From assembly GCF_023856365.1 (NCBI RefSeq), contig NC_064548.1, positions 17,594,461 to 17,658,460 on the forward strand: a stretch of 64,000 nucleotides of DNA, given 5' to 3'. Position numbers and translations under genes: made by a program. Under the pieces are notes generated by a model, which searched no databases, was not told the DNA's origin, and was given only the letters and a program-made list of their open reading frames with translations. Positions within the stretch are counted from its first letter, which is position 1. Each line of letters begins with the position of its first letter. Of this stretch, positions 1 to 64,000 are shown piece after piece. Source of the DNA: Brienomyrus brachyistius. Lineage: Eukaryota > Chordata > Actinopteri > Osteoglossiformes > Mormyridae.

Positions 1-160
1 GATACACCAAGATACACCAACATACATGGCACCTCCAGTCACCCGAGGACATTCATACAGCGTTTTGTCAAATTGACACAGAATCCTGTTTAAATAGGAG
101 CTCATCGCTTTAACGGCAACACTACACTCCATTTTAGAATTCCTTATATATCATTTTCCC

Positions 161-181
161 CTCTCTCTCTCTCTCTCTCTT
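161..181. repeat. (CT)n microsatellite
   Basis: About ten uninterrupted CT units, preceded by a C-rich stretch. A simple repeat with no visible link to a gene. Confidence 0.9.
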
Positions 182-1334
182 GCCCCCTGTTGCTATACTG
201 TCTGCTGTATATCTGCTTTAAGTCCTGTGAAAACCCTCCCCATCACTACCGCTGTATCTCACACCATGGCGCTGTGGTGATGCTATTTCATGCCACTGCA
301 TCCCTATATACGGATGGTTTAACAATAACGGCAACACTAGACTCGACGTACATGAAGGGGCAGGGTGACAGGTGTATGTCTATGAACTTCCATTACTATG
401 GTGCCAGAGGCTGATACAGACATATAAAACCTATAAATGACCGTCATGGCTGGGGAGGAAGCCAGGCAGGACCCCCTCCATGGGACCCACGGTCTCTCAC
501 CAGCGCCCACTACTGGAGGTCTTCATATTAACCATCAGGTCATCAAGTTCCAAGATAAAGAGGTCTTATTCACTAAAGAAGGCAGAGTGGCCTCCCAGAG
601 AAAGGCTTTTCCTGCACACTGAGGACAGTGTACACAACTTGTCATATTCCTAATTGCCCAATCTAGGTTCTCTTAAGAACATGAATTGAAATGTTTTGCT
701 TACCATGCTCTCATCCTATCAGTGTGAATCCGGCACCTTTCCTGCAAAACTCTATTTTTAAAATGATCGATAGTCCATCATGGAGCACTGCCTGCTGTGC
801 ATGCTCCGCCCCTTACAGACAGCACTAATCAACACAGAGCCACAGCTCTGCTGGTGGTGAACGCGCTCGTTTCCGGGCCAAGAGAACTCTAAGCTTGGGA
901 CACACCGCAAGAAGCAGAGGGAGGGTCCTCGGGGGATGTGGACAAAGTCAGGAGGGTGACAAGAAAAGAAAGCCAGGCGCGTAAAGAACCGACATCCACA
1001 AACAAGAGAAGTCACAGACGAGCGATGGCAATCTCTTTTTTATAAGTGGTATTAATACATTACTCAAAAATAACGTATTAGTATAAGATGGATATTAGTT
1101 CTTGTTTGGTGTCGGTTGGCTGAGCGCTTAGTGACGAATCGACAGCTTCGAAAAGGTTTCACACCAGCTGTTCCCTAGTTTATTAATCAGCGGCACATCG
1201 TTAAACTTTAATCAGGGCACAATTGTTGATTTTGCATCCTGCTCCCCCCCCGCCCTCCACCCCTTTTTCCTCTCTCCACAGGAGCTGTCACTCACATCCT
1301 TGGGAGCCCCCACAGCAGACGGGAGCATGTAGGA

Positions 1335-1353
1335 GGGGGGGGGGGGGGGGGGG
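1335..1353. repeat. Poly-G tract (G19)
   Basis: An uninterrupted run of 19 G. The length in the assembly may be inexact because such runs sequence poorly; it could form a G-quadruplex. Confidence 0.85.
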
Positions 1354-2497
1354 TTGGTGCCTTCTGGCCCGGCTCATCCGCGGGTCCGGCACAGAGCAGA
1401 TCAGACAGTGGGCGCTCGCGTAGCCTGTTAGCGACACCGTGGTGGCTTATGACGCAGTCAGGCTGGGGGGGGCACGGTTGCCAAGGGAGACAGTGACCTT
1501 CCGTCGTGATTCAGAAAGCCCGGAGGTAGTTAAAACCGCAGCTGTACGCCGGCTCTAAGTTAGTCTTCATTACTGACGCTAAAATAAATGCTGATTAACA
1601 ATGAGGACAATCACGAGAGCACTGTGGCTCATTTGCGGGATCGGCTACAAAGTCTGCCCCTGCCGTTTGCAGGACTCTGCGGGACAAACCGAAATAAAAC
1701 CGATCACCGAAAAAATTTAAACGGAGACCACGCTAACTGCGCAACAGGTATGAGTCCAAAGACAGAGCTGAAAGTAGGACCAGGAAAAGATATGCAATAG
1801 AACACAAGGAGAAGAAGAAAAAAAATCAATCGATATCCATTGAGAATGGCAGGAGTGGGGGGGCGGGAACACAAGATCAATGGCAATTTATGAGAGTGAA
1901 GCATGGGGTCCGGGGTGTAAGCGGACTAGATGTTCCTAATTAAATCGAGATGAAGGCATTGCCTGATGGCAGAGCAGGAGCACAATGATAGAAGGCCAGT
2001 CAACCCCATCACATGGGTTAAAGGTCATGGGCCGCGTCGCCCCGAGAGACACCCTTTAACCTCAGCCCACATGGACGTGAGAGGAACACGCGTATACAAG
2101 CATGTCTATTGATGAGTACTGAGGACTCCACCCACTTTGGGGCCATAATTCATAATTCATCTTATCTTTAGCCAATGATATGTTTTGAATTGGTGAGTGA
2201 CAGGGAAGGGAACACTCTGGGAGCCAATCAGCTTTCAATTTGGGCCTATGCCCTGGTGGTCCAGCCCCTGTATGCACATGGCGTACTCACACTTAGATCT
2301 GATTGCCTTGTACCACGTCCGTGCACAACTGTCCCCTCTTCCCTCTGATCTGCCCTCACTTTCCACGTAACGATCCTGGCCCGAGAACACGTTTGTCAAC
2401 ACTGTGTGACTTATAGCGCTATAGCACAGCACAATGGAATTCAGGATTAATGTCCTTATTTTGCAGCTAATTTGAAATGACATTATGATATTTTCTA

Positions 2498-2880
2498 GAT
2501 CCCCGTGGGGAAATTCTTTTTGCCTACCCCATTTTGCTCACCATGACACACAGACACACGTGTAGGTGAGAGCAAGCTTGGCAGCGAAGGACAGCGAAGG
2601 ACAGTGAAGGACAGCGAAGGACAGCAAAGGACAGTGAAGGACAGCGAAGGACAGTGAAGGGCAGTGAAGGACAGCGAAGGACAGTGAAGGACAGCGAAGG
2701 ACAGCGAAGGACAGCGAAGGACAGTGAAGGACAGCGAAGGACAGCGAAGGACAGTGAAGGACAGCGAAGGACAGTGAAGGACAGCCACCTGCAGCAGCAC
2801 CCATGGAGCTGGAGGATGAAGGCCTTGCTCAAGGGCCCACAAATGTAACTATTCTATTGAGGGCAGGATTGAACTAAGGG
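2498..2880 (-). mobile_element. SINE-like dispersed element split by a minisatellite
   Basis: The left part (2498-2580, from CCCCGTGGGGAAATT) and the right part (2786-2880, with CTTGCTCAAGGGCCC and a degenerate B-box-like GGATTGAAC) match, in order, the dispersed element at 54270-54497, which has CCCCTGTGGGGAAATT and a tRNA-like end. The 200-bp minisatellite at 2581-2780 sits inside it. The family name is not known to me; the assignment rests on the match between copies in this window. Confidence 0.55.
2581..2780. repeat. Minisatellite, 10-bp unit ACAGYGAAGG, 20 copies
   Basis: Twenty head-to-tail 10-bp units with no length variation. They differ mainly by C or T at the fifth base; the first unit begins with G and one unit has CAAAGG. 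Because 10 is not a multiple of 3, the array cycles through all frames and keeps long stop-free CPSLSF-type frames on the minus strand. These are low-complexity artefacts and not genes. Confidence 0.95.
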
Positions 2881-3439
2881 GTCATTTGGAGCACATTTTG
2901 GACATGATGACTCACATTGATTTATTTAGTATGCATTGGACATTTAAGACGACCTATATTTTACCAAAAAATCATCAGCCCAAAGCAAATGCTATACCTG
3001 TGGCATAGACCAAAAGTGATCCTTATTGTGAAATGTTCATCGCTACCCGATCTGTACATTATACCCTACCTGGACTGTTCCATCTGGGTTCAGTTTATGT
3101 ATAGTGTGTATTTGTGCATGTGTGTGCCAGTCACATCATCGACGTCTTGTTGGTGTTCCATGCCCAGGTTAGTGGTTAGCAGTCACCCTGGGTGCGTACT
3201 GTGCCCTACTCCAACTAACCATGCTCGGTCCTCAGGCACAGTATGGAGCGATCACACTAGTCAAACGAACTGTACTTTGGGGGGTCAAACCTGCTCTTGA
3301 GTACACCTTAACACACCTGTCTCACATATCCTAAAATAAAATGTAGGTGTATTTGACATTTGTACAAATACATCCTGTCCGCGTTTAAGATGCAGACTGG
3401 GTGAAAGTGAAGCTTGGGGTACGACTACAAGGTCAGCCA

Positions 3440-3600
3440 TTCATCTGGTGCCCCTCGGAGCATTTTTTTGATGGGGCGTAAAGGGCCCAGTGGAGATGGA
3501 ACTATTCTGCTGAGGACGGGATTTGAACCAGTAACCTTCTGATCACAGACAGAATGATCTAACCCACTGAGACTCACCACACCCCTCCTCCCGACCCAGC
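3440..3600 (-). mobile_element. tRNA-derived SINE
   Basis: On the minus strand this reads CTCAGTGGGTTAGA (A-box-like), then GGTTCAAATCCC (a close match to the pol III B box GGTTCRANTCC), then a C-rich tail. The same body recurs at 54270-54497 and 62105-62262. It is a SINE and not a functional tRNA, since no clover-leaf acceptor stem can be closed. Confidence 0.7.
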
Positions 3601-5419
3601 ACCCATCAGAGGACACAGAGCAAGATATCCTGTGTTGTCAAAGCATTGGCTAATGACTGAGAGGACGCGACAACATTCTCACCCATGGCTCAATAGCCTG
3701 GGAGATAAACATGACCAACACTCATCGCGGGGGTGCCGTTTTTCGCAGAATGTAGCACTGAGATTCTGTAAAGCTGTATAATAAGGATAAAACAAAATGC
3801 ATCTTTGGCAGCGTACATGAAGACGTGCTGAGAAAACACAGGCATGCAAATTCCGGAGGGTGACCGATGGGCTGTCCAACATTCTGCCTGCGTGAAATTC
3901 ATAAAAAAACACGAGTAGCAAACGTGAACCTAATTTCTTCGACAATAACCTTCAGAAATTGCAAAAGGGCCAGCAAGGTGACTGCAGCGCGCAGCCATTT
4001 AATCAAGCGTGGCCCTGCCGTGGAGAAGAACCCCAAGGGAGAGTGATAACGGGCTCCGACCACAGCGTAAAGAACGACAATCCACTTTGTCTGAGACACA
4101 AAGGGTCAGATAAGGAGCAAAAAGCTGAACGCTGACGGAAATCGCTCACATGCATACATATATTTTGACAACCGAATTTCTATTAAGGATGCAAATTAAA
4201 AACTCATAGGAAGGCCCGTCTTGAGTGTCCGAGCGGCTCGGAAGAGGTCAGATCTATTTCGGGAACATCGAGCGGGAAGTATCCACAGCACATCTAGCAG
4301 AGCCGTCCCCCCGGTCACGCCCCAGCCCGCCGCTGGCGAATCGCCATAATGAGGCGCTCGCTGACCTGCCCGCACAGCCTGCCAAGGGAAGGTCAGAGCT
4401 AATCGAATTACCCGCTTCCGTCAGGGCAGTCTTCCACCGGGGTCAGCTGCCATGCAGCACCTCCGTGAGGAATTGATTACGGGTTTGATTCAGAGTGCAG
4501 CCCCCCCCCCCCTCCACCCCCGAAACCTTGGGACTGAATAAGAGGTCGAACAATGGACTGACTTGGACAGGAGGTACAGGATCGAAACGGCATGAGGCGA
4601 AGAGGTCAATCGATAACCATGCACAGTCTCCCTAACAATAAATAATAATAATCATAAAATAATCTGGATATTTTCTGGGTCGGTACAGTGTAATCCTTTC
4701 TTAAAACCAAGCCTTGTGGAAAATGCCTAGAAATGATTAGTGTAAAGGATGAAAGGAAATCGTGTGAAATGATGAGTGAAAATAAGATTCTGTGTATGTC
4801 TGTGTGTGTGTCGGGGGGGCGGGAGGCATTTTATCAAGCTGTATGAAGGACAGGGTGATGTGGAGGGGACCCAGGTGGCCAAGAAGGACCTGACACCGAA
4901 CTCCGGCGAGCAGCTTTGATGCGGATACCGTGGAGGAGGCAGGCTGACGCACGCTGGCCTTGCCGGAGCCCCAAGGTCAAAGTGTTTATCACAGTGATCC
5001 TTCATCTTTCACGGACGGGGAGGGATGAATACCTCCCCCCCTCCCCCCATACACACAAACACACAGACGATGCAGTGTGGGCCTCCCCTAGTGACCATGA
5101 TGCTATGTCCACCGGCAGAGGCATTGAGGCGCACAATCCTTCAGTGCTTCCCCTCACCAGCCCCGACCGGCCAAAAGAAGAAGCAGAAGTTCCCCATTAA
5201 CCTAGAACCCGAAAAGGAAAACAGCTCATCCAGCCAACTGTCTGCGCCGCTGCATCACTGGGAAACATCGTGTCTCGTCTCTCACTGCACGTATCGCATT
5301 GCACAGCCTGACTGCATCAGCCATCGGGACGGATATGTTTTCACACGACGAGCGCAAATGGACCAGCGCGGACCATCCTGACGCACGGCTCTCCGACTCT
5401 GCGTCAGAAGTTCCATACG
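3601..5419. other. Intergenic DNA, no gene recognised
   Basis: Only low-complexity tracts (C runs at about 4500-4512, short CA and TG repeats near 4800 and 5050) and short frames without recognisable domains. No splice-linked coding pattern was seen. Confidence 0.5.
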
Positions 5420-5721
5420 AACCACATCCGGTCCTGAGATTCTCTTTCCACCTTCAAGAAACGCCTGAAGGCCCACCTGTCCCAGGAACACCTGTACTAC
5501 GCTGATATCATCTTCTCTGAATGTTCTTAATGTTGTACTTTCTGCTGCCAGTTAGTTTCTTTATTTGTTAGATGCTGTGGTGCAGCTTCTGCTCCAGTCC
5601 TGCTTACACTTGTACCTGGGGAATCATTCTAAGCCAGGCTGCACTTATACCTGGTGGCCTCCTTGGTACCATGTATGTTTGGGGCTTGGACAAAAGGCTC
5701 TGCTAAATAAAATAAATGTAA
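5420..5721 (+). mobile_element. L2-type LINE 3' end, truncated
   Basis: The segment ends in TGGACAAAAGGCTCTGC followed by TAAATAAAATAAATG. This resembles the 3' tail common to teleost L2-type LINEs, in which a GGAYAAAAGCGTCTGCTAAA core runs into A/T-rich repeats. The preceding stretch encodes SFHLQETPEG, like the end of an L2 reverse transcriptase ORF, before a stop. It is a 5'-truncated dead copy. Confidence 0.6.
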
Positions 5722-8700
5722 GTGTCCAGGCGCAGCCATTGATGTGGGGCTGAGCATGGAATGGAAACTACAAGCAGCTGGGAGAGCGAGAGGGCTGGCT
5801 CAGGAGTGCGCATGGATATGACGGGAAAACCCCCCCAGCAATGAAAGGCTCCAGTGTCCGGGCACCGCCTCTGTGGGGGTGGAACGGATCGTCCTGGGGA
5901 GAATAAAGAATCATCCCTCTGAGAATAAGACCAGTCGGCGCCCACTTGTGGAAACAGTCACCGGTCACAATTCGGCGCCCCGTACAATTGACCGTTAAAC
6001 CCACTGCGGATTTCTGCACCACCTGGCATCCCGGTAAAATAACGAAGTACTCCGGAGGAAGGAAAAAAAATGTCGACTGAGGGGGTCAAACAAGGCCCTT
6101 TGTTCTGGAGTGGATTCTCGTCCAACACGGCGGGTCCACAAACAACAGAACAACGGGCCTGATTCACCGCCCCACATCTTCCACTAATGGAGTCCCACAT
6201 GACCGCTGAACCTCACATAGCACGGCTGTAAATCAGTATTGGTCGCAGTTGTGTGCTGGGTTACATAACTCCTCCGTTTAATATAGTCTGCTATTATTAT
6301 TTCGTATTTAAAAGCACTGCACTTCTGTTTTACAGGCAAACACGGTGAAATCGCTGTGATATCGCTGTGATATCGAGGCCTTCTCTCTCCTACTGCCATC
6401 TTATTGCCCTTCTGTCGCTTATTCCTTAGATATAACTGTTCAGATGAACTTCACGCCCATTTTCTTATCAGAATAGCATACTGTGCTTTTTCCCTTTGAC
6501 TCCGGTCAGCCATTTGCAAACATATTCTGACAGCGACATGATGATCCTCCATTTCACAGCAAGGTGTGTGCTCCCAAAAGTACAGTAGTTAAAGAACTAA
6601 TCACTGTCATAAAAGTCATCCAATATATTTATAGTGTGGGTGTTAAAATGCCTCAGTCATTTAATTATGCCGTAATCTGTTTAACCCTCCTGATAGCTCA
6701 TAATCAAATAGCTCCAGTATGTTAAAAAAAGGCAGATATAATTATTAGGGCAGAATATATGGAACGTAAATCTGATCAATGATTTAAAGTCAGATCCACA
6801 CGATTATCAGGAGAATGGAGCAATTGATGACAAATGCATAGTACAGTATTCTGACTCGTATTTGGTTGTAACTGGTCATTCAAAAAGCTGGAATAATACT
6901 CCATTACAAAAAGGGCATGTGTGCTTTGTCTAAAGCACGACTACAGTCAAAAAATGACATACAAGACGACTGAATTTCCCCTTTACAGCCTCAGCTTCTG
7001 TTTCAGGCATTACAGCAAGCCGTGTTAATAGGGGTCCATAGGGGCACGCAGGGTTGGTGCAGGCACTGACTCCTGAGGCGATATTCCCACCATTCCTGGG
7101 TTAAAATGCTTAATTAAAAGCTAATAAGGCAGAAAGCAAAAATAGCAGAGATTCTGTGCTCTCCGTGCGCGTGTGTGTGCGCAGGTGCCGGTGTAAGCGG
7201 ACGCCCGACAGACCAGCCTCAGACGCAGTGGAGACGGCGGACAGATGCAAAGGGCCAGTCGGCCTGAAACAGGAGCCCCAGCAAAGCAGCGCTCGGCCGG
7301 GCAGACGCAGCTCCGCTTGCATGTGCACCAACAGCCCAGAGGATTACAGTTAAGGACTCCACTAGGGAGAGACTAACCCTCAGTCTGGGTGCTGCCCTGC
7401 TTTCCATATCAAAACCAGCTACTGACACAATCTCTAGGAGGTGCTCCTCCCACACCCGTCACCTCCGGGTTCCTCCCCCCCGGGCCGCCTGGCTGGCTGG
7501 GCTCCATTAGGGGGCTTTTGAGCAGAATGTTCTCCCCGCCTTACTGGGAAAGCTGTTTTCCCAGTGAAGGCATTGTACAAGGAAGCAGGAGGTGAGGCTC
7601 AGCCCCCCCAACTCTGCTTGGCCCTGATAGGATGAGCACCAATACCATTTGGCCAGACCCAGCGAATCAGATTTAACCCCCCCCCTCCACTGACTTCCCA
7701 GCCCCACACTGCACTCTCATTACACAGGCAGGCAAAGCTCGACGGACGCTGCCAATATTTCATCATACCTGCGTGCTTCAAAAAGGGAGGATTCACCGAC
7801 TTTCACAAGCTTAAGATGGCCGGTTTGTGACATATATTGCTGCCAAGTGAGTAGGGAAACCGGCAGAACCAGCCCAGCACAATCCTAAGCCCCTGGCCAG
7901 GATTCCCACTTCAGCAGGCATGAGCACCGCCTTGCACGTCCAACCCCCTCAAAGCAGGTCTGTTCCCCCTGACCACAGTGCATCTCTACAAGGGGTCCGT
8001 ATTTAGACAAAAAACGAATTTCAACATCTATCATGCATCCAGAAATAAAACAGGCATGAACAACATTTATTACTGTACCACCAATATGACTTAAATAGTA
8101 CACTGGGAACAAATGCAGTTTTTGGACAGTAACTGATTTAACAAAACTGCAACATCTTTAAACTGAGACCTACGTCATGATCAGCAACCTAGAACTCAGT
8201 CAGTATTGATGGTATGTGAACATGCTGCTGTTTCATTTGATAAAAAGAAAACCTCAAGGGTTATTACAGACAAACCTGAACACAATTAGCAATGTTACTG
8301 AGCAATTATGATCATCTTTGCATACTTCGTCTGCAAAACACGGGAAGAACTGAAGCATTGAGTGGTGATTCTAATTTAAGACTGGAAGCTGCTTTGACAA
8401 GCATGAAACCCCAAACCGCTAATGAACAGCAGTGGGGCCGCTGGCAAACTCAGGCCACACCCATCTCCTGCTCCTGGGTCCGGAGGAGAGAGTTCCCTGA
8501 GCCAACATTTACATCACCGCCTTATTCAAACGCCCTTTGTCATTAAGATTTTCCACCCAGCACCACCTGCACTCGCGGTCACCGGCAGGTAACCCATAGA
8601 GGCAACTGTGTACCGATTCTAAGACTCACAAACAGTCCCCCTGCTCCACCCAATGCTCACTGGTCAGTGCCAGAGTTTTTTCCTTTGCTATTCTTGGGTG

Positions 8701-10018
8701 TCATCCCCAGAAGACTAAAGAGACACCCATACTATCTCTCTCTCATGCACACACAAACACAGACGTGCACAAACTAAAGGAAACCCTCTTATTTGCTATG
8801 GGGTGGGAGTCTGTTGCCAAGCAAAACCTTCAGTCACCATGACTGTTTGCTTAATGGAGTGAGATACACCGCAGGACTGGAGACCGCGAGAGACGTGACG
8901 TGTCGTTTCCCAGCATCCCCCAGGAACACGGGCGGTTCGCTCTATTAACCTCGGCAGCCATCCGCGCCACACTCAATTTCTCAGATGCTCGACAAAATCG
9001 GCGCACTTCATACGAGCCCGTCAAAGTGGCACCGTTAACGCCGAACGCATCTCGCAAAAACGCAAAAAGCTTCCATCCGGAAGCCGACCTGCATGTTTGC
9101 TTAATTATACCTTATTCACATTCTGTTGATCGTTTAAAGAACACATTTCCAGGCATCCAAAGGCTACCAAAATCAGACCATGCAGCGGAGGGCAAAAAGA
9201 ACAAACACAAGCGGCATTTATACAAAATGGAAGAAAAAAAAATCACCAAATTATCAATTTGACCTGGTCCACATATACAGGAGATTCTCGGGTTGTTTAT
9301 CAGCTAGTGAAGAGGAAAAAAATTAAGTGAAATACACCATGTGCATTACTGGGGATAAGATCGCATGGAGGACAGTATTTTCTAAAAAGACTGAAGCTGT
9401 CACACCTTCATTCTTCACCAAACGATGCATGAATTACAAAGTGAAGAAGCATGACTTTTTTTCAGCAAAAATGTTGCTGCATCCAAATCAGACACTCAAT
9501 GTTTAAGCTTTTAAAAACCTTCACTGTGCTTCTGTGAAGCAGAATATGAATCTGCATACCACAAACGGGGGAAACCTATCTGATATCGCACCTGCACACT
9601 TTTTCATGATGAACTATAGGTTTCTGGTTAAATCTGTTTTTGGGCTTTAATTAACCTCTAAGTGTACATCTACAGGTGTGTCTAAAAAATAAGTTTAATC
9701 AACCATTAATCTTGTTTTATGCCCCAGTTAAATATTTTGATTGTGAAAGAGAAGGGTGATTTATTTTATTAAATTATAATTGACTGGACTTTGTCTGAAG
9801 CTGCCCCTCTTACAGAGGGTCACGTGTTACGGAAGCTGCGGCCTGAGCAAAGCAGCAGTTGATCATTCAGTTATATTGACCATAAATGTAGTTGTCTTTG
9901 TTCCCAATTGAAATCAATAACAAGCAGAGAGACTTCAGCTGTGACAGAATGGACCGAAAAGGGATCTCAAGGTTGGATAAGGTTCTCTTTCCTTGACCAT
10001 TGTGGAAAATGCAATATA
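5722..10018. other. Intergenic DNA, no gene recognised
   Basis: No convincing coding exon was found. The stretch 8880-9070 is relatively CpG-rich, but its open frames have no recognisable domain. Poly-C tracts occur near 5830 and 7675. Any regulatory role for mid1ip1 would need cross-species conservation to see. Confidence 0.45.
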
Positions 10019-10553
10019 CTGATTTGGGAAAAAATTAAGCGACCATAGTAAAATTCACTGAAGTTTCACTCATTTCTCAGTTTATGGCTATGCGTCTCTT
10101 TAATATATATATATATTTTATAAACTCCAGCCTGGCTCTTCCCTGCTTCTCATTAATGAAGGGCTACTTCCTTGCTTTATGGGTCTTCAGTCCTGCTTCT
10201 AGAAGCATGTTATGAATTGTCCTAGCAGTGCACTTCACACCACTTAATGTTTCCTATTCATTTTGAAGGTCACTTGAGGTCATCCCAGATTAATAAGACA
10301 CTGCCGGATAAATTGATAGTCATCTCTGGCATTAGAAAGTCATTTCTGCCTCTACCTGGTTGGTTTTTGGTCATTCCCAGTGTCTCCTGCTTCACCTTGT
10401 TCTTGTATACTGCTTTCGTAGATACTTTGAGCCTGGAAGCAGCCTGCCTCCAAGTGTAACCTTCTGCTAGCAGAACCTGGATTAAACCAGGATTTATAAA
10501 TGCAGATTTAAAAAAATATAGAGAGAGGAGTCTCTTAATTTTTCCCAGAGCTG
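10019..10553 (-). mobile_element. Tc1/mariner-type relic with terminal inverted repeats
   Basis: The ends are imperfect inverted repeats: GGGAAAAAATTAAGCGACCA on the left, and on the right, read on the minus strand, CAGCTCTGGGAAAAATTAAG then AGACTC. Read on the minus strand, the interior gives fragments in shifting frames that resemble Tc1-type transposases (an EAGLKTHKARK-like stretch followed by ARLEF-like residues). It is a non-autonomous, internally deleted copy. A second, shorter copy of the same end lies at 41610-41752 in the opposite orientation. Confidence 0.6.
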
Positions 10554-13374
10554 CGTAATGTCACGGATTATGGGGTCTCTCGTAAAACAGACAGCTCTTA
10601 CTTTATAGAAATTATGCTGAAAGTAAGACGTTGGGTTTATGAAACGTGTTGTAAGAAGCGGGGAAATACAGTCATGCAATATCGCTGCAGAAAAGGTCCG
10701 CCTTTAAATCAGCGTGGCATCTGCCGAGCTGCGCATCGAGTCGCTCCGCGAAGTGATGGCAGCCACGGCCGTGCAGGTTTGTCTGCTGCCTGGGCATGAT
10801 GTAAGGAGGTGTAAGTGACTCACCCCCACCGATTTAGGCCGGTGTTATTTACATCTGGCTGAACCTTTCAGAGAAGAATGAATAAGAAAACGGTTTACTG
10901 GTCCCCAGTTACCCAACCAAAAACGCCCTATTGTTCACCTTTTCCGATGTACTCATCAGGAAGCAAATCCATAGTGATTTCATAAATTTAATTCCCTTGT
11001 TGGTGCTAACTGTGGTTCATCTTATCCAAGCCAGTCTTTTTAGACCTAGTTAGCCAGGCAAAATCCTTTCCGGTTGCATGCAAAACGGGTACAAAATTTT
11101 CCCGTTTACCAATTTACGGTGACATAATGCTTGCCACCATCATTCCTGTACTAACTCTTCGAACACCAAAGCTAATAAACAAGCAAAAATAGCGCAGCAT
11201 GTTTTAAAACAAAGATACACGATTAGCTAGTTAAACACTTAAAAATGCAGCTGTAGCGCTAATCAGTGTTCAATTTCGTCACACAAATGTAGAAATTCAA
11301 GGCTACTCAAATTATAGACTAAGGTCTCTATGATTCCGAATAACAAGAATACCTTTGAAAAGATGGTAAAATGGAAAATGACTAGCGTCTGACATCTCTT
11401 CATGAGTGAGATGCAGTTACCGTTATGATTTGTACTTACACTTTTGTTGTCATCAGTATCTGCATTAAAGACAATGCATATGACACGACTTTTTGTCAAT
11501 TCGCACCGTTGATTAATAGTTTAAATAAATATTTTTGTTATAAAAAAAATAGCTAAGCGAAGCAGCTGCAATAGTACGGAAAGTGAAAGGGGACAAACAG
11601 AATACCATTTAAAAAAAACGTACCACCACATACCTCGCCGAAACGGAGCATCACTGTTTATAGGTGTTTTTACGGTTGTAATCGAGGTCATTATTCTTCC
11701 CCAGCATTTATGTCCTTGTTATGAGAACAGAGCAGAAAAAATCTGGGAGGCATCTTATTAGAATTAAGTTAAATGATAAATGTAATGTTGAAAAAATATC
11801 GCGAATTATCCGTGGTTCAACACATGATGGCACTGTTTTATGAAGAGACTGTGTAGGGGGCTTTGCTTAAAAGAAGCGGAGAAGTACTTTATTTTATTTA
11901 AACAACGGTCAATGTACGGAAATATAGAAGGAAACATACAGATAGATTGAATGTGGAATCAATTTAGCTAATGGTGTTCAGTTCTATCTGTCTTTCCTGA
12001 AACACTTGCATTATTGCACTGAGGAAAGATGTTAATAAGCACAGTGGATCGACTGAAGGACAGGGTGAAGGTTGGACCTGCTTCGTGAGCAAAGGTTCAG
12101 CACCTACAAGCAAATCAGAATTAGACATGGACTCCATTCCAGTATTGCAGGTTTGCTGCAATGAAAAACCTGAATCATCACTCTTTTTGTTCGGATAACC
12201 CATAGCGAAAGTTTCTTTTAATAATTCTTTTTTTTCAATTAATGAGAACTAGAATTTTATTCAGCCAGTTATTCTTTCATTTTAAGTAATATTAATAAAT
12301 CCTGGACATTAAGTGTTTTTATGGATAGTGAATATAAGTGCTAGTTACGTTCTTATCTCTCATTTTCAGTTTGCATCAGCAAATCTGGGTTTGGCAAGGA
12401 CAACATTTCTGAGCTCTTGCAAAGTTAACACCCTTTAAGTACATTCCCAAAGAGCAGTGAGCAAATGTGATTTAACTGAATATATCCTATACTGTTGATA
12501 TGGTCATTCTGACTGATAGCTAGTTTCAGCACGTTCACATCTAACCCCTGCTGCATCTTCTAGTACATAAAGATTTATGAAGGACATGCTCAGAGGTCTG
12601 AAACCTTATCTGTATAGATATGAAGAGTGCTATAAAGAAATTCATTCTCCATAATTCCAGACACGGTAAAAAAAGAAAAAGAAATTAAAAACAACGAAGA
12701 GACGAAACAAACTGCATATTGTTTATAAAAAAAATGACCTTAAGAGTGGAGTCAAATTGAAACAGAGTGTTTATGGGTAACAGATGTATAATGCTACTAA
12801 AAATACATGTATACATATCATTATTGTTAACATTTTAATAATTAAAAAAATCTCATGGAATCTGTCATGATTCTATGAAATCAATAGGATTGATGGATTC
12901 CAGATCACAGACTTTTTTAAACAATTTATAGACGTCACGCATGTTATATTATTAATGCACTTAATTTCAGCATATTCAAGTCAGTTAATACACATTAACA
13001 GACATCATACAGGCCTTTAAAATGGCTCCCCCTCAAGTAACTCGAACCCGTTAAATTTTTTAAATTAATTTACTATATTACTCAGTTCAGCACATGCATC
13101 CGTGAATGCGCTGACGGATGGACCCAAAGCAGTAAAAGATGCCGAATACAAATATATTAAAGGGACGTGGTTTTATGTCGGCATAAGAGTCCAGTGGCAC
13201 CAAGTGCGCCGTCTCTTTCCTGTAATGTATTAATTCAATAAAGTTTAGCTATCGGCGCAGCATGATAATCCGCCTCGATTTTCTCAGCTTCTTCAAAGAA
13301 ACTTCATAGATCGCACAGCCTAATTTCGATTGCTTCAGGCAAATTCCAGGTAAATGAACACGAAATAAAGTGCT
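10554..13374. other. mid1ip1 3' side and AT-rich flank, no further gene
   Basis: On the minus strand this follows the mid1ip1 stop codon, so its upper part (from 13374 downward) should include the 3' UTR. A possible AATAAA polyadenylation signal on the minus strand lies at 12256-12261, about 1.1 kb past the stop. The rest is AT-rich with no recognisable exon. A CpG-rich patch at about 10680-10800 is unexplained. Confidence 0.4.
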
Positions 13375-13845
13375 TCAGTGTCCCCAGGCTCCGATACCGA
13401 TCTCTTGCTTGTACCTGTTGGTAAGAGTATTAGCCTTTCGGGTCAATTTAGATAAAACTGTATGCAAGCCGTTCAGATGGAAGTGAAAGAGTTTCTCCAG
13501 GTCTTCATCTTCACCGTCCGTTTCTATTCTCGATAAGTCAAGGCCGGCTATACCTACTTTTTCCTTTCTTCTCTCGTCCATCTGTAGGACGCCCCATTCG
13601 ATGTCATTTCTGATGGATTTCAGCACAACGTAGTTACTGTACATGTCACCGCTGCATAAATACGTTGCCGATCCGGTGCCAGCCGACCTGATGGGGCTGA
13701 TGCTCTTTTCGTTTTCCAACGGCACGTCCCTCAAAAGGCTGGGAACCATAACAGTCTGGTCCATGTTATTCACAGCGCTAATAAACCGGTTCATGGCATT
13801 AAAGAGGGAATTCTTCTGATTGTGCGAATCTGAGATCTGCATCAT
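13375..13845 (-). CDS. mid1ip1: MID1-interacting protein 1 (Spot14 family)
   Basis: A 156-residue protein of the THRSP/Spot14-MID1IP1 family. Family members act in the cytosol to promote acetyl-CoA carboxylase polymerisation and lipogenesis, and MID1IP1 binds the microtubule-associated protein MID1. The sequence shows the family's conserved N-terminus ([10 protein letters not shown], then [17 protein letters not shown]), the central [16 protein letters not shown] helix, and the C-terminal [14 protein letters not shown] plus NRYKQEIG and the WGH end. It is shorter than human MID1IP1 (about 183 residues) because the Gly/Pro-rich linker is reduced. The coding region is one exon, as in other vertebrates. 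The start is the first of two adjacent ATG codons, matching the family's MMQI start. Just upstream, CAG acceptor-like sites suggest a spliced 5' UTR. The paralogue (a, b or 'l' in fish naming) cannot be decided here. Confidence 0.95.
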
Positions 13846-14699
13846 CTTGCCTGAAGCACGGAAGGCACTGCGATATGCTCTTGAAAACTGATGTGTTAGG
13901 AGATCGACTGCTGAAAATTGGAGTACAAGGTGCAGCTACAGAAAATCACCTTTTCTCTTAATATTGCGTACGAGGAACGCGACAAAGGTTACGATCTTGC
14001 AGTCGTTTTATAAATGTAATTGTTCCTGTAGAAACCGGGTGCTGGAGTCTGCGAGTCTTCAAAAAAATACGGATCTACTCGATTTTGCTGTACAGTGTAA
14101 AACAGGATTTGTTCCCTTCGACCACTGCTTTCTGCTCCACGATCTTGTCAGCTTCTCTTATCAGCGCTTGTAAAAAGAACCGGTTTTAATGCAGAAGGGC
14201 GTTTCCAGGACCTGCCGACCGACATTAATATCCACTCAAAGTTGTAACAGGATCCCAAATGCCTACAATGACATGAAAAAAAGGCAATGGCTACAAACCT
14301 CGCATACAATATATTATTAACGTAGGCCTATTTGTTAGCGTTTAACAATGGACGTTAGATCGCAGTTTGCTAATCTCCAGGCAGCATTAAGGTGTGACTT
14401 ACAGCTACCGTAAAGCACACCCTACAAAAAGAAATTCAGCGACATTATGTGGGTGGCTAAAGATAATGCTGTAAAATTACATTACCAGATGTAAATATTC
14501 TATTGATATTAATATCCTATTAAAGTTCAAATGAAATTTATACTGTAAATCATAAAATCTTACATTTAATTTACGATTACAAAAAACATTCATATCCACA
14601 CACGAACATATATAGTTAAATGATCATCTTACGACTCGGTAACTGGTCTTGTACTCCACCACAGACCGATTTTCGATCTACAAAGTTGCAAAAAAAACG

Positions 14700-15030
14700 A
14701 ACAACTGGCTAATTTGTATCAGAGAGATACTGGAAGGTCTATCCGGGACGACGGAGTGCAGAACGAAGTGTGGCTCGTTCAATATTCATGAGGAAATGCA
14801 TCAGCCCACGGCTGTACCTCCGGTTTCAGCCAATCAAAATCTTTTCCGGCTTCTCGAGCGCTAGGCTTGACTATTCATCGACCAATCAAACCGAGGAGTG
14901 GGGCGGCTGGGTTCCTGCCAAGACGGCCCACGGTGGGCGGGGTTGTCGGGCGCTGTCTAACATCGGCCCGTTCAACCCGACGCGGAGCGGCATTGTAACT
15001 CGATAAGGGAAGTGGCGTCTCTGGGTGTCG
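14700..15030 (-). promoter_or_regulatory. Probable mid1ip1 promoter, CpG-rich with CCAAT boxes
   Basis: This lies about 0.9-1.2 kb upstream of the mid1ip1 start codon. It is markedly richer in GC and CpG than its AT-rich surroundings, with CCAAT boxes at 14830-14834 and 14882-14886 and GC-box (Sp1-type) sequences GGGGCGG at 14900-14906 and GGGCGGGG at 14935-14942. No clear TATA box is seen. The likely arrangement is a 5' UTR exon here spliced to the coding exon; the exact start site is not visible. Confidence 0.6.
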
Positions 15031-15189
15031 AGTCCTCGTTTCACCTTTCGGTATGAGTCATTCATGCTTTTACTGCTAAACTCTAAACATTCCAAATAAA
15101 CGATATATAATTTTGATCAAGAGTAATGAGCTATCAGCTACGCCCGTACCCAAGTGATGGCAATGTAACACTTTTATTAATTCGTTTGT

Positions 15190-15515
15190 AGGCATAATTA
15201 ATGGAAAATAGGGTGGGATGTCAGGGAAGAGGGTAGCACAGTGCTCTCACCCCTCTGAATCCGAGGGTTTGAAATCTGCAGTGTTAATGGACCTTGCATG
15301 TTCTCCCCATTTTGTATGTGTGGACTCCAGAAAATTCCGGTTTCTTTCTGCAGTACAATGACATGCAGTTTGGTGAACTGGCAGCTGGGTGTGTGTGCCC
15401 TGCAATGGATTGTCATACTGTCCTGGGTGTTCCTGCTCTTCGTGGCCTTTGCTGCATTGGACAAGTTCCAACCTCCCTGATCCCGAACTGTACAAACAGT
15501 TAGATAGATGGATAG
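15190..15515 (-). mobile_element. Dispersed CCATCC-tailed repeat, diverged copy
   Basis: It contains TGCATGTTCTCCCCAT and ends in AGATAGATGGATAG. These correspond, on the opposite strand, to parts of the better-preserved copy at 36812-37165. The middle is strongly diverged. Frames in it are not genes. Confidence 0.55.
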
Positions 15516-16003
15516 AATAATTATGAGACAAATGTCAGTATTTTGGTCCATTTGTTATGTGCACTGGCATAGAGTATATTATTTTAACTTATAAAACAGG
15601 AATCACCGGAACTAAATTGATTGTATCCATAATATACCAAACAATATAAGATTAAATGATCCTCTGATGGATATGTCAACTGTAATTATACCTTTGAACA
15701 CAATGACTTTCAAAAAGCTTTGTGAGGTTCTCCACAGAATAATATAATTATAAATATTAAGGAAGTACATGCAGACCCCACACACATGTGCACAGAACCA
15801 CAGCCCCTATCACAATCACAGTTCTGGAACTGTGTGGGCAAATTCCTATCTCCTGAGCTGATATTCATTTATAGCAGCAATGTAATGGGTATTATATACT
15901 GTCCTGAAACTCCAGAGCTAAACCTGTAGAATTGACTCAGATGTGGATTAAACGAAGGCTCTCTTAAAGCAACTCACAAATAATTGTGAAACAACTTAAA
16001 TGT
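15516..16003. other. AT-rich intergenic DNA
   Basis: No coding, RNA or repeat feature recognised. Confidence 0.5.
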
Positions 16004-17255
16004 GTCACGGTCTCGTGTGGATGCGACACGAGGACGTGGCATCGTGCAGATGAGGAACAGAATGTGGATGATCCACGGGCGGCTACAGCTAACACAAGCT
16101 GTTTATTAAGCGAAGCAGGAGACACTAGGAAACACTAAAGTGAATGGGCCGTGAGGGGTAGGAAAAAACAACAAAATTAACGACAAAAACTCCAAGGAAC
16201 TAGGAGCAGGCAAGGAACAAAGTGCAAAAATGAAACACAGAAGAAACGTCTAACATTCTAGAAAACCAACTGAACTACACATTCAGATTCTGACCTTCAG
16301 ACACTCAATGACCCAACAAGGACCTTGTAAGGAAGAGTAGTAAAGATGCCCCAAGGTTCTTGGTTGATCATTTGAATACAGACAGTGTCAGCGATTCATG
16401 ATCATGGAGTAAGTCAGTGGTAGAATGGGGGCTCCAGTCGGCACCACTAGAGTGATAAGGAAGATAATTGAATTACAATAATCAGAAAGATTCCATTCTG
16501 TCCCACCCCATCCCTGCCCCAGGCTCCTCACAGTCCAGAAGGTCACTTTTTATATGCAAATTCACTCACAACACCTACACATAGTACCTTGTTGGGGAGG
16601 GTTTTCTGGGGTATAAAGGGGGGTGAAGAACTGTCCTTAATTTGTATTTCAGCTGCATTTCAGTACCCAGTGTATGTCGACACTGTATTGCAGTATATTG
16701 TTTTTACTGTTCAATAAACTACCATTTTTCTGAAACAAGACTCTGCAAGTGGATTCCTTACAAACTAAACTAAGGCAGGAATATAAATACACAAAACCAA
16801 ACTGGGTAACGACACAAGGAGTGAGACAAGAAACAGTCAATCAATCAGGGAGGGTACAGGATAACAAGCAATCAGAAAACACACGATCGGCACGAGAACA
16901 GGCAACAGGTGAAACTAATAATTAACTCAAGCAACTCTAGCAGAGAAACTAAGAAACAAAGTCTACACTAGGGGAAGAACAGACAGGTAAAACACAACCA
17001 CGGGCACAAAGGATGAAACCAAAACCGAATACAATGACTTGACACAGGAACTAGAAAACTCAAACAAATGAAGCACTAGGGAACAAAATCTACAAAAAAA
17101 CTACAAAAAGAGAGGAGGCAGGATTTGAACACACAACTGAGGGGTTGACACTAACAACCGGGAGGACAGGATGGCCAGCGACACCTGCTGGCCACACGGG
17201 GAGAAGACAGGAACGACTGGGACAAACAGGTGCTGACCCTGACAAAACATAACTG
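16004..17255. mobile_element. Possible composite transposable element (unclassified)
   Basis: The segment begins TGTCACGGTCTCGTGTGG and ends near CAGGTGCTGACCCTGACA, with a CACCTGCTGGCC block near the right end; a similar CCAGCAGGTG block occurs at 51510. Inside it, 16390-16760 looks like a separate insertion with a TATAAAGG box (about 16611) and an AATAAA signal (about 16712), a layout found in LTRs. No protein-coding domain survives, and boundaries and class are uncertain. Confidence 0.3.
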
Positions 17256-18089
17256 AAATTATTGTTTATGGTACTAATGCGCAATATACTATATATAATA
17301 TAAAAATGGACAAATCCACAAATACACAATCCACATTCTAAATCCTTCAAAGGACACTGGACCTCATTTTGGCAGCCTTCCAGGTAGATGATTAACTTTG
17401 CACTCCACTCAGTCTTAAATCTGAGTCCATGGCCTCATTACTTAAATATAATACTTCTCTCTTGGTTGCACACTATGCCTGCATGACCTCTCCCAGTCTT
17501 AATTTTGCATCCAGTCTAGCAATCCTTCAAGAAGTTGCCAACTGGTTATATTCAGCCAAGTCTAGTTACTAACAGGAGGGAATTCCACAAAGCAGAAATT
17601 CCCAGTTAGCCGGATAACTTAAGCCAAATGTAAAAACCATTCAATAGGGTGGGAGAGAAGTCACATTTCTATTGAACATTGCTGACATTTGGCATAAGTT
17701 ACCTATAGCTAATGGAAATGATCCCGCTTTGGGGAACACCCCTAAGAATACCAGCAGGGCCCTAGACAGGACTTGTGCAGTACCGAGGTTTAAAGTGTAG
17801 CCCTTCTTAGGTGTGCCCCGTAACAGGACATAGTGATTGGAGATGCAGAATAAATACTGAGGACTTGACCTCAATGGTAGGTATAGGCATTAGTACCAGT
17901 GATTTCTGGGTTACTGTTGAAGGCCAAATATCAAGCACCAAGCGACCCGTAAAGCAGTTCCCAAAGCACCCCCTCTCACAAAACTACTGCTGCATCACGG
18001 TTACCCTTCGCTTCCTTGGGTAGGGTCCTGACTTGCCTTGACCATGTGCTGAAGCTGAGGAAGACTGATGAATGGATCTACACACATAC
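17256..18089. other. Intergenic DNA, no gene recognised
   Basis: Mixed noncoding sequence with short frames only. A short AT-rich stretch occurs near 17285-17305. Confidence 0.45.
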
Positions 18090-18278
18090 ATTTCTCCACA
18101 CATTAAATGGACTCATGGGCTTTTCACTTAATGAATTACCATCGTTGTCATCGGAATGGAGCATGTACAGGATGCTTGTGGTACATATGAGCATAACTAT
18201 TGTCATGGCCAGGAAACAGAGTACAGTTAAAACATGTTTGACTTTCGCAGCCAAAAGAACCCAAGGCAGAGCATCCAA
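18090..18278 (-). other. Candidate orphan exon with a membrane helix
   Basis: A minus-strand open segment encodes a hydrophobic stretch (VLTVLCFLAMTIVMLICTTS), then a polar run with SDDNDGN and KPMSPFNVWRN. A splice-donor-like GTATGTG follows directly, just before the frame stops. The layout fits the first exon of a type II membrane protein, but no partner exon or family was recognised. It may be chance. Confidence 0.2.
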
Positions 18279-18637
18279 AACTGGGCTATGAATTCAGAAT
18301 GGCATGTTTTCTACCTGATGGCCCCGGAGACTTCCGGAGCACACACTGCAAAAAATGGCTAAACAGTTGGACTTGGGGCTGCGGACTGAATGAGTGACTC
18401 CAGGACGAGGCCACAAAAAGGAGATTCAAGGGCAAAAACAAATAAAGAAACAAAGAAATAACACTTTAAAAGCAGGAACAGCAACCTGGACACGGGAACC
18501 AGAGCGCTATATGAAGTGGGTTTACTGGCTTAATGAGGTTTCTTGTGGCTTACTTCCTAGTTTAAGGTACTATGAATCATAGCTCACTCTTAAACTCAGT
18601 GTATTGCCATGGTAATTTACGTTGCACGCCTAACCTG

Positions 18638-18866
18638 CACTGTCACAGAAAAGGGCACAGTCTCGATACAGAATTTTTCCCCCATGGTACAAACAACATT
18701 TTGTACTCCAAAGGTACAAAAATGTTCCTGAGTTCATTTCTGTATATTAAAAATTACATTTACCTACAGCTAGGGTACAATTGGCAGACCCTTCAGGGTA
18801 AAGTCCCAGTGAAAAGTAACTGTACCGTCAAAGGTACAAATTAGTACTTTGTTTTCTGACAGTGTG
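18638..18866. mobile_element. MITE-like element with short terminal inverted repeats
   Basis: The left end CACTGTCACAGAAAA and the right end TTTTCTGACAGTG are inverted copies of each other apart from a two-base indel. Several AAGGTACAAA copies lie inside. The length of about 230 bp and lack of coding capacity fit a non-autonomous DNA transposon. Confidence 0.5.
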
Positions 18867-21060
18867 CTGCTTTCTGCAGGCTTTTGGATTCAAACAGGCG
18901 TAAGTCCCACCCTTTGACCAAATAGTAGGGGTGGGTGAAACCACTGATTATCGTTTTCATCTGATACAAATGAAATTAGATGTTTTTATCTCAGTCCTGA
19001 TATCTTATACCAGCTTCTGTATGGCTGCGTGCCAGGGGACGATTACATTTACCAGGGGGCCAGGGTGTTGAGTGATACATTTTGCGGAGTGGGTGGGTAT
19101 TACCTACCTCCTACCTATTGGCGGGGATGCTCGTAGTTTGCATCTGTACAATACCGACACCGGTATTTTATGTGACCACATGTAGACAAACCCCGAGACA
19201 ACTTACCAAGATGATAACCGCCAGAGACGTGCGGCAAGCGGTTTGGGGGTGTCTGAACACCTCTGTATGCGTGATCGAGGGAAAGTGCCCCCATTGATGT
19301 TTCAAGCGTGTAAAACTCGCTATGTAGTACAACCCTTAGCTGCAGAACTCCAGCTGACCTAGACTCGGAACACAGAAACAAGATGCCTGCATAAAGAGAT
19401 TACAAAACTCAGACAAAAACGCGAACAAAAGTATCCAAACACAAACATAAAGTTAGGCACTGAATCAAAGCAAGAACTAAGTCTCACTCTCAAAGAATAA
19501 GCAATGACAGCAACTCAGTTGGCACTCAAGGCGATTCTCTCTGGTCAGTGTTTAGAAACAGCAACACAGATCTTTTTCAATTACATGATTACAACACAGC
19601 ACAGGTACAGCCTAACTATAATCTACCATTTTAAAAGTTTTACTAAAAAATTACAGTCACGATTAATTTTCCTTCCTGCCACTAGAGGGCAGCACACATT
19701 TAGTCAGAGCCACAAGGCATCAGTTCCTTTGCTGTAGGAGGCGCATGTATTCGCGTTACCTGGATGCCTGAATATCGCCAATTTATACACCGTTCTTAGT
19801 GTTGAAAACCTTTCCTTATGTTTCTTACCTGTGCCCTTACTTTTTACATAAGAGTGCCATTCTAGTTCTGATCAATCAGCTCATGATGCTCCGGGTCTCT
19901 TGTTTTCCCTGGTTTGATTCACAGCCTGTGCCAGACCTTTTGCTACTTGAATTCCCATTTAGGCAACCTTTCTGTGTGAACATTCATACACAATCTATGA
20001 TTAATAACATCGATGGAAAACCCTAAGTGTAACATAACGATGAAAGTCAGCCTGTGTTTGTAACACTGACCTGTATTTTAAGTTTCAAACGCGTGTGTAG
20101 CGCCACCTTCTGTTCGACACAGAGATGCTCACGGATAGTTTACCAATGATGCATTGATTAGTCTGAACGTTACTACGAAGTCTAGAGAAGCTGAGTTTCT
20201 TTCTCTCCCTTTATCTCGAAATAACAAAATATGTTTTGGAGAGCTCACAGGATATTTTGTTATCTTAAGTTTTTATTAATGGTCATGTTTTCAGGGGGAA
20301 AAAAACAGATTGTAATAACAGACGGAAAAAACACGGTTGTAAAGGGGTGGGGGCGGGGGGTAATACAAGTTATTCTGTTTTATTGGGCTTTCCCCAGTTT
20401 CGGGTTGAAACCAAAAAGCCGTTGGGAAAAGAGGAAGACATTACAGAAACACGTGACGCGAATGAACAAAACCTACCGATCACTATACCCATCCAACAAC
20501 TACGCTTTTATTTTTTATTTTTTTCAGGCAGTGTCTTTTCATTGTACCTCTGAGTGATGGTGAAACAAATCTGAATTGCAGTACTGTACGGGTATGCATA
20601 ATTATAAATACCTAATATGTTTTATGTTTTATTTGAGATGAAATAAAAACTCTAGCTATTAACATCTTTTCTTGTTATGCGGAAAAATAAGGCACGATTT
20701 CGAGTTAACAGAATAGCAAAAAAATCAGGCTATAAACCTGCCCGTGGACTTGCACATATATACGTTATCAAATACGTTTAACTCAAATAGCTTAATTGTA
20801 AATAACAGTCGAATTTTATCGGAATTCGCTCGTGAAATGACCAGTACACACAGCAAAACACCTTATGCCATCTAGTGGCCGTGAGGTGATATATACGGTT
20901 TTTTTTTTTTAAAGCGCACGTCAAATCAAAATCCAGTGCAGACGCAGTTTCAGTCGCTATTATTGAGGACACGTCAATGACAGCTTTACATCGTCTGTAA
21001 CTGGTGTCAGGTGGACAAAGGGAGATTTGTATCGTGTCTTAATGAGTAACATTGTGGCCT
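18867..21060. other. Intergenic DNA, no gene recognised
   Basis: No convincing exon or repeat body. A T10-type run lies near 20900. Short frames here lack domains. Confidence 0.45.
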
Positions 21061-21071
21061 CACACCACCAT

Positions 21072-21112
21072 GCGCGCGCGCACACACACACGCACACACA
21101 CACGCACACACA
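21072..21112. repeat. (CA)n/(GC)n microsatellite
   Basis: GCGCGCGC runs directly into interrupted CACACA repeats with CG variants. Alternating purine-pyrimidine of this kind can adopt Z-DNA. Confidence 0.9.
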
Positions 21113-21708
21113 GTAGCTATGAGACTCCACTGCATTTAAACCACATGTCATTGAACTGTAGGAAACCGCGGTAGGCAGAGGAAACAGGAACTAGTGCAGC
21201 AGAGGCAAACCCCACACATAGAGCAGCATCACACAATTGTCAAAGGCTGAGACCAGTACACACAGTACACACAGTGCTACCCAATGAGCAAATACTACTG
21301 ACAAAGAAATGCTGCCTCTTTTAGTGCTAAACGAAAGGCAAGTAGCTTTTCTCATTTTGTAGTCCATTACTTAAGCACATTAATAAAAATAATAAAAAGC
21401 CCCAGAATAATTATTCTCCACAAAGCTTAAAATCCCGTCTGATTTTGCATAATGTGCTTGGTTCTGCATGTATTCCGTACATAATTGTTTTGAAGTTGAG
21501 TGCATTTCTGGTGTGGACTGAGTGACTTGTTAAGTTTGGGTGGTTGTACCTGGTCAGAGTCCAGCAGAGAATATGAGAAAGGAGAAGAGTGAGTCAAGTG
21601 TGCAGCAGCTACGGTCACACTCGTACGAAAGCCAGGATTCAGAATTCCTTTTACTTAGGTAGAATATCTTTTATTGTTTATGTATATTTAAAAAATTGCC
21701 ATCACTTA

Positions 21709-21795
21709 ACAACAACAACAACGATAATAATAATAATAATAATGCATTTATATAGTGCCTTTCAGAAACCCAAGGTCACTTTACAATAAATAAAG
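21709..21795 (+). repeat. Microsatellite plus dispersed-repeat fragment
   Basis: AAC and ATA trinucleotide runs (21711-21743) are followed by TATATAGTGCCTTTCAG and a CCCAAGGTCACTTTACA segment. This motif recurs in many fish repeats, probably as a LINE or SINE tail. Confidence 0.5.
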
Positions 21796-22504
21796 AAAAA
21801 ACATGAAACAGGTGAGGAAGAAGAGAAATGTTCATTAAACAGGAATGGCTTCAGCGACTAAATTGTATGACCATGATTTGGTCCCTGTCAAAGTCAGACA
21901 GGTCTTTATCTCTGCCAATTTCTTCTGCATTCAGCGCACCAAATTACCATATAAAATAGCCCAGACCTTGATATTCACCCTCTTTAAAAAACGTCCTTGG
22001 TTATTCACCTCACGTGGGCGCGGTCATAATATTTTGGCTCATCGGTGTATAGACATCCCATTTTAGGCATACTGATTTCAGGTAGAGGAAATACTGGCCA
22101 GCCTTGGGCCATTACAGTATACCGTTTTTGTTCGAACCCCCCTGCAAATTGTACCAGGGAAATGCTGGAATACCATTGTTTTTTATGAGCATGGAAATAC
22201 TGAATTACATATTGGTGTAATGTCTGAATGGTATGACTATATTAAAAATGAGATACTGTCCAAGCCTTTTGCTGGCTGAGGTTGCAACAGTAAAACTTCC
22301 TGCCAGTCCAGGGGCCACGTTATATCTATCTATATATACTTTTAATGTTACTAACGCGATGATGAAAAACTCAACAAAAACAGAATTACTCTTCAATGAT
22401 AGCAGATTGGGTATTTTTGTAATAGTTTCTATCATGCAGTACGTTCTTAAAAAACTACTACTTCATCCGGCCGCTAGATGGCACACAATGCATTTTTATT
22501 CTTA

Positions 22505-22650
22505 AATATGATTAGATTGAGCCCTGTGATGGGCTGGCCCCCCATCCTGGGTTGTTCCCTGCCTCGTGCCCATACTGTAGCTTCCGGGATAGTCTCCGGT
22601 CCTAGTAGGATAAGCGGTTTGGAAAATGGATTGATGGATGGATGGAAAAA
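22505..22650 (-). mobile_element. Dispersed CCATCC-tailed repeat, fragment
   Basis: GGGCTGGCCCCCCATCCTGG through GATAAGCGGTTTGGAAAATG and then GGATGGATGG is the reverse complement of the left half of the copy at 36812-37165. Only the tail half is present. Confidence 0.75.
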
Positions 22651-22794
22651 ACTAAATGCTGTCAAACCTACTTATTATTTGAGAACAAGGTCTGCTTCTT
22701 CTACTACGTGACTTAATGCATCTTTTATTAATCAGAAGTGAAATATTAAGTAATGGCCAGTAAAGAGTTTTAGGGCCACTCTTAATAAAAATAA

Positions 22795-23025
22795 AAATAT
22801 AAAACCTCGACAATAAAGTCGGAACTTTCAAGATTAAAGTTGTAATTTGCCAGAATAAAGTCAAATAATTTGAGAATAAGTGAAAAATAAAGTCAAAGTT
22901 AAAGAAAAAAAGTCACATCTTTCGAGAATAAAGTCATAATTTGCTAAAATAAAGTCATAATAATTAGAGAATAAAGTCATAAAGTTACAAAAAAAACTGC
23001 AATGTTTCTGGAATAAAGTCATTCG
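22795..23025. repeat. Degenerate tandem repeat based on GAATAAAGTCA
   Basis: Imperfect units of about 20 bp built on GAGAATAAAGTCATAA repeat across about 230 bp, with considerable drift. AATAAA hexamers here are part of the repeat and not polyadenylation signals. Confidence 0.7.
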
Positions 23026-23049
23026 AAACTATGCGAAAAGGTTCAGAAT

Positions 23050-24386
23050 CGTGTAAGGACTTTGCGTGGCAAAACGAGGGAGGTTGAGGATATAGTAGAA
23101 CTTTACTTTAGAATAGGGTTCACAAGCAAAGAGATCCTTGCTCTTCTGGCACATGAGAACCAAATCGTTATTAGTATTCGGACATTGAAAAGATTGTGTC
23201 ACAAATCTTTTGTTGAACCTGAGATCACTAGCAGCGGGAGTCGACAGGACTATCGATGGTTATACATCTGCGTGCTGTTCAAAGAGGGTATGTAGTGTCA
23301 CAGGAGACAGTGCGTATGATCATCAAAATCATTGATCCCGATGATGTAGATCGTCGGCGCGCTCGACGGCTTCGACGTCGAAAGTACAGTAAAAGTGGCC
23401 CCAATGCTTTATGGCACATGGACTCATACGACAAAGTGAAGCCATATGGCACCGCAATAAATGGTTGCATTGATGGATTTAGTTAGTCATGTGATATGGA
23501 TGGAGGCGTTTAATACAAACAACGACCCCAAAGTAATAGCAGACTACTTCATATCCACTGTGACGCGGTTTGGAGGCTGTCCGAGCGCTTGCCAGCCGAT
23601 CCAGGTACGGAAAACGTCTGTGTCTGTGAAATTCAGATGTTCCTGCGCAGGCATCACTCCGACCATTACGCCAGAGAGAGAAGCTTCATTTATGGATGCA
23701 GTACTGTAAATTAAAGAATAGAATCGTGGTTTGGATCGACATTTTTCAGACGCGCAATGATGATGGACATTTTTCTGATGACTTTTTGGACAAAAATCGG
23801 ATCCAGTTGCGCTTTCTTAATCTTGCGCAGGTATCACAAAAAATTCTATTTTACACATATAGTTTCTTATTACCAAGGACAAAAAATGAGTCATAATTAA
23901 TAAAGTCTTAAAATATTATTAACAATGAAATTGTTCAAGTTAATACATTCATTTAAAAGTATAGGTGTAACTGGAAGATTTTTCTGTGCATCAAACCTCT
24001 TGAACAATGCTGAAGTTGAATATTCTTCACTGTACTATACTGTATATGCTGAGAGGGTGGATGATGAGGTTATAGTCCATTACTCATATTTGTTTTCATG
24101 CAGGATGAACTAGACGACGTTGTGAGGACATGGAGTGTCTGGAGGACGCCCAGTTCGAATGTTTTGTGTTTTGCAAATGTATGGAGGGGGGTAGAACAAT
24201 GTCAAATCTGTTCTTCCAGAAGAGGTAGATATTTGGAAAGAGGAATGCGCCCCAAAGGGTCAGTACCCCTGCGATGAAACTGTCTTTGAACTCTGTGCCC
24301 TTCTCATGGATGAAAATGGTTGGACTGCACCTGAAGATGCATACCACGCAGCTCACTTAAGAAATGAGATACTAGACAATATATAG
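23050..24386 (+). pseudogene. Integrase-core-domain gene, broken
   Basis: This is a decayed copy of a multi-copy fish gene with a retroviral-type integrase (rve) core. An N-terminal helical part (VEDIVELYFRIGFTSKEI) leads into the core, with WHMDSYDK (first catalytic Asp), GCIDGFS, HVIWMEAFNTNNDPKVIADY, then ADPGTENV (second Asp, in another frame) and RIESWFG (Glu). A C-terminal part reads YPCDETVFELC and ends in an in-frame TAG at 24386. The breaks visible are frame shifts near 23260, 23485, 23590 and 24190-24215 and a stop (TAA) just before RIESW near 23710. The sequence between about 23831 and 24102 begins GTATCA and ends TTTCATGCAG, like a retained intron, so this is a decayed gene copy and not a spliced retrocopy. 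No usable start codon was seen. Confidence 0.75.
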
Positions 24387-25875
24387 AAAGACAAACTACT
24401 CTTAAATGAGCATGAACAGGCAAAGGTAGCCTAATCCAAAATGAGACCACTACCTAAGAGGAGTAACATTTATCTACATGCTATATATTATTTATGGGTT
24501 AAGATTTTAGTGAAACATTTTGAATTCTTCACACGTGCAGTATGTTTACAGAAAAGAAATGAACCCGAGAAATACATGTCTTGTATATGCAAAACGTTTA
24601 TTCAAAAAGCTCTTTATACACAATCAATGTGTAAATATTTTGAAGTAAGCTCCCCATTTCAAACTAATTTTACCTACTCTATTAATTCAATTACTGCAAG
24701 AGTTTGTCATATACACAGAAGTCAGTTCAACTAAGCAATGAAAATCTCACTCTAATGTACTTCTGCTAAATAAAAATGAACACAACACAGAACAAAACAG
24801 AAGTGATATTAAATGATTTATTAAATGATTATATTTTGATTAAAAAAGAAATGAAATCACAATCTGTCATTTTACTGATGAAAAATAATTGACTGCCAGA
24901 ATAATGCATGCAGTCCTGATATAAGAGATTAACACTAAATTTTCACCTTCACTTGAATGCATCATTATTCAGACACCTATTCATGTGATACAGATATAAT
25001 TCATAAACATCGTATTTACTATCTTTTGACTTTGGTCACTTTTGATAGACACCTTCATCCAAAGCAAATTACAGATTAATGACTGTGCTTGGTGTTCCTT
25101 AGAACTGCTGTATGCCACCAATTCAGTTTCATTAATTAATCTTTCTCAGTGGTACAATACTACTGGTCTCGCTTTGATAACTTAGCGACTAGTTTCTGAA
25201 GTCTATATTTTGATTTGCTTCGCCGATGCTTTGACGTCAATCAACCCCACAATTCATTACCCAACCGTCATTGCTAACTTGCATTGTTATTATACATTTA
25301 CTAAGTTTTTGTTATAAAATGAAATCAAAATAACTTCTTTAATTGACATAAAGAACATTAAAACAATGAAAGGCAGCAGATCTGTATAATCATGTATTGG
25401 TCCATGACCTTAATGAGCAGATGCTGGATGTTCTTGTCTCCAGACCGAAAACATCATTAATATGTACTTTTTTTTGACGAGACTTTCACAGTAGTGGTCT
25501 TGTTCATCTTAAACAGACAAGCTGTCCTTCAGAACCCGCTGTATGCTTCAGAGCTGGGTTAGATCGGACGTCTTGTGTTTGGTATGTGTGAGGAGGTGTG
25601 GGTGTCTGTTTTCTCCTTTTTTTAACTCCCCCTGTACCGCATTGCTGATTCTGGCCCAGAGCTGTTATTCAGCCTCCTGCGAAGGCCAGAAAGTTCTATT
25701 TAGCTACTGTTCCTATAAAGGGATATTTTATGATTCCACAGGAATGGACAAGTTTTAACAAATAATTATATTTTAGGAAACAGCAGCAATAAATACATTT
25801 TAGATCTTCATATCATATTGCAATAAATATCTAAAAATAGTATATTATCAACACTAACAGCTTTTTTTGTTTATG
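24387..25875. other. AT-rich intergenic DNA
   Basis: No gene seen. At about 25030-25075 the minus strand resembles an L2-type LINE tail (GCTTTGGATGAAGGTGTCT). The rest is AT-rich and unassigned. Confidence 0.45.
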
Positions 25876-25881
25876 TTTATT
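25876..25881 (-). terminator. Polyadenylation signal for the SecA-like gene
   Basis: AATAAA on the minus strand, about 135 nt past the stop codon of the large SecA-like gene. The spacing is plausible; use is inferred. Confidence 0.45.
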
Positions 25882-26015
25882 AATATGAAAAAAGAGGATA
25901 AACATTGTATTGTTAAAGTGTTTCCATGAACTCCTGACAAATGCTTGTTTGAAACCATACAGGATTGTGAAAGAGGCGCTCAAACTTTACCTGTGTGAAG
26001 TCTTTCGGAGTCCCT

Positions 26016-29000
26016 TTAAAAACACCCAGCAACATTTTTCCAGTGGGGGTCATTTTCATTTTCATATTGCTTAGTCTCGATCCAACGTATAAGTGTTGCC
26101 TGGTGGTTGTTGTCCGTTATTAGTGATCCTGGACTTGTTTTCTTCAGTTCTGAGAACCATTCTTTGACCAATTTAATCGAATGCTTTTGAAAACTTTGAC
26201 CATAAACCTGTCCGGGTTCACCAAAGGATTCATTGAACCCTCTTGTAGAATTATACTTAAACCTTGGGATGGTACCAAGGATTGTGTACTTAAAGGCATC
26301 AATAACTTGATCATTTTCTATGGCTTTCGTTGTTAGGCTGCGACACTTTGGGGATCTTGTACTAGGAAACTCGTCATGCACTCTTTTTGGAACATTGACA
26401 CACACAAGTCCATGAGTATGGTTTCTCAGCCATGCTTGCTTTGTTGTACTGGTTTGATTGGCTGTGGTATTTAATACTGATTGAACTGTCAATTCACTTT
26501 GGTTTAGTCCCACCTCAAGAAATGCATTAGCTAGCTTACTATTTTGGTTGTTCCTGGCAGCATCCACGATGCATATCAGTGGTGGCTGATGGTCAGCATT
26601 AATAAAATGGCCCATTCCTCTGTTCTGAATGCGAAGATCTGTGCATTTGCCTACTTTGCCAGTTTCTTCCTGCAGTAATTTACTTGTTTCCTCAATTCTC
26701 ACTTCACCTTCTGCCAGATACGAGTGACCTCCACTTATTCTTTCCAACCGTTCTTTGCATTTCAAAAAAGGGACCCACTGATTTGGATGCTGAATGAGAT
26801 TTTTAGCCTCCGAGAGTCTGAGTTCTTTGGCTCTAGATGAGATTTCCTCAACAGAACCTCCTGGGTTCATGCTACGAGCAACTGCATAATACATACAACT
26901 ATTATCTTTATTCTCCACTATCACTTCCCTATTGTCAATCCATGCATTGTAATGACCATTTGGGAATTGCTCACTCTTTGGTTTATAGATCAGTTCTATA
27001 GTCCTGGAAGCTGGTTTGGAGCTTGGGTTCAGTACTAACATTTTGTTAAGTTTTCCATGAGTTCCCTCTGTGAGAACAATGACTCGCGTTCCAGTCTGTT
27101 CAGCGTAATTCCTGAGACTAAATATTGTCCCAGGGGTCTCTGACTTCTTCACCTTCTCTGCATATGATTGCAAATGCATGACGTCATGGTGACTGATCTC
27201 TCCTGCTTCACTTAGTGGGCGGTTGACAATAAAGTTGTGCTTCTGACCGGCTTTAACCAATTCCAATGTTTCATTAGACCGTAAAATCTTTCTTATAGGT
27301 TTCATCAGCTGGCCATTTATTTTTTGCTGTGCAATATATTGAACATGGCCCAAAAATGTGTCCTTAATCGTTTCCATTAAAACGTCTTTCAGCTCTACAG
27401 AAATGACACCAGCTAATTCTTTCTTGAAAGCATGCAGGTACTGTAGGTCGCAATCTTCACAATCAATTTTTTTCTCCAACTTTTTTTTTCCAATAAGTGT
27501 TTTCAGTTCCTCATTGTACTTACTGCTGAATTCATTCAAAAGTTTGCCTGCTGCAACACAACAGTATTCAAATAGTGATGCCATAAATGTAACCTGAACT
27601 ATGGTAAAAAATGATTTCATCTTGGATTTTGGAAGTTGATCTTTAGCTTTGTTGATAACATCAATAACTGATCTTATCAGGTTCTTTTGCCAAGTAAGAT
27701 TTGTTGAAAATAAAACATGTTTAGAACACTCTGTGAAAACACTCATCATGTTATTCTTGATGTAGTCTTCCTTTTCAAGGTTTCTGATTTGCCTGCTCTC
27801 CTTAAAATGTGACAAGATGATTACATCAGTTGGTGAACTTAATGTCCCATTCATTATATCCTCCTCTATTTTTCTGGTAAGTTCTTCTTTAATCTTTTCC
27901 TCTATAGAATTCATTATTTTTTGCAAAATGAAATCCTCAAGTTTGGAGAGGAAAGTCAGTCCAGTTTGTTCAGCTGCCGTTTTAACTACAAATTTAGCTG
28001 AATTAAAAATATTTCTTTCTACAACTGTGTGAGACATCTGATTAACTGACCTTCCCAAAGCCTTAAGTTCTTTACCCACTCCTGTAACCGCTCTCTTACA
28101 TGCCCTAAAGCCTTTAGCAAGTAATTTTCCAACACCAAAACCTATGAGAGAGACAGCCACGGAAATGGCTTTCTCTATAGCCCAGTCTTTCCAACTGAAA
28201 ACTCCTGTTTTCATAACTTCAGCTGCATATTTAAAGTTAGATATCCCATCAGTAATAAGTTGTGTGCCGACAGTAGCTAATACGCCATAGGTTAGTGCAG
28301 TGAGAAATACTCCTGCGACCACTTGCGCAAGTCCAATAAAGAAAACAGCCAATCCGCCCCAAGAAAAGTGAGGCTTTTCTTGAACAGAAAACACACTGTA
28401 TAGCCCTTGTGATTTTAGAAGGCAAAGTTCTTCTGTGAGGTCATCTGGACAGTGTGACACCAGCTGAAATATAGGCCTTTGAATTGCTTCTGCTTTCCCT
28501 TTATTGTTCCTGATTTCTGTCAATTTTTCAATGGCCTCTTCAATGTTTTTTTGAAAAAAGTTGAAAACGTTTATTTTAATAATAAACTGCTTGTTCAGAC
28601 TTTCAGATGCTCCATCTTCCACAAGTGGCTGAGACAATTTTAAAAGATACTGACAAGCTGCACATGCCTCATGAAAGTTTTTCATGGACTCCAATGCCTG
28701 ATTTAAATCATTTATTGCAGTTGCGATGCAGTCAGCGCTGCCTTTGAGTAAAGTACAGCAAGCATGGTTGTAAAAGGCAATGGCGGCCCAGCTGGGATCC
28801 AGGTGCATTGCTCTCTCATAAAGCACCAACCCTTCTTCCCATCTCTTGTCCATAAGCTCATTATTGCCTAACTTAACATAGTGGTATATGCTGGAAATAG
28901 GAGATTCCTCCTTAAGACATTCATCTTTGGCCTTTTCCATGTCTTCAGTTAGACTTTTTAGCAATTTGTCTGTTTTTAATTGTTCTATTTCTTTTGCTTT

Positions 29001-32000
29001 TGTCTGCAGCCAAATGCCCCAGTATTCATTCATTATGCCAACAACGGTCATCCGATCTTGATCGTTGGCATTTTCATGTATGTATTTAAGTATTTTGCAG
29101 TACTCAAAAAACAAATTCTCTTGCAAATAAACCTCTTGCAAATCTGTCATCATGTATTCCACTTTCTCTTTTGAAAGAATGTTTCTTTTAAGTTTGGCAT
29201 CATGCAGAAATGACACTTGTTTTAGAGAACCCTCAAGATGATCGGTGCACATGACTATTTTGGCCGATCCAGGGTTTCCCTTTCGTGCAGTGCGCCCAAA
29301 TGCTTGGCGCTCTATTCGTAAGTTCTCAGCAAGGAAAGAGAGAATCACAAACAAGCCTCCATTGTTGTTCACTTCATCTGAAACCTTAATGTCCGTACCT
29401 CGACCAGCAAGATTGGTAGCAACTATGACATCACCGGGCTCCAGTATTTTGCCGATTTTACAATCTTTGTCACTGCGTGAGTAGAGGATGATTTCTCCGG
29501 AGATTTGACCTTGCAGTTCCTCATGCAGCTCTTTGGCCTTGTTAATTGTTTCACAGATCACCAGAGCTGCTCGCCCATTACTTGGAGTGACTTGATCTTT
29601 AACAACATTACATATCTCTGCTTTCCATTCTTCGTGTGAGCTTGTCACAATACCCTCAGTTTCGAATAACTTTTCTCTTGTGAAGGATGGCATTCTGGAA
29701 GCAGAGAGCTTTGGATACAAGTCTTGCAGAAGCTGAATTTCATCTTGATTCCCAAGCGTTCCTGTGGTCCCATAGATTTTTCCCTGGTACATTCTGAAGC
29801 AGGTGATGTTGGAGATGTAGTTAGTCACAACAGTCAAAGAGCTCAGTTTGATTCGGTGCTTCATTTCAAGAAACTGCTGCAGACCATCGCCCCATTTCTT
29901 GTTCAGCTCAACGATTCCAGTAGACTTGAAATCAACAGGACAGATCCTTTCCTTATCAACTATATATTCTCGTCCCTGTTTGAGCTTCAGTGCCAGGAAG
30001 GCATTCTGAATCCATGTGATCAATTTGTTATCCACAAGATTTTTCAGAAAGCCAGGAATGCTGATTTTGTCATCTTCTTTTTTTTCACAGGGGGTGAACT
30101 TCAGCTTTTCTTGAATCATTGCTGTGATTGGATTGTGAAGGATCTCTTCAGAGGAATACAGTGCGCAACATAAGCCTTTGTCTAAAACAAGAAAGCTAAG
30201 TTCCTGAATGTCTTCAGAAGACGTCTGTCTAGGATTAATTAACTGCAAGAATCCATTCTCATTTTGTTTGTAAACAACAATGTTGTACGGAAGGTAGTCC
30301 TTTACAATATCGACAAAGAAACTTATCATAGAATCCTTATTAATTGTTCCAAGTTTGTCAAGATACTGATTGTGCTCACTCTCACTGAGCTCTTTTACAA
30401 AACCTTGAGGGACTATGTTATTGTCCTCAGCAATCTGTAAAATATCCAGTGGGCCATTTATTTCACTATCTTCTGTATCAATTGCATCATACACTGCTTT
30501 GTGAAAAGGTACAACTGGTCCACGTACAGCTGTTTCACTTTCTGTTGGCATCAGACCATATTGACTAACATGGCCCCAAATGAGAGACAGGACTGTATTC
30601 AAGTGCTGTATGCCAGCTATATCGTCTGAAAGATATGTAAGTTGTACTCCATTGTCCAGGAGTAGAGAATCTACTTCGTCAATTATCACACACTGGAACT
30701 CACGGTTCAGCCTTGTGTCTTTCATTTCAAATATCTGTCTTAGATAGTCTGCTGCAAAGGCATCTACAGTCCCATAAATAATATCATTCTGGTAACATTC
30801 ATTTTGATCTTCATTTCCTGTGTTGGTGCCTACTGTTATTCCAAGTTCCTTGTAGAATTGAGACCATTCTTTGGAATCTCTTTGGCATAGAACAGAGGAA
30901 CTGGATACTATGTCAACCTTCTCCCCCCTTAGAACTCGCAATGCAGCATACATTGCTATAACACAAGATTTTCCCTCCCCAGTGCCTATTTCCAAGAGCG
31001 TTCCAGATTCAGACAGGGCAAAAACACACCAGCTAATCAATTGATTAAGTCGAGGCCACCATCCCATTTTGCTGTGCACAACATAGCACAGTGCTGAAAG
31101 AACCTCTTGCAGGTCTTTTACTTCTCTGCTGATGCTAAGCTCATGAATTCTTCTCATAGCAAATTTCATCTTTACCCCAGACAAAATTAATTCCTGGACA
31201 TGTTTTACGACACTGTATGCCGTGTTTATTGTTGCCTCGTCGATTTCTTTAAATTCTCTTATCTCCTTGAAAATGTCATCAATGCTTTTTGATCCTTCGT
31301 TCTTAAACTGCTTTTCTAAATCTTTAATGTCAGTCATTGTTTGGATTGAACACAAGATTTGTAGGATAGTTTGGTCATTCTTGTTCTTCCACTCTGGAGA
31401 AATCTGATATATTGTCAACAAATTAATTAACTTCATGATGGATAGGTTGCCATCTCTAAAATGGCTCTCCAGTAATGTTTCTAGGAGTTTCAGCACTTGC
31501 ACTGAGGTCCAAAGTTGTCCAGCTAATAAATTTTGGATTAGCTCTGTTACTGTTTTCTCGCCGCATAACTGCATGGCTGTAGTCAACAAAAAATCTGAAC
31601 AAGCTTCTTCTCCATTAGGCAGGAAATTGATGTCATCACGGGCAAGAATGCGTTTTGTCATTGCATTGAGAAATTTCAGAGTGGTTTCCTCTTCGGATGT
31701 AAACTCGTGTTTGGTGAGATTCTGGAATATAGCCAAGATTTGGCCATTAGCATCAGGCATGTTTTCGACCGTGGTGTGAAGGGTCTGGAATAAGGCTCTG
31801 ATGAACACACCGCTTTGTTCCGTGTGTTTTTCCTGACTAAACAGTCTTTTCATCAGATTTGTCTGGCATCTTTGTATGTATTTTAAAACCACGTTGTCGC
31901 TACTTTTCGAGAAAAAGCTGTTGTTCAAAACGAGGCATTTTTTGTCAACAACAAACCCTCGAGTCAGTCGTTTATGCTGGTCTATCTGCAGTCCTGAAAA

Positions 32001-35000
32001 GTACTGAAGGTAATGGGCAATATATTCATCCATAGTAGAGAAAACAATGTCTGAGACAAATGCAGAATCATTATCCTCCTTGATTGATCTAGATGAAATA
32101 CCAAAATGCTTGTAGAAGTCAGACCACTCATGCATCTGTTGGTTGCATTCAATGGTAGAACTTAGGACAACGTCCACTTTACTTCCCATTAATACCTGCA
32201 TTACTAGAAACATAGCAGTGACACATGGGTCCTCATCAAAACCAACAATCTCCAGTGTCTCACTGTCCTCATGCAATATTAACAGGCACCACTGAATCAT
32301 CTGACTTACTGAGGGCCACCATCGTTTTGTGTAAAAAACTGCCTTACACAGATAATGCAAGGCTAACTCCAAATCTTTTATTTTTAACTTCTTTCTTTTC
32401 AAAGGATTTGGCAACGTATGTTCTCTGGTTTTGTTTTCAGCTTGAACATCTAAACACTTCAGGATAGAAAGGACTATTTGTTTAATTTTGATGATATCGG
32501 CATTCTCAATGATTCTAGATGACTGCATGTCACTCAGAATTTCATCAATTTTGTGTTCATTTTGACTTTTCATTGTGTTTTGTAGAGTCCGGTAAAAACT
32601 CTCTGAATCAACAAGGTAACGAAGATCAAATAGTGATTGTCCACTCTCATCTTTCCATGAGGGAAGGATGTGATTTAACTGCACTAGTTGGAGGATGTTG
32701 TAAATATCAGTCTCATTGTCATATTTTTCGGTTAAAATTTTGAAAAGTCCAATAGCTTCAGTTGGGGTCCATTGAGTGACGTCCACGAGTTTTAAGAGTA
32801 TTTTGATAGATCCTGTGGCTTCTTTATTAAGATTCTCCAAACGTGATAGCAGGAATTTGAAACACTTCTTCTCCACATCTAGTATGGTTATTTTTAAAGC
32901 ACTTTCAACAACCTTCTGTAGGGAAATCAAAAGAGTTTCAAGAAATCTAACAGTAAATATTTCCACTGTTGGAAAATTCACGCCTGACCATTTTTCAGCA
33001 ATGTACAGTGCGTTTAGTTCCATATCTTGTGCATCTACAAAGATGTCTATAAAAGTCAAAAAAAGGGCTTGAGTTAAAAGAAAACACTGATGCATGTCAC
33101 ATTCTGACTGACAGATTTCTTCCACCAGAAAGTGTATATGATCTGATGCACTCACCAAAAAAATTCCACCAGACTCTGGCCTGAACAGGATGCATAGTTC
33201 TGTTAGTAACACTTGCGCATGTTTGAGTGTCTCAAAAGATGGAAGACGATTCACCCACTCATCAAAAAGAAGATCTTGTAAAACACTTATTACCTTCTTC
33301 AGCTGAACAGAACTTAGCTGGCTAAGGACAAATTCCGACAAAATGTTGCATCTTGAGGAAAGGATTTCCATTAGTGTAGAAGCATTGTTCTCTGGCGATG
33401 TTTGAAAGTGGTTGTAAAACATTTTTACCACCTCTCTTTTGTCAGTTTTATCTCGCATACTAACTTTTTCCTTTACACTTTGGAGGGTCTTTTTAATCTC
33501 TCCGTTCAACTCCATTGTTTTTTGTCTCTCTTCTTCCTGTCGTCTTTCCTCCTCTCTTCTCAGTCTCTCTTCTTCCTGTCGTCTTAACACCTCTCTCCTC
33601 AGTCTCTCTTCTTCTTGTCGTCTTTCCTCATCTCTCCTCCATCTCTCTTCTTGCTGTCGTCTTTCCTCCTCTCTCCTCGATCTCTCTTCCTCCTGTAGTC
33701 TTTCCTTCTCTCTTCTCAGTCTCTCTTCTTCCTCTAGTTGTCTTAACATCTCTCTCCTCCATCTCTCTTCTTCCTGTAGTCTTTCCTCCTCTTTCCTCGA
33801 TCTCTCTTCCTCCTGTAGTCTTTCTTTCTCTCTTCTCAGTCTCTCTTCTTCTTGTCGTCTTTCCTCCTCTCTTCTTTGTCTCTCTTCTTCCTGTCGTTTT
33901 TCCTTTTCTCTTCTTAATTTTTCTTGTTTCTGTCGTCTTTCCTCCTCTATTCTCAGTCTCTCTTCTTCCTGTTGTCTTAACACCTCCCTTCTCAGTTTCT
34001 CTTCTTCCTCCTGTTGTCTTTCCATCTCTCTTCTCAGTCTCTCTTCTTCCTCTAGTTGTCTTAACATCTCTCCCCTCCATCTCTCTTCTTCCTGTAGTCT
34101 TTCTTTTTCTCTTCTCAGTCTCTCTTCTTCTTGTCGTCTTTCCTCCTCTCTTCTTTGTCTCTCTTCTTCCTGTCGTTTTTCCTTTTCTCTTCTCAATTTT
34201 TCTTGTTTCTGTCGTCTTTCTTCCTCTATTCTCAGTCTCTCTTCCTGTCGTCTTAACACCTCTCTTCTCAGTCTCTCTTCTTCCTGTCGTCTTTCCTCCT
34301 CTCTTCTCAGTCTCTCTTCTTCCTTTTGTCTTAACACCTCCCTTCTCAGTTTCTCTTCTTCCTCCTGTTGTCTTTCCATCTCTCTCCTCAGTCTCTCTTC
34401 TTCCTGTCGCCTTTTCTTCTCTCTTAGTCGCTCTTCTTCCTGCTGTCTTAACACCTCTCTCCACTGTCTTTCCTCTTCCTGTCTTCTTTCCTCCTCTCTC
34501 CTTTGTCGTTCTACTTCCTGTCGTCTTTCCTCCTCTCTTCTCAATCTTTCTTCCTGTTGTCTTTTCTTCTCTCTTCTCAGTCTCTCTTCTTCCTGTCGTC
34601 TTAACGCCTCTATTCTCAGTCTCTCTTCTTCCTGTCGTCTTTCCTCCTCTCTTCTCAGTCTCTCTTCTTCCTGTCGTCTTAACGCCTCTATTCTCAGTCT
34701 CTCTTCTTCTTGTCGTCTTAACACCTCTCTTCTCAGTCTCTTTTTTTCCTGTCGTCTTTCTTCCTCCCTTCTCAATCTCTCTTCTTCCTGTCGTCTTTCC
34801 TCCTCTCTTCTCAGTCGCTCTTCTTCCTGTAGTCTTTTTTTCTCTCTTCTCAGTCTTTGTTCTTGTCGTTTTTCCTCCTCTCTTCTCAGTCTCTCTTCTT
34901 CCTGTCGTCTTTCCTCCTCTCGTCTCAGTCGCTCTTCTTCCTGTAGTCTTTTTTTCTCTCTTCTAAGTCTTTGTTCTTGCTGTCTTTCCTCCTCCTTTCT

Positions 35001-35561
35001 CAGTCTCTCTTCTTCTTGTCGTTTTTCCACCTCTCTTCTCAGTTTCTCTTCTTCCTGTCGTCTTTTTCTCTCTTTCCTAAGTCTCACTTCTGCCAGTCGT
35101 CTTTCCTCCTCTCTCCTCTGTCTTTCTTCTTCCTGTTGTCTTTCCCCCTCTCTTCTCAATCGCTCTTCTTCCTGTCGTTTTTTTTTCTCTCTCCTCAGTC
35201 TCACTGTTTCCTGTTGTCTTTCCTCCTCTCTCCTCCGTGTCTCTTCTTCCTGTTGTCTTAACACCTCTCTTCTCAGTCGCTCTTCCTCCTGTTGTCTTTT
35301 CATCTCTCTTCTTTGTCTCTCTTCTTCCTTTTTCCTTTGCTCAAGCCTCTGTTGTTCTCTCTTGAGCTTCTCAAAACAGTCACAACACTCGTGCGCATCG
35401 TCACATCCAACCTCTCTGTAATACTGTCCTCCATTGAACACATACACATGTCTTCCATTGATCGTGGCTTTGTGGTAGTTATCAAATGAAACACATGGAG
35501 GCAGACTCTTGCCACACTTGTAGCACTTAGCGCCATAATATTCTGAGGGTGCATTTCCCAT
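26016..35561 (-). CDS. Giant SecA-like ATPase with coiled coil and OTU-like C-terminus
   Basis: A single uninterrupted frame for 3181 residues. Start: GTCATGG, a good Kozak context; MGNAPS fits N-myristoylation. Residues 13-62 hold C13, C16, C23, C53, H57, C59, C60 and C62, possibly zinc-binding. About 64-680 is Glu/Arg-rich 13-residue coiled-coil repeats. About 1075-1260 is a SecA-like ATPase module whose Walker A and DEAD-type motifs are lost. About 1490-2110 is an intact SecA-like motor: GWWP, GTGEGKS (1526-1532), YGTVDAFAADYLR, DEVD (1628-1631), KKWGDGLQQ, YGTTGTLG, GRGTD (2053-2057) and QAFGRTARKG (2086-2095). A TPR-like region lies near 2220-2310 and hydrophobic stretches near 2395-2435 and 2461-2485. 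The C-terminus has GHYNAW (H2870) and DNSCMYYAVA (C2889), like OTU protease motifs in reversed order. SecA drives protein translocation in bacteria and plastids; here the substrate and location are unknown. Similar metazoan proteins are often auto-labelled 'protein translocase subunit SecA'. Intronless, unlike its neighbour tspan7. ATPase assignment is firm; function is not. Confidence 0.9.
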   Translation of the reverse strand: MGNAPSEYYGAKCYKCGKSLPPCVSFDNYHKATINGRHVYVFNGGQYYREVGCDDAHECCDCFEKLKREQQRLEQRKKEEERQRREMKRQQEEERLRREVLRQQEEETRRREEERQQETVRLRREKKKRQEEERLRREGERQQEEERQRREEERRLAEVRLRKERKRRQEEEKLRREVEKRQEEERLRKEEERQQEQRLRREKKRLQEEERLRREEERRQEEERLRREEEKRQEQRLRREKKRLQEEERLRREEERRQEEERLRREEERRQEKKRLRREVLRRQEEERLRIEALRRQEEERLRREEERRQEEERLRIEALRRQEEERLRREKKRQQEERLRREEERRQEVERQRREEERRQEEERQWREVLRQQEEERLREKKRRQEEERLRREMERQQEEEEKLRREVLRQKEEERLRREEERRQEEERLRREVLRRQEERLRIEEERRQKQEKLRREKEKRQEEERQRREEERRQEEERLRREKERLQEEERWRGEMLRQLEEEERLRREMERQQEEEEKLRREVLRQQEEERLRIEEERRQKQEKLRREKEKRQEEERQRREEERRQEEERLRREKERLQEEERSRKEEERLQEEERWRREMLRQLEEEERLRREKERLQEEERSRREEERRQQEERWRRDEERRQEEERLRREVLRRQEEERLRREEERRQEEERQKTMELNGEIKKTLQSVKEKVSMRDKTDKREVVKMFYNHFQTSPENNASTLMEILSSRCNILSEFVLSQLSSVQLKKVISVLQDLLFDEWVNRLPSFETLKHAQVLLTELCILFRPESGGIFLVSASDHIHFLVEEICQSECDMHQCFLLTQALFLTFIDIFVDAQDMELNALYIAEKWSGVNFPTVEIFTVRFLETLLISLQKVVESALKITILDVEKKCFKFLLSRLENLNKEATGSIKILLKLVDVTQWTPTEAIGLFKILTEKYDNETDIYNILQLVQLNHILPSWKDESGQSLFDLRYLVDSESFYRTLQNTMKSQNEHKIDEILSDMQSSRIIENADIIKIKQIVLSILKCLDVQAENKTREHTLPNPLKRKKLKIKDLELALHYLCKAVFYTKRWWPSVSQMIQWCLLILHEDSETLEIVGFDEDPCVTAMFLVMQVLMGSKVDVVLSSTIECNQQMHEWSDFYKHFGISSRSIKEDNDSAFVSDIVFSTMDEYIAHYLQYFSGLQIDQHKRLTRGFVVDKKCLVLNNSFFSKSSDNVVLKYIQRCQTNLMKRLFSQEKHTEQSGVFIRALFQTLHTTVENMPDANGQILAIFQNLTKHEFTSEEETTLKFLNAMTKRILARDDINFLPNGEEACSDFLLTTAMQLCGEKTVTELIQNLLAGQLWTSVQVLKLLETLLESHFRDGNLSIMKLINLLTIYQISPEWKNKNDQTILQILCSIQTMTDIKDLEKQFKNEGSKSIDDIFKEIREFKEIDEATINTAYSVVKHVQELILSGVKMKFAMRRIHELSISREVKDLQEVLSALCYVVHSKMGWWPRLNQLISWCVFALSESGTLLEIGTGEGKSCVIAMYAALRVLRGEKVDIVSSSSVLCQRDSKEWSQFYKELGITVGTNTGNEDQNECYQNDIIYGTVDAFAADYLRQIFEMKDTRLNREFQCVIIDEVDSLLLDNGVQLTYLSDDIAGIQHLNTVLSLIWGHVSQYGLMPTESETAVRGPVVPFHKAVYDAIDTEDSEINGPLDILQIAEDNNIVPQGFVKELSESEHNQYLDKLGTINKDSMISFFVDIVKDYLPYNIVVYKQNENGFLQLINPRQTSSEDIQELSFLVLDKGLCCALYSSEEILHNPITAMIQEKLKFTPCEKKEDDKISIPGFLKNLVDNKLITWIQNAFLALKLKQGREYIVDKERICPVDFKSTGIVELNKKWGDGLQQFLEMKHRIKLSSLTVVTNYISNITCFRMYQGKIYGTTGTLGNQDEIQLLQDLYPKLSASRMPSFTREKLFETEGIVTSSHEEWKAEICNVVKDQVTPSNGRAALVICETINKAKELHEELQGQISGEIILYSRSDKDCKIGKILEPGDVIVATNLAGRGTDIKVSDEVNNNGGLFVILSFLAENLRIERQAFGRTARKGNPGSAKIVMCTDHLEGSLKQVSFLHDAKLKRNILSKEKVEYMMTDLQEVYLQENLFFEYCKILKYIHENANDQDRMTVVGIMNEYWGIWLQTKAKEIEQLKTDKLLKSLTEDMEKAKDECLKEESPISSIYHYVKLGNNELMDKRWEEGLVLYERAMHLDPSWAAIAFYNHACCTLLKGSADCIATAINDLNQALESMKNFHEACAACQYLLKLSQPLVEDGASESLNKQFIIKINVFNFFQKNIEEAIEKLTEIRNNKGKAEAIQRPIFQLVSHCPDDLTEELCLLKSQGLYSVFSVQEKPHFSWGGLAVFFIGLAQVVAGVFLTALTYGVLATVGTQLITDGISNFKYAAEVMKTGVFSWKDWAIEKAISVAVSLIGFGVGKLLAKGFRACKRAVTGVGKELKALGRSVNQMSHTVVERNIFNSAKFVVKTAAEQTGLTFLSKLEDFILQKIMNSIEEKIKEELTRKIEEDIMNGTLSSPTDVIILSHFKESRQIRNLEKEDYIKNNMMSVFTECSKHVLFSTNLTWQKNLIRSVIDVINKAKDQLPKSKMKSFFTIVQVTFMASLFEYCCVAAGKLLNEFSSKYNEELKTLIGKKKLEKKIDCEDCDLQYLHAFKKELAGVISVELKDVLMETIKDTFLGHVQYIAQQKINGQLMKPIRKILRSNETLELVKAGQKHNFIVNRPLSEAGEISHHDVMHLQSYAEKVKKSETPGTIFSLRNYAEQTGTRVIVLTEGTHGKLNKMLVLNPSSKPASRTIELIYKPKSEQFPNGHYNAWIDNREVIVENKDNSCMYYAVARSMNPGGSVEEISSRAKELRLSEAKNLIQHPNQWVPFLKCKERLERISGGHSYLAEGEVRIEETSKLLQEETGKVGKCTDLRIQNRGMGHFINADHQPPLICIVDAARNNQNSKLANAFLEVGLNQSELTVQSVLNTTANQTSTTKQAWLRNHTHGLVCVNVPKRVHDEFPSTRSPKCRSLTTKAIENDQVIDAFKYTILGTIPRFKYNSTRGFNESFGEPGQVYGQSFQKHSIKLVKEWFSELKKTSPGSLITDNNHQATLIRWIETKQYENENDPHWKNVAGCF
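33535..35370 (-). repeat. Coding tandem repeat, 39-bp unit (13-residue charged heptad-like repeat)
   Basis: Inside the SecA-like gene, about 45 imperfect units of the type LRREEERRQEEER are tandemly arranged, most of them 39 bp. Variants (VLRRQ, EKKRL, IEALRR) recur in blocks, so longer segments were copied as units: for example, the segment with RRQKQEKLRREKEKR appears twice. Frames on the opposite strand stay open for up to 660 codons only because of this composition. Confidence 0.85.
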
Positions 35562-35950
35562 GACTTCTTAAAATGTCTTTCCTATTTACTGTATCTACGG
35601 ATAAATTTGAAAAATCAAAATATGTGTTATCCTCCTTAATATTTCTGAACTCGTGTGCCATACAGTATGTAGTATTGTAGTGTATAAAAAAATATATAGA
35701 ACCTGTGAATTAAGCCAGATTTGGTGGCTTTTGTTAGCAAATATCAGTGAATTAAGTCACACATTGTCATATAATAAATCATAATTATGGTACGGAAGAG
35801 TTAATTTTTAGAGATAATTTGTGAAAGAGTACTTGTGATTAAGTAGCTTAAATTATATATATATTTTCCTTACCGTCAGTGAGATGTCACGTGACATTTA
35901 GTAGGATGCTGTAATATAGGACAGAATTCCATAGCAGAATGGAAACTGGG
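35562..35950 (-). promoter_or_regulatory. Upstream region of the SecA-like gene with a GTCACGTGAC palindrome
   Basis: AT-rich DNA directly upstream of the start codon. At 35884-35897 lies the perfect 14-bp palindrome ATGTCACGTGACAT. Its core GTCACGTGAC equals the CLEAR/E-box site recognised by TFEB/MiT and USF-type bHLH-ZIP factors. No TATA box or start site could be fixed. A role in regulation is inferred only from the motif and its position 323 nt from the start codon. Confidence 0.4.
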
Positions 35951-36811
35951 AATCCATTGTCTGGAGGAGAAGAGCAAAGAGCAACTCATCACATGTCCTA
36001 CAATACACAATGGAGAATGAGGATATCGGTACATATTATCAGTAATTTGAGTTTTTTTTTAGCTTTGAAGATTCATCCACACATCCATCTACTCCATCCT
36101 CAAACACAAACTTTTGTGGAGAAACACATCCCTGAGTAACCACCTATCTCAGGAAAATGTTAATAGACCGTTTAACCTTAGACTGCAATTGTGCAGCAAG
36201 AACCTTGTTATGTCCGATGATGTATCGTTTGTTTCTTTTTCCTTTCTTCCCTCCCTTTTTCATCCCTATCTGGGGTTAGCATTTTAATGGGTCCCTGATG
36301 TCATCCTAGCAGCAATGGACATGCACATCATTAACACACTCATGGACGGATGACATTTGAAGTTTCCCTTTCACACTTTGTACATGGACATGCTGCCTCT
36401 GGTGTACCCTGTATGAACATGTCGATGTGTGATTATTGGTTGGGGTGTAATTTTTGCTTGTGATTTATGTCCGCTAGGTTATGTGACTTGCACACCGTAC
36501 TCTCGGTATCTATAGGGGTGAGTGCCATTTATTTTCACCATTTGCATTTCTCCTGGTCTTGATTTATCTAGGGAGAAGGTTTGGGTGTTGTATTTTTTGG
36601 GGTTGTTTTCTGATGAGATAAATTTATTATGCTGTAGTTAGTGGTACAGTGGCAGAATTCTCAACTGGCTCAAGGGAGGTTCAAGTTCACTCTCTGGCCT
36701 TCACCCTGGTTTTCTTTTGGCTTCTTATTTTGGCCTCGGCTCACCCTGAAGCCGTACAGCTTTTCTCTGGTCCTTGTTACCTTTGTTTTATTGTCTGTTA
36801 CCCAAAATATC
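35951..36811. other. Intergenic DNA, no gene recognised
   Basis: Short frames only; no domain, splice pattern or repeat body recognised. Confidence 0.45.
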
Positions 36812-37165
36812 CATCCATCCATCCATTTTCCAAACCGCTTATCCTACTGGGTCGCGGGGGGTCCAGAGCCTATCCCGGAAGCAATGGGCACGAGACAGGG
36901 AACAACCCAGGATGGGGGGCCAGCCCATCGCAGGACACACTCACATACCATTCACTCACACATGCACTCCTACGGGCAATTTAGCAACTCCAATTAGCCT
37001 CAGCATGTTTTTGGACTGTGGGGGGAAACCAGAGGACCTGGAGGAAACCCCACGACGACATGGGGAGAACATGCAAACTCCACACACATGCAACCCAGGC
37101 GGAGACTTGAACGCGGGTCCCAGAGCTGTGAGGCAACAGACCTAACCACTGCACCACCACGTCTA
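36812..37165 (+). mobile_element. Dispersed CCATCC-tailed teleost repeat, good copy
   Basis: It runs from (ATCC)n and TTTTCCAAACCGCTTATCC through a CCATCGCAGGACACAC block, an AACATGCAAACTCCACACA block and a CCAACCACTGCACCACC-like end. At least three further copies or fragments occur in the window (15190-15515, 22505-22650, 49815-50030). The repeat is very common in fish genomes; its class is not assigned here. Confidence 0.8.
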
Positions 37166-37783
37166 CACACAAATGTTTAGTATTAATTACTTGTTGTGAC
37201 CACATTGTGTGTTAGGTCTGAACAATCCTCGAAAAGTTTCACATGACAATCTTTTAAGTTTTTGCGATTATTTAGGAATTGAAAATTAAGTATATACAGT
37301 AGCCAAATACAATTTATCTACCAATAAATAACAGCCTTACATTTTTTTTTACTAGCCAGAGGACTAGTCTTCAGATTTTTGTACTTGCCCTTCGTCTAAC
37401 TTACTTGCCACAGGCCAATGGGCTTAATTTTCTGTCCTGCTTGTATTCTCAGTTTATAATGCCATTTAATAACACTGGTCAAGAAATTTTTACTTTTTGC
37501 ACAAATCATACAGTATCATTCGTGCTGAATTTAAATATGCAATCAGAATTTACCTACCATGCAAGAATTTTGAGTGATGCACAATTAAACCTTATGCTAC
37601 ATGTATATTTGCAGTATATGTGCATTGTGGGTGTGACTCGTCTTAAAGGTACAGTAGAATGATTTTCTGCTGCACTTTATCTCAAGGGACATTCCTCTTA
37701 AGGGTGCAACAGAAGTCGATAAGCATTCTGGGACTCCATTTCCATTGATATGGTTTTTACATATCAGAGAGAGACCAGGGGTG
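37166..37783. other. AT-rich intergenic DNA
   Basis: No gene, RNA or repeat recognised. Confidence 0.45.
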
Positions 37784-37882
37784 AATTTCCCGAAGCCTAC
37801 TTAACGCTGTAACATACGCAAGTTCTGTTTTTCAACACAGAACTTACGAATAACGTAGTGTTAAGATGGTTTCGGGAAACTC
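37784..37882. mobile_element. Hairpin MITE, about 48-bp arms
   Basis: Two inverted arms meet almost without a loop: ATTTCCCGAAGCCTACTTAA on the left, and TTAAGATGGTTTCGGGAAAC on the right. The inner AAGTTCTGT and ACAGAACTT pair perfectly. Length and structure fit a foldback MITE. Confidence 0.6.
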
Positions 37883-39075
37883 AATCCAGGACCCTGTCTC
37901 AACATGTCTAAATGTGTTACAGTTTGTAAATTCAAAAATTGTCTTACAGCACTGCACCCTTCTGTACAATCCCAAAATGTCCAGAAATGGAAATAAAATC
38001 ATTTTCCCTAAATTGCTCTTAAATATGCCCATATATGATCAATAATAAGCAGTTATATATTATCAATATTGCCTAAAATTATATCACGAAAAAAAAAAAA
38101 TCTGTTTGAGTGCATTTCTTGAATCGGCATTAAAAAGTACATAAGACACCTGTTAGATGTTCTGTGGAAAAATATTTGTTGACCAGTGTTATATGAAAAT
38201 TCCATGTTTTAAACATGCAAGTTATTTCTGTGATGAGCATCACAGAATTTACCTGACACATCAAAAATTATAAAGGAGACAAAACCTTGGAAACCAGTGT
38301 GGTCTTACCCTTAGAATAACAATCATTTAGCATTGCCAGATGTTGGCATTGCCAGGATGAAGTAGAACATTTTTGTAATTATATGTTACATCTTTTCATC
38401 CTTCCATACAGGGTAAACCTTTTGGAAATTAAACTTGATGTCATTCAACAACACTTGACTCATTGTAATTCAATTAATTACACAGCTGTTCAACCTACCT
38501 CAACCGTAGTATGTATCAGAATTCAAAGGGTGCAGGATACAATAATGCAAAGATTGAAATTTGTACCTTTTCTTATTTGTTATATATATATGTTCTCTTT
38601 TAAGGGAGGAGAGAAAGGTATGGACAACAATTCAGCCAATAAATCACCACCCTGGATTCACTGTCCCCGCCTCTGTGTGTTTCAAACCCTAAATCGCTTT
38701 CACTTTCTATTTTTTAAATGAAGCTGCTCGTTCTAATCCAAAGTCATGCCTTTCTGAACTAAAGGGACTAAGGAACTGCTGCAATTTAGGAAGATATAAT
38801 CACTCTTCATGCTGGCCCTCAGTCTGTTGAATAATGTAAACTTGGAGTTCAAAATCATCACCGAACAATACAGAATTGAGTCGAGTTGAGCTCTTGGGTG
38901 TAGGTTTTTACACGTTCTTCATTGTTCCCATAATTTACATTAGATGTGTCTTATTTTTAATCCATTGATATTGAACACTATATGTTGTTGAGTCTTTCAA
39001 TCACAAAACATTACATTGACTGAAAATGAGTTGCTGTATTTATCTGTTTGCCTGTCTACCATTATAGAAATCAAG
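37883..39075. other. AT-rich intergenic DNA
   Basis: No gene recognised. A poly-A run lies near 38088-38100. Confidence 0.45.
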
Positions 39076-39077
39076 TA

Positions 39078-40713
<1,636 letters not shown>

Positions 40714-40715
40714 TA

Positions 40716-41040
40716 TGCATAGAACTGTATAGAAAGTGACTTTAGTGATGACTGTGAAATACAGCACCAGTGTAAAATCTGGTGAAAATCATTTTGTATT
40801 TGATAGAGGGTAAACATGTTACTGCAAATGGTACTCCATTTTGTTTACTTTCGCTTTGTATAGTGTGGGCAATGACCAAGCCGATTAGTTGGGGTTAAGA
40901 AAGTTCCTCTTTATTTTTATTTTGAGAAACGGACACCATAATATAAACCTTTTTAGTTTCATATTCCCTTTTAATAATGTCCAAATATACATGTGACCAG
41001 GTATTACCTGAAATGAGAGCCATCACCACTGAAGACTGGT
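40716..41040. other. Intergenic DNA between the Tc1 element and the satellite
   Basis: No feature recognised. Confidence 0.45.
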
Positions 41041-41537
41041 ACACTATGCTATGATACGGTATGCTATGATACACTATGCTATGATACGGTATGCTATGAT
41101 ACGGTATGCTATGATACAGTATGCTATGATACACTATGCTATGATACGGTATGCTATGATACACTATGCTATGATACACTATGCTATGATACGGTATGCT
41201 ATAATACACTATGCTATGATACGGTATGCTATGATACACTATGCTATGATACACTATGCTATGATACGGTACGCTATGATACATTATGCTATGATACGGT
41301 ATGCTATGATACACTATGCTATGATACGGTACGCTATGATACATTATGCTATGATACGGTATGCTATGATACACTATGCTATGATACACTATGCTATGAT
41401 ACGGTATGCTATGATACGGTATGCTATGATACGGTATGCTATGATACACTATGCTATGATATGGTACGCTATGATACGGTATGCTATGATACGGTATGCT
41501 ATGATACACTATGCTATGATACACTATGCTATGATAC
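41041..41537. repeat. 15-bp tandem satellite, 33 copies
   Basis: Unit AC(GG/AC)TATGCTATGAT, 15 bp, repeated 33 times with almost no length change. Main variants are ACGGT and ACACT types, with rarer ACATT, ACAGT and TACGC forms. Because 15 is a multiple of 3 and the unit lacks stops in one frame of each strand, both strands have long open frames (MIRYAMIHYA-type and YHSIPYHSIV-type). These are composition artefacts. Confidence 0.97.
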
Positions 41538-41609
41538 GTGATCCAAGCATATTCTGTGTGACTTAAGTTATCATCAGCATATCTTGTGCATATGACAAAG
41601 ATTCAGTTT

Positions 41610-41752
41610 CAGCTCTGGAAAGAATTAAGAGACCATTCTTAAAAATTAGCATTTTTAAGTCCTGGTTTAATCCAGGTTCTGCTGGCTGAAGGCTACACTG
41701 GGAGGCAGGTTGCTTCCAGGCTCAAAGTTTCTAAGAAAGCAGTATAAGCAGT
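41610..41752 (+). mobile_element. Fragment of the Tc1-type relic family
   Basis: CAGCTCTGGAAAGAATTAAG, then CCTGGTTTAATCCAGGTTCT and GCTTCCAGGCTCAAAGT, match the right end of the relic at 10019-10553 in opposite orientation. Only one end remains. Confidence 0.65.
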
Positions 41753-44700
41753 AATATTCATATTCAGTTTGTGCAGTAGTATCCAGTCTGAGATGTAAAC
41801 TGTATTGAAGTAAACCCTGTGTACAGATGACAGGTGATGGTGATGAACATGCCTAGACAAGATGGAATGTTTGTCTGGACAGGCCCTATGTGATAACGTT
41901 GATTGTAATAGTACCCTTCCAATTAAACCCAAGTTGAAAAAACAAACACTAATGGAGTTTGTAAAACAAGCACTTACGTAAAATCTAGCAGGAGTGCTGA
42001 AATCGTGGGGTCATGTGAAGGAAGAAGTGCTTATTTTGTGTGTGCATGTTATTGAGGAACAACACCCATTAAGGTGAAAAGGTCACTGCATTTATAGATC
42101 CATGCAAAATGAAAGCTAGAACAAGATATGAGGATATGAGCTAAACCCCATGGACTGGTGGTCAGAGGAGGAAGCCAAACAGGGGCAGTCATATGTTCCC
42201 ACTGGCTTACTGGAATGAATGAGGGCGCTAGTGGAACAAAAAGACAGCAAACATGTTATAGTGTGGAAAAGAGAAGAGTCAGTAACAGAGACTCGATCTA
42301 GAGTAGCAAGCATATTGAGAATGAGAATGAGAAGCTGGAAGGATGCAGTATCAACACATGATGCAGTATTTTGGGGATAAAGACACAATAGCAACACGTC
42401 CACAGACAGAGGTTGGACAGAACTGTGTGTACGACAGATTTAATGAGCCACAAATAAGATATAAGTGCTAATAGATAGTACAAAAGTACAGCTTTAATTT
42501 ATGTTGGTAAAGGGCACGGCCATCTTGAATTCTGAGGTCAGGGTTGTGTTGATTCCTCTGAGTCTCTGAGTTGGAATTCCGATATGAGGGGGCATTCGGG
42601 TTGAAATTTCCAACTAGTAACTTGGAGTTTATGAATTATGAGTTCAAATGCAACGCAGCATTTATGTTGGAAAACGCATGACAGAAAATGAGGGCAAGGG
42701 GGTGCTTTGTAAGCCTTTTTAACGTTTATATACAACAAATCCAACATGATAGCTCCTCTTCTGGATGTACTGCTGGAATTTGGGCAGCACAGCTTTTAAG
42801 TTTTCATGATTGAAATAAAATATGATGATAAAAATGTCTGGATGGACAGTCTCTAGCTCACTGATGGCACTGTAGAGCTTGCAGCTATCTTTTGTGGACT
42901 TTATCTGAGAACAGCAACAGGTCAGGACTTCTGCCGTAACCAAAAATTGCAGTATTATTTCATTGTCTTGTACATTTAGCTGTTTTACTTTCACTCTACA
43001 TCTTTTTTAACCACTTCTGCTTTGTGTGAAATAAGCAGGCAAAATGTTGGCATATAAGCAGGATCAAAGCAAAACCGAACCTTGATAATAGGAACCACCC
43101 GGAGTAGTTAGTATTTAGGCTTATTATGACTTTTGTACTTAATGCAAATATACTTAATTGATTCTTGAGATTAGGGACAAAACAGGTTATAATCTTGATT
43201 ATTTTGAAGACCTATGTATTCATCGTTCTTAAATGAGGTTTCGGTTATATAACAAGTTCTGGAACAATCTCCCAGTTGTAACTTTTTTTCAATAAATTGC
43301 ATGTTTGCTGGATCAGCACTAGATTTTTGTCAGCCCCACAGATGCAGTTCCTTAGCAGTTCCTCGGTTCTCTTATGCACAGCTGTTTTCAAATTAATCAT
43401 ATCACCTTTTAAGTGTTAAATTAGTCATCTGACGGAGTTGGAAAAATACCACATTTCCTCATGTAACACACGCGTTTCTCACAGGAGCCACCTTGTAGTC
43501 CTGAGTTGCTTGTGTCCTCTATAATCTACTTAAATTAAGCCTTTATTATAGGAAATTTCACACAAATCTTGAATTTCAAGTATCATGGTGCTGACACACT
43601 GTGGTTGTGACACACAATGTACTAACAAATAGGCTTGAAACAAAACGAATATTAAAAACTCACCAGAGCCCGAGTGGTCTTACACCACGAGGAAGAACAA
43701 GGGATTAGTAAAGGGGAGCTTCAGCTACCCACAGTAATTAAAATGACCTGCGGGGGGTGGGTGGGGGGGGGGGGGGGGGGGGGGGGCGACTTGTTGCCAC
43801 TGATTAGCAGCGACTCATAGTTTTTTATTCTGTGGAAAATAAAAACCTACTGTGGAGAGTTTACACTGAATTAAGAAGTTGTTATAGGCCATATAAGTCC
43901 ATCACATGGACAGGTACTTTGAGATCTTCTGGAAGTAGAGGTGCCACCCGTCCTGTATTATCATGTATTATATACATATAAAAAAAATTTGACATAATGT
44001 GAGAGACTTTTTTTCACTAGTGTGTTTGGACAGCATGATCACTCCCCCGCTCCTGCTCGGTAACTCTTATCATTGGGGTTCTGGGCAGTGGGGGGTGGTG
44101 TACCTTATCTCTATAGGTTTATAGTGTCTATCCTACTTCTATGTAGTGAAAGAGGATGAATGAGAATGAAATGAGGATGAAAAAAAATAGGTGATCGTCC
44201 GGTGCAATCATCTCCATTTTTTTGTAGTTATATCTTTAACTCTGGTGCTGCTTAGTTGTTATATTGATAATGTTAGAATACCAGCCAGCATTATCGGCCA
44301 AGATTTACACATTGATCCGATACCGAAATCTTGATTTTTTATAAATATCGGCCAAAATCGATTATGTAGACTAATATATCGTGCATTTCTGTTAACAGAT
44401 TAGTATAAATAGTTGAACAACACATGGAAATTATACAACAAGAATTCCAGAATTTTTGAGCAACTACATAAATGCACATGTTCCATGTACAGAAACATAC
44501 ATTTAAAAACTTGTCATACAATGTGAAGAGATGCTTGTCTTTATTGATTTCCAAGTGTTTTTCTTGGTGGATTTTAAAGGGGAATACCTGGTCAGATATA
44601 CATTTGGACATTATGAAAAGGGAATATGAAACTAAAAGGGTTAGCTAGGGTTATAATAAGGAGCATATTTCTCAAGGTGAAACCATATGTATTGGAAGGA

Positions 44701-45279
44701 GGCTTGTTGACATCTCAAATGCAACATTCTTAAGCACAATACTTCCCCTATTTTGCTGGGCCATTTCCTTCACTTTGTATTGCAGCAATAAAGAAGGAAC
44801 TTAAAATGGTTTGTTTCAGCAAGTTCAGTTGCCTTCATGTGCTTCAGGCAAAAACAATGCACATGTTGTACTAATCAACACAGAAGTCTTGTTTGTCTGC
44901 AGTGTTGTGACCTCATGGTACCGTCATGGTAACGTTTATGTTCTTATGAGCTATGCTGAAGCAGGCCTGGGTCTCTCACAGCCACTAATTGGTGAGAGCT
45001 AAGTTATGTTTTCCTTTTCTCATTCAACAAAGTGAAAGGCATTGTGCTTGTGGAACAAACTTCACATATTTTGCTGAATGAGTTTGAGAAGTAGGTGCTA
45101 AATTGATTCTTGTTTAGCTTTCCATGTGCTAATTACACAGTACACAGTGAGATTTATAACAATTGAACACAATGTACGAAAAGTATCACTGGATTAAAAA
45201 CCAGACACACTTGAGAAGTGAAGCTCTTGCTTGGTAACCCCTTTATCTGTATTTAATGTCTCAGGTTATAAGATGTATA
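41753..45279. other. Intergenic DNA, no gene recognised
   Basis: No convincing exon. A G-run lies at 43763-43786. The rest is mainly AT-rich sequence with short frames lacking domains. Confidence 0.45.
43752..43786. repeat. Poly-G tract (24 G, with flanking G runs)
   Basis: GGGGGG, GGG, then 24 consecutive G (43763-43786). Potential G-quadruplex; assembled length may be inexact. Confidence 0.85.
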
Positions 45280-46572
45280 GACGAGACAGAAGTAAAGGCT
45301 GTCACTAAACGCTCAGAAAACCGAGGTTCTATTGTTTGGTGGCAAGTCCACGGATAGGAATGCTATAATCTCCACACTCCACACCAAAGGGCTGAACTTC
45401 TCCCTCAGCAGCTCAGCCCATAACCTAGCTGTCATCTTCTCATCCAGATGCAGTATGGAAGGCGTGTTTCCTACAGCTACGCCGCATCACCAAACTGCGA
45501 CAATTTCTTACTATTCAAGACACAGAGAAATTGAAACAGGCCTTTGTATACAGTAGGTTACACTACTGTAATGCCATGTTATCTGAGAGCACACACTGCA
45601 CACTAAACACTGCACACTAAACACCTTGCAGCGTATTCAAAATGCAACAGCTCGAATTGTCACTGGGAGCAGGAAGTTTGAACACATAACCCCTGCTCTT
45701 AGTTCCCTGTACTGGCTTCTTGTTAAGTTCAACACTGGCTTCAAAGTTCTCCTGCTGACATATAAGGCACTTAGAGGTCTAGCACCTGCCTACCTAACAG
45801 AATTACTTCAAGTTTACAAGCCTTCCACTCATATCACAGAATTCAGGTTTCCCATATCATTTCTCATGTAAATAAAGTGACAGTGGGCAGTAAAGCATTC
45901 TGCTACAGGGCCCCTATATTGTGGAATGGTTTACCAGCCTGTGTTCAGGACGCCAAATTGGTCTCAGTCTTTAAATCAGCTGATGCTGCTGTACATGCAA
46001 TTTTTTAAAAATCTACCATGAGTGTCCATGAATGTCTCAATACTGAACATGTTCTGACCACCCATGCTCTCTGCCTCCTTCCCACATGTCTGGATTGCGC
46101 CGGGGGTGGGCACCATCTGAGCTGGAGTCCCATTGAGGGGTGACATCATGAATGTGACTTACAGACTGTAACATTGTGGGTGTAGCCTCCAGTCTGACAC
46201 CCTACACAGGCCGGCGTGTAGAACAGACTCATCGATGGACTTTGGCTTGACCTTAATCACATCTTATACCTACCTTTTAGCAAGCAAATCCACTCTTTTC
46301 TGTTTTCAGTGATGTTAGCATGTCCAGGGGGATGGGCAGTCAGTTGACCTTGGACCACCCAGAAATTTTTTTTCTGCACACGTCAGAGTTTTTGGTTCCT
46401 CTACTCAATTGTCATCTAGCTTTCTTTCTTTCATTTCTTTGTCTTCCCTTCTCTTTGTTTTGTATTATTCTGTCTTAATGATGTTGTAATGTATCACAAA
46501 ACACCCATGTAAAGCGACTTAGGGTGACTCTGTTGTGAAAGACATTACATAAAAATAAATTGAATTCAACGG
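45280..46572 (+). mobile_element. L2-type LINE, 5'-truncated and decayed
   Basis: The end of an L2-type non-LTR reverse transcriptase reads in broken frames: NAQKTEVLLFGG, then LRRITKLRQFLTIQD, YSRLHYCNAML, LQRIQNATARIVTG, SLYWLLVKFNTGFKVLLLTY and KALRGLAPAYLTELLQ. The 3' tail has AAGCGACTTAGGGTGACTC then AAAATAAATTGAATTC, typical of L2 elements. Several stops and frame shifts make it non-functional. Confidence 0.85.
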
Positions 46573-46611
46573 AATTATTATATTATTAGTTCAACAACTT
46601 TATACATTTTT

Positions 46612-46850
46612 ATATTGCTCTCTGTACCTATATCTCTCATGCCTATCCATACCTGTATTTCCTATGCCTCTCTGTACCTATGTCTCATATATCACTATGT
46701 ACCTATACCTCATATGCCTCTCTGTACATGTACCTATATCTCATATATCACTCTGTACCTATACCTCATATGCCTCTCTGTACATGTACCTATATCTCAT
46801 ATATCACTCTGTACCTATACCTCATATGCCTCTCTGTACCTCTATCTCTC
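46612..46850. repeat. Tandem repeat, 56-bp unit
   Basis: Units start at ATCACT positions 46691, 46747 and 46803, exactly 56 bp apart, and are built from CTCTGTACCTATA and CTCATATGCCT sub-repeats. A degenerate copy precedes them from about 46612. Confidence 0.85.
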
Positions 46851-47900
46851 AAAAATGGTGGATGAAAAAGTCACAATACTAAGAAACCAATGGGGAAACT
46901 TCTAATAACCATTTATTATTACAGAGATCACAATAGTTTACAATATCAACAGACTTTATTGGCATGCTAGCTGGTGCTGATTGTTAAAAAGTCATTTTTC
47001 ATACAAAGTCCCAATTTGTTTTGTCCCACTGCAGATTACGTGGATTATCATCTACAATGTATTTTCCAGACTGAATTCTAATATTGATCCAACGACGCAA
47101 ATGTAGCAGCTTTGGCTGCCATCACAACTCCAAAACAAGGCAATAAACACATACACAGAGACTCAAAGGGCTGCTCGTCGTCTTTCGGCCTGAGCTACGC
47201 ACAGCACGGTTATGTTACAGTAGTTAATTTGTCAGTGACTTTGGTGTTCTCCCCAGTAGTGCCTCAATCCCTTAAAGGTTCTGAGATCCTTGGCCTTCTG
47301 TGTGTGTATGTGGGGGGGCGGGGGGGGGGGCAGGAGTGGGTATCAAATGAAAAAAATATATTGCTGACTCTGAATGTGCTGATACTGCTGAAGAATGTGC
47401 GGAATTTGCTAAATGACGTGTCAGATTCCAAGAGCACTTCTGCAGGGTCCGTAAGCTGATCTTATAGGACCTAGAAATGTAATTGTGCTACTCTGGAAGT
47501 TTACTTTTGTGTGCAGAGCTTGACAATTGCTTAGCATGTTCCAAAGCTAACTATTACAATATGGCCATAACAGCCATCTCTGGTGAATTCTCTCCCCTGC
47601 CAAATCAGTCCCAGTAGTTAAGGGATCTTGGTATTCACACTGACTGTCACTCTCTGTTACTCAAGAATAATGAACAGCAAATATGAAATGAGAGGACCTT
47701 CCTCGCTACAATCACCATGTGTGATTGCCCCTACAGTCAGTCACCTGACAGGCCAGGGGCCTTCTACAGGTACAGCTGGACTGTGTTGTGGTGTAAAATA
47801 CAGCATCTGTGTGTAATACAGACACAAATTTAGGTGCAAATTTTTTGCCCGCTTACAATTCTGATCATTCAGTAATGGAAGGTGATTCAGGCTAATCTAA

Positions 47901-47903
<3 letters not shown>

Positions 47904-47936
<33 letters not shown>
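47904..47936. repeat. (AT)n microsatellite
   Basis: About 16 uninterrupted AT units. Confidence 0.95.
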
Positions 47937-47939
<3 letters not shown>

Positions 47940-48390
47940 AACCCACACAAAACACTCTGAAGGGACTGGGGAGAGAACACTGAAGTACTGGAGCAAATGA
48001 AAGAAAGACAGTTCAAATCAGAGAGGCAATAAACACACCGAAAGGAAACAACCTGCAGCAGTTCAATTTAAGCAATATTAAGGTTTAAACTGGATACTGA
48101 AACATGGTCCTTATAGCAGCAGAAGCAGATGCAGAAAATGTCAATAAGAAAAAAATCTCATTTTCCATCCAGGATTACAAGTCATCACTAAAAACTTTAA
48201 ATGGAGGTTTATTTGTTAAATCTTCAATTATCAATAAATCATGAGAATAATTTTTATTTTGGGCAGCAAAATATCATGGACAGAAAAAGACTGGTACTTT
48301 TTGGATTCGCTTTTTAAATTTTATTATAAATATGCTTAATGCTTCGCAGATGAAGTGTGGACTGTACCATTCTCTATGCCTGTCAGCGAT

Positions 48391-48414
48391 GGGGGGGGGG
48401 GGGGGGGGGGGGGG
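48391..48414. repeat. Poly-G tract (G24)
   Basis: Uninterrupted run of 24 G; potential G-quadruplex. Confidence 0.9.
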
Positions 48415-49185
48415 TCGTGCCCTTACAGCCAATGCAGAAGGAGCACTGAGTGTGCATCGGCAAACTCAGCCCAGAAAGGAAAGCCTGTCCTCATTGCACA
48501 ATCGCATGTTAAGGAATGATGCACAGGAATTTAACAAAGATGAGAGGCACAAAGGGAAGAATAGGCAGAGGCTAAAAGGAAAGTTAACTGTAGATGGAGT
48601 GTATTAGCATTCGGCGCGCGTCCCCTCAGGGGCCTCCAGGTGGCGTTTGACGTCGCTTCATCCTAAAAAGGAAAGGTCAAGGGTAAAAGCACTGCTGAGG
48701 GTCCGGGGGGCCTTGGCGAAAGGGAGTGAGACAGGTGGTTTTGCACATGTTCCTGCATGCATACCGTGTTCCATCCCAAGATGCATAACTCTTTTGAGTA
48801 GCTGCCCCTGCTGCTAGCGCATGCTGATCCTCTGAGCCCACAGATACTCAGAACAGCTGCAGCAAGGCCAGGCATGCTGCGTACTGCACAGCCCTGCGCT
48901 CTGCATACTGTACTCGGGGCGCTGTTTTATTGTCCTTTATCCTGTGGTCTGCGTTTCATTTTCGGAATCTTTTATCCTGCGGTTTACAGCACTGTGCACA
49001 AGTCGTAGTCAAACAAAATATTTAAAGCTATTTATAAAGGTAGTGAGTGTATATTTGTGCAATAAAGAACACAGTTTAACTTTAGAACTTAAGCAAATGA
49101 AATGTAACAATAAAAACTAACAAGAAATTCTCTGAATTTCCCTGAATTTTTTCTGTTCCTTAAAAAGATACTGATATCTTGTTGG

Positions 49186-49304
49186 GTGTCTAGATGAACA
49201 CAGTGTCTAGATGAACACAGTGTCCAGATGAACACAGTGTCTAGATGAACACAGTGTCTAGATGAACACAGTGTCTAGATGAACACAGTGTCTAGATGAA
49301 CACC
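49186..49304. repeat. 17-bp tandem repeat, 7 copies
   Basis: Unit GTGTCTAGATGAACACA repeated seven times, one copy with CCAGATG. Perfect spacing. Confidence 0.95.
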
Positions 49305-49814
49305 GCTTCAGTTCCCAAGCCCCTCCTCAGGGGCACCTCCGTCATTCCATGTATTTGTTGAATTTCACCACCGGCTCAATAAATTAACTTATTTAGTTGA
49401 ATAATTCCGTGAGGTATTGATTATCCAATCTTGGTATGCTAGTGGTCGTCGTTGGTGTAAAACCAACGAGAGGATGTTAGACTTTTGACATAAACCTTGT
49501 GGTGCATACAGGCTGCCTAACATGAAAAAGGCCCACTTGAGAGGGTGAACACCTCTTGATATCTCAGAGTCTTATCTCTGATGACCTCACCTGGCTGAAT
49601 CATGTGTGGACTCAGGTATCTAACACAAAACCCACCCTAAACCCAACCCGCTTTACCAGGCTGAGGTCAGAAACGCGCTTCTGCTGTCTTAGAACTGAGA
49701 GGCTCAGAAGGAGCTCCTACCTTCAAGCTACGAGTTTACTTATAGCTTTAATTTAACCTTCACTCCTTACTCATGCACCATGTAATTTACTGGGGTTATG
49801 TTGTACATCTCTGG

Positions 49815-50030
49815 TGTTCAGGGGTGGCATGTTGGCGCAGTGGTTAGCAATGTTGCCTCCCACCTCTGGCACTTGGGTTTGAGTCTGCCATGGCTCTGGG
49901 AGTATATAGAGTTAGCATGTTCGCCTTGTGGTATTCCCTTGTGGAATAAGACACCCCTGTGGTCTCCAGGAACAGTGGGCCCTGTAGCCCTGAATAAGAT
50001 AAGTGGTTACAGAAGATGAATGGATCTCTG
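49815..50030 (-). mobile_element. Dispersed CCATCC-tailed repeat, diverged copy
   Basis: GTGGTTAGCAATGTTGCCTC, GTTAGCATGTTC and GATAAGTGGTTACAGAAGATG follow, in reverse complement, the order of blocks in the copy at 36812-37165, with internal deletions. Confidence 0.65.
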
Positions 50031-50074
50031 ATTTTCCTTTTTCTTTCTTTTCAATATAACTTTGCTGTTCCTCA

Positions 50075-50091
50075 TTTATTACATATTTATT
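50075..50091 (-). terminator. Possible tspan7 polyadenylation signals
   Basis: Two AATAAA hexamers on the minus strand (50075-50080 and about 50086-50091), about 475-485 nt beyond the tspan7 stop codon. Use is inferred. Confidence 0.3.
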
Positions 50092-50560
50092 AAAGTGTTA
50101 CTCTATGTGTTATTGCTTTCATTGTTTTTACTGTGGCAGAGTTGATGACCTGTAGGTTATAGTCTGACTGTTTACCCTACATGTGACAAAGGAAACCTTA
50201 GAATGCTTGGATGGTTGCCGCAAACACTGGGTGACACTGGGGTGAGGTTTTAAAATAGCTAAGGTAACACCATTGACAGACATAACGTTTTTCACCAACG
50301 TTTTCTTTTGCTACCTAATTCTTTGACTTTGCACAGTACTGTATGTTTAATACTCTCCGTTTTGTTCTCTGATCCTCTCACTGCTTCTACGACACACTCT
50401 CTGCTACTTCTAGCCATTCTGTAACTTTGGTAATACCGTTAGCATTCTGTAACAATCAGCATTTCAGGACACCCAAGTGCAGAAATGCTAGTATGTGTCT
50501 TCTGGGTAGTGCAAGCAGGCGTGTGCATGTGAGGGACTGCTCTTACCTCTGCTCTCACTG

Positions 50561-50629
50561 CTACACCATCTCATACTGATTAGCAGTGATAAACCGGGAC
50601 AGACAGCAGGCGAGCAGCATGCCAATCAG
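50561..50629 (-). CDS. tspan7: tspan7 exon 7 (last coding exon)
   Basis: Encodes LIGMLLACCLSRFI and TANQYEMV then stop TAG (50561-50563). The acceptor CCCACAG is directly upstream. It completes TM4 and the short cytoplasmic tail. Confidence 0.95.
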   Translation of the reverse strand: MIGMLLACCLSRFITANQYEMV

Positions 50630-53600
50630 CTGTGGGCAGGGGGTGGGGGGTGGGACACACGTCACCTGCTGTTTCTTAGAAAATGCTGAGCATAAAAACA
50701 TCTTCATTTGCGATTGAATAGATTGTCACTGTCACAGAGACAGACAGGGTGAGACAGAACGAAAGAAAGAAAGAGCTGAATAAGAATGAAAGTGAAAGAG
50801 GGAAATGGAAGGAATGTAAAGGAAAGAGAGAGTTCATCGCTGGGATTGGAATACCCATTGGATTTGCTGACACGACATTGTTCATCAAGCAGGTTAAAGA
50901 AAAGACCGTAGCACATAATCTTATGCTAAGAACAAACAGAAAGCAGCTGTTGGAGAATGCGATATTGAATCCACCAATCAGAAAACACTCTGCTCTGTCC
51001 GGAAGAAATTAAAATCGCATCCTTTTATTTAAGGTGACAGACCTTTCCAGTTGTTGGTTGTAGGAACCCTTGATTATGCTGCTAGTGACAGGAAAATGTA
51101 TCTTTTTAATTAAAATACCCCCAGTCGGCCTGTGCTGCCACCCCGGCAGAGGAGCTCAGTCATACATATTGATGTGGGAATTTCCACCTTGGGGGGGGGG
51201 GGGTCCTAATATGTCCCATCCATCTCACCTGAAATGTTCAGATCATGCCACGCTGCAACCTCATTAAGTGGAAAGGAGAGGCTGAGCTCTGCATGTGTAT
51301 TAATGGCCCCCCCACCCCCAGGATGGAATGGGGGCATTGGGACAGAGCCCTAGGCAAGCTTCCCCACCGCCCCCCAATGATGCTTGCTCCTCGCACCGTG
51401 AGAGGGGCAGGGGGATAGGTCAGAAGATGGCAGTTGACTTCCTCAGCATGCTAAGGAAGGAAAACACTACATTTCTGTCAGGTTCCTGTCTTGTCATTTC
51501 CCTGTTTGGCCAGCAGGTGTAGCTAGTCACCCATTTCCTTGTGTTTGAGTTTTCTGTGACTTGTGAATTGACCCACACCTGCTTCTTGCTGCCCCTAGTT
51601 TTTAGTGTTTGTTTGATTGTAATGGCTGACACCTGTTCCTTGTTACCCTTGTGTGTAAATTTGTGTATATGTGTTTATACATTTGATTGGTCATTGTGTC
51701 TGTAGTCTTGTTGCCCTATGTTCACTCCTGTATGTCTTTCTTGATTGTGTTCTTTGAACCTGTTTGGTATTAGTTTCTCCATGGGATTTTTTCCTAACTT
51801 GTTGAAGTTCTTCTTTAATTAACCTGCCTTTGTTAGACCCTCCCCCCCCCATGGTCCTTTTGTTCCTTGTGTATTTTTCATTAAAGTTCATTAATGCCCT
51901 TTGTTTTTGTTAGCCACTACGTGCATTGTCCCTTTTTCCTTTCACCATGCCCGTATATAACATTTGCCTGTCATCCATCATCCAAGGGGAGCCTTCATTT
52001 GTTGCCCGTGGTCTCTGGTGAATATCTATTACCGTAATATTCCCCTGATGCACGTGGTTTCCTCGGCAATGCCGGCGTACCTGTGAGAAGGCGATGCCGA
52101 ACGCCACCCCAGCGATGATGCTCATGTTGGTCTCGATGAAGGAGGTCACCAGCTCGTAGCAGCCCTGTGCAGAGGCATCGGTTAATGTGTTACGGGTATG
52201 AAGGCGGATATTCACACTGTCATAACGTTTCATGAATGAAACGATAATAAATTGATGTTAGTAACCAAGGGTGTCAAATTGCAGTTCTGGGGGGGGGGGG
52301 GGTGAGCCCTGTGTAGCTTAGTTCTTTCCCTGTTCCACCACAAATGATTCAGCACAAAAGCTATGTGGTAATTAGCACAAGGAGTTGAATCAGATGTGTT
52401 AAATGAGGGGAAACCCAAAAATGTGCAGGGTTCTGGCCCCCCAGGACTAGAGTTTGACACCTGTATTGTAGAAGATGGATGGATAGATCCGCAGCTTCTT
52501 CTTGTGGACTCTGGGTTGTAAATTTCTGCCTTTTTTAAAGTATAGGCAGGAGTAGATGTGAATGTGAATCATTGAAGAGAATCCTGGGTAATGTAGTTTC
52601 GTCAAATGAGGATTAGCTCAAAGCCTTGAAGGACAATAATCACACAAGGTCCTGCCACTGACCTGCTGATGCACCTTGCTGGGGGCAGCAGTGGCGTTAC
52701 GCAGGTCCTGGGGGCTGCAGTCAGACTGGTTGGCGCAACAGCTGGACGGGATGCCGCTGGTGGGGTAGTAGACACTGGTGAACCAGCTGGTGTAGTTCAA
52801 CACCCCGCAGCATCGTAGCTGGAGGAGAGGAGAGAGGTACACATGTATGTGCAAGTACCAGTGCAGATTTGATAAAAACATCCCCACAAAGAAAGAAAGA
52901 AACTCCTGAAAACCTGGCATACCAGCAATAAAGAAACACCTTTTGTACAATCTCAGCTATTTTGTTTGTTTTATCTGCCTTCAATTCCTTACTGAAAGTG
53001 TCAGGAATTATTAACTGCAACAAAGAGTGTCAACTGGAAGCCAATTAAAGAGACTGAGATGTGCCTGTGTGTGTGTGTGTGTCTGTGTGGCTGCATGTGT
53101 GTGTGTCTGTGTATGTCTGTGTGTGACTCTGTATGTTTGTCCCTGCCATAGTGGCACAGGTGCTCCCGGGTCCATTCAGCGTTCACAGCAAGTCTTACAG
53201 TACTGATAGGTAGGTGTGCGCATGGTCAGATCAATTGTGCTGTTGAGAGGGAAATAGATTTTTCTTTCTCTTCATTCATTTGGTTTTAGTAATGCCACGG
53301 GTCATTTAAAAAAAAAGTATGCATTGAGTCTGTAGTGTGACTTTGTCTCCAGGTGAATTGCTATGGGACCGGCCCACCTGATTTTCGGCCGGCCGATTGA
53401 CAGCTTGATTTTTGGCTCCGCCGTTGGTGTGTCCATATGTGTGTGTGAGCACTGGGCCCACCTGAACATGCAGCGCTGCTCCAGAGAGGGCGCTCTTTCA
53501 GCGGGCCTTTAAGAGCACTAGCACTACAGCTGGCTAACCAGCTCACTGAGAAGCCCTCGCTTCGACTCACGCTGCGTTGCACGTGGTCCACAGCCTGGCT

Positions 53601-54997
53601 CCTCTCGTCCTTGGCATCATAGTTCTGCACGGCGTCACTGTATGTCCTCAGGAAGGTTCCTTTTATCTGTGGAGTTACGCAGTGATCATTTTCCGGTAAG
53701 GGCAGGCTGAGCTGTTAGCTTAACTTAGTAAACAACAAGCAGGGTCACCTTATACCCTGATTCAGTACAGCAGCTGGGTGATAACCTTTCAGTCTCAGAC
53801 AGAGCGGTGAAGTGATCACCTTTCACGGCGGGTTGATCACTTTCGCTCTGAGTCAGTACTGCAGCGGGCACCGATACTCACTTCATGACGAAAAACAAAG
53901 CCAGAGATTCCAGCCACTAGTTCTGCCAGGAAGACCAGGGACAGGAACATGGCATACTGAGAGAGAGGGGGAAGATATACGTATAAAAGGAGGTTGCATA
54001 GAAAGTGCAATAATGCTACAGGAATGTGAGGAAAAAAGTGAACTGTAGCACTGGGATGGTACTACTGCTAACAGCAAAAAGTAAAACTTAAACAGCAAAT
54101 CAGTTTCAATATGTTATGTGTGAATTCATTTTTTAAACTCCCCCCCACCCCCCCGAAAAGATAAAAGGCATTTTTATGCAGTTCATTGTACAGCCCACAC
54201 CTTGTGAAAATGTAATTTGACAAAATGTGGCTGGCTGTGCTGATTTATAACAGATACTGCTTTAATAATAGATACTTTACTGACCCCTGTGGGGAAATTG
54301 CATCTTTTACGCCTCCCTCAACTTGCTCTTTGTAGAGTAAGCTGTTTGCAAAGGGCAGCCGCGTGTTGCAGTGCCAAAGGAGCTGGGGGTTTGGGGCCTT
54401 ATCAAGGACCCGCAGACAGTTGAGGCTGAGTTTGAATTGGTGATCTTCTGATTACAGGCACACAGGCTTAGCCCACTAAGCCACACACTGCCCCCAGATT
54501 TAGGGTAGGGGCTGTTGGCCAGGCTTTGTGTCCTTCTCTTCAGGGCTCTGAGCTTTCTGGCTTGAAGGCCAGGGTTGGAAGAGGTGATGACCAGGTGTGA
54601 GAGATGTCCGACATTATCCTGCCGGCATGCTTTAGTAACCTGAGCAGCTGTCATCTCCGCAGGTATCAACACCATCAATAAAAAAAAAAACTCACAATCA
54701 AATCGGGGCGCTGACATCACAAGTGTGGTGTGCTGTCTGTACCCTAACCTGCTGGTGCTACATCACAAAGAGGTAACTCAGGTCCCTTGTGTGCCCCACG
54801 TCCCTCACCAGCTTCAGCATCCAAGGGCTGCCGCGGCAGGTGGCGAAGCAGCCGAAGAGGCCGAAGACGATGATGGTGGTGCCGGTGCCGATGAGCACGT
54901 AGGGGGCGTTGGTGGAGTTGTCGGCGATGAGGGAGATGTACGGTCCCAGCATCAGCTTTCCCCATACTCCCACAGCGAGGAGGATGGCCCCCGTGAT
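50561..54997 (-). CDS. tspan7: Tetraspanin-7, coding exons 2-7
   Basis: A four-pass membrane protein of the tetraspanin family; mammalian TSPAN7 organises membrane microdomains and, through PICK1, AMPA-receptor trafficking in neurons. Six in-frame exons (63, 25, 32, 52, 28 and 22 codons; 222 in all) are joined by GT-AG introns. They supply half of TM1 through TM4: ITGAILLAVGVWGK, the small loop with ISLIADNSTN, TM2 APYVLIGTGTTIIVFGLFGC, TM3 YAMFLSLVFLAELVAG, the large loop with the CCG motif, SSCC and paired Cys, and TM4 ending CCLSRFITANQYEMV. The full protein should be about 249 residues. Exon 1 (start and first half of TM1) was not found up to 64000 and is probably beyond the window edge. 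Its order and orientation relative to mid1ip1 match human Xp11.4. Assignment to tspan7 over tspan6 rests on RGSPWMLKL, NSTNAPY and the QYEMV end. Confidence 0.95.
50630..52080 (-). other. tspan7 intron 6
   Basis: Intron between exons 6 and 7. It contains a G12-13 run near 51191, and 51479-51930, a segment with a GTTTGGCCAGCAGGTG block that is similar to part of 16004-17255 and may be an unclassified dispersed element. Confidence 0.7.
52081..52164 (-). CDS. tspan7: tspan7 exon 6
   Basis: 28 codons, GCYELVTSF through GVAFGIAFSQ, with CTGTGCAG-like acceptor context (ends CAG) and donor GTACGC. It carries the last Cys of the large loop and the start of TM4. Confidence 0.95.
52266..52464. mobile_element. 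hAT-type MITE in tspan7 intron 5
   Basis: The left end AGGGTGTCAAATTGCAGTTC and the right end, read in reverse, AGGTGTCAAACTCTAGTCCT are imperfect terminal inverted repeats of about 30 bp, of a kind common in fish hAT-derived elements. A G12 run lies inside. The target duplication is not clear. Confidence 0.6.
52663..52818 (-). CDS. tspan7: tspan7 exon 5
   Basis: 52 codons encoding the large extracellular loop with the tetraspanin CCG motif, SGIPSSCCANQSDC and potential N-glycosylation sites NYT, NQS and NAT. Acceptor CAG, donor GTCAGT. Confidence 0.95.
53060..53135. repeat. (GT)n microsatellite, interrupted
   Basis: GTGTGTGTGT runs broken by CTGTGT and ATGTCT; located in tspan7 intron 4. 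Confidence 0.85.
53571..53666 (-). CDS. tspan7: tspan7 exon 4
   Basis: 32 codons, IKGTFLRTYSDAVQNYDAKD then ERSQAVDHVQRS, the helical start of the large loop. Acceptor CCACAG, donor GTGAGT. Confidence 0.95.
53882..53956 (-). CDS. tspan7: tspan7 exon 3
   Basis: 25 codons, YAMFLSLVFLAELVAGISGF plus VFRHE, forming TM3. Acceptor CAG, donor GTGAGT. Confidence 0.95.
54265..54497 (-). mobile_element. SINE with tRNA-like end, in tspan7 intron 2
   Basis: It runs from CCCCTGTGGGGAAATTGC to a tRNA-like end that in reverse reads AGTGGGCTAAGCC (A-box-like) and TTCAAACTCAGCC (degenerate B-box). Same family as 2498-2880 and related to 3440-3600. Confidence 0.65.
54809..54997 (-). CDS. tspan7: tspan7 exon 2
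   Basis: 63 codons from ITGAILLAVGVWGK to RGSPWMLKL, covering the second half of TM1, the small extracellular loop and TM2. Acceptor CTGCAG, donor GTGAGG. The first 26-27 residues must come from an exon upstream. Confidence 0.95.
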
Positions 54998-55954
54998 CTG
55001 CAGAGGGCGGCAGAAGCACGGCGACCCGCTCAGAACTCCCATTCACCATCGGTTATAACGGGAAGCCAGTGGAATTAAGGCATAAGCACAGTGACACTGA
55101 GATGCAGGTGGCCGAGATCTGAGTTCAATCAGATCTAGTCCACCAATATGGAGTAAAAATATACCTAAACATATCTTTGATATATATAGTTTACAAAACA
55201 TTTTACATTTATTTAAATATAAAAAGCTGGCCATTCTACATATATTTACATATGACAGATATATGTATATACATCTGTCTTCCATATGGCACGACATCAT
55301 ATATATTTACATATGTTGCATATACAGTTGCTCCTCTACTTCCAAATTTTTTCAGACGTACGAACGAAGAGGACTGTAAGTCCAAATTGTGTTTGTTGGG
55401 CTCCTGTTTCCTGTCTACAACATAATTTTTTTTTTCCTGTGTGCCAATTTCACCTAGTACGATGTCTTTAAACTGTGCTACTTAAATTAACTGACTTGCC
55501 TTAACTATGGAGCACAAAATACAAATTAATGAAGGTCCTTATCCCTCACAGGGCAGAGAAAACCAGAGCATTGTCACACAGTCAGAAGATACATATATAT
55601 CTACAAATAATAAAGGGCCTGATTCCCCTGTTTCTGTGCGTCTCAGAGTTATCTCTGCGATTAAACCGGTGTGACGAGCAGTAATGGTGTCAATGGGTTT
55701 TGCGTTGCATCGTTTGATGCCATCTAGTGGACAAGAAATAAAATGGAAGGTCTAGAATGAAATGGTTATCGTTAGATGGAAGCGCTCACTATACACTCAA
55801 TTTTGACCAGTGACAGAAAGCCGAAACACTTGTGTGGGGGTAGTTCATTATGCATGGCAAGAGCAAAAGGTGCGTGTAGAGCTTGCAGTTTGAACCTGTG
55901 TGATGCAGGTATTTCAGTTCCCCCCCCCAACAGTGCAAAGACACGCATTTAGGT

Positions 55955-56120
55955 CAGTGTTTCCCAACCTAGCATTCAGAGACCCTCAGATAGTCCACAT
56001 TTTTGTTCCTTCTCAGCTGCCAGCCAATCAAGATCACCGAATACCTGGTACAGGTTTGTTGGGAGGGAAGGAAAATGTGGACTGTCTGGGGGTCCACAAG
56101 GACTGGGTTGGGAACCACTG
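55955..56120. mobile_element. hAT MITE with 8-bp target duplication
   Basis: A 166-bp foldback element, ends CAGTGTTTCCCAACC and, in reverse, CAGTGGTTCCCAACC. Inner GTCCACATTTT and AAAATGTGGAC pair perfectly. It is flanked by ATTTAGGT and ATTTAGGC, an 8-bp duplication with one mismatch, as expected for hAT elements. Confidence 0.8.
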
Positions 56121-59100
56121 ATTTAGGCCAACTGGCATTTAGTGTGGGCACATGTACGCTCTGCAACAGACTGGCACCCCGTCCTGGGTGTTGCCAGCCC
56201 TGTGCCTTACACTGCCTGGGAAATGCTCCAGGCCCCTGCTCCCCCAACAAAGATTATCAGTTAGAATATGGATCTTTTTCAATATTAAATCTTAGAAAAT
56301 AGCTCCTTTGAAATAGCATTTGTAACAGAATATGTGTGTGTTTCATAAATTGGGGACTGAGGTCCCCTGCACGACTTGAATATATTACTTTTGCTTATAA
56401 AATGTGTGTGCAGCAGAAACAATCCACACATCCAGGTATAATACTCGATATCAGTTCCTTCAACAAACTGTCGCAAACCACGGTCTTCGTAATCCTTTAA
56501 TCAGATCAAACCTTTCACGATATACTATTATAGAGTATATTAGAAAAAGTCGGAGGCAAGCAGAGTATATGGTGTGAAAAAGCGGGATGCTAACTGGCCG
56601 CAGCAAACACCGGAAATAAACCTCTTTTCTTTCCTTTCCAGAATCCCAACTTGCTGTGTCAGGCTGAGGTTTCAGCAGAGCAACTCTCACACCCACCACT
56701 GTGACACCAGATGGTCTTCAGCAGCCTGTGCCTTGCTCAGTGTGTCATATGAAAGAGTACAATGACGAGGGGAAATACAGCACTGCTATTGGCTGTAAAG
56801 AAGACAATAATGGTTAACCTATGCTTTTCATTATGTAATCTTGTATTACATATCTCAAGCACATCCCCCCCCCCCCATTTATAGGTAAATGGTTTCCACC
56901 TTCTTTGCTAACATCTAATGTATAACCTGCTTGAGAGGAGAGCCAGGGTATGCTGGGTTAGGCCATGTAATGATGGATAGGGGGACTAGAAATAGAGGTG
57001 AAACATTAATATAAATGTGGGTAAAAGATTAGCTGTATCAGAGCATAAAAAGGCCTTAATTACTACGCTTTAAGATTTCCTAGGATGCCCAATGTCAACA
57101 AATATATTGCATTTCCTGTGTTGGAAGTTGATTAGTCATTTGTAGAATGCAGCAATTACTGAATCAGATTCCCAAGTCTGATCGGAACCACAGATCTAAT
57201 TCTCAGATTCTCGGAAAAGAGCTTTATCATACTGATACCACAGTTTCCCCTTCGACAACGTGATCGATGAGCATGTCCAGCGAGGCCGCAGTACCATATA
57301 TTGTCAGCTGAGGGCGCTGCTATCTACGTGACAGATACTTTGCTAGCAGGGTCCCTTCCTCTACCTCCCGAGACACCCTTGGGGACTGCAGTCTTTCCTG
57401 GAAACATACTATTTTCTCCATTTTAAATGTGAGGCATTCTAAAAACGAATTAACACTATGAACAATCAAAGGTGAATCTAACATAGCGCTGTGCCCAGGA
57501 GGGGCAGTTTAAAAAGAATGTGACCTTCATGTGATAATTGCCATCTTCAGCACTGAGTCCATCGCAAAGACTGACAGTGAAGTGGCTGCAGAGGGACGCA
57601 GGTTTCCTGCAGCACTGCAGGGATGCTGCCGCTCCCTGGGGCTTCTTGGTTTATCATCTATTTACACCAGGCGTCTCCAGTACTAACCTTGAGCTGCTTC
57701 TGCCCATCATTTGGCGGGAAGCATCAACATAGAGGCACCGGTCACGGCCTCCAGCAGGGAACTAACAGTCGTGAGCATCTGGGACCTTTCAACACAACCA
57801 CAAAGTTCTCCAAGGCTACACCCCCCCCCGGACCCGCGAGACGACCCGGAGCAGTGCGGGGATTTTTCTCGCCTGCTTGTCGCAAATCATTCACCTTGTG
57901 CCGCCACACAGATTGTTCCAGGCCAGAACCCCCAGTCAGCATCTGCACTCATATTCCAGTAAACTTCTATTTTCTGAAGCAGTGAAGGCTGTGCGATCAG
58001 AATAATGTAGTTTATGTAAATAAATTCAGTTTTTAAACATTAGCTTTTCAAAAAAGGACAGCAACAGCTTTTTCCCATTTTGGAACCTCAGTCTGACAGA
58101 CCAAGATACCTCTAATCTACTTGTTATTTTCTGCATTTGGTACTATTAGTGTTGTAGTGATTCCATTATTAAACTTAAAGCTACTTTATAATACATTTCA
58201 GAGGCTATTAGCATCAGGTTGTGACAGAACAGAGCAGGTACAGGTGAGGACAGAAGGGTGATTTTTTTGACAGTTGTGACAGGTAAATTCAATAAGCCTG
58301 TTAGTCTCATAGTGGATGGGTGTCCTGAGTATTTTAGACAGGGTTTGTACACATGAAGGCTGACAATGAGCAGGCAGAGGAGAGTAGCTAATGCTGAAGA
58401 CAGGAACAGAAGTATCAGTCATCACTTTACATTTTTACAACGAGAATCAAGCCGGTCCGTCTGCAGTACCGGTGTTGCCCGTGGTTCTGTGTGGAATGCC
58501 AGTGAAAGACGTTTCCATGGCTTCCTCCTCCAGCAGCTCCAGAACAGGTGTTGACGTGACTTCGGCCCAGGCGTGCTGGCCTACTCTCAAGCCCTTTCCC
58601 ATAGAAAGGCCCACTCCAAGCTCGGGGTTGATGGAGTCGACTATCATCCACGAAACCATCACAAAAACGCTGCCTCACTTGCCTTGCTCTGCCTCGGGCC
58701 CCCTGTAGACCACCGGAGCAACTGGTCATCCCCCACATCCTCTGACGTGTCCCGTACTGGTTCCAAATGATTAAGTCAGGTCCCCTGAGAATCGCAGTTA
58801 CAGGCCATGACAAAAAAAACAACTCTCTTGTCCTAACCACAGTGACGAGGAACAACCAACCCTGCTGAACCCTGCCGTTTAAGCTCCGCCCCTCATTTGC
58901 TGTGCTAATCCCCAGTGAATCGGCATTAGCACAGTCCCCACGGTCCTTCACCATTACTAGTCAATTGATATCTTTGGTAGACAGACTCTATTGTATCAGA
59001 AGCCAAGTGTACTGGGTTTATTTTGCTTCTGAGGGACAAACTGTCCTCGCACAGTGGGACAGATCCTTTGAGGGAGTTTACATCGACTGGCACTGAGTTT

Positions 59101-60329
59101 AGCTGGTGTATCATCGACCAAAGTGTCATCAAAGGGTGCCTGTTTCAGCCAGGGGAACAATAGATCCGTTGCTGGCGGCACTGCAGCTGAGGCTGGAAAT
59201 GCGCCTCTCCCATGTCGCACGTTTGTGGAGGTCAGTAATGACCATGCTTAAGCCGCATGTGTGTGTTAATGTTTTAAACTCAAGACACAACATGGGGTCT
59301 CATAAACACGTAAAGGTCTCCTATGGGGCTGACATGGCCACAGTGCTAAGGGTAGATCTTTCTTGGGTGAAGCCTCAGTATCAAGATTTTGTATGGTTGA
59401 GATACATAAAGTAGGTCTAGACATGGGCGGTCATCTGATTTTTGATGAAATCTGAATAAAATTCAACGGGGGGGTCTCACGATAAAATTTGGCAAGTGGG
59501 GGGGGTGGCATCACACCCAATAACATAACAAGCTTTCCACATGCAAAGTCCATCTCAGCATGGCTGGTGTCACATGACTCTGATGTCACATGACTGAACA
59601 GGGTGGGGGCGGAGCCTCAGCAATCTGCCATGTGTTAGTCACCACGCCTCGCCAGCAGGCCGGCGAGCACTGAATAACAAATGGGAGGCCTGCTGACACA
59701 TTCACTTTGAGTACTGTAGTCTGTACATTTTCCTGCCAAGTCTGGGCTCTAGCTTTGGGGGGGGGGGGGAGACTGTGTGTGGGTGTTGAGAGGAGAGGGG
59801 GTGGAGGGGGGCACATTTCTGACTCACTGCTGAGGGCTGACAATAGGGCGCTGCCAGGGTCCTTCACTGTGTCACATATGGACAGTCTGCTGGGCTAAAG
59901 CGTATCCGCACACCATGGCAGTATCAAGATCAAAGGTCAGAAGCTCATTCCTACCCAGAATGCCATGCTCACAACTCTTCACCCCCCTTTACAAACTTGA
60001 AAAACAAGCATAGTATTAAAAACTTCATTTTAACTGTTAGGATTGTTTAAGTTATAAAGGGTGCATTGACGTGTATTTAAGCGATGTTTGTCACGCATTA
60101 TTAATGCATGTAAAAAGACAGACTAAGGCCTGCTTCTGTGGCTCCTATTGGTCTCAGTGTAAGAACACATTTAATTGGAAGAAAGTAGCTAAAACCAAGG
60201 TATCGGAGAGGCACCGGAGCAGAAGAGACACCACTGTGACTGTCTCAGCAGTACCAGCCTTACACAGTGTACCAGGAGGCCATATTGAAGTGTTCATTAG
60301 ACTAACTTAATTCTCAGTCCAACTGATGA

Positions 60330-61085
60330 GGTTCACCAATATGCTCAGCCAAAACATTATGACCACCAGTCTAATATGCCGCCGAAATGGCTAGAGACAT
60401 GGGCACTAAACGAGCTCTGAAAGTGTCCTGTGGCATCTGGCCCTAAGACGTTAGCAGCAGATCTTTTAATTCCTGTAAGTTGCAAGGTCGAGCGGCCATG
60501 GATCAGATGTGTTGCTCCAACACAACCCACAGATGCTCAATTGTATTGAGATCGGGGGAAACTGGACACCTTGAACTTTTCATCACACTTCTTCCACCAG
60601 CTTGTCTTCTACCCACACTGCACCCTTGTGTCACATCTCTACCCCAGGTAAATAACACAGAATGCAAAAGAAAACAAGATTCATCAGACCAGGTGACCTT
60701 CCTTCATTGATCCAAAGTTCAGTCCCGTCCACAAAATGCCCACTGTAGGCACTTTTCTCTGGCAGACAGGGATTATCAGAGGCACTTCCACTATATACCC
60801 ATTACTCCAATTAAAATGATCTACAATTTGTGCCATAGTAATCCTTATGTTGGTTCATACCACCTCTCCCATCGATGAGTCTTGGCTGCCGGTTCATGGT
60901 TCTCGGACCATTGTTGATACAAACTCACCACGATTGACCATGAGTGCCCCACAAGCCTCGCCATTTTGGAGATGTTCTGACCGAGTCGTCTTCCCATAAC
61001 TCTTCGGCCCTTATTCTAAGTCACTCAGGTCTTTACCCCCGGAGATTTTTTCTGCATTCCTAAGTGCACGACAACGCACTGCTAC
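60330..61085. mobile_element. Dispersed DNA element, decayed copy
   Basis: It begins ATATGCTCAGCCAAAACATT then ATGACCACC, includes AAGACGTTAGCAGCAGATC, CCACAGATGCTCAATTG, TTCATCAGACCAGGTGACC and GGAGATGTTCTGACC. These blocks recur in a widespread fish repeat that I recognise by sequence but cannot name with confidence. No open transposase remains. Confidence 0.6.
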
Positions 61086-62104
61086 TCTATGCCCCGCAAT
61101 GGAACAAATTCAATTTAACTACTTTTGTGAAACAGTGAGAAACTCATTGTGTCAAAGAGGAGCTGATTTTGTTCTGTGTCCAGGATCAGACAGAATCAGA
61201 TACCTGTTAAACCATCATATATGCCTGTCAGGTGGGAACATTTGAGGAAATGCATAGATTCTGTAACGTCAGATTACAAAAATGCCAAGAAGATGGAGAT
61301 TTTACACTGGTCTGTTCCTTCCGCATGTGATTTTTTTTGTGTTTTCTCCAGACTTATGTCAAACAGCCTCATGAATGACTATTTTGCAAGGTGACGGGAA
61401 TGACATTTAGCAACAGCACCCGTGTAGAGCTTGTTCAATCAAATCATCTACCACCTTCACGAGTGACACAACGTGACATAATTTCATTAGCCGTGCCGCG
61501 ACTAACAGAAATTTCGGCTGATTGCTTGAAAGCAAAACCTCTCATCTACGAAACCTCTAATTTGGTTCCACCGCAGGATTGGTGAAGAAAGTGATTGCAC
61601 TTTATGAGTAGCTGCCTGAGCTGTTTATGTGCATTGAAACACGTTTCACTTGCAGTAATGAGCAGGTGGCTCTCAGGCAGCTGTTTAAAGCTGTCATGCC
61701 TTGCTGTGCATCGTGTTCTCATGTTAGTCACCACTCTGCATTGAAGGAACAGATTTCTCTGCTATATTTGGGATGGATTCTTACTTTAGCCACATTTGCA
61801 TGACTAAAGTGCTACATTGCAAGAAAAGGAACAAAAAGTAATTTTACATTTGACATTAAAACCAGACTCAAACTTCCCGTCTCTTCTGCTGCTCAGTGCG
61901 AAAACGCAAATTGCAGCTCGTTGCTGCAAGGCATCCTGGGAGGCAGGGCAGTTGTGGCGTTTAGTACCTGAGACCAATGCAAATAAGTGGTGTGAAAGGC
62001 CTGGACAGCCGGGAGCCGTTAAAAACAACGTTTGCTAATATTGAATAATGCAACAGCTCCCCAACTGGCTGTCTCATTGCAAATGGAAAGTAAGGGGAAA
62101 ATAC

Positions 62105-62262
62105 AGCTTCTGTTAAAGGGGGCAGTGTGCTGCTCAGTGGGGGTTAGGGTGTTGTGTCTGTGATCAGAAGGTTGCTGATTTAAATCCCAGTGTTGGTAGA
62201 GTGATCTGAGCTAGGCCCCCAGCCCCCAATTACTTGAGGGACTGTTCACAAAAAAAAAAAAA
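62105..62262 (+). mobile_element. tRNA-derived SINE with poly-A tail
   Basis: GTGATCAGAAGGTTGCTG then GATTTAAATCCC (degenerate B box), the same core as 3440-3600 in reverse orientation. A pure A run of about 19 bases (about 62250-62268) follows. It may continue into an L2-like TCACTTTGGATCAAAGCATG tail. Confidence 0.65.
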
Positions 62263-62830
62263 AAAAAACGTCACTTTGGATCAAAGCATGGGCCAAAAAA
62301 ATATTAAATACACTATGTCAATATGGTCAGGTTCTGTGGGCCGTGTTGAAGAAAACCAGCTCGCACCTGAGGCACTGCCAGACAGTGCTACAATGGAAAA
62401 TGAATAAACCATGACTCTCACTGGCTGCTCAAGCAATCTATGCTGATTGCACCCCCGATAAGGGTGAAATCATCGGCACAGATGAGGACCTCCAGAGATC
62501 CCGTAAGAGCAGACCAAAAGATTGAGAACAGCAGGAGGCAGAGCAAACTGAAGAGAGCGACCCTGCGATGCCCTACTCGTGTGGTGGTGTGTATGTGGAG
62601 AAGGTCACATGACTGGGCAGTGATGTCACACAAGGAGGATCATGAGACAGATGTCAGGTCTAAATCTCAAAACAGTGTCCGATTTCCTTACCCTGCTGCT
62701 TGAGTGCTATAGTAGGAACTAAGGACTCTAATCCTGAAGGTTACTGATTTACACGCCAAGAGAAACCTGCTGTACTACTTTCAAATTCGGCTTTATGAAT
62801 GAGTAGAGCTTGAGTAGAAGTGTTAGCCAG

Positions 62831-62980
62831 AGGTGGAGAGTACAAATCCAAACCAAGATTTTGTTTCAACCAAACAGTTGAGTCCTCTGTCACTGTGACC
62901 CTTTATACTCAACTGGTTGTTTGAAAGAAAATCTTGGTCTGGATTTGTACTCTCTTTCCCCGAAATCTCCACTTCTGGTG
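62831..62980. mobile_element. Hairpin MITE, 48-bp arms and 23-bp loop
   Basis: Arms 62836-62883 and 62907-62954 are inverted copies with only four mismatches in 48 (GAGAGTACAAATCC at the outer end, CAGTTGAGT at the inner end). Pairing may extend outward after a gap (CAGAGGTGGA with TCCACTTCTG). Confidence 0.75.
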
Positions 62981-64000
62981 TCAGCTTAGCATCTAAATCT
63001 AAACATAGCCTTACGAACTTACATATGCTAAGTACATGTCTCACAATGAGCTCACTGGTAGCTGGCAATTTATGGCATGGATCTCCAAACCGCAGCGAGG
63101 GCCATGTGTAGGGAGCGCCGGGCTGCGTTATCCTTCCCAGCCTCGTAAGCAGATGGTGAGATGCTACCCGTCATACCTCACTTCCTCCCGAGAAGCACCG
63201 ACTGATCAGCCTTGATTAAAACTCTTAGTAAACGACAGAGGTGTTTCGACGCCAGCAACATTTATTATGCACCTACAGCACGATCTACACAGATTTGCAA
63301 AATAACCATGGCGCTGACATTTACTGAGGGAAGCCTACTTAATGCCTTCATAGGCCGTCAGCCATTGTCAGATGAGGGAGCGTATCCAGCAGCAGTACTT
63401 TTTCTCAACGTACATCCTCTGAGCTGAAGCCAAAATGGCTGTCCACAGTTCTCATTTATCCCCAGTGTTTTCTAAAATCCGTAACCAAATAAAAGCCCCC
63501 ATTTCATTCTCCCATCCCTAGGTCATGTGATTCTGTTCACTGACGCAGCCAGAGAAAATGATGTATGAATGTGGCGCGCACCTGAATATGTTACGAATAC
63601 CTTCTGCACAGCACTTCACTGGGAAATGTGTGGCTGTGGACATTAGCGCTCACGAGGTGCTAATTAGGTGTGATTTAGGAGCACTTCATCTAAGACAGGG
63701 CACACTTGGCACTGGTGGTCACTTCTCTTGACGTGGTTAATGTGGGATCTGTGCACATTTGTAGGGAAAATAAGAAAAGCTACTCTTGTAGACCCAGGGA
63801 AGTGCAACAATTACTCCTACTGTCCCACTTCCTCAAAATGACAAAATCCTGAGATGCCAGCCCAAGATATCAGAACATGTTTGTTGCTATCAGGGACATC
63901 TGATTCACGGCGTCTCATGAAAATGTGGGCCGACTGTTCAAAAATGGGTTCAGGCAGGGTACAATGTGATTTACAATTTCTGTTTAACGTACAGGAAAAC

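Follow-up and report, generated by a model that had tools for sequence, protein, structure and literature searches.

An intact, 3181-residue gene of the fish Brienomyrus brachyistius has a core in common with giant toxin-like proteins of bacterial symbionts, was likely acquired from bacteria, and is predicted to encode a membrane-bound, ATP-driven device for threading proteins; taken as a whole, this reading was given about even chances.

Open frame and genomic setting

The gene was analyzed within a stretch of 64,000 nucleotides (the window), and features are listed in Table 1. Translation of the 9.5-kb interval gave a minus-strand frame running uninterrupted from an ATG at 35561 to one stop at 26016, and no open reading on the plus strand of 26016..35561, where stops occurred throughout. 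The original prediction of a single long open frame was borne out, and the coding strand, absent from it, can be added. Four other ORFs of at least 250 aa were listed in the window (660, 483, 278 and 367 aa), the first three within the low-complexity part of the frame and the last a transposase; because these are far shorter and three lie inside the same frame, 3181 codons were considered beyond chance. The gene had been called intronless, which was confirmed for the coding part only. The lack of introns had also been taken to support a retro- or horizontally derived origin, but by itself it gives no clear pointer to a retrocopy: frames with little or no interruption that take up almost the whole of a short contig occur in some relatives too (for example P0006, 2420 aa, 7,260 coding bases on a 7,851-bp contig, 48% identical to the fish protein), so the gene is not unusual in having its coding region unspliced.

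Finding a domain of bacterial type in the genome assembly of a fish raises the suspicion of contamination or an assembly artefact. The probability of this was considered close to nil, as the gene was listed on a 29.1-Mb contig in the protein search, the frame has a GC content of 0.40 (window 0.42) and coding flanks that, judged by their motifs, are presumably mid1ip1-like and tetraspanin-type, and many named fish hold relatives of 40-49% identity among the best 120 of 142 matches. The DNA flanking the gene is fish. An element at 39076-40715, taken from its motifs to be Tc1/mariner-like, looks young, with 179-nt terminal inverted repeats (98% complementary) and a transposase frame at 39389-40492 (367 aa). 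A coding-length minisatellite at 40895-41566 gives YHSIV repeats from one strand and MIRYA repeats from the other, and a dispersed-type repeat flanks the ORF in inverted copies (22515-22643 and 36809-36942, 14 kb between).

Table 1. Features of the SecA-type gene and its flanks, in window positions
Feature	Residues	Position	Strand	Basis
Whole open frame	3181 + stop	26016..35561	minus	ORF listing
MGN start and CxxC...CxxC cysteine domain	1-70	35352..35561	minus	profile search
Charged R/E/Q-rich coil	about 70-705	33447..35354	minus	39-bp minisatellite-coded
Degenerate second SecA ATPase lobe	about 1040-1260	31782..32444	minus	self-comparison, alignment, blastp
SecA-type motor, motifs intact	1445-2190	28992..31229	minus	Pfam, PDB sequence matches, motifs, alignment, predicted fold
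Walker A (GTGEGKS)	1526-1532	30966..30986	minus	motif search
Walker B (DEVD)	1628-1631	30669..30680	minus	motif search
Helical segment, TPR-like by eye	2190-2340	28542..28994	minus	profile search
Hydrophobic module	2380-2500	28062..28424	minus	hydropathy, profile search
OTU-like domain	2785-2955	26697..27209	minus	Pfam, profile search
C-terminal tail	2960-3181	26019..26684	minus	alignment, predicted fold
mid1ip1-like frame		13375-13845	minus	flanking coding sequence
Tetraspanin-type exon		near 52812	minus	flanking coding sequence

Motor and accompanying domains

The SecA motor signature was found in the order originally predicted, with motifs at seven positions: residues 1526 (GTGEGKS), 1596, 1628 (DEVD), 1888, 1930, 2053 (GRGTD) and 2086. 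These place Walker A and DEVD in NBD1, and GRGTD and motif VI in NBD2, as in SecA-type ATPases. Pfam SecA_DEAD, the profile search proposed with that prediction, matched residues 1445-1937 (E = 3.8e-33, 115.4 bits, cut-off 24.6). Sequence search of the PDB returned 24 distinct matches, all named SecA (best E = 9.9e-34), with alignments over two stretches (residues 1486-1638 and 1858-2104). The predicted motor fold aligned 577-584 residues to SecA vs. 387 for motor-only SecA. No Pfam match to PF01043 or to wing/scaffold domains was obtained in the fish protein; PF01043 was above its cut-off in the relative P0059. TGEGKS, DEVD, GRGT and GRTAR-G were kept in all rows of a chosen alignment of relatives (26/26), in agreement with the claimed retention of the motor, and by loose patterns the four motifs were all present in 165 of 183 database proteins. 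The motor is very probably an active ATPase of SecA type, as predicted from these features.

The original prediction did not include the second lobe, or the hydrophobic, OTU-like and tail domains. The lobe sits in a helical region N-terminal to the motor, and was 29% identical to the motor over 323 positions (two-sequence comparison, E = 2e-36), with Walker A lost (GFDEDPC in the fish protein, GxEEDPC in the family consensus). It was present by blastp in at most 60 of 184 proteins, some matches being doubtful; a G...DPC-type string was seen in most of the 32 pattern-fitting lobe carriers and in none of the other 28. This loss of Walker A from a duplicated lobe, and the large share of coil and helical regions, would suit a scaffold, in which the motor is a relic retained for structural purposes or for unfolding cytosolic proteins without translocation. 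Against this, the main motor's catalytic residues were invariant in all 26 of those rows and no other part of the protein is as well conserved, and such a role was considered very improbable.

The remaining domains were compared by profile with an animal set and a symbiont set of 30 frames (L001-L025 and L081-L085), and the hydrophobic module also with 16 other SecA frames, taken from the 54 loci L027-L080; the label 'animal' also covers rows of unstated source (9/32 in the main tree). The MGN start is presumably of N-myristoylation type, and the cysteine domain is common to other fish and coelacanth. The profile of this N-terminal region had matches in 55 of the 184 proteins of the animal set, of which 46 begin MGN, and in no symbiont-set frame among the 30. 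The minisatellite encoding the coil spans 33524-35329 (46.4 copies).

After the motor, the helical-segment profile matched 19 of 30 symbiont-set frames. The hydrophobic module has the highest hydropathy of the whole protein and gave zero PDB matches up to E = 10. Its profile, built from 176 animal-set proteins, matched 27 of 30 symbiont-set frames, the best match always lying after the motor, and none of the 16 other SecA frames; the symbiont frames without a match (L015, L020 and L025) all run off contig ends. Further helices separate this module from the OTU-like domain, in which the His motif (2870) precedes the Cys motif (2889), a swapped order. His was present in 96 and Cys in 82 of 104 rows, and three of four separate Cys-side fragments matched PF02338 at E = 0.013-0.026, all below the cut-off. 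Among symbiont-set frames the OTU-like profile matched L001 and also L024, where one of its two hits lies upstream of the motor.

An N-x-DH-x-P motif in the tail was invariant in the aligned rows (9/9), and the predicted fold of the tail faintly resembles the domain of a bacterial DNase effector. Tail profile 1 matched 83 of 184 animal-set proteins and no frame of the symbiont set (30 frames). The claimed fusion to extra regions agrees with these results, since neither the N-terminal domain nor the tail had a profile match in the 30 bacterial relatives. A different tail follows the OTU-like domain in 23 of 184 proteins (including P0061-P0064 and P0122), with the pattern SFHL..S..GxNAG..N..AS..YN..E; by eye it appears nuclease-like. 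Both kinds of animal-set tail are at most candidate toxin domains.

Relatives and origin

Two protein searches with overlapping results, the second started from a relative, gave 142 and 321 relatives, and the best 120 were listed from each, so the gene, with at least 120 relatives listed per search, is no one-off of Brienomyrus brachyistius. Among the best 120 of 142, P0002-P0058 were by name nearly all ray-finned fish (39-56% identity), and P0059 onward had 25-36% identity and included a second vertebrate subfamily; Parambassis, Collichthys, Prochilodus and Cololabis held two or more copies per species. Coelacanth, bichirs, sturgeon, the toad Bombina and the crayfish Procambarus were also among the matches listed, and the hemichordate Ptychodera was among the best 120 of 321. 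To our knowledge, and in the literature searched, no SecA-type motor has been described in vertebrates. The suggestion of an undescribed system stood in that no publication on the animal family was found in the literature searched; some relatives among the matches listed are automatically named 'Protein translocase subunit SecA'. The second vertebrate subfamily comprises most of P0066-P0120 (25-33% identity, fish and toad, multi-copy), and P0066 has another MG-starting N-terminal domain. P0026 stands for 119 member sequences in one 90% cluster, with contigs up to about 12 kb, possibly through high copy number or repeated sampling.

A species-genome collection was scanned with the motor alignment, and the best 80 of the 129 relatives found were retained. 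The long frames of L002-L025 ranged from 1,097 residues (ending at a contig edge) to 4,507 and by title represented 10 Rickettsiales (with Arcanobacter presumed to belong here), 4 Parachlamydiales, 2 Legionellaceae and 8 others (3 unplaced Alphaproteobacteria, 1 Gammaproteobacterium, 1 Neisseriaceae, 2 Bacteroidota and 1 unplaced). Plasmid-borne frames were found in Ca. Megaera (about 5,200 residues), L. geestiana (one) and Bandiella (one). The fish protein was 27-42% identical to most of these bacterial frames over motor stretches (direct comparison), and shows the order common to animal and symbiont proteins, a SecA motor, then the helical segment, then the hydrophobic module.

Three pairs of symbiont frames (L081/L082, L019/L022 and L015/L016) were mostly about 95-100% identical and 25-41% identical in their last blocks; the divergence is gradual in L081/L082, and L015 also stops at a contig edge. 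A Pfam scan covered 10 of the 30 symbiont-set frames and found toxin-type domains in three: a Colicin_D end in L016 (E = 5.7e-18), a WHH nuclease end in L081 (E = 2e-15) and an ADP-ribosyltransferase-type match in L004. No toxin family was found in the other seven scanned, L008 and L082 having sub-threshold RickCE only. The symbiont giants were called toxin-like because of these variable ends and toxin-type domains; polymorphic toxins are characterised by variable C-terminal toxin domains (PMC3482391).

Two trees of animal and bacterial rows were built, with SH-aLRT support. The larger had 76 rows after 3 of 79 were dropped; in it the animal set lay on one side of a branch with support of 85 (starred 99 when L001 is included), and the animal and symbiont rows together were split from the 16 other SecA-type rows at a starred 100 with a long stem; animals nested among symbionts solely at unstarred forks (94 and 94). 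For the smaller, 28 of 79 rows were removed, including long branches, which left 51; here animals formed one clade at a starred 99 and symbionts another at 81, with the 11 other SecA-type rows apart at a starred 100. Neither tree grouped animal-set or symbiont rows with housekeeping SecA, as represented by the other SecA-type rows of the same scan. The phylogeny proposed with the original prediction was in this way obtained for bacterial and animal rows, which gave the joint animal-symbiont clade; plastid and model-organism SecA lay outside the sampling. These trees support a single animal-side origin, and shared ancestry of the fish protein and the symbiont giants was accepted with high confidence. 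SecA is a bacterial invention, from which it follows that transfer quite probably ran from bacteria to animals. The claim of horizontal acquisition held as to bacterial kinship, with the correction that the nearest bacterial kin found are not ordinary SecA; they form a clade of their own, made up of giant toxin-like proteins that come mostly from symbiotic or parasitic bacteria. This kinship is a more interesting truth than the first reading. L001 (Myxococcales MAG, 3.96-kb contig) encodes a member of animal type in which the beginning of the OTU-like domain is present; its behaviour is that of an animal sequence, and it probably represents mis-binned eukaryotic DNA.

A selfish element, that is, a toxin-antidote or mobile cassette spreading among aquatic-animal genomes and no host defence gene, would be consistent with the presence of at least two copies in several fish, with the plasmid-borne symbiont relatives and their differing ends, and with the crayfish copy. 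The latter, P0048 (Procambarus clarkii), is 41% identical across 96% of the query, has the dead ATPase copy and, in a 56-row animal-set tree, fell inside a branch with starred support of 99 whose other 14 rows are ray-finned fish (source of P0023 unstated). However, the inverted repeats in 20000-42000 are unlike the ends of a gene-holding element, and this explanation was considered unlikely. The crayfish placement may reflect cross-animal transfer, contamination or deep paralogy.

Predicted function and known systems

In the proposed threading device, the N-terminal glycine would be myristoylated and the hydrophobic module would enter a membrane, while the SecA clamp would grip a polypeptide that ATP hydrolysis would push. 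A polypeptide is a fairly likely substrate, more so than a nucleic acid; the alternative of a nucleic-acid helicase or sensor, with a SecA-like core that in animals became an RNA/DNA motor of the RIG-I kind and an enzyme-like end that signals, was considered quite unlikely. The passenger of the threading device may be the C-terminal part of the same protein, with its OTU-like protease and its nuclease-like tail; this is put forward tentatively, with the balance leaning against it. The toxin end of bacterial relatives may likewise be a passenger. Animal copies may be kept as cytosolic effectors against intracellular microbes, and such an immune role was rated slightly below even. The fullest version, an ATP-driven protein injector taken from intracellular bacteria, given a myristoyl anchor and coil, multiplied in copy number and driving enzyme domains through microbe or vacuole membranes, is somewhat unlikely. 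If the protein is active, fish would hold a family of protein-threading ATPases with the body plan of intracellular-bacterial toxin-like proteins. This would represent a new route from microbial weapons to animal genes, a candidate class of cytosolic effectors in fish, and a system outside bacteria for studying how toxin giants that carry SecA move the C-terminal ends they bear.

Housekeeping SecA/SecA2 translocase ATPases share the motor motifs and predicted fold, whereas the fish protein lies in a separate long-stemmed clade, is three to four times longer, and has no SecY partner known to us. In Planctomycetes and others, secondary SecA_DEAD proteins (PMC4452313) likewise have a SecA_DEAD core outside the housekeeping gene. 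The 16 other SecA-like frames compared here were drawn from 54 fetched, several of them from Planctomycetes, and may differ from the proteins of that paper; they are without the hydrophobic module and outside the animal-symbiont clade. SecA-like domains are noted in Amoebophilus effectors (PMC3482391), giant actinobacterial toxins (PMC8195603) and phage WO (PMC5062602). Such proteins may resemble the clade of Rickettsiales, Legionellaceae and Chlamydiae frames found here, with its motor, helical segment, hydrophobic module and variable end; unlike the symbiont giants, the fish protein has its own N-terminus, a charged coil, a dead second ATPase lobe and its own tail. Latrotoxins and the phage WO latrotoxin-CTD are a kind of large protein common to animals and endosymbionts (PMC5062602), as is the fish SecA family. 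The tail was likened to the bacterial effector TseN, an antifungal DNase (PMC12574953, PDB 9J9W), to which its predicted fold aligned over 130 of 152 residues.

Further giants were observed. L049 (Elusimicrobia MAG, 1391-14690) has a SecA-type frame of 4,433 residues stop to stop without the hydrophobic module, outside the animal-symbiont clade and its nearest outgroup in the larger tree. The SecA giants of L081 and L082, two contigs of IMG/VR, are 96% alike and have different C-terminal ends, one of which is a WHH nuclease. On a Ca. Megaera plasmid (L083, 347-20815), two adjoining giant genes (15.7 and 4.8 kb), both annotated as SecA-like domain protein, lie near a recombinase.
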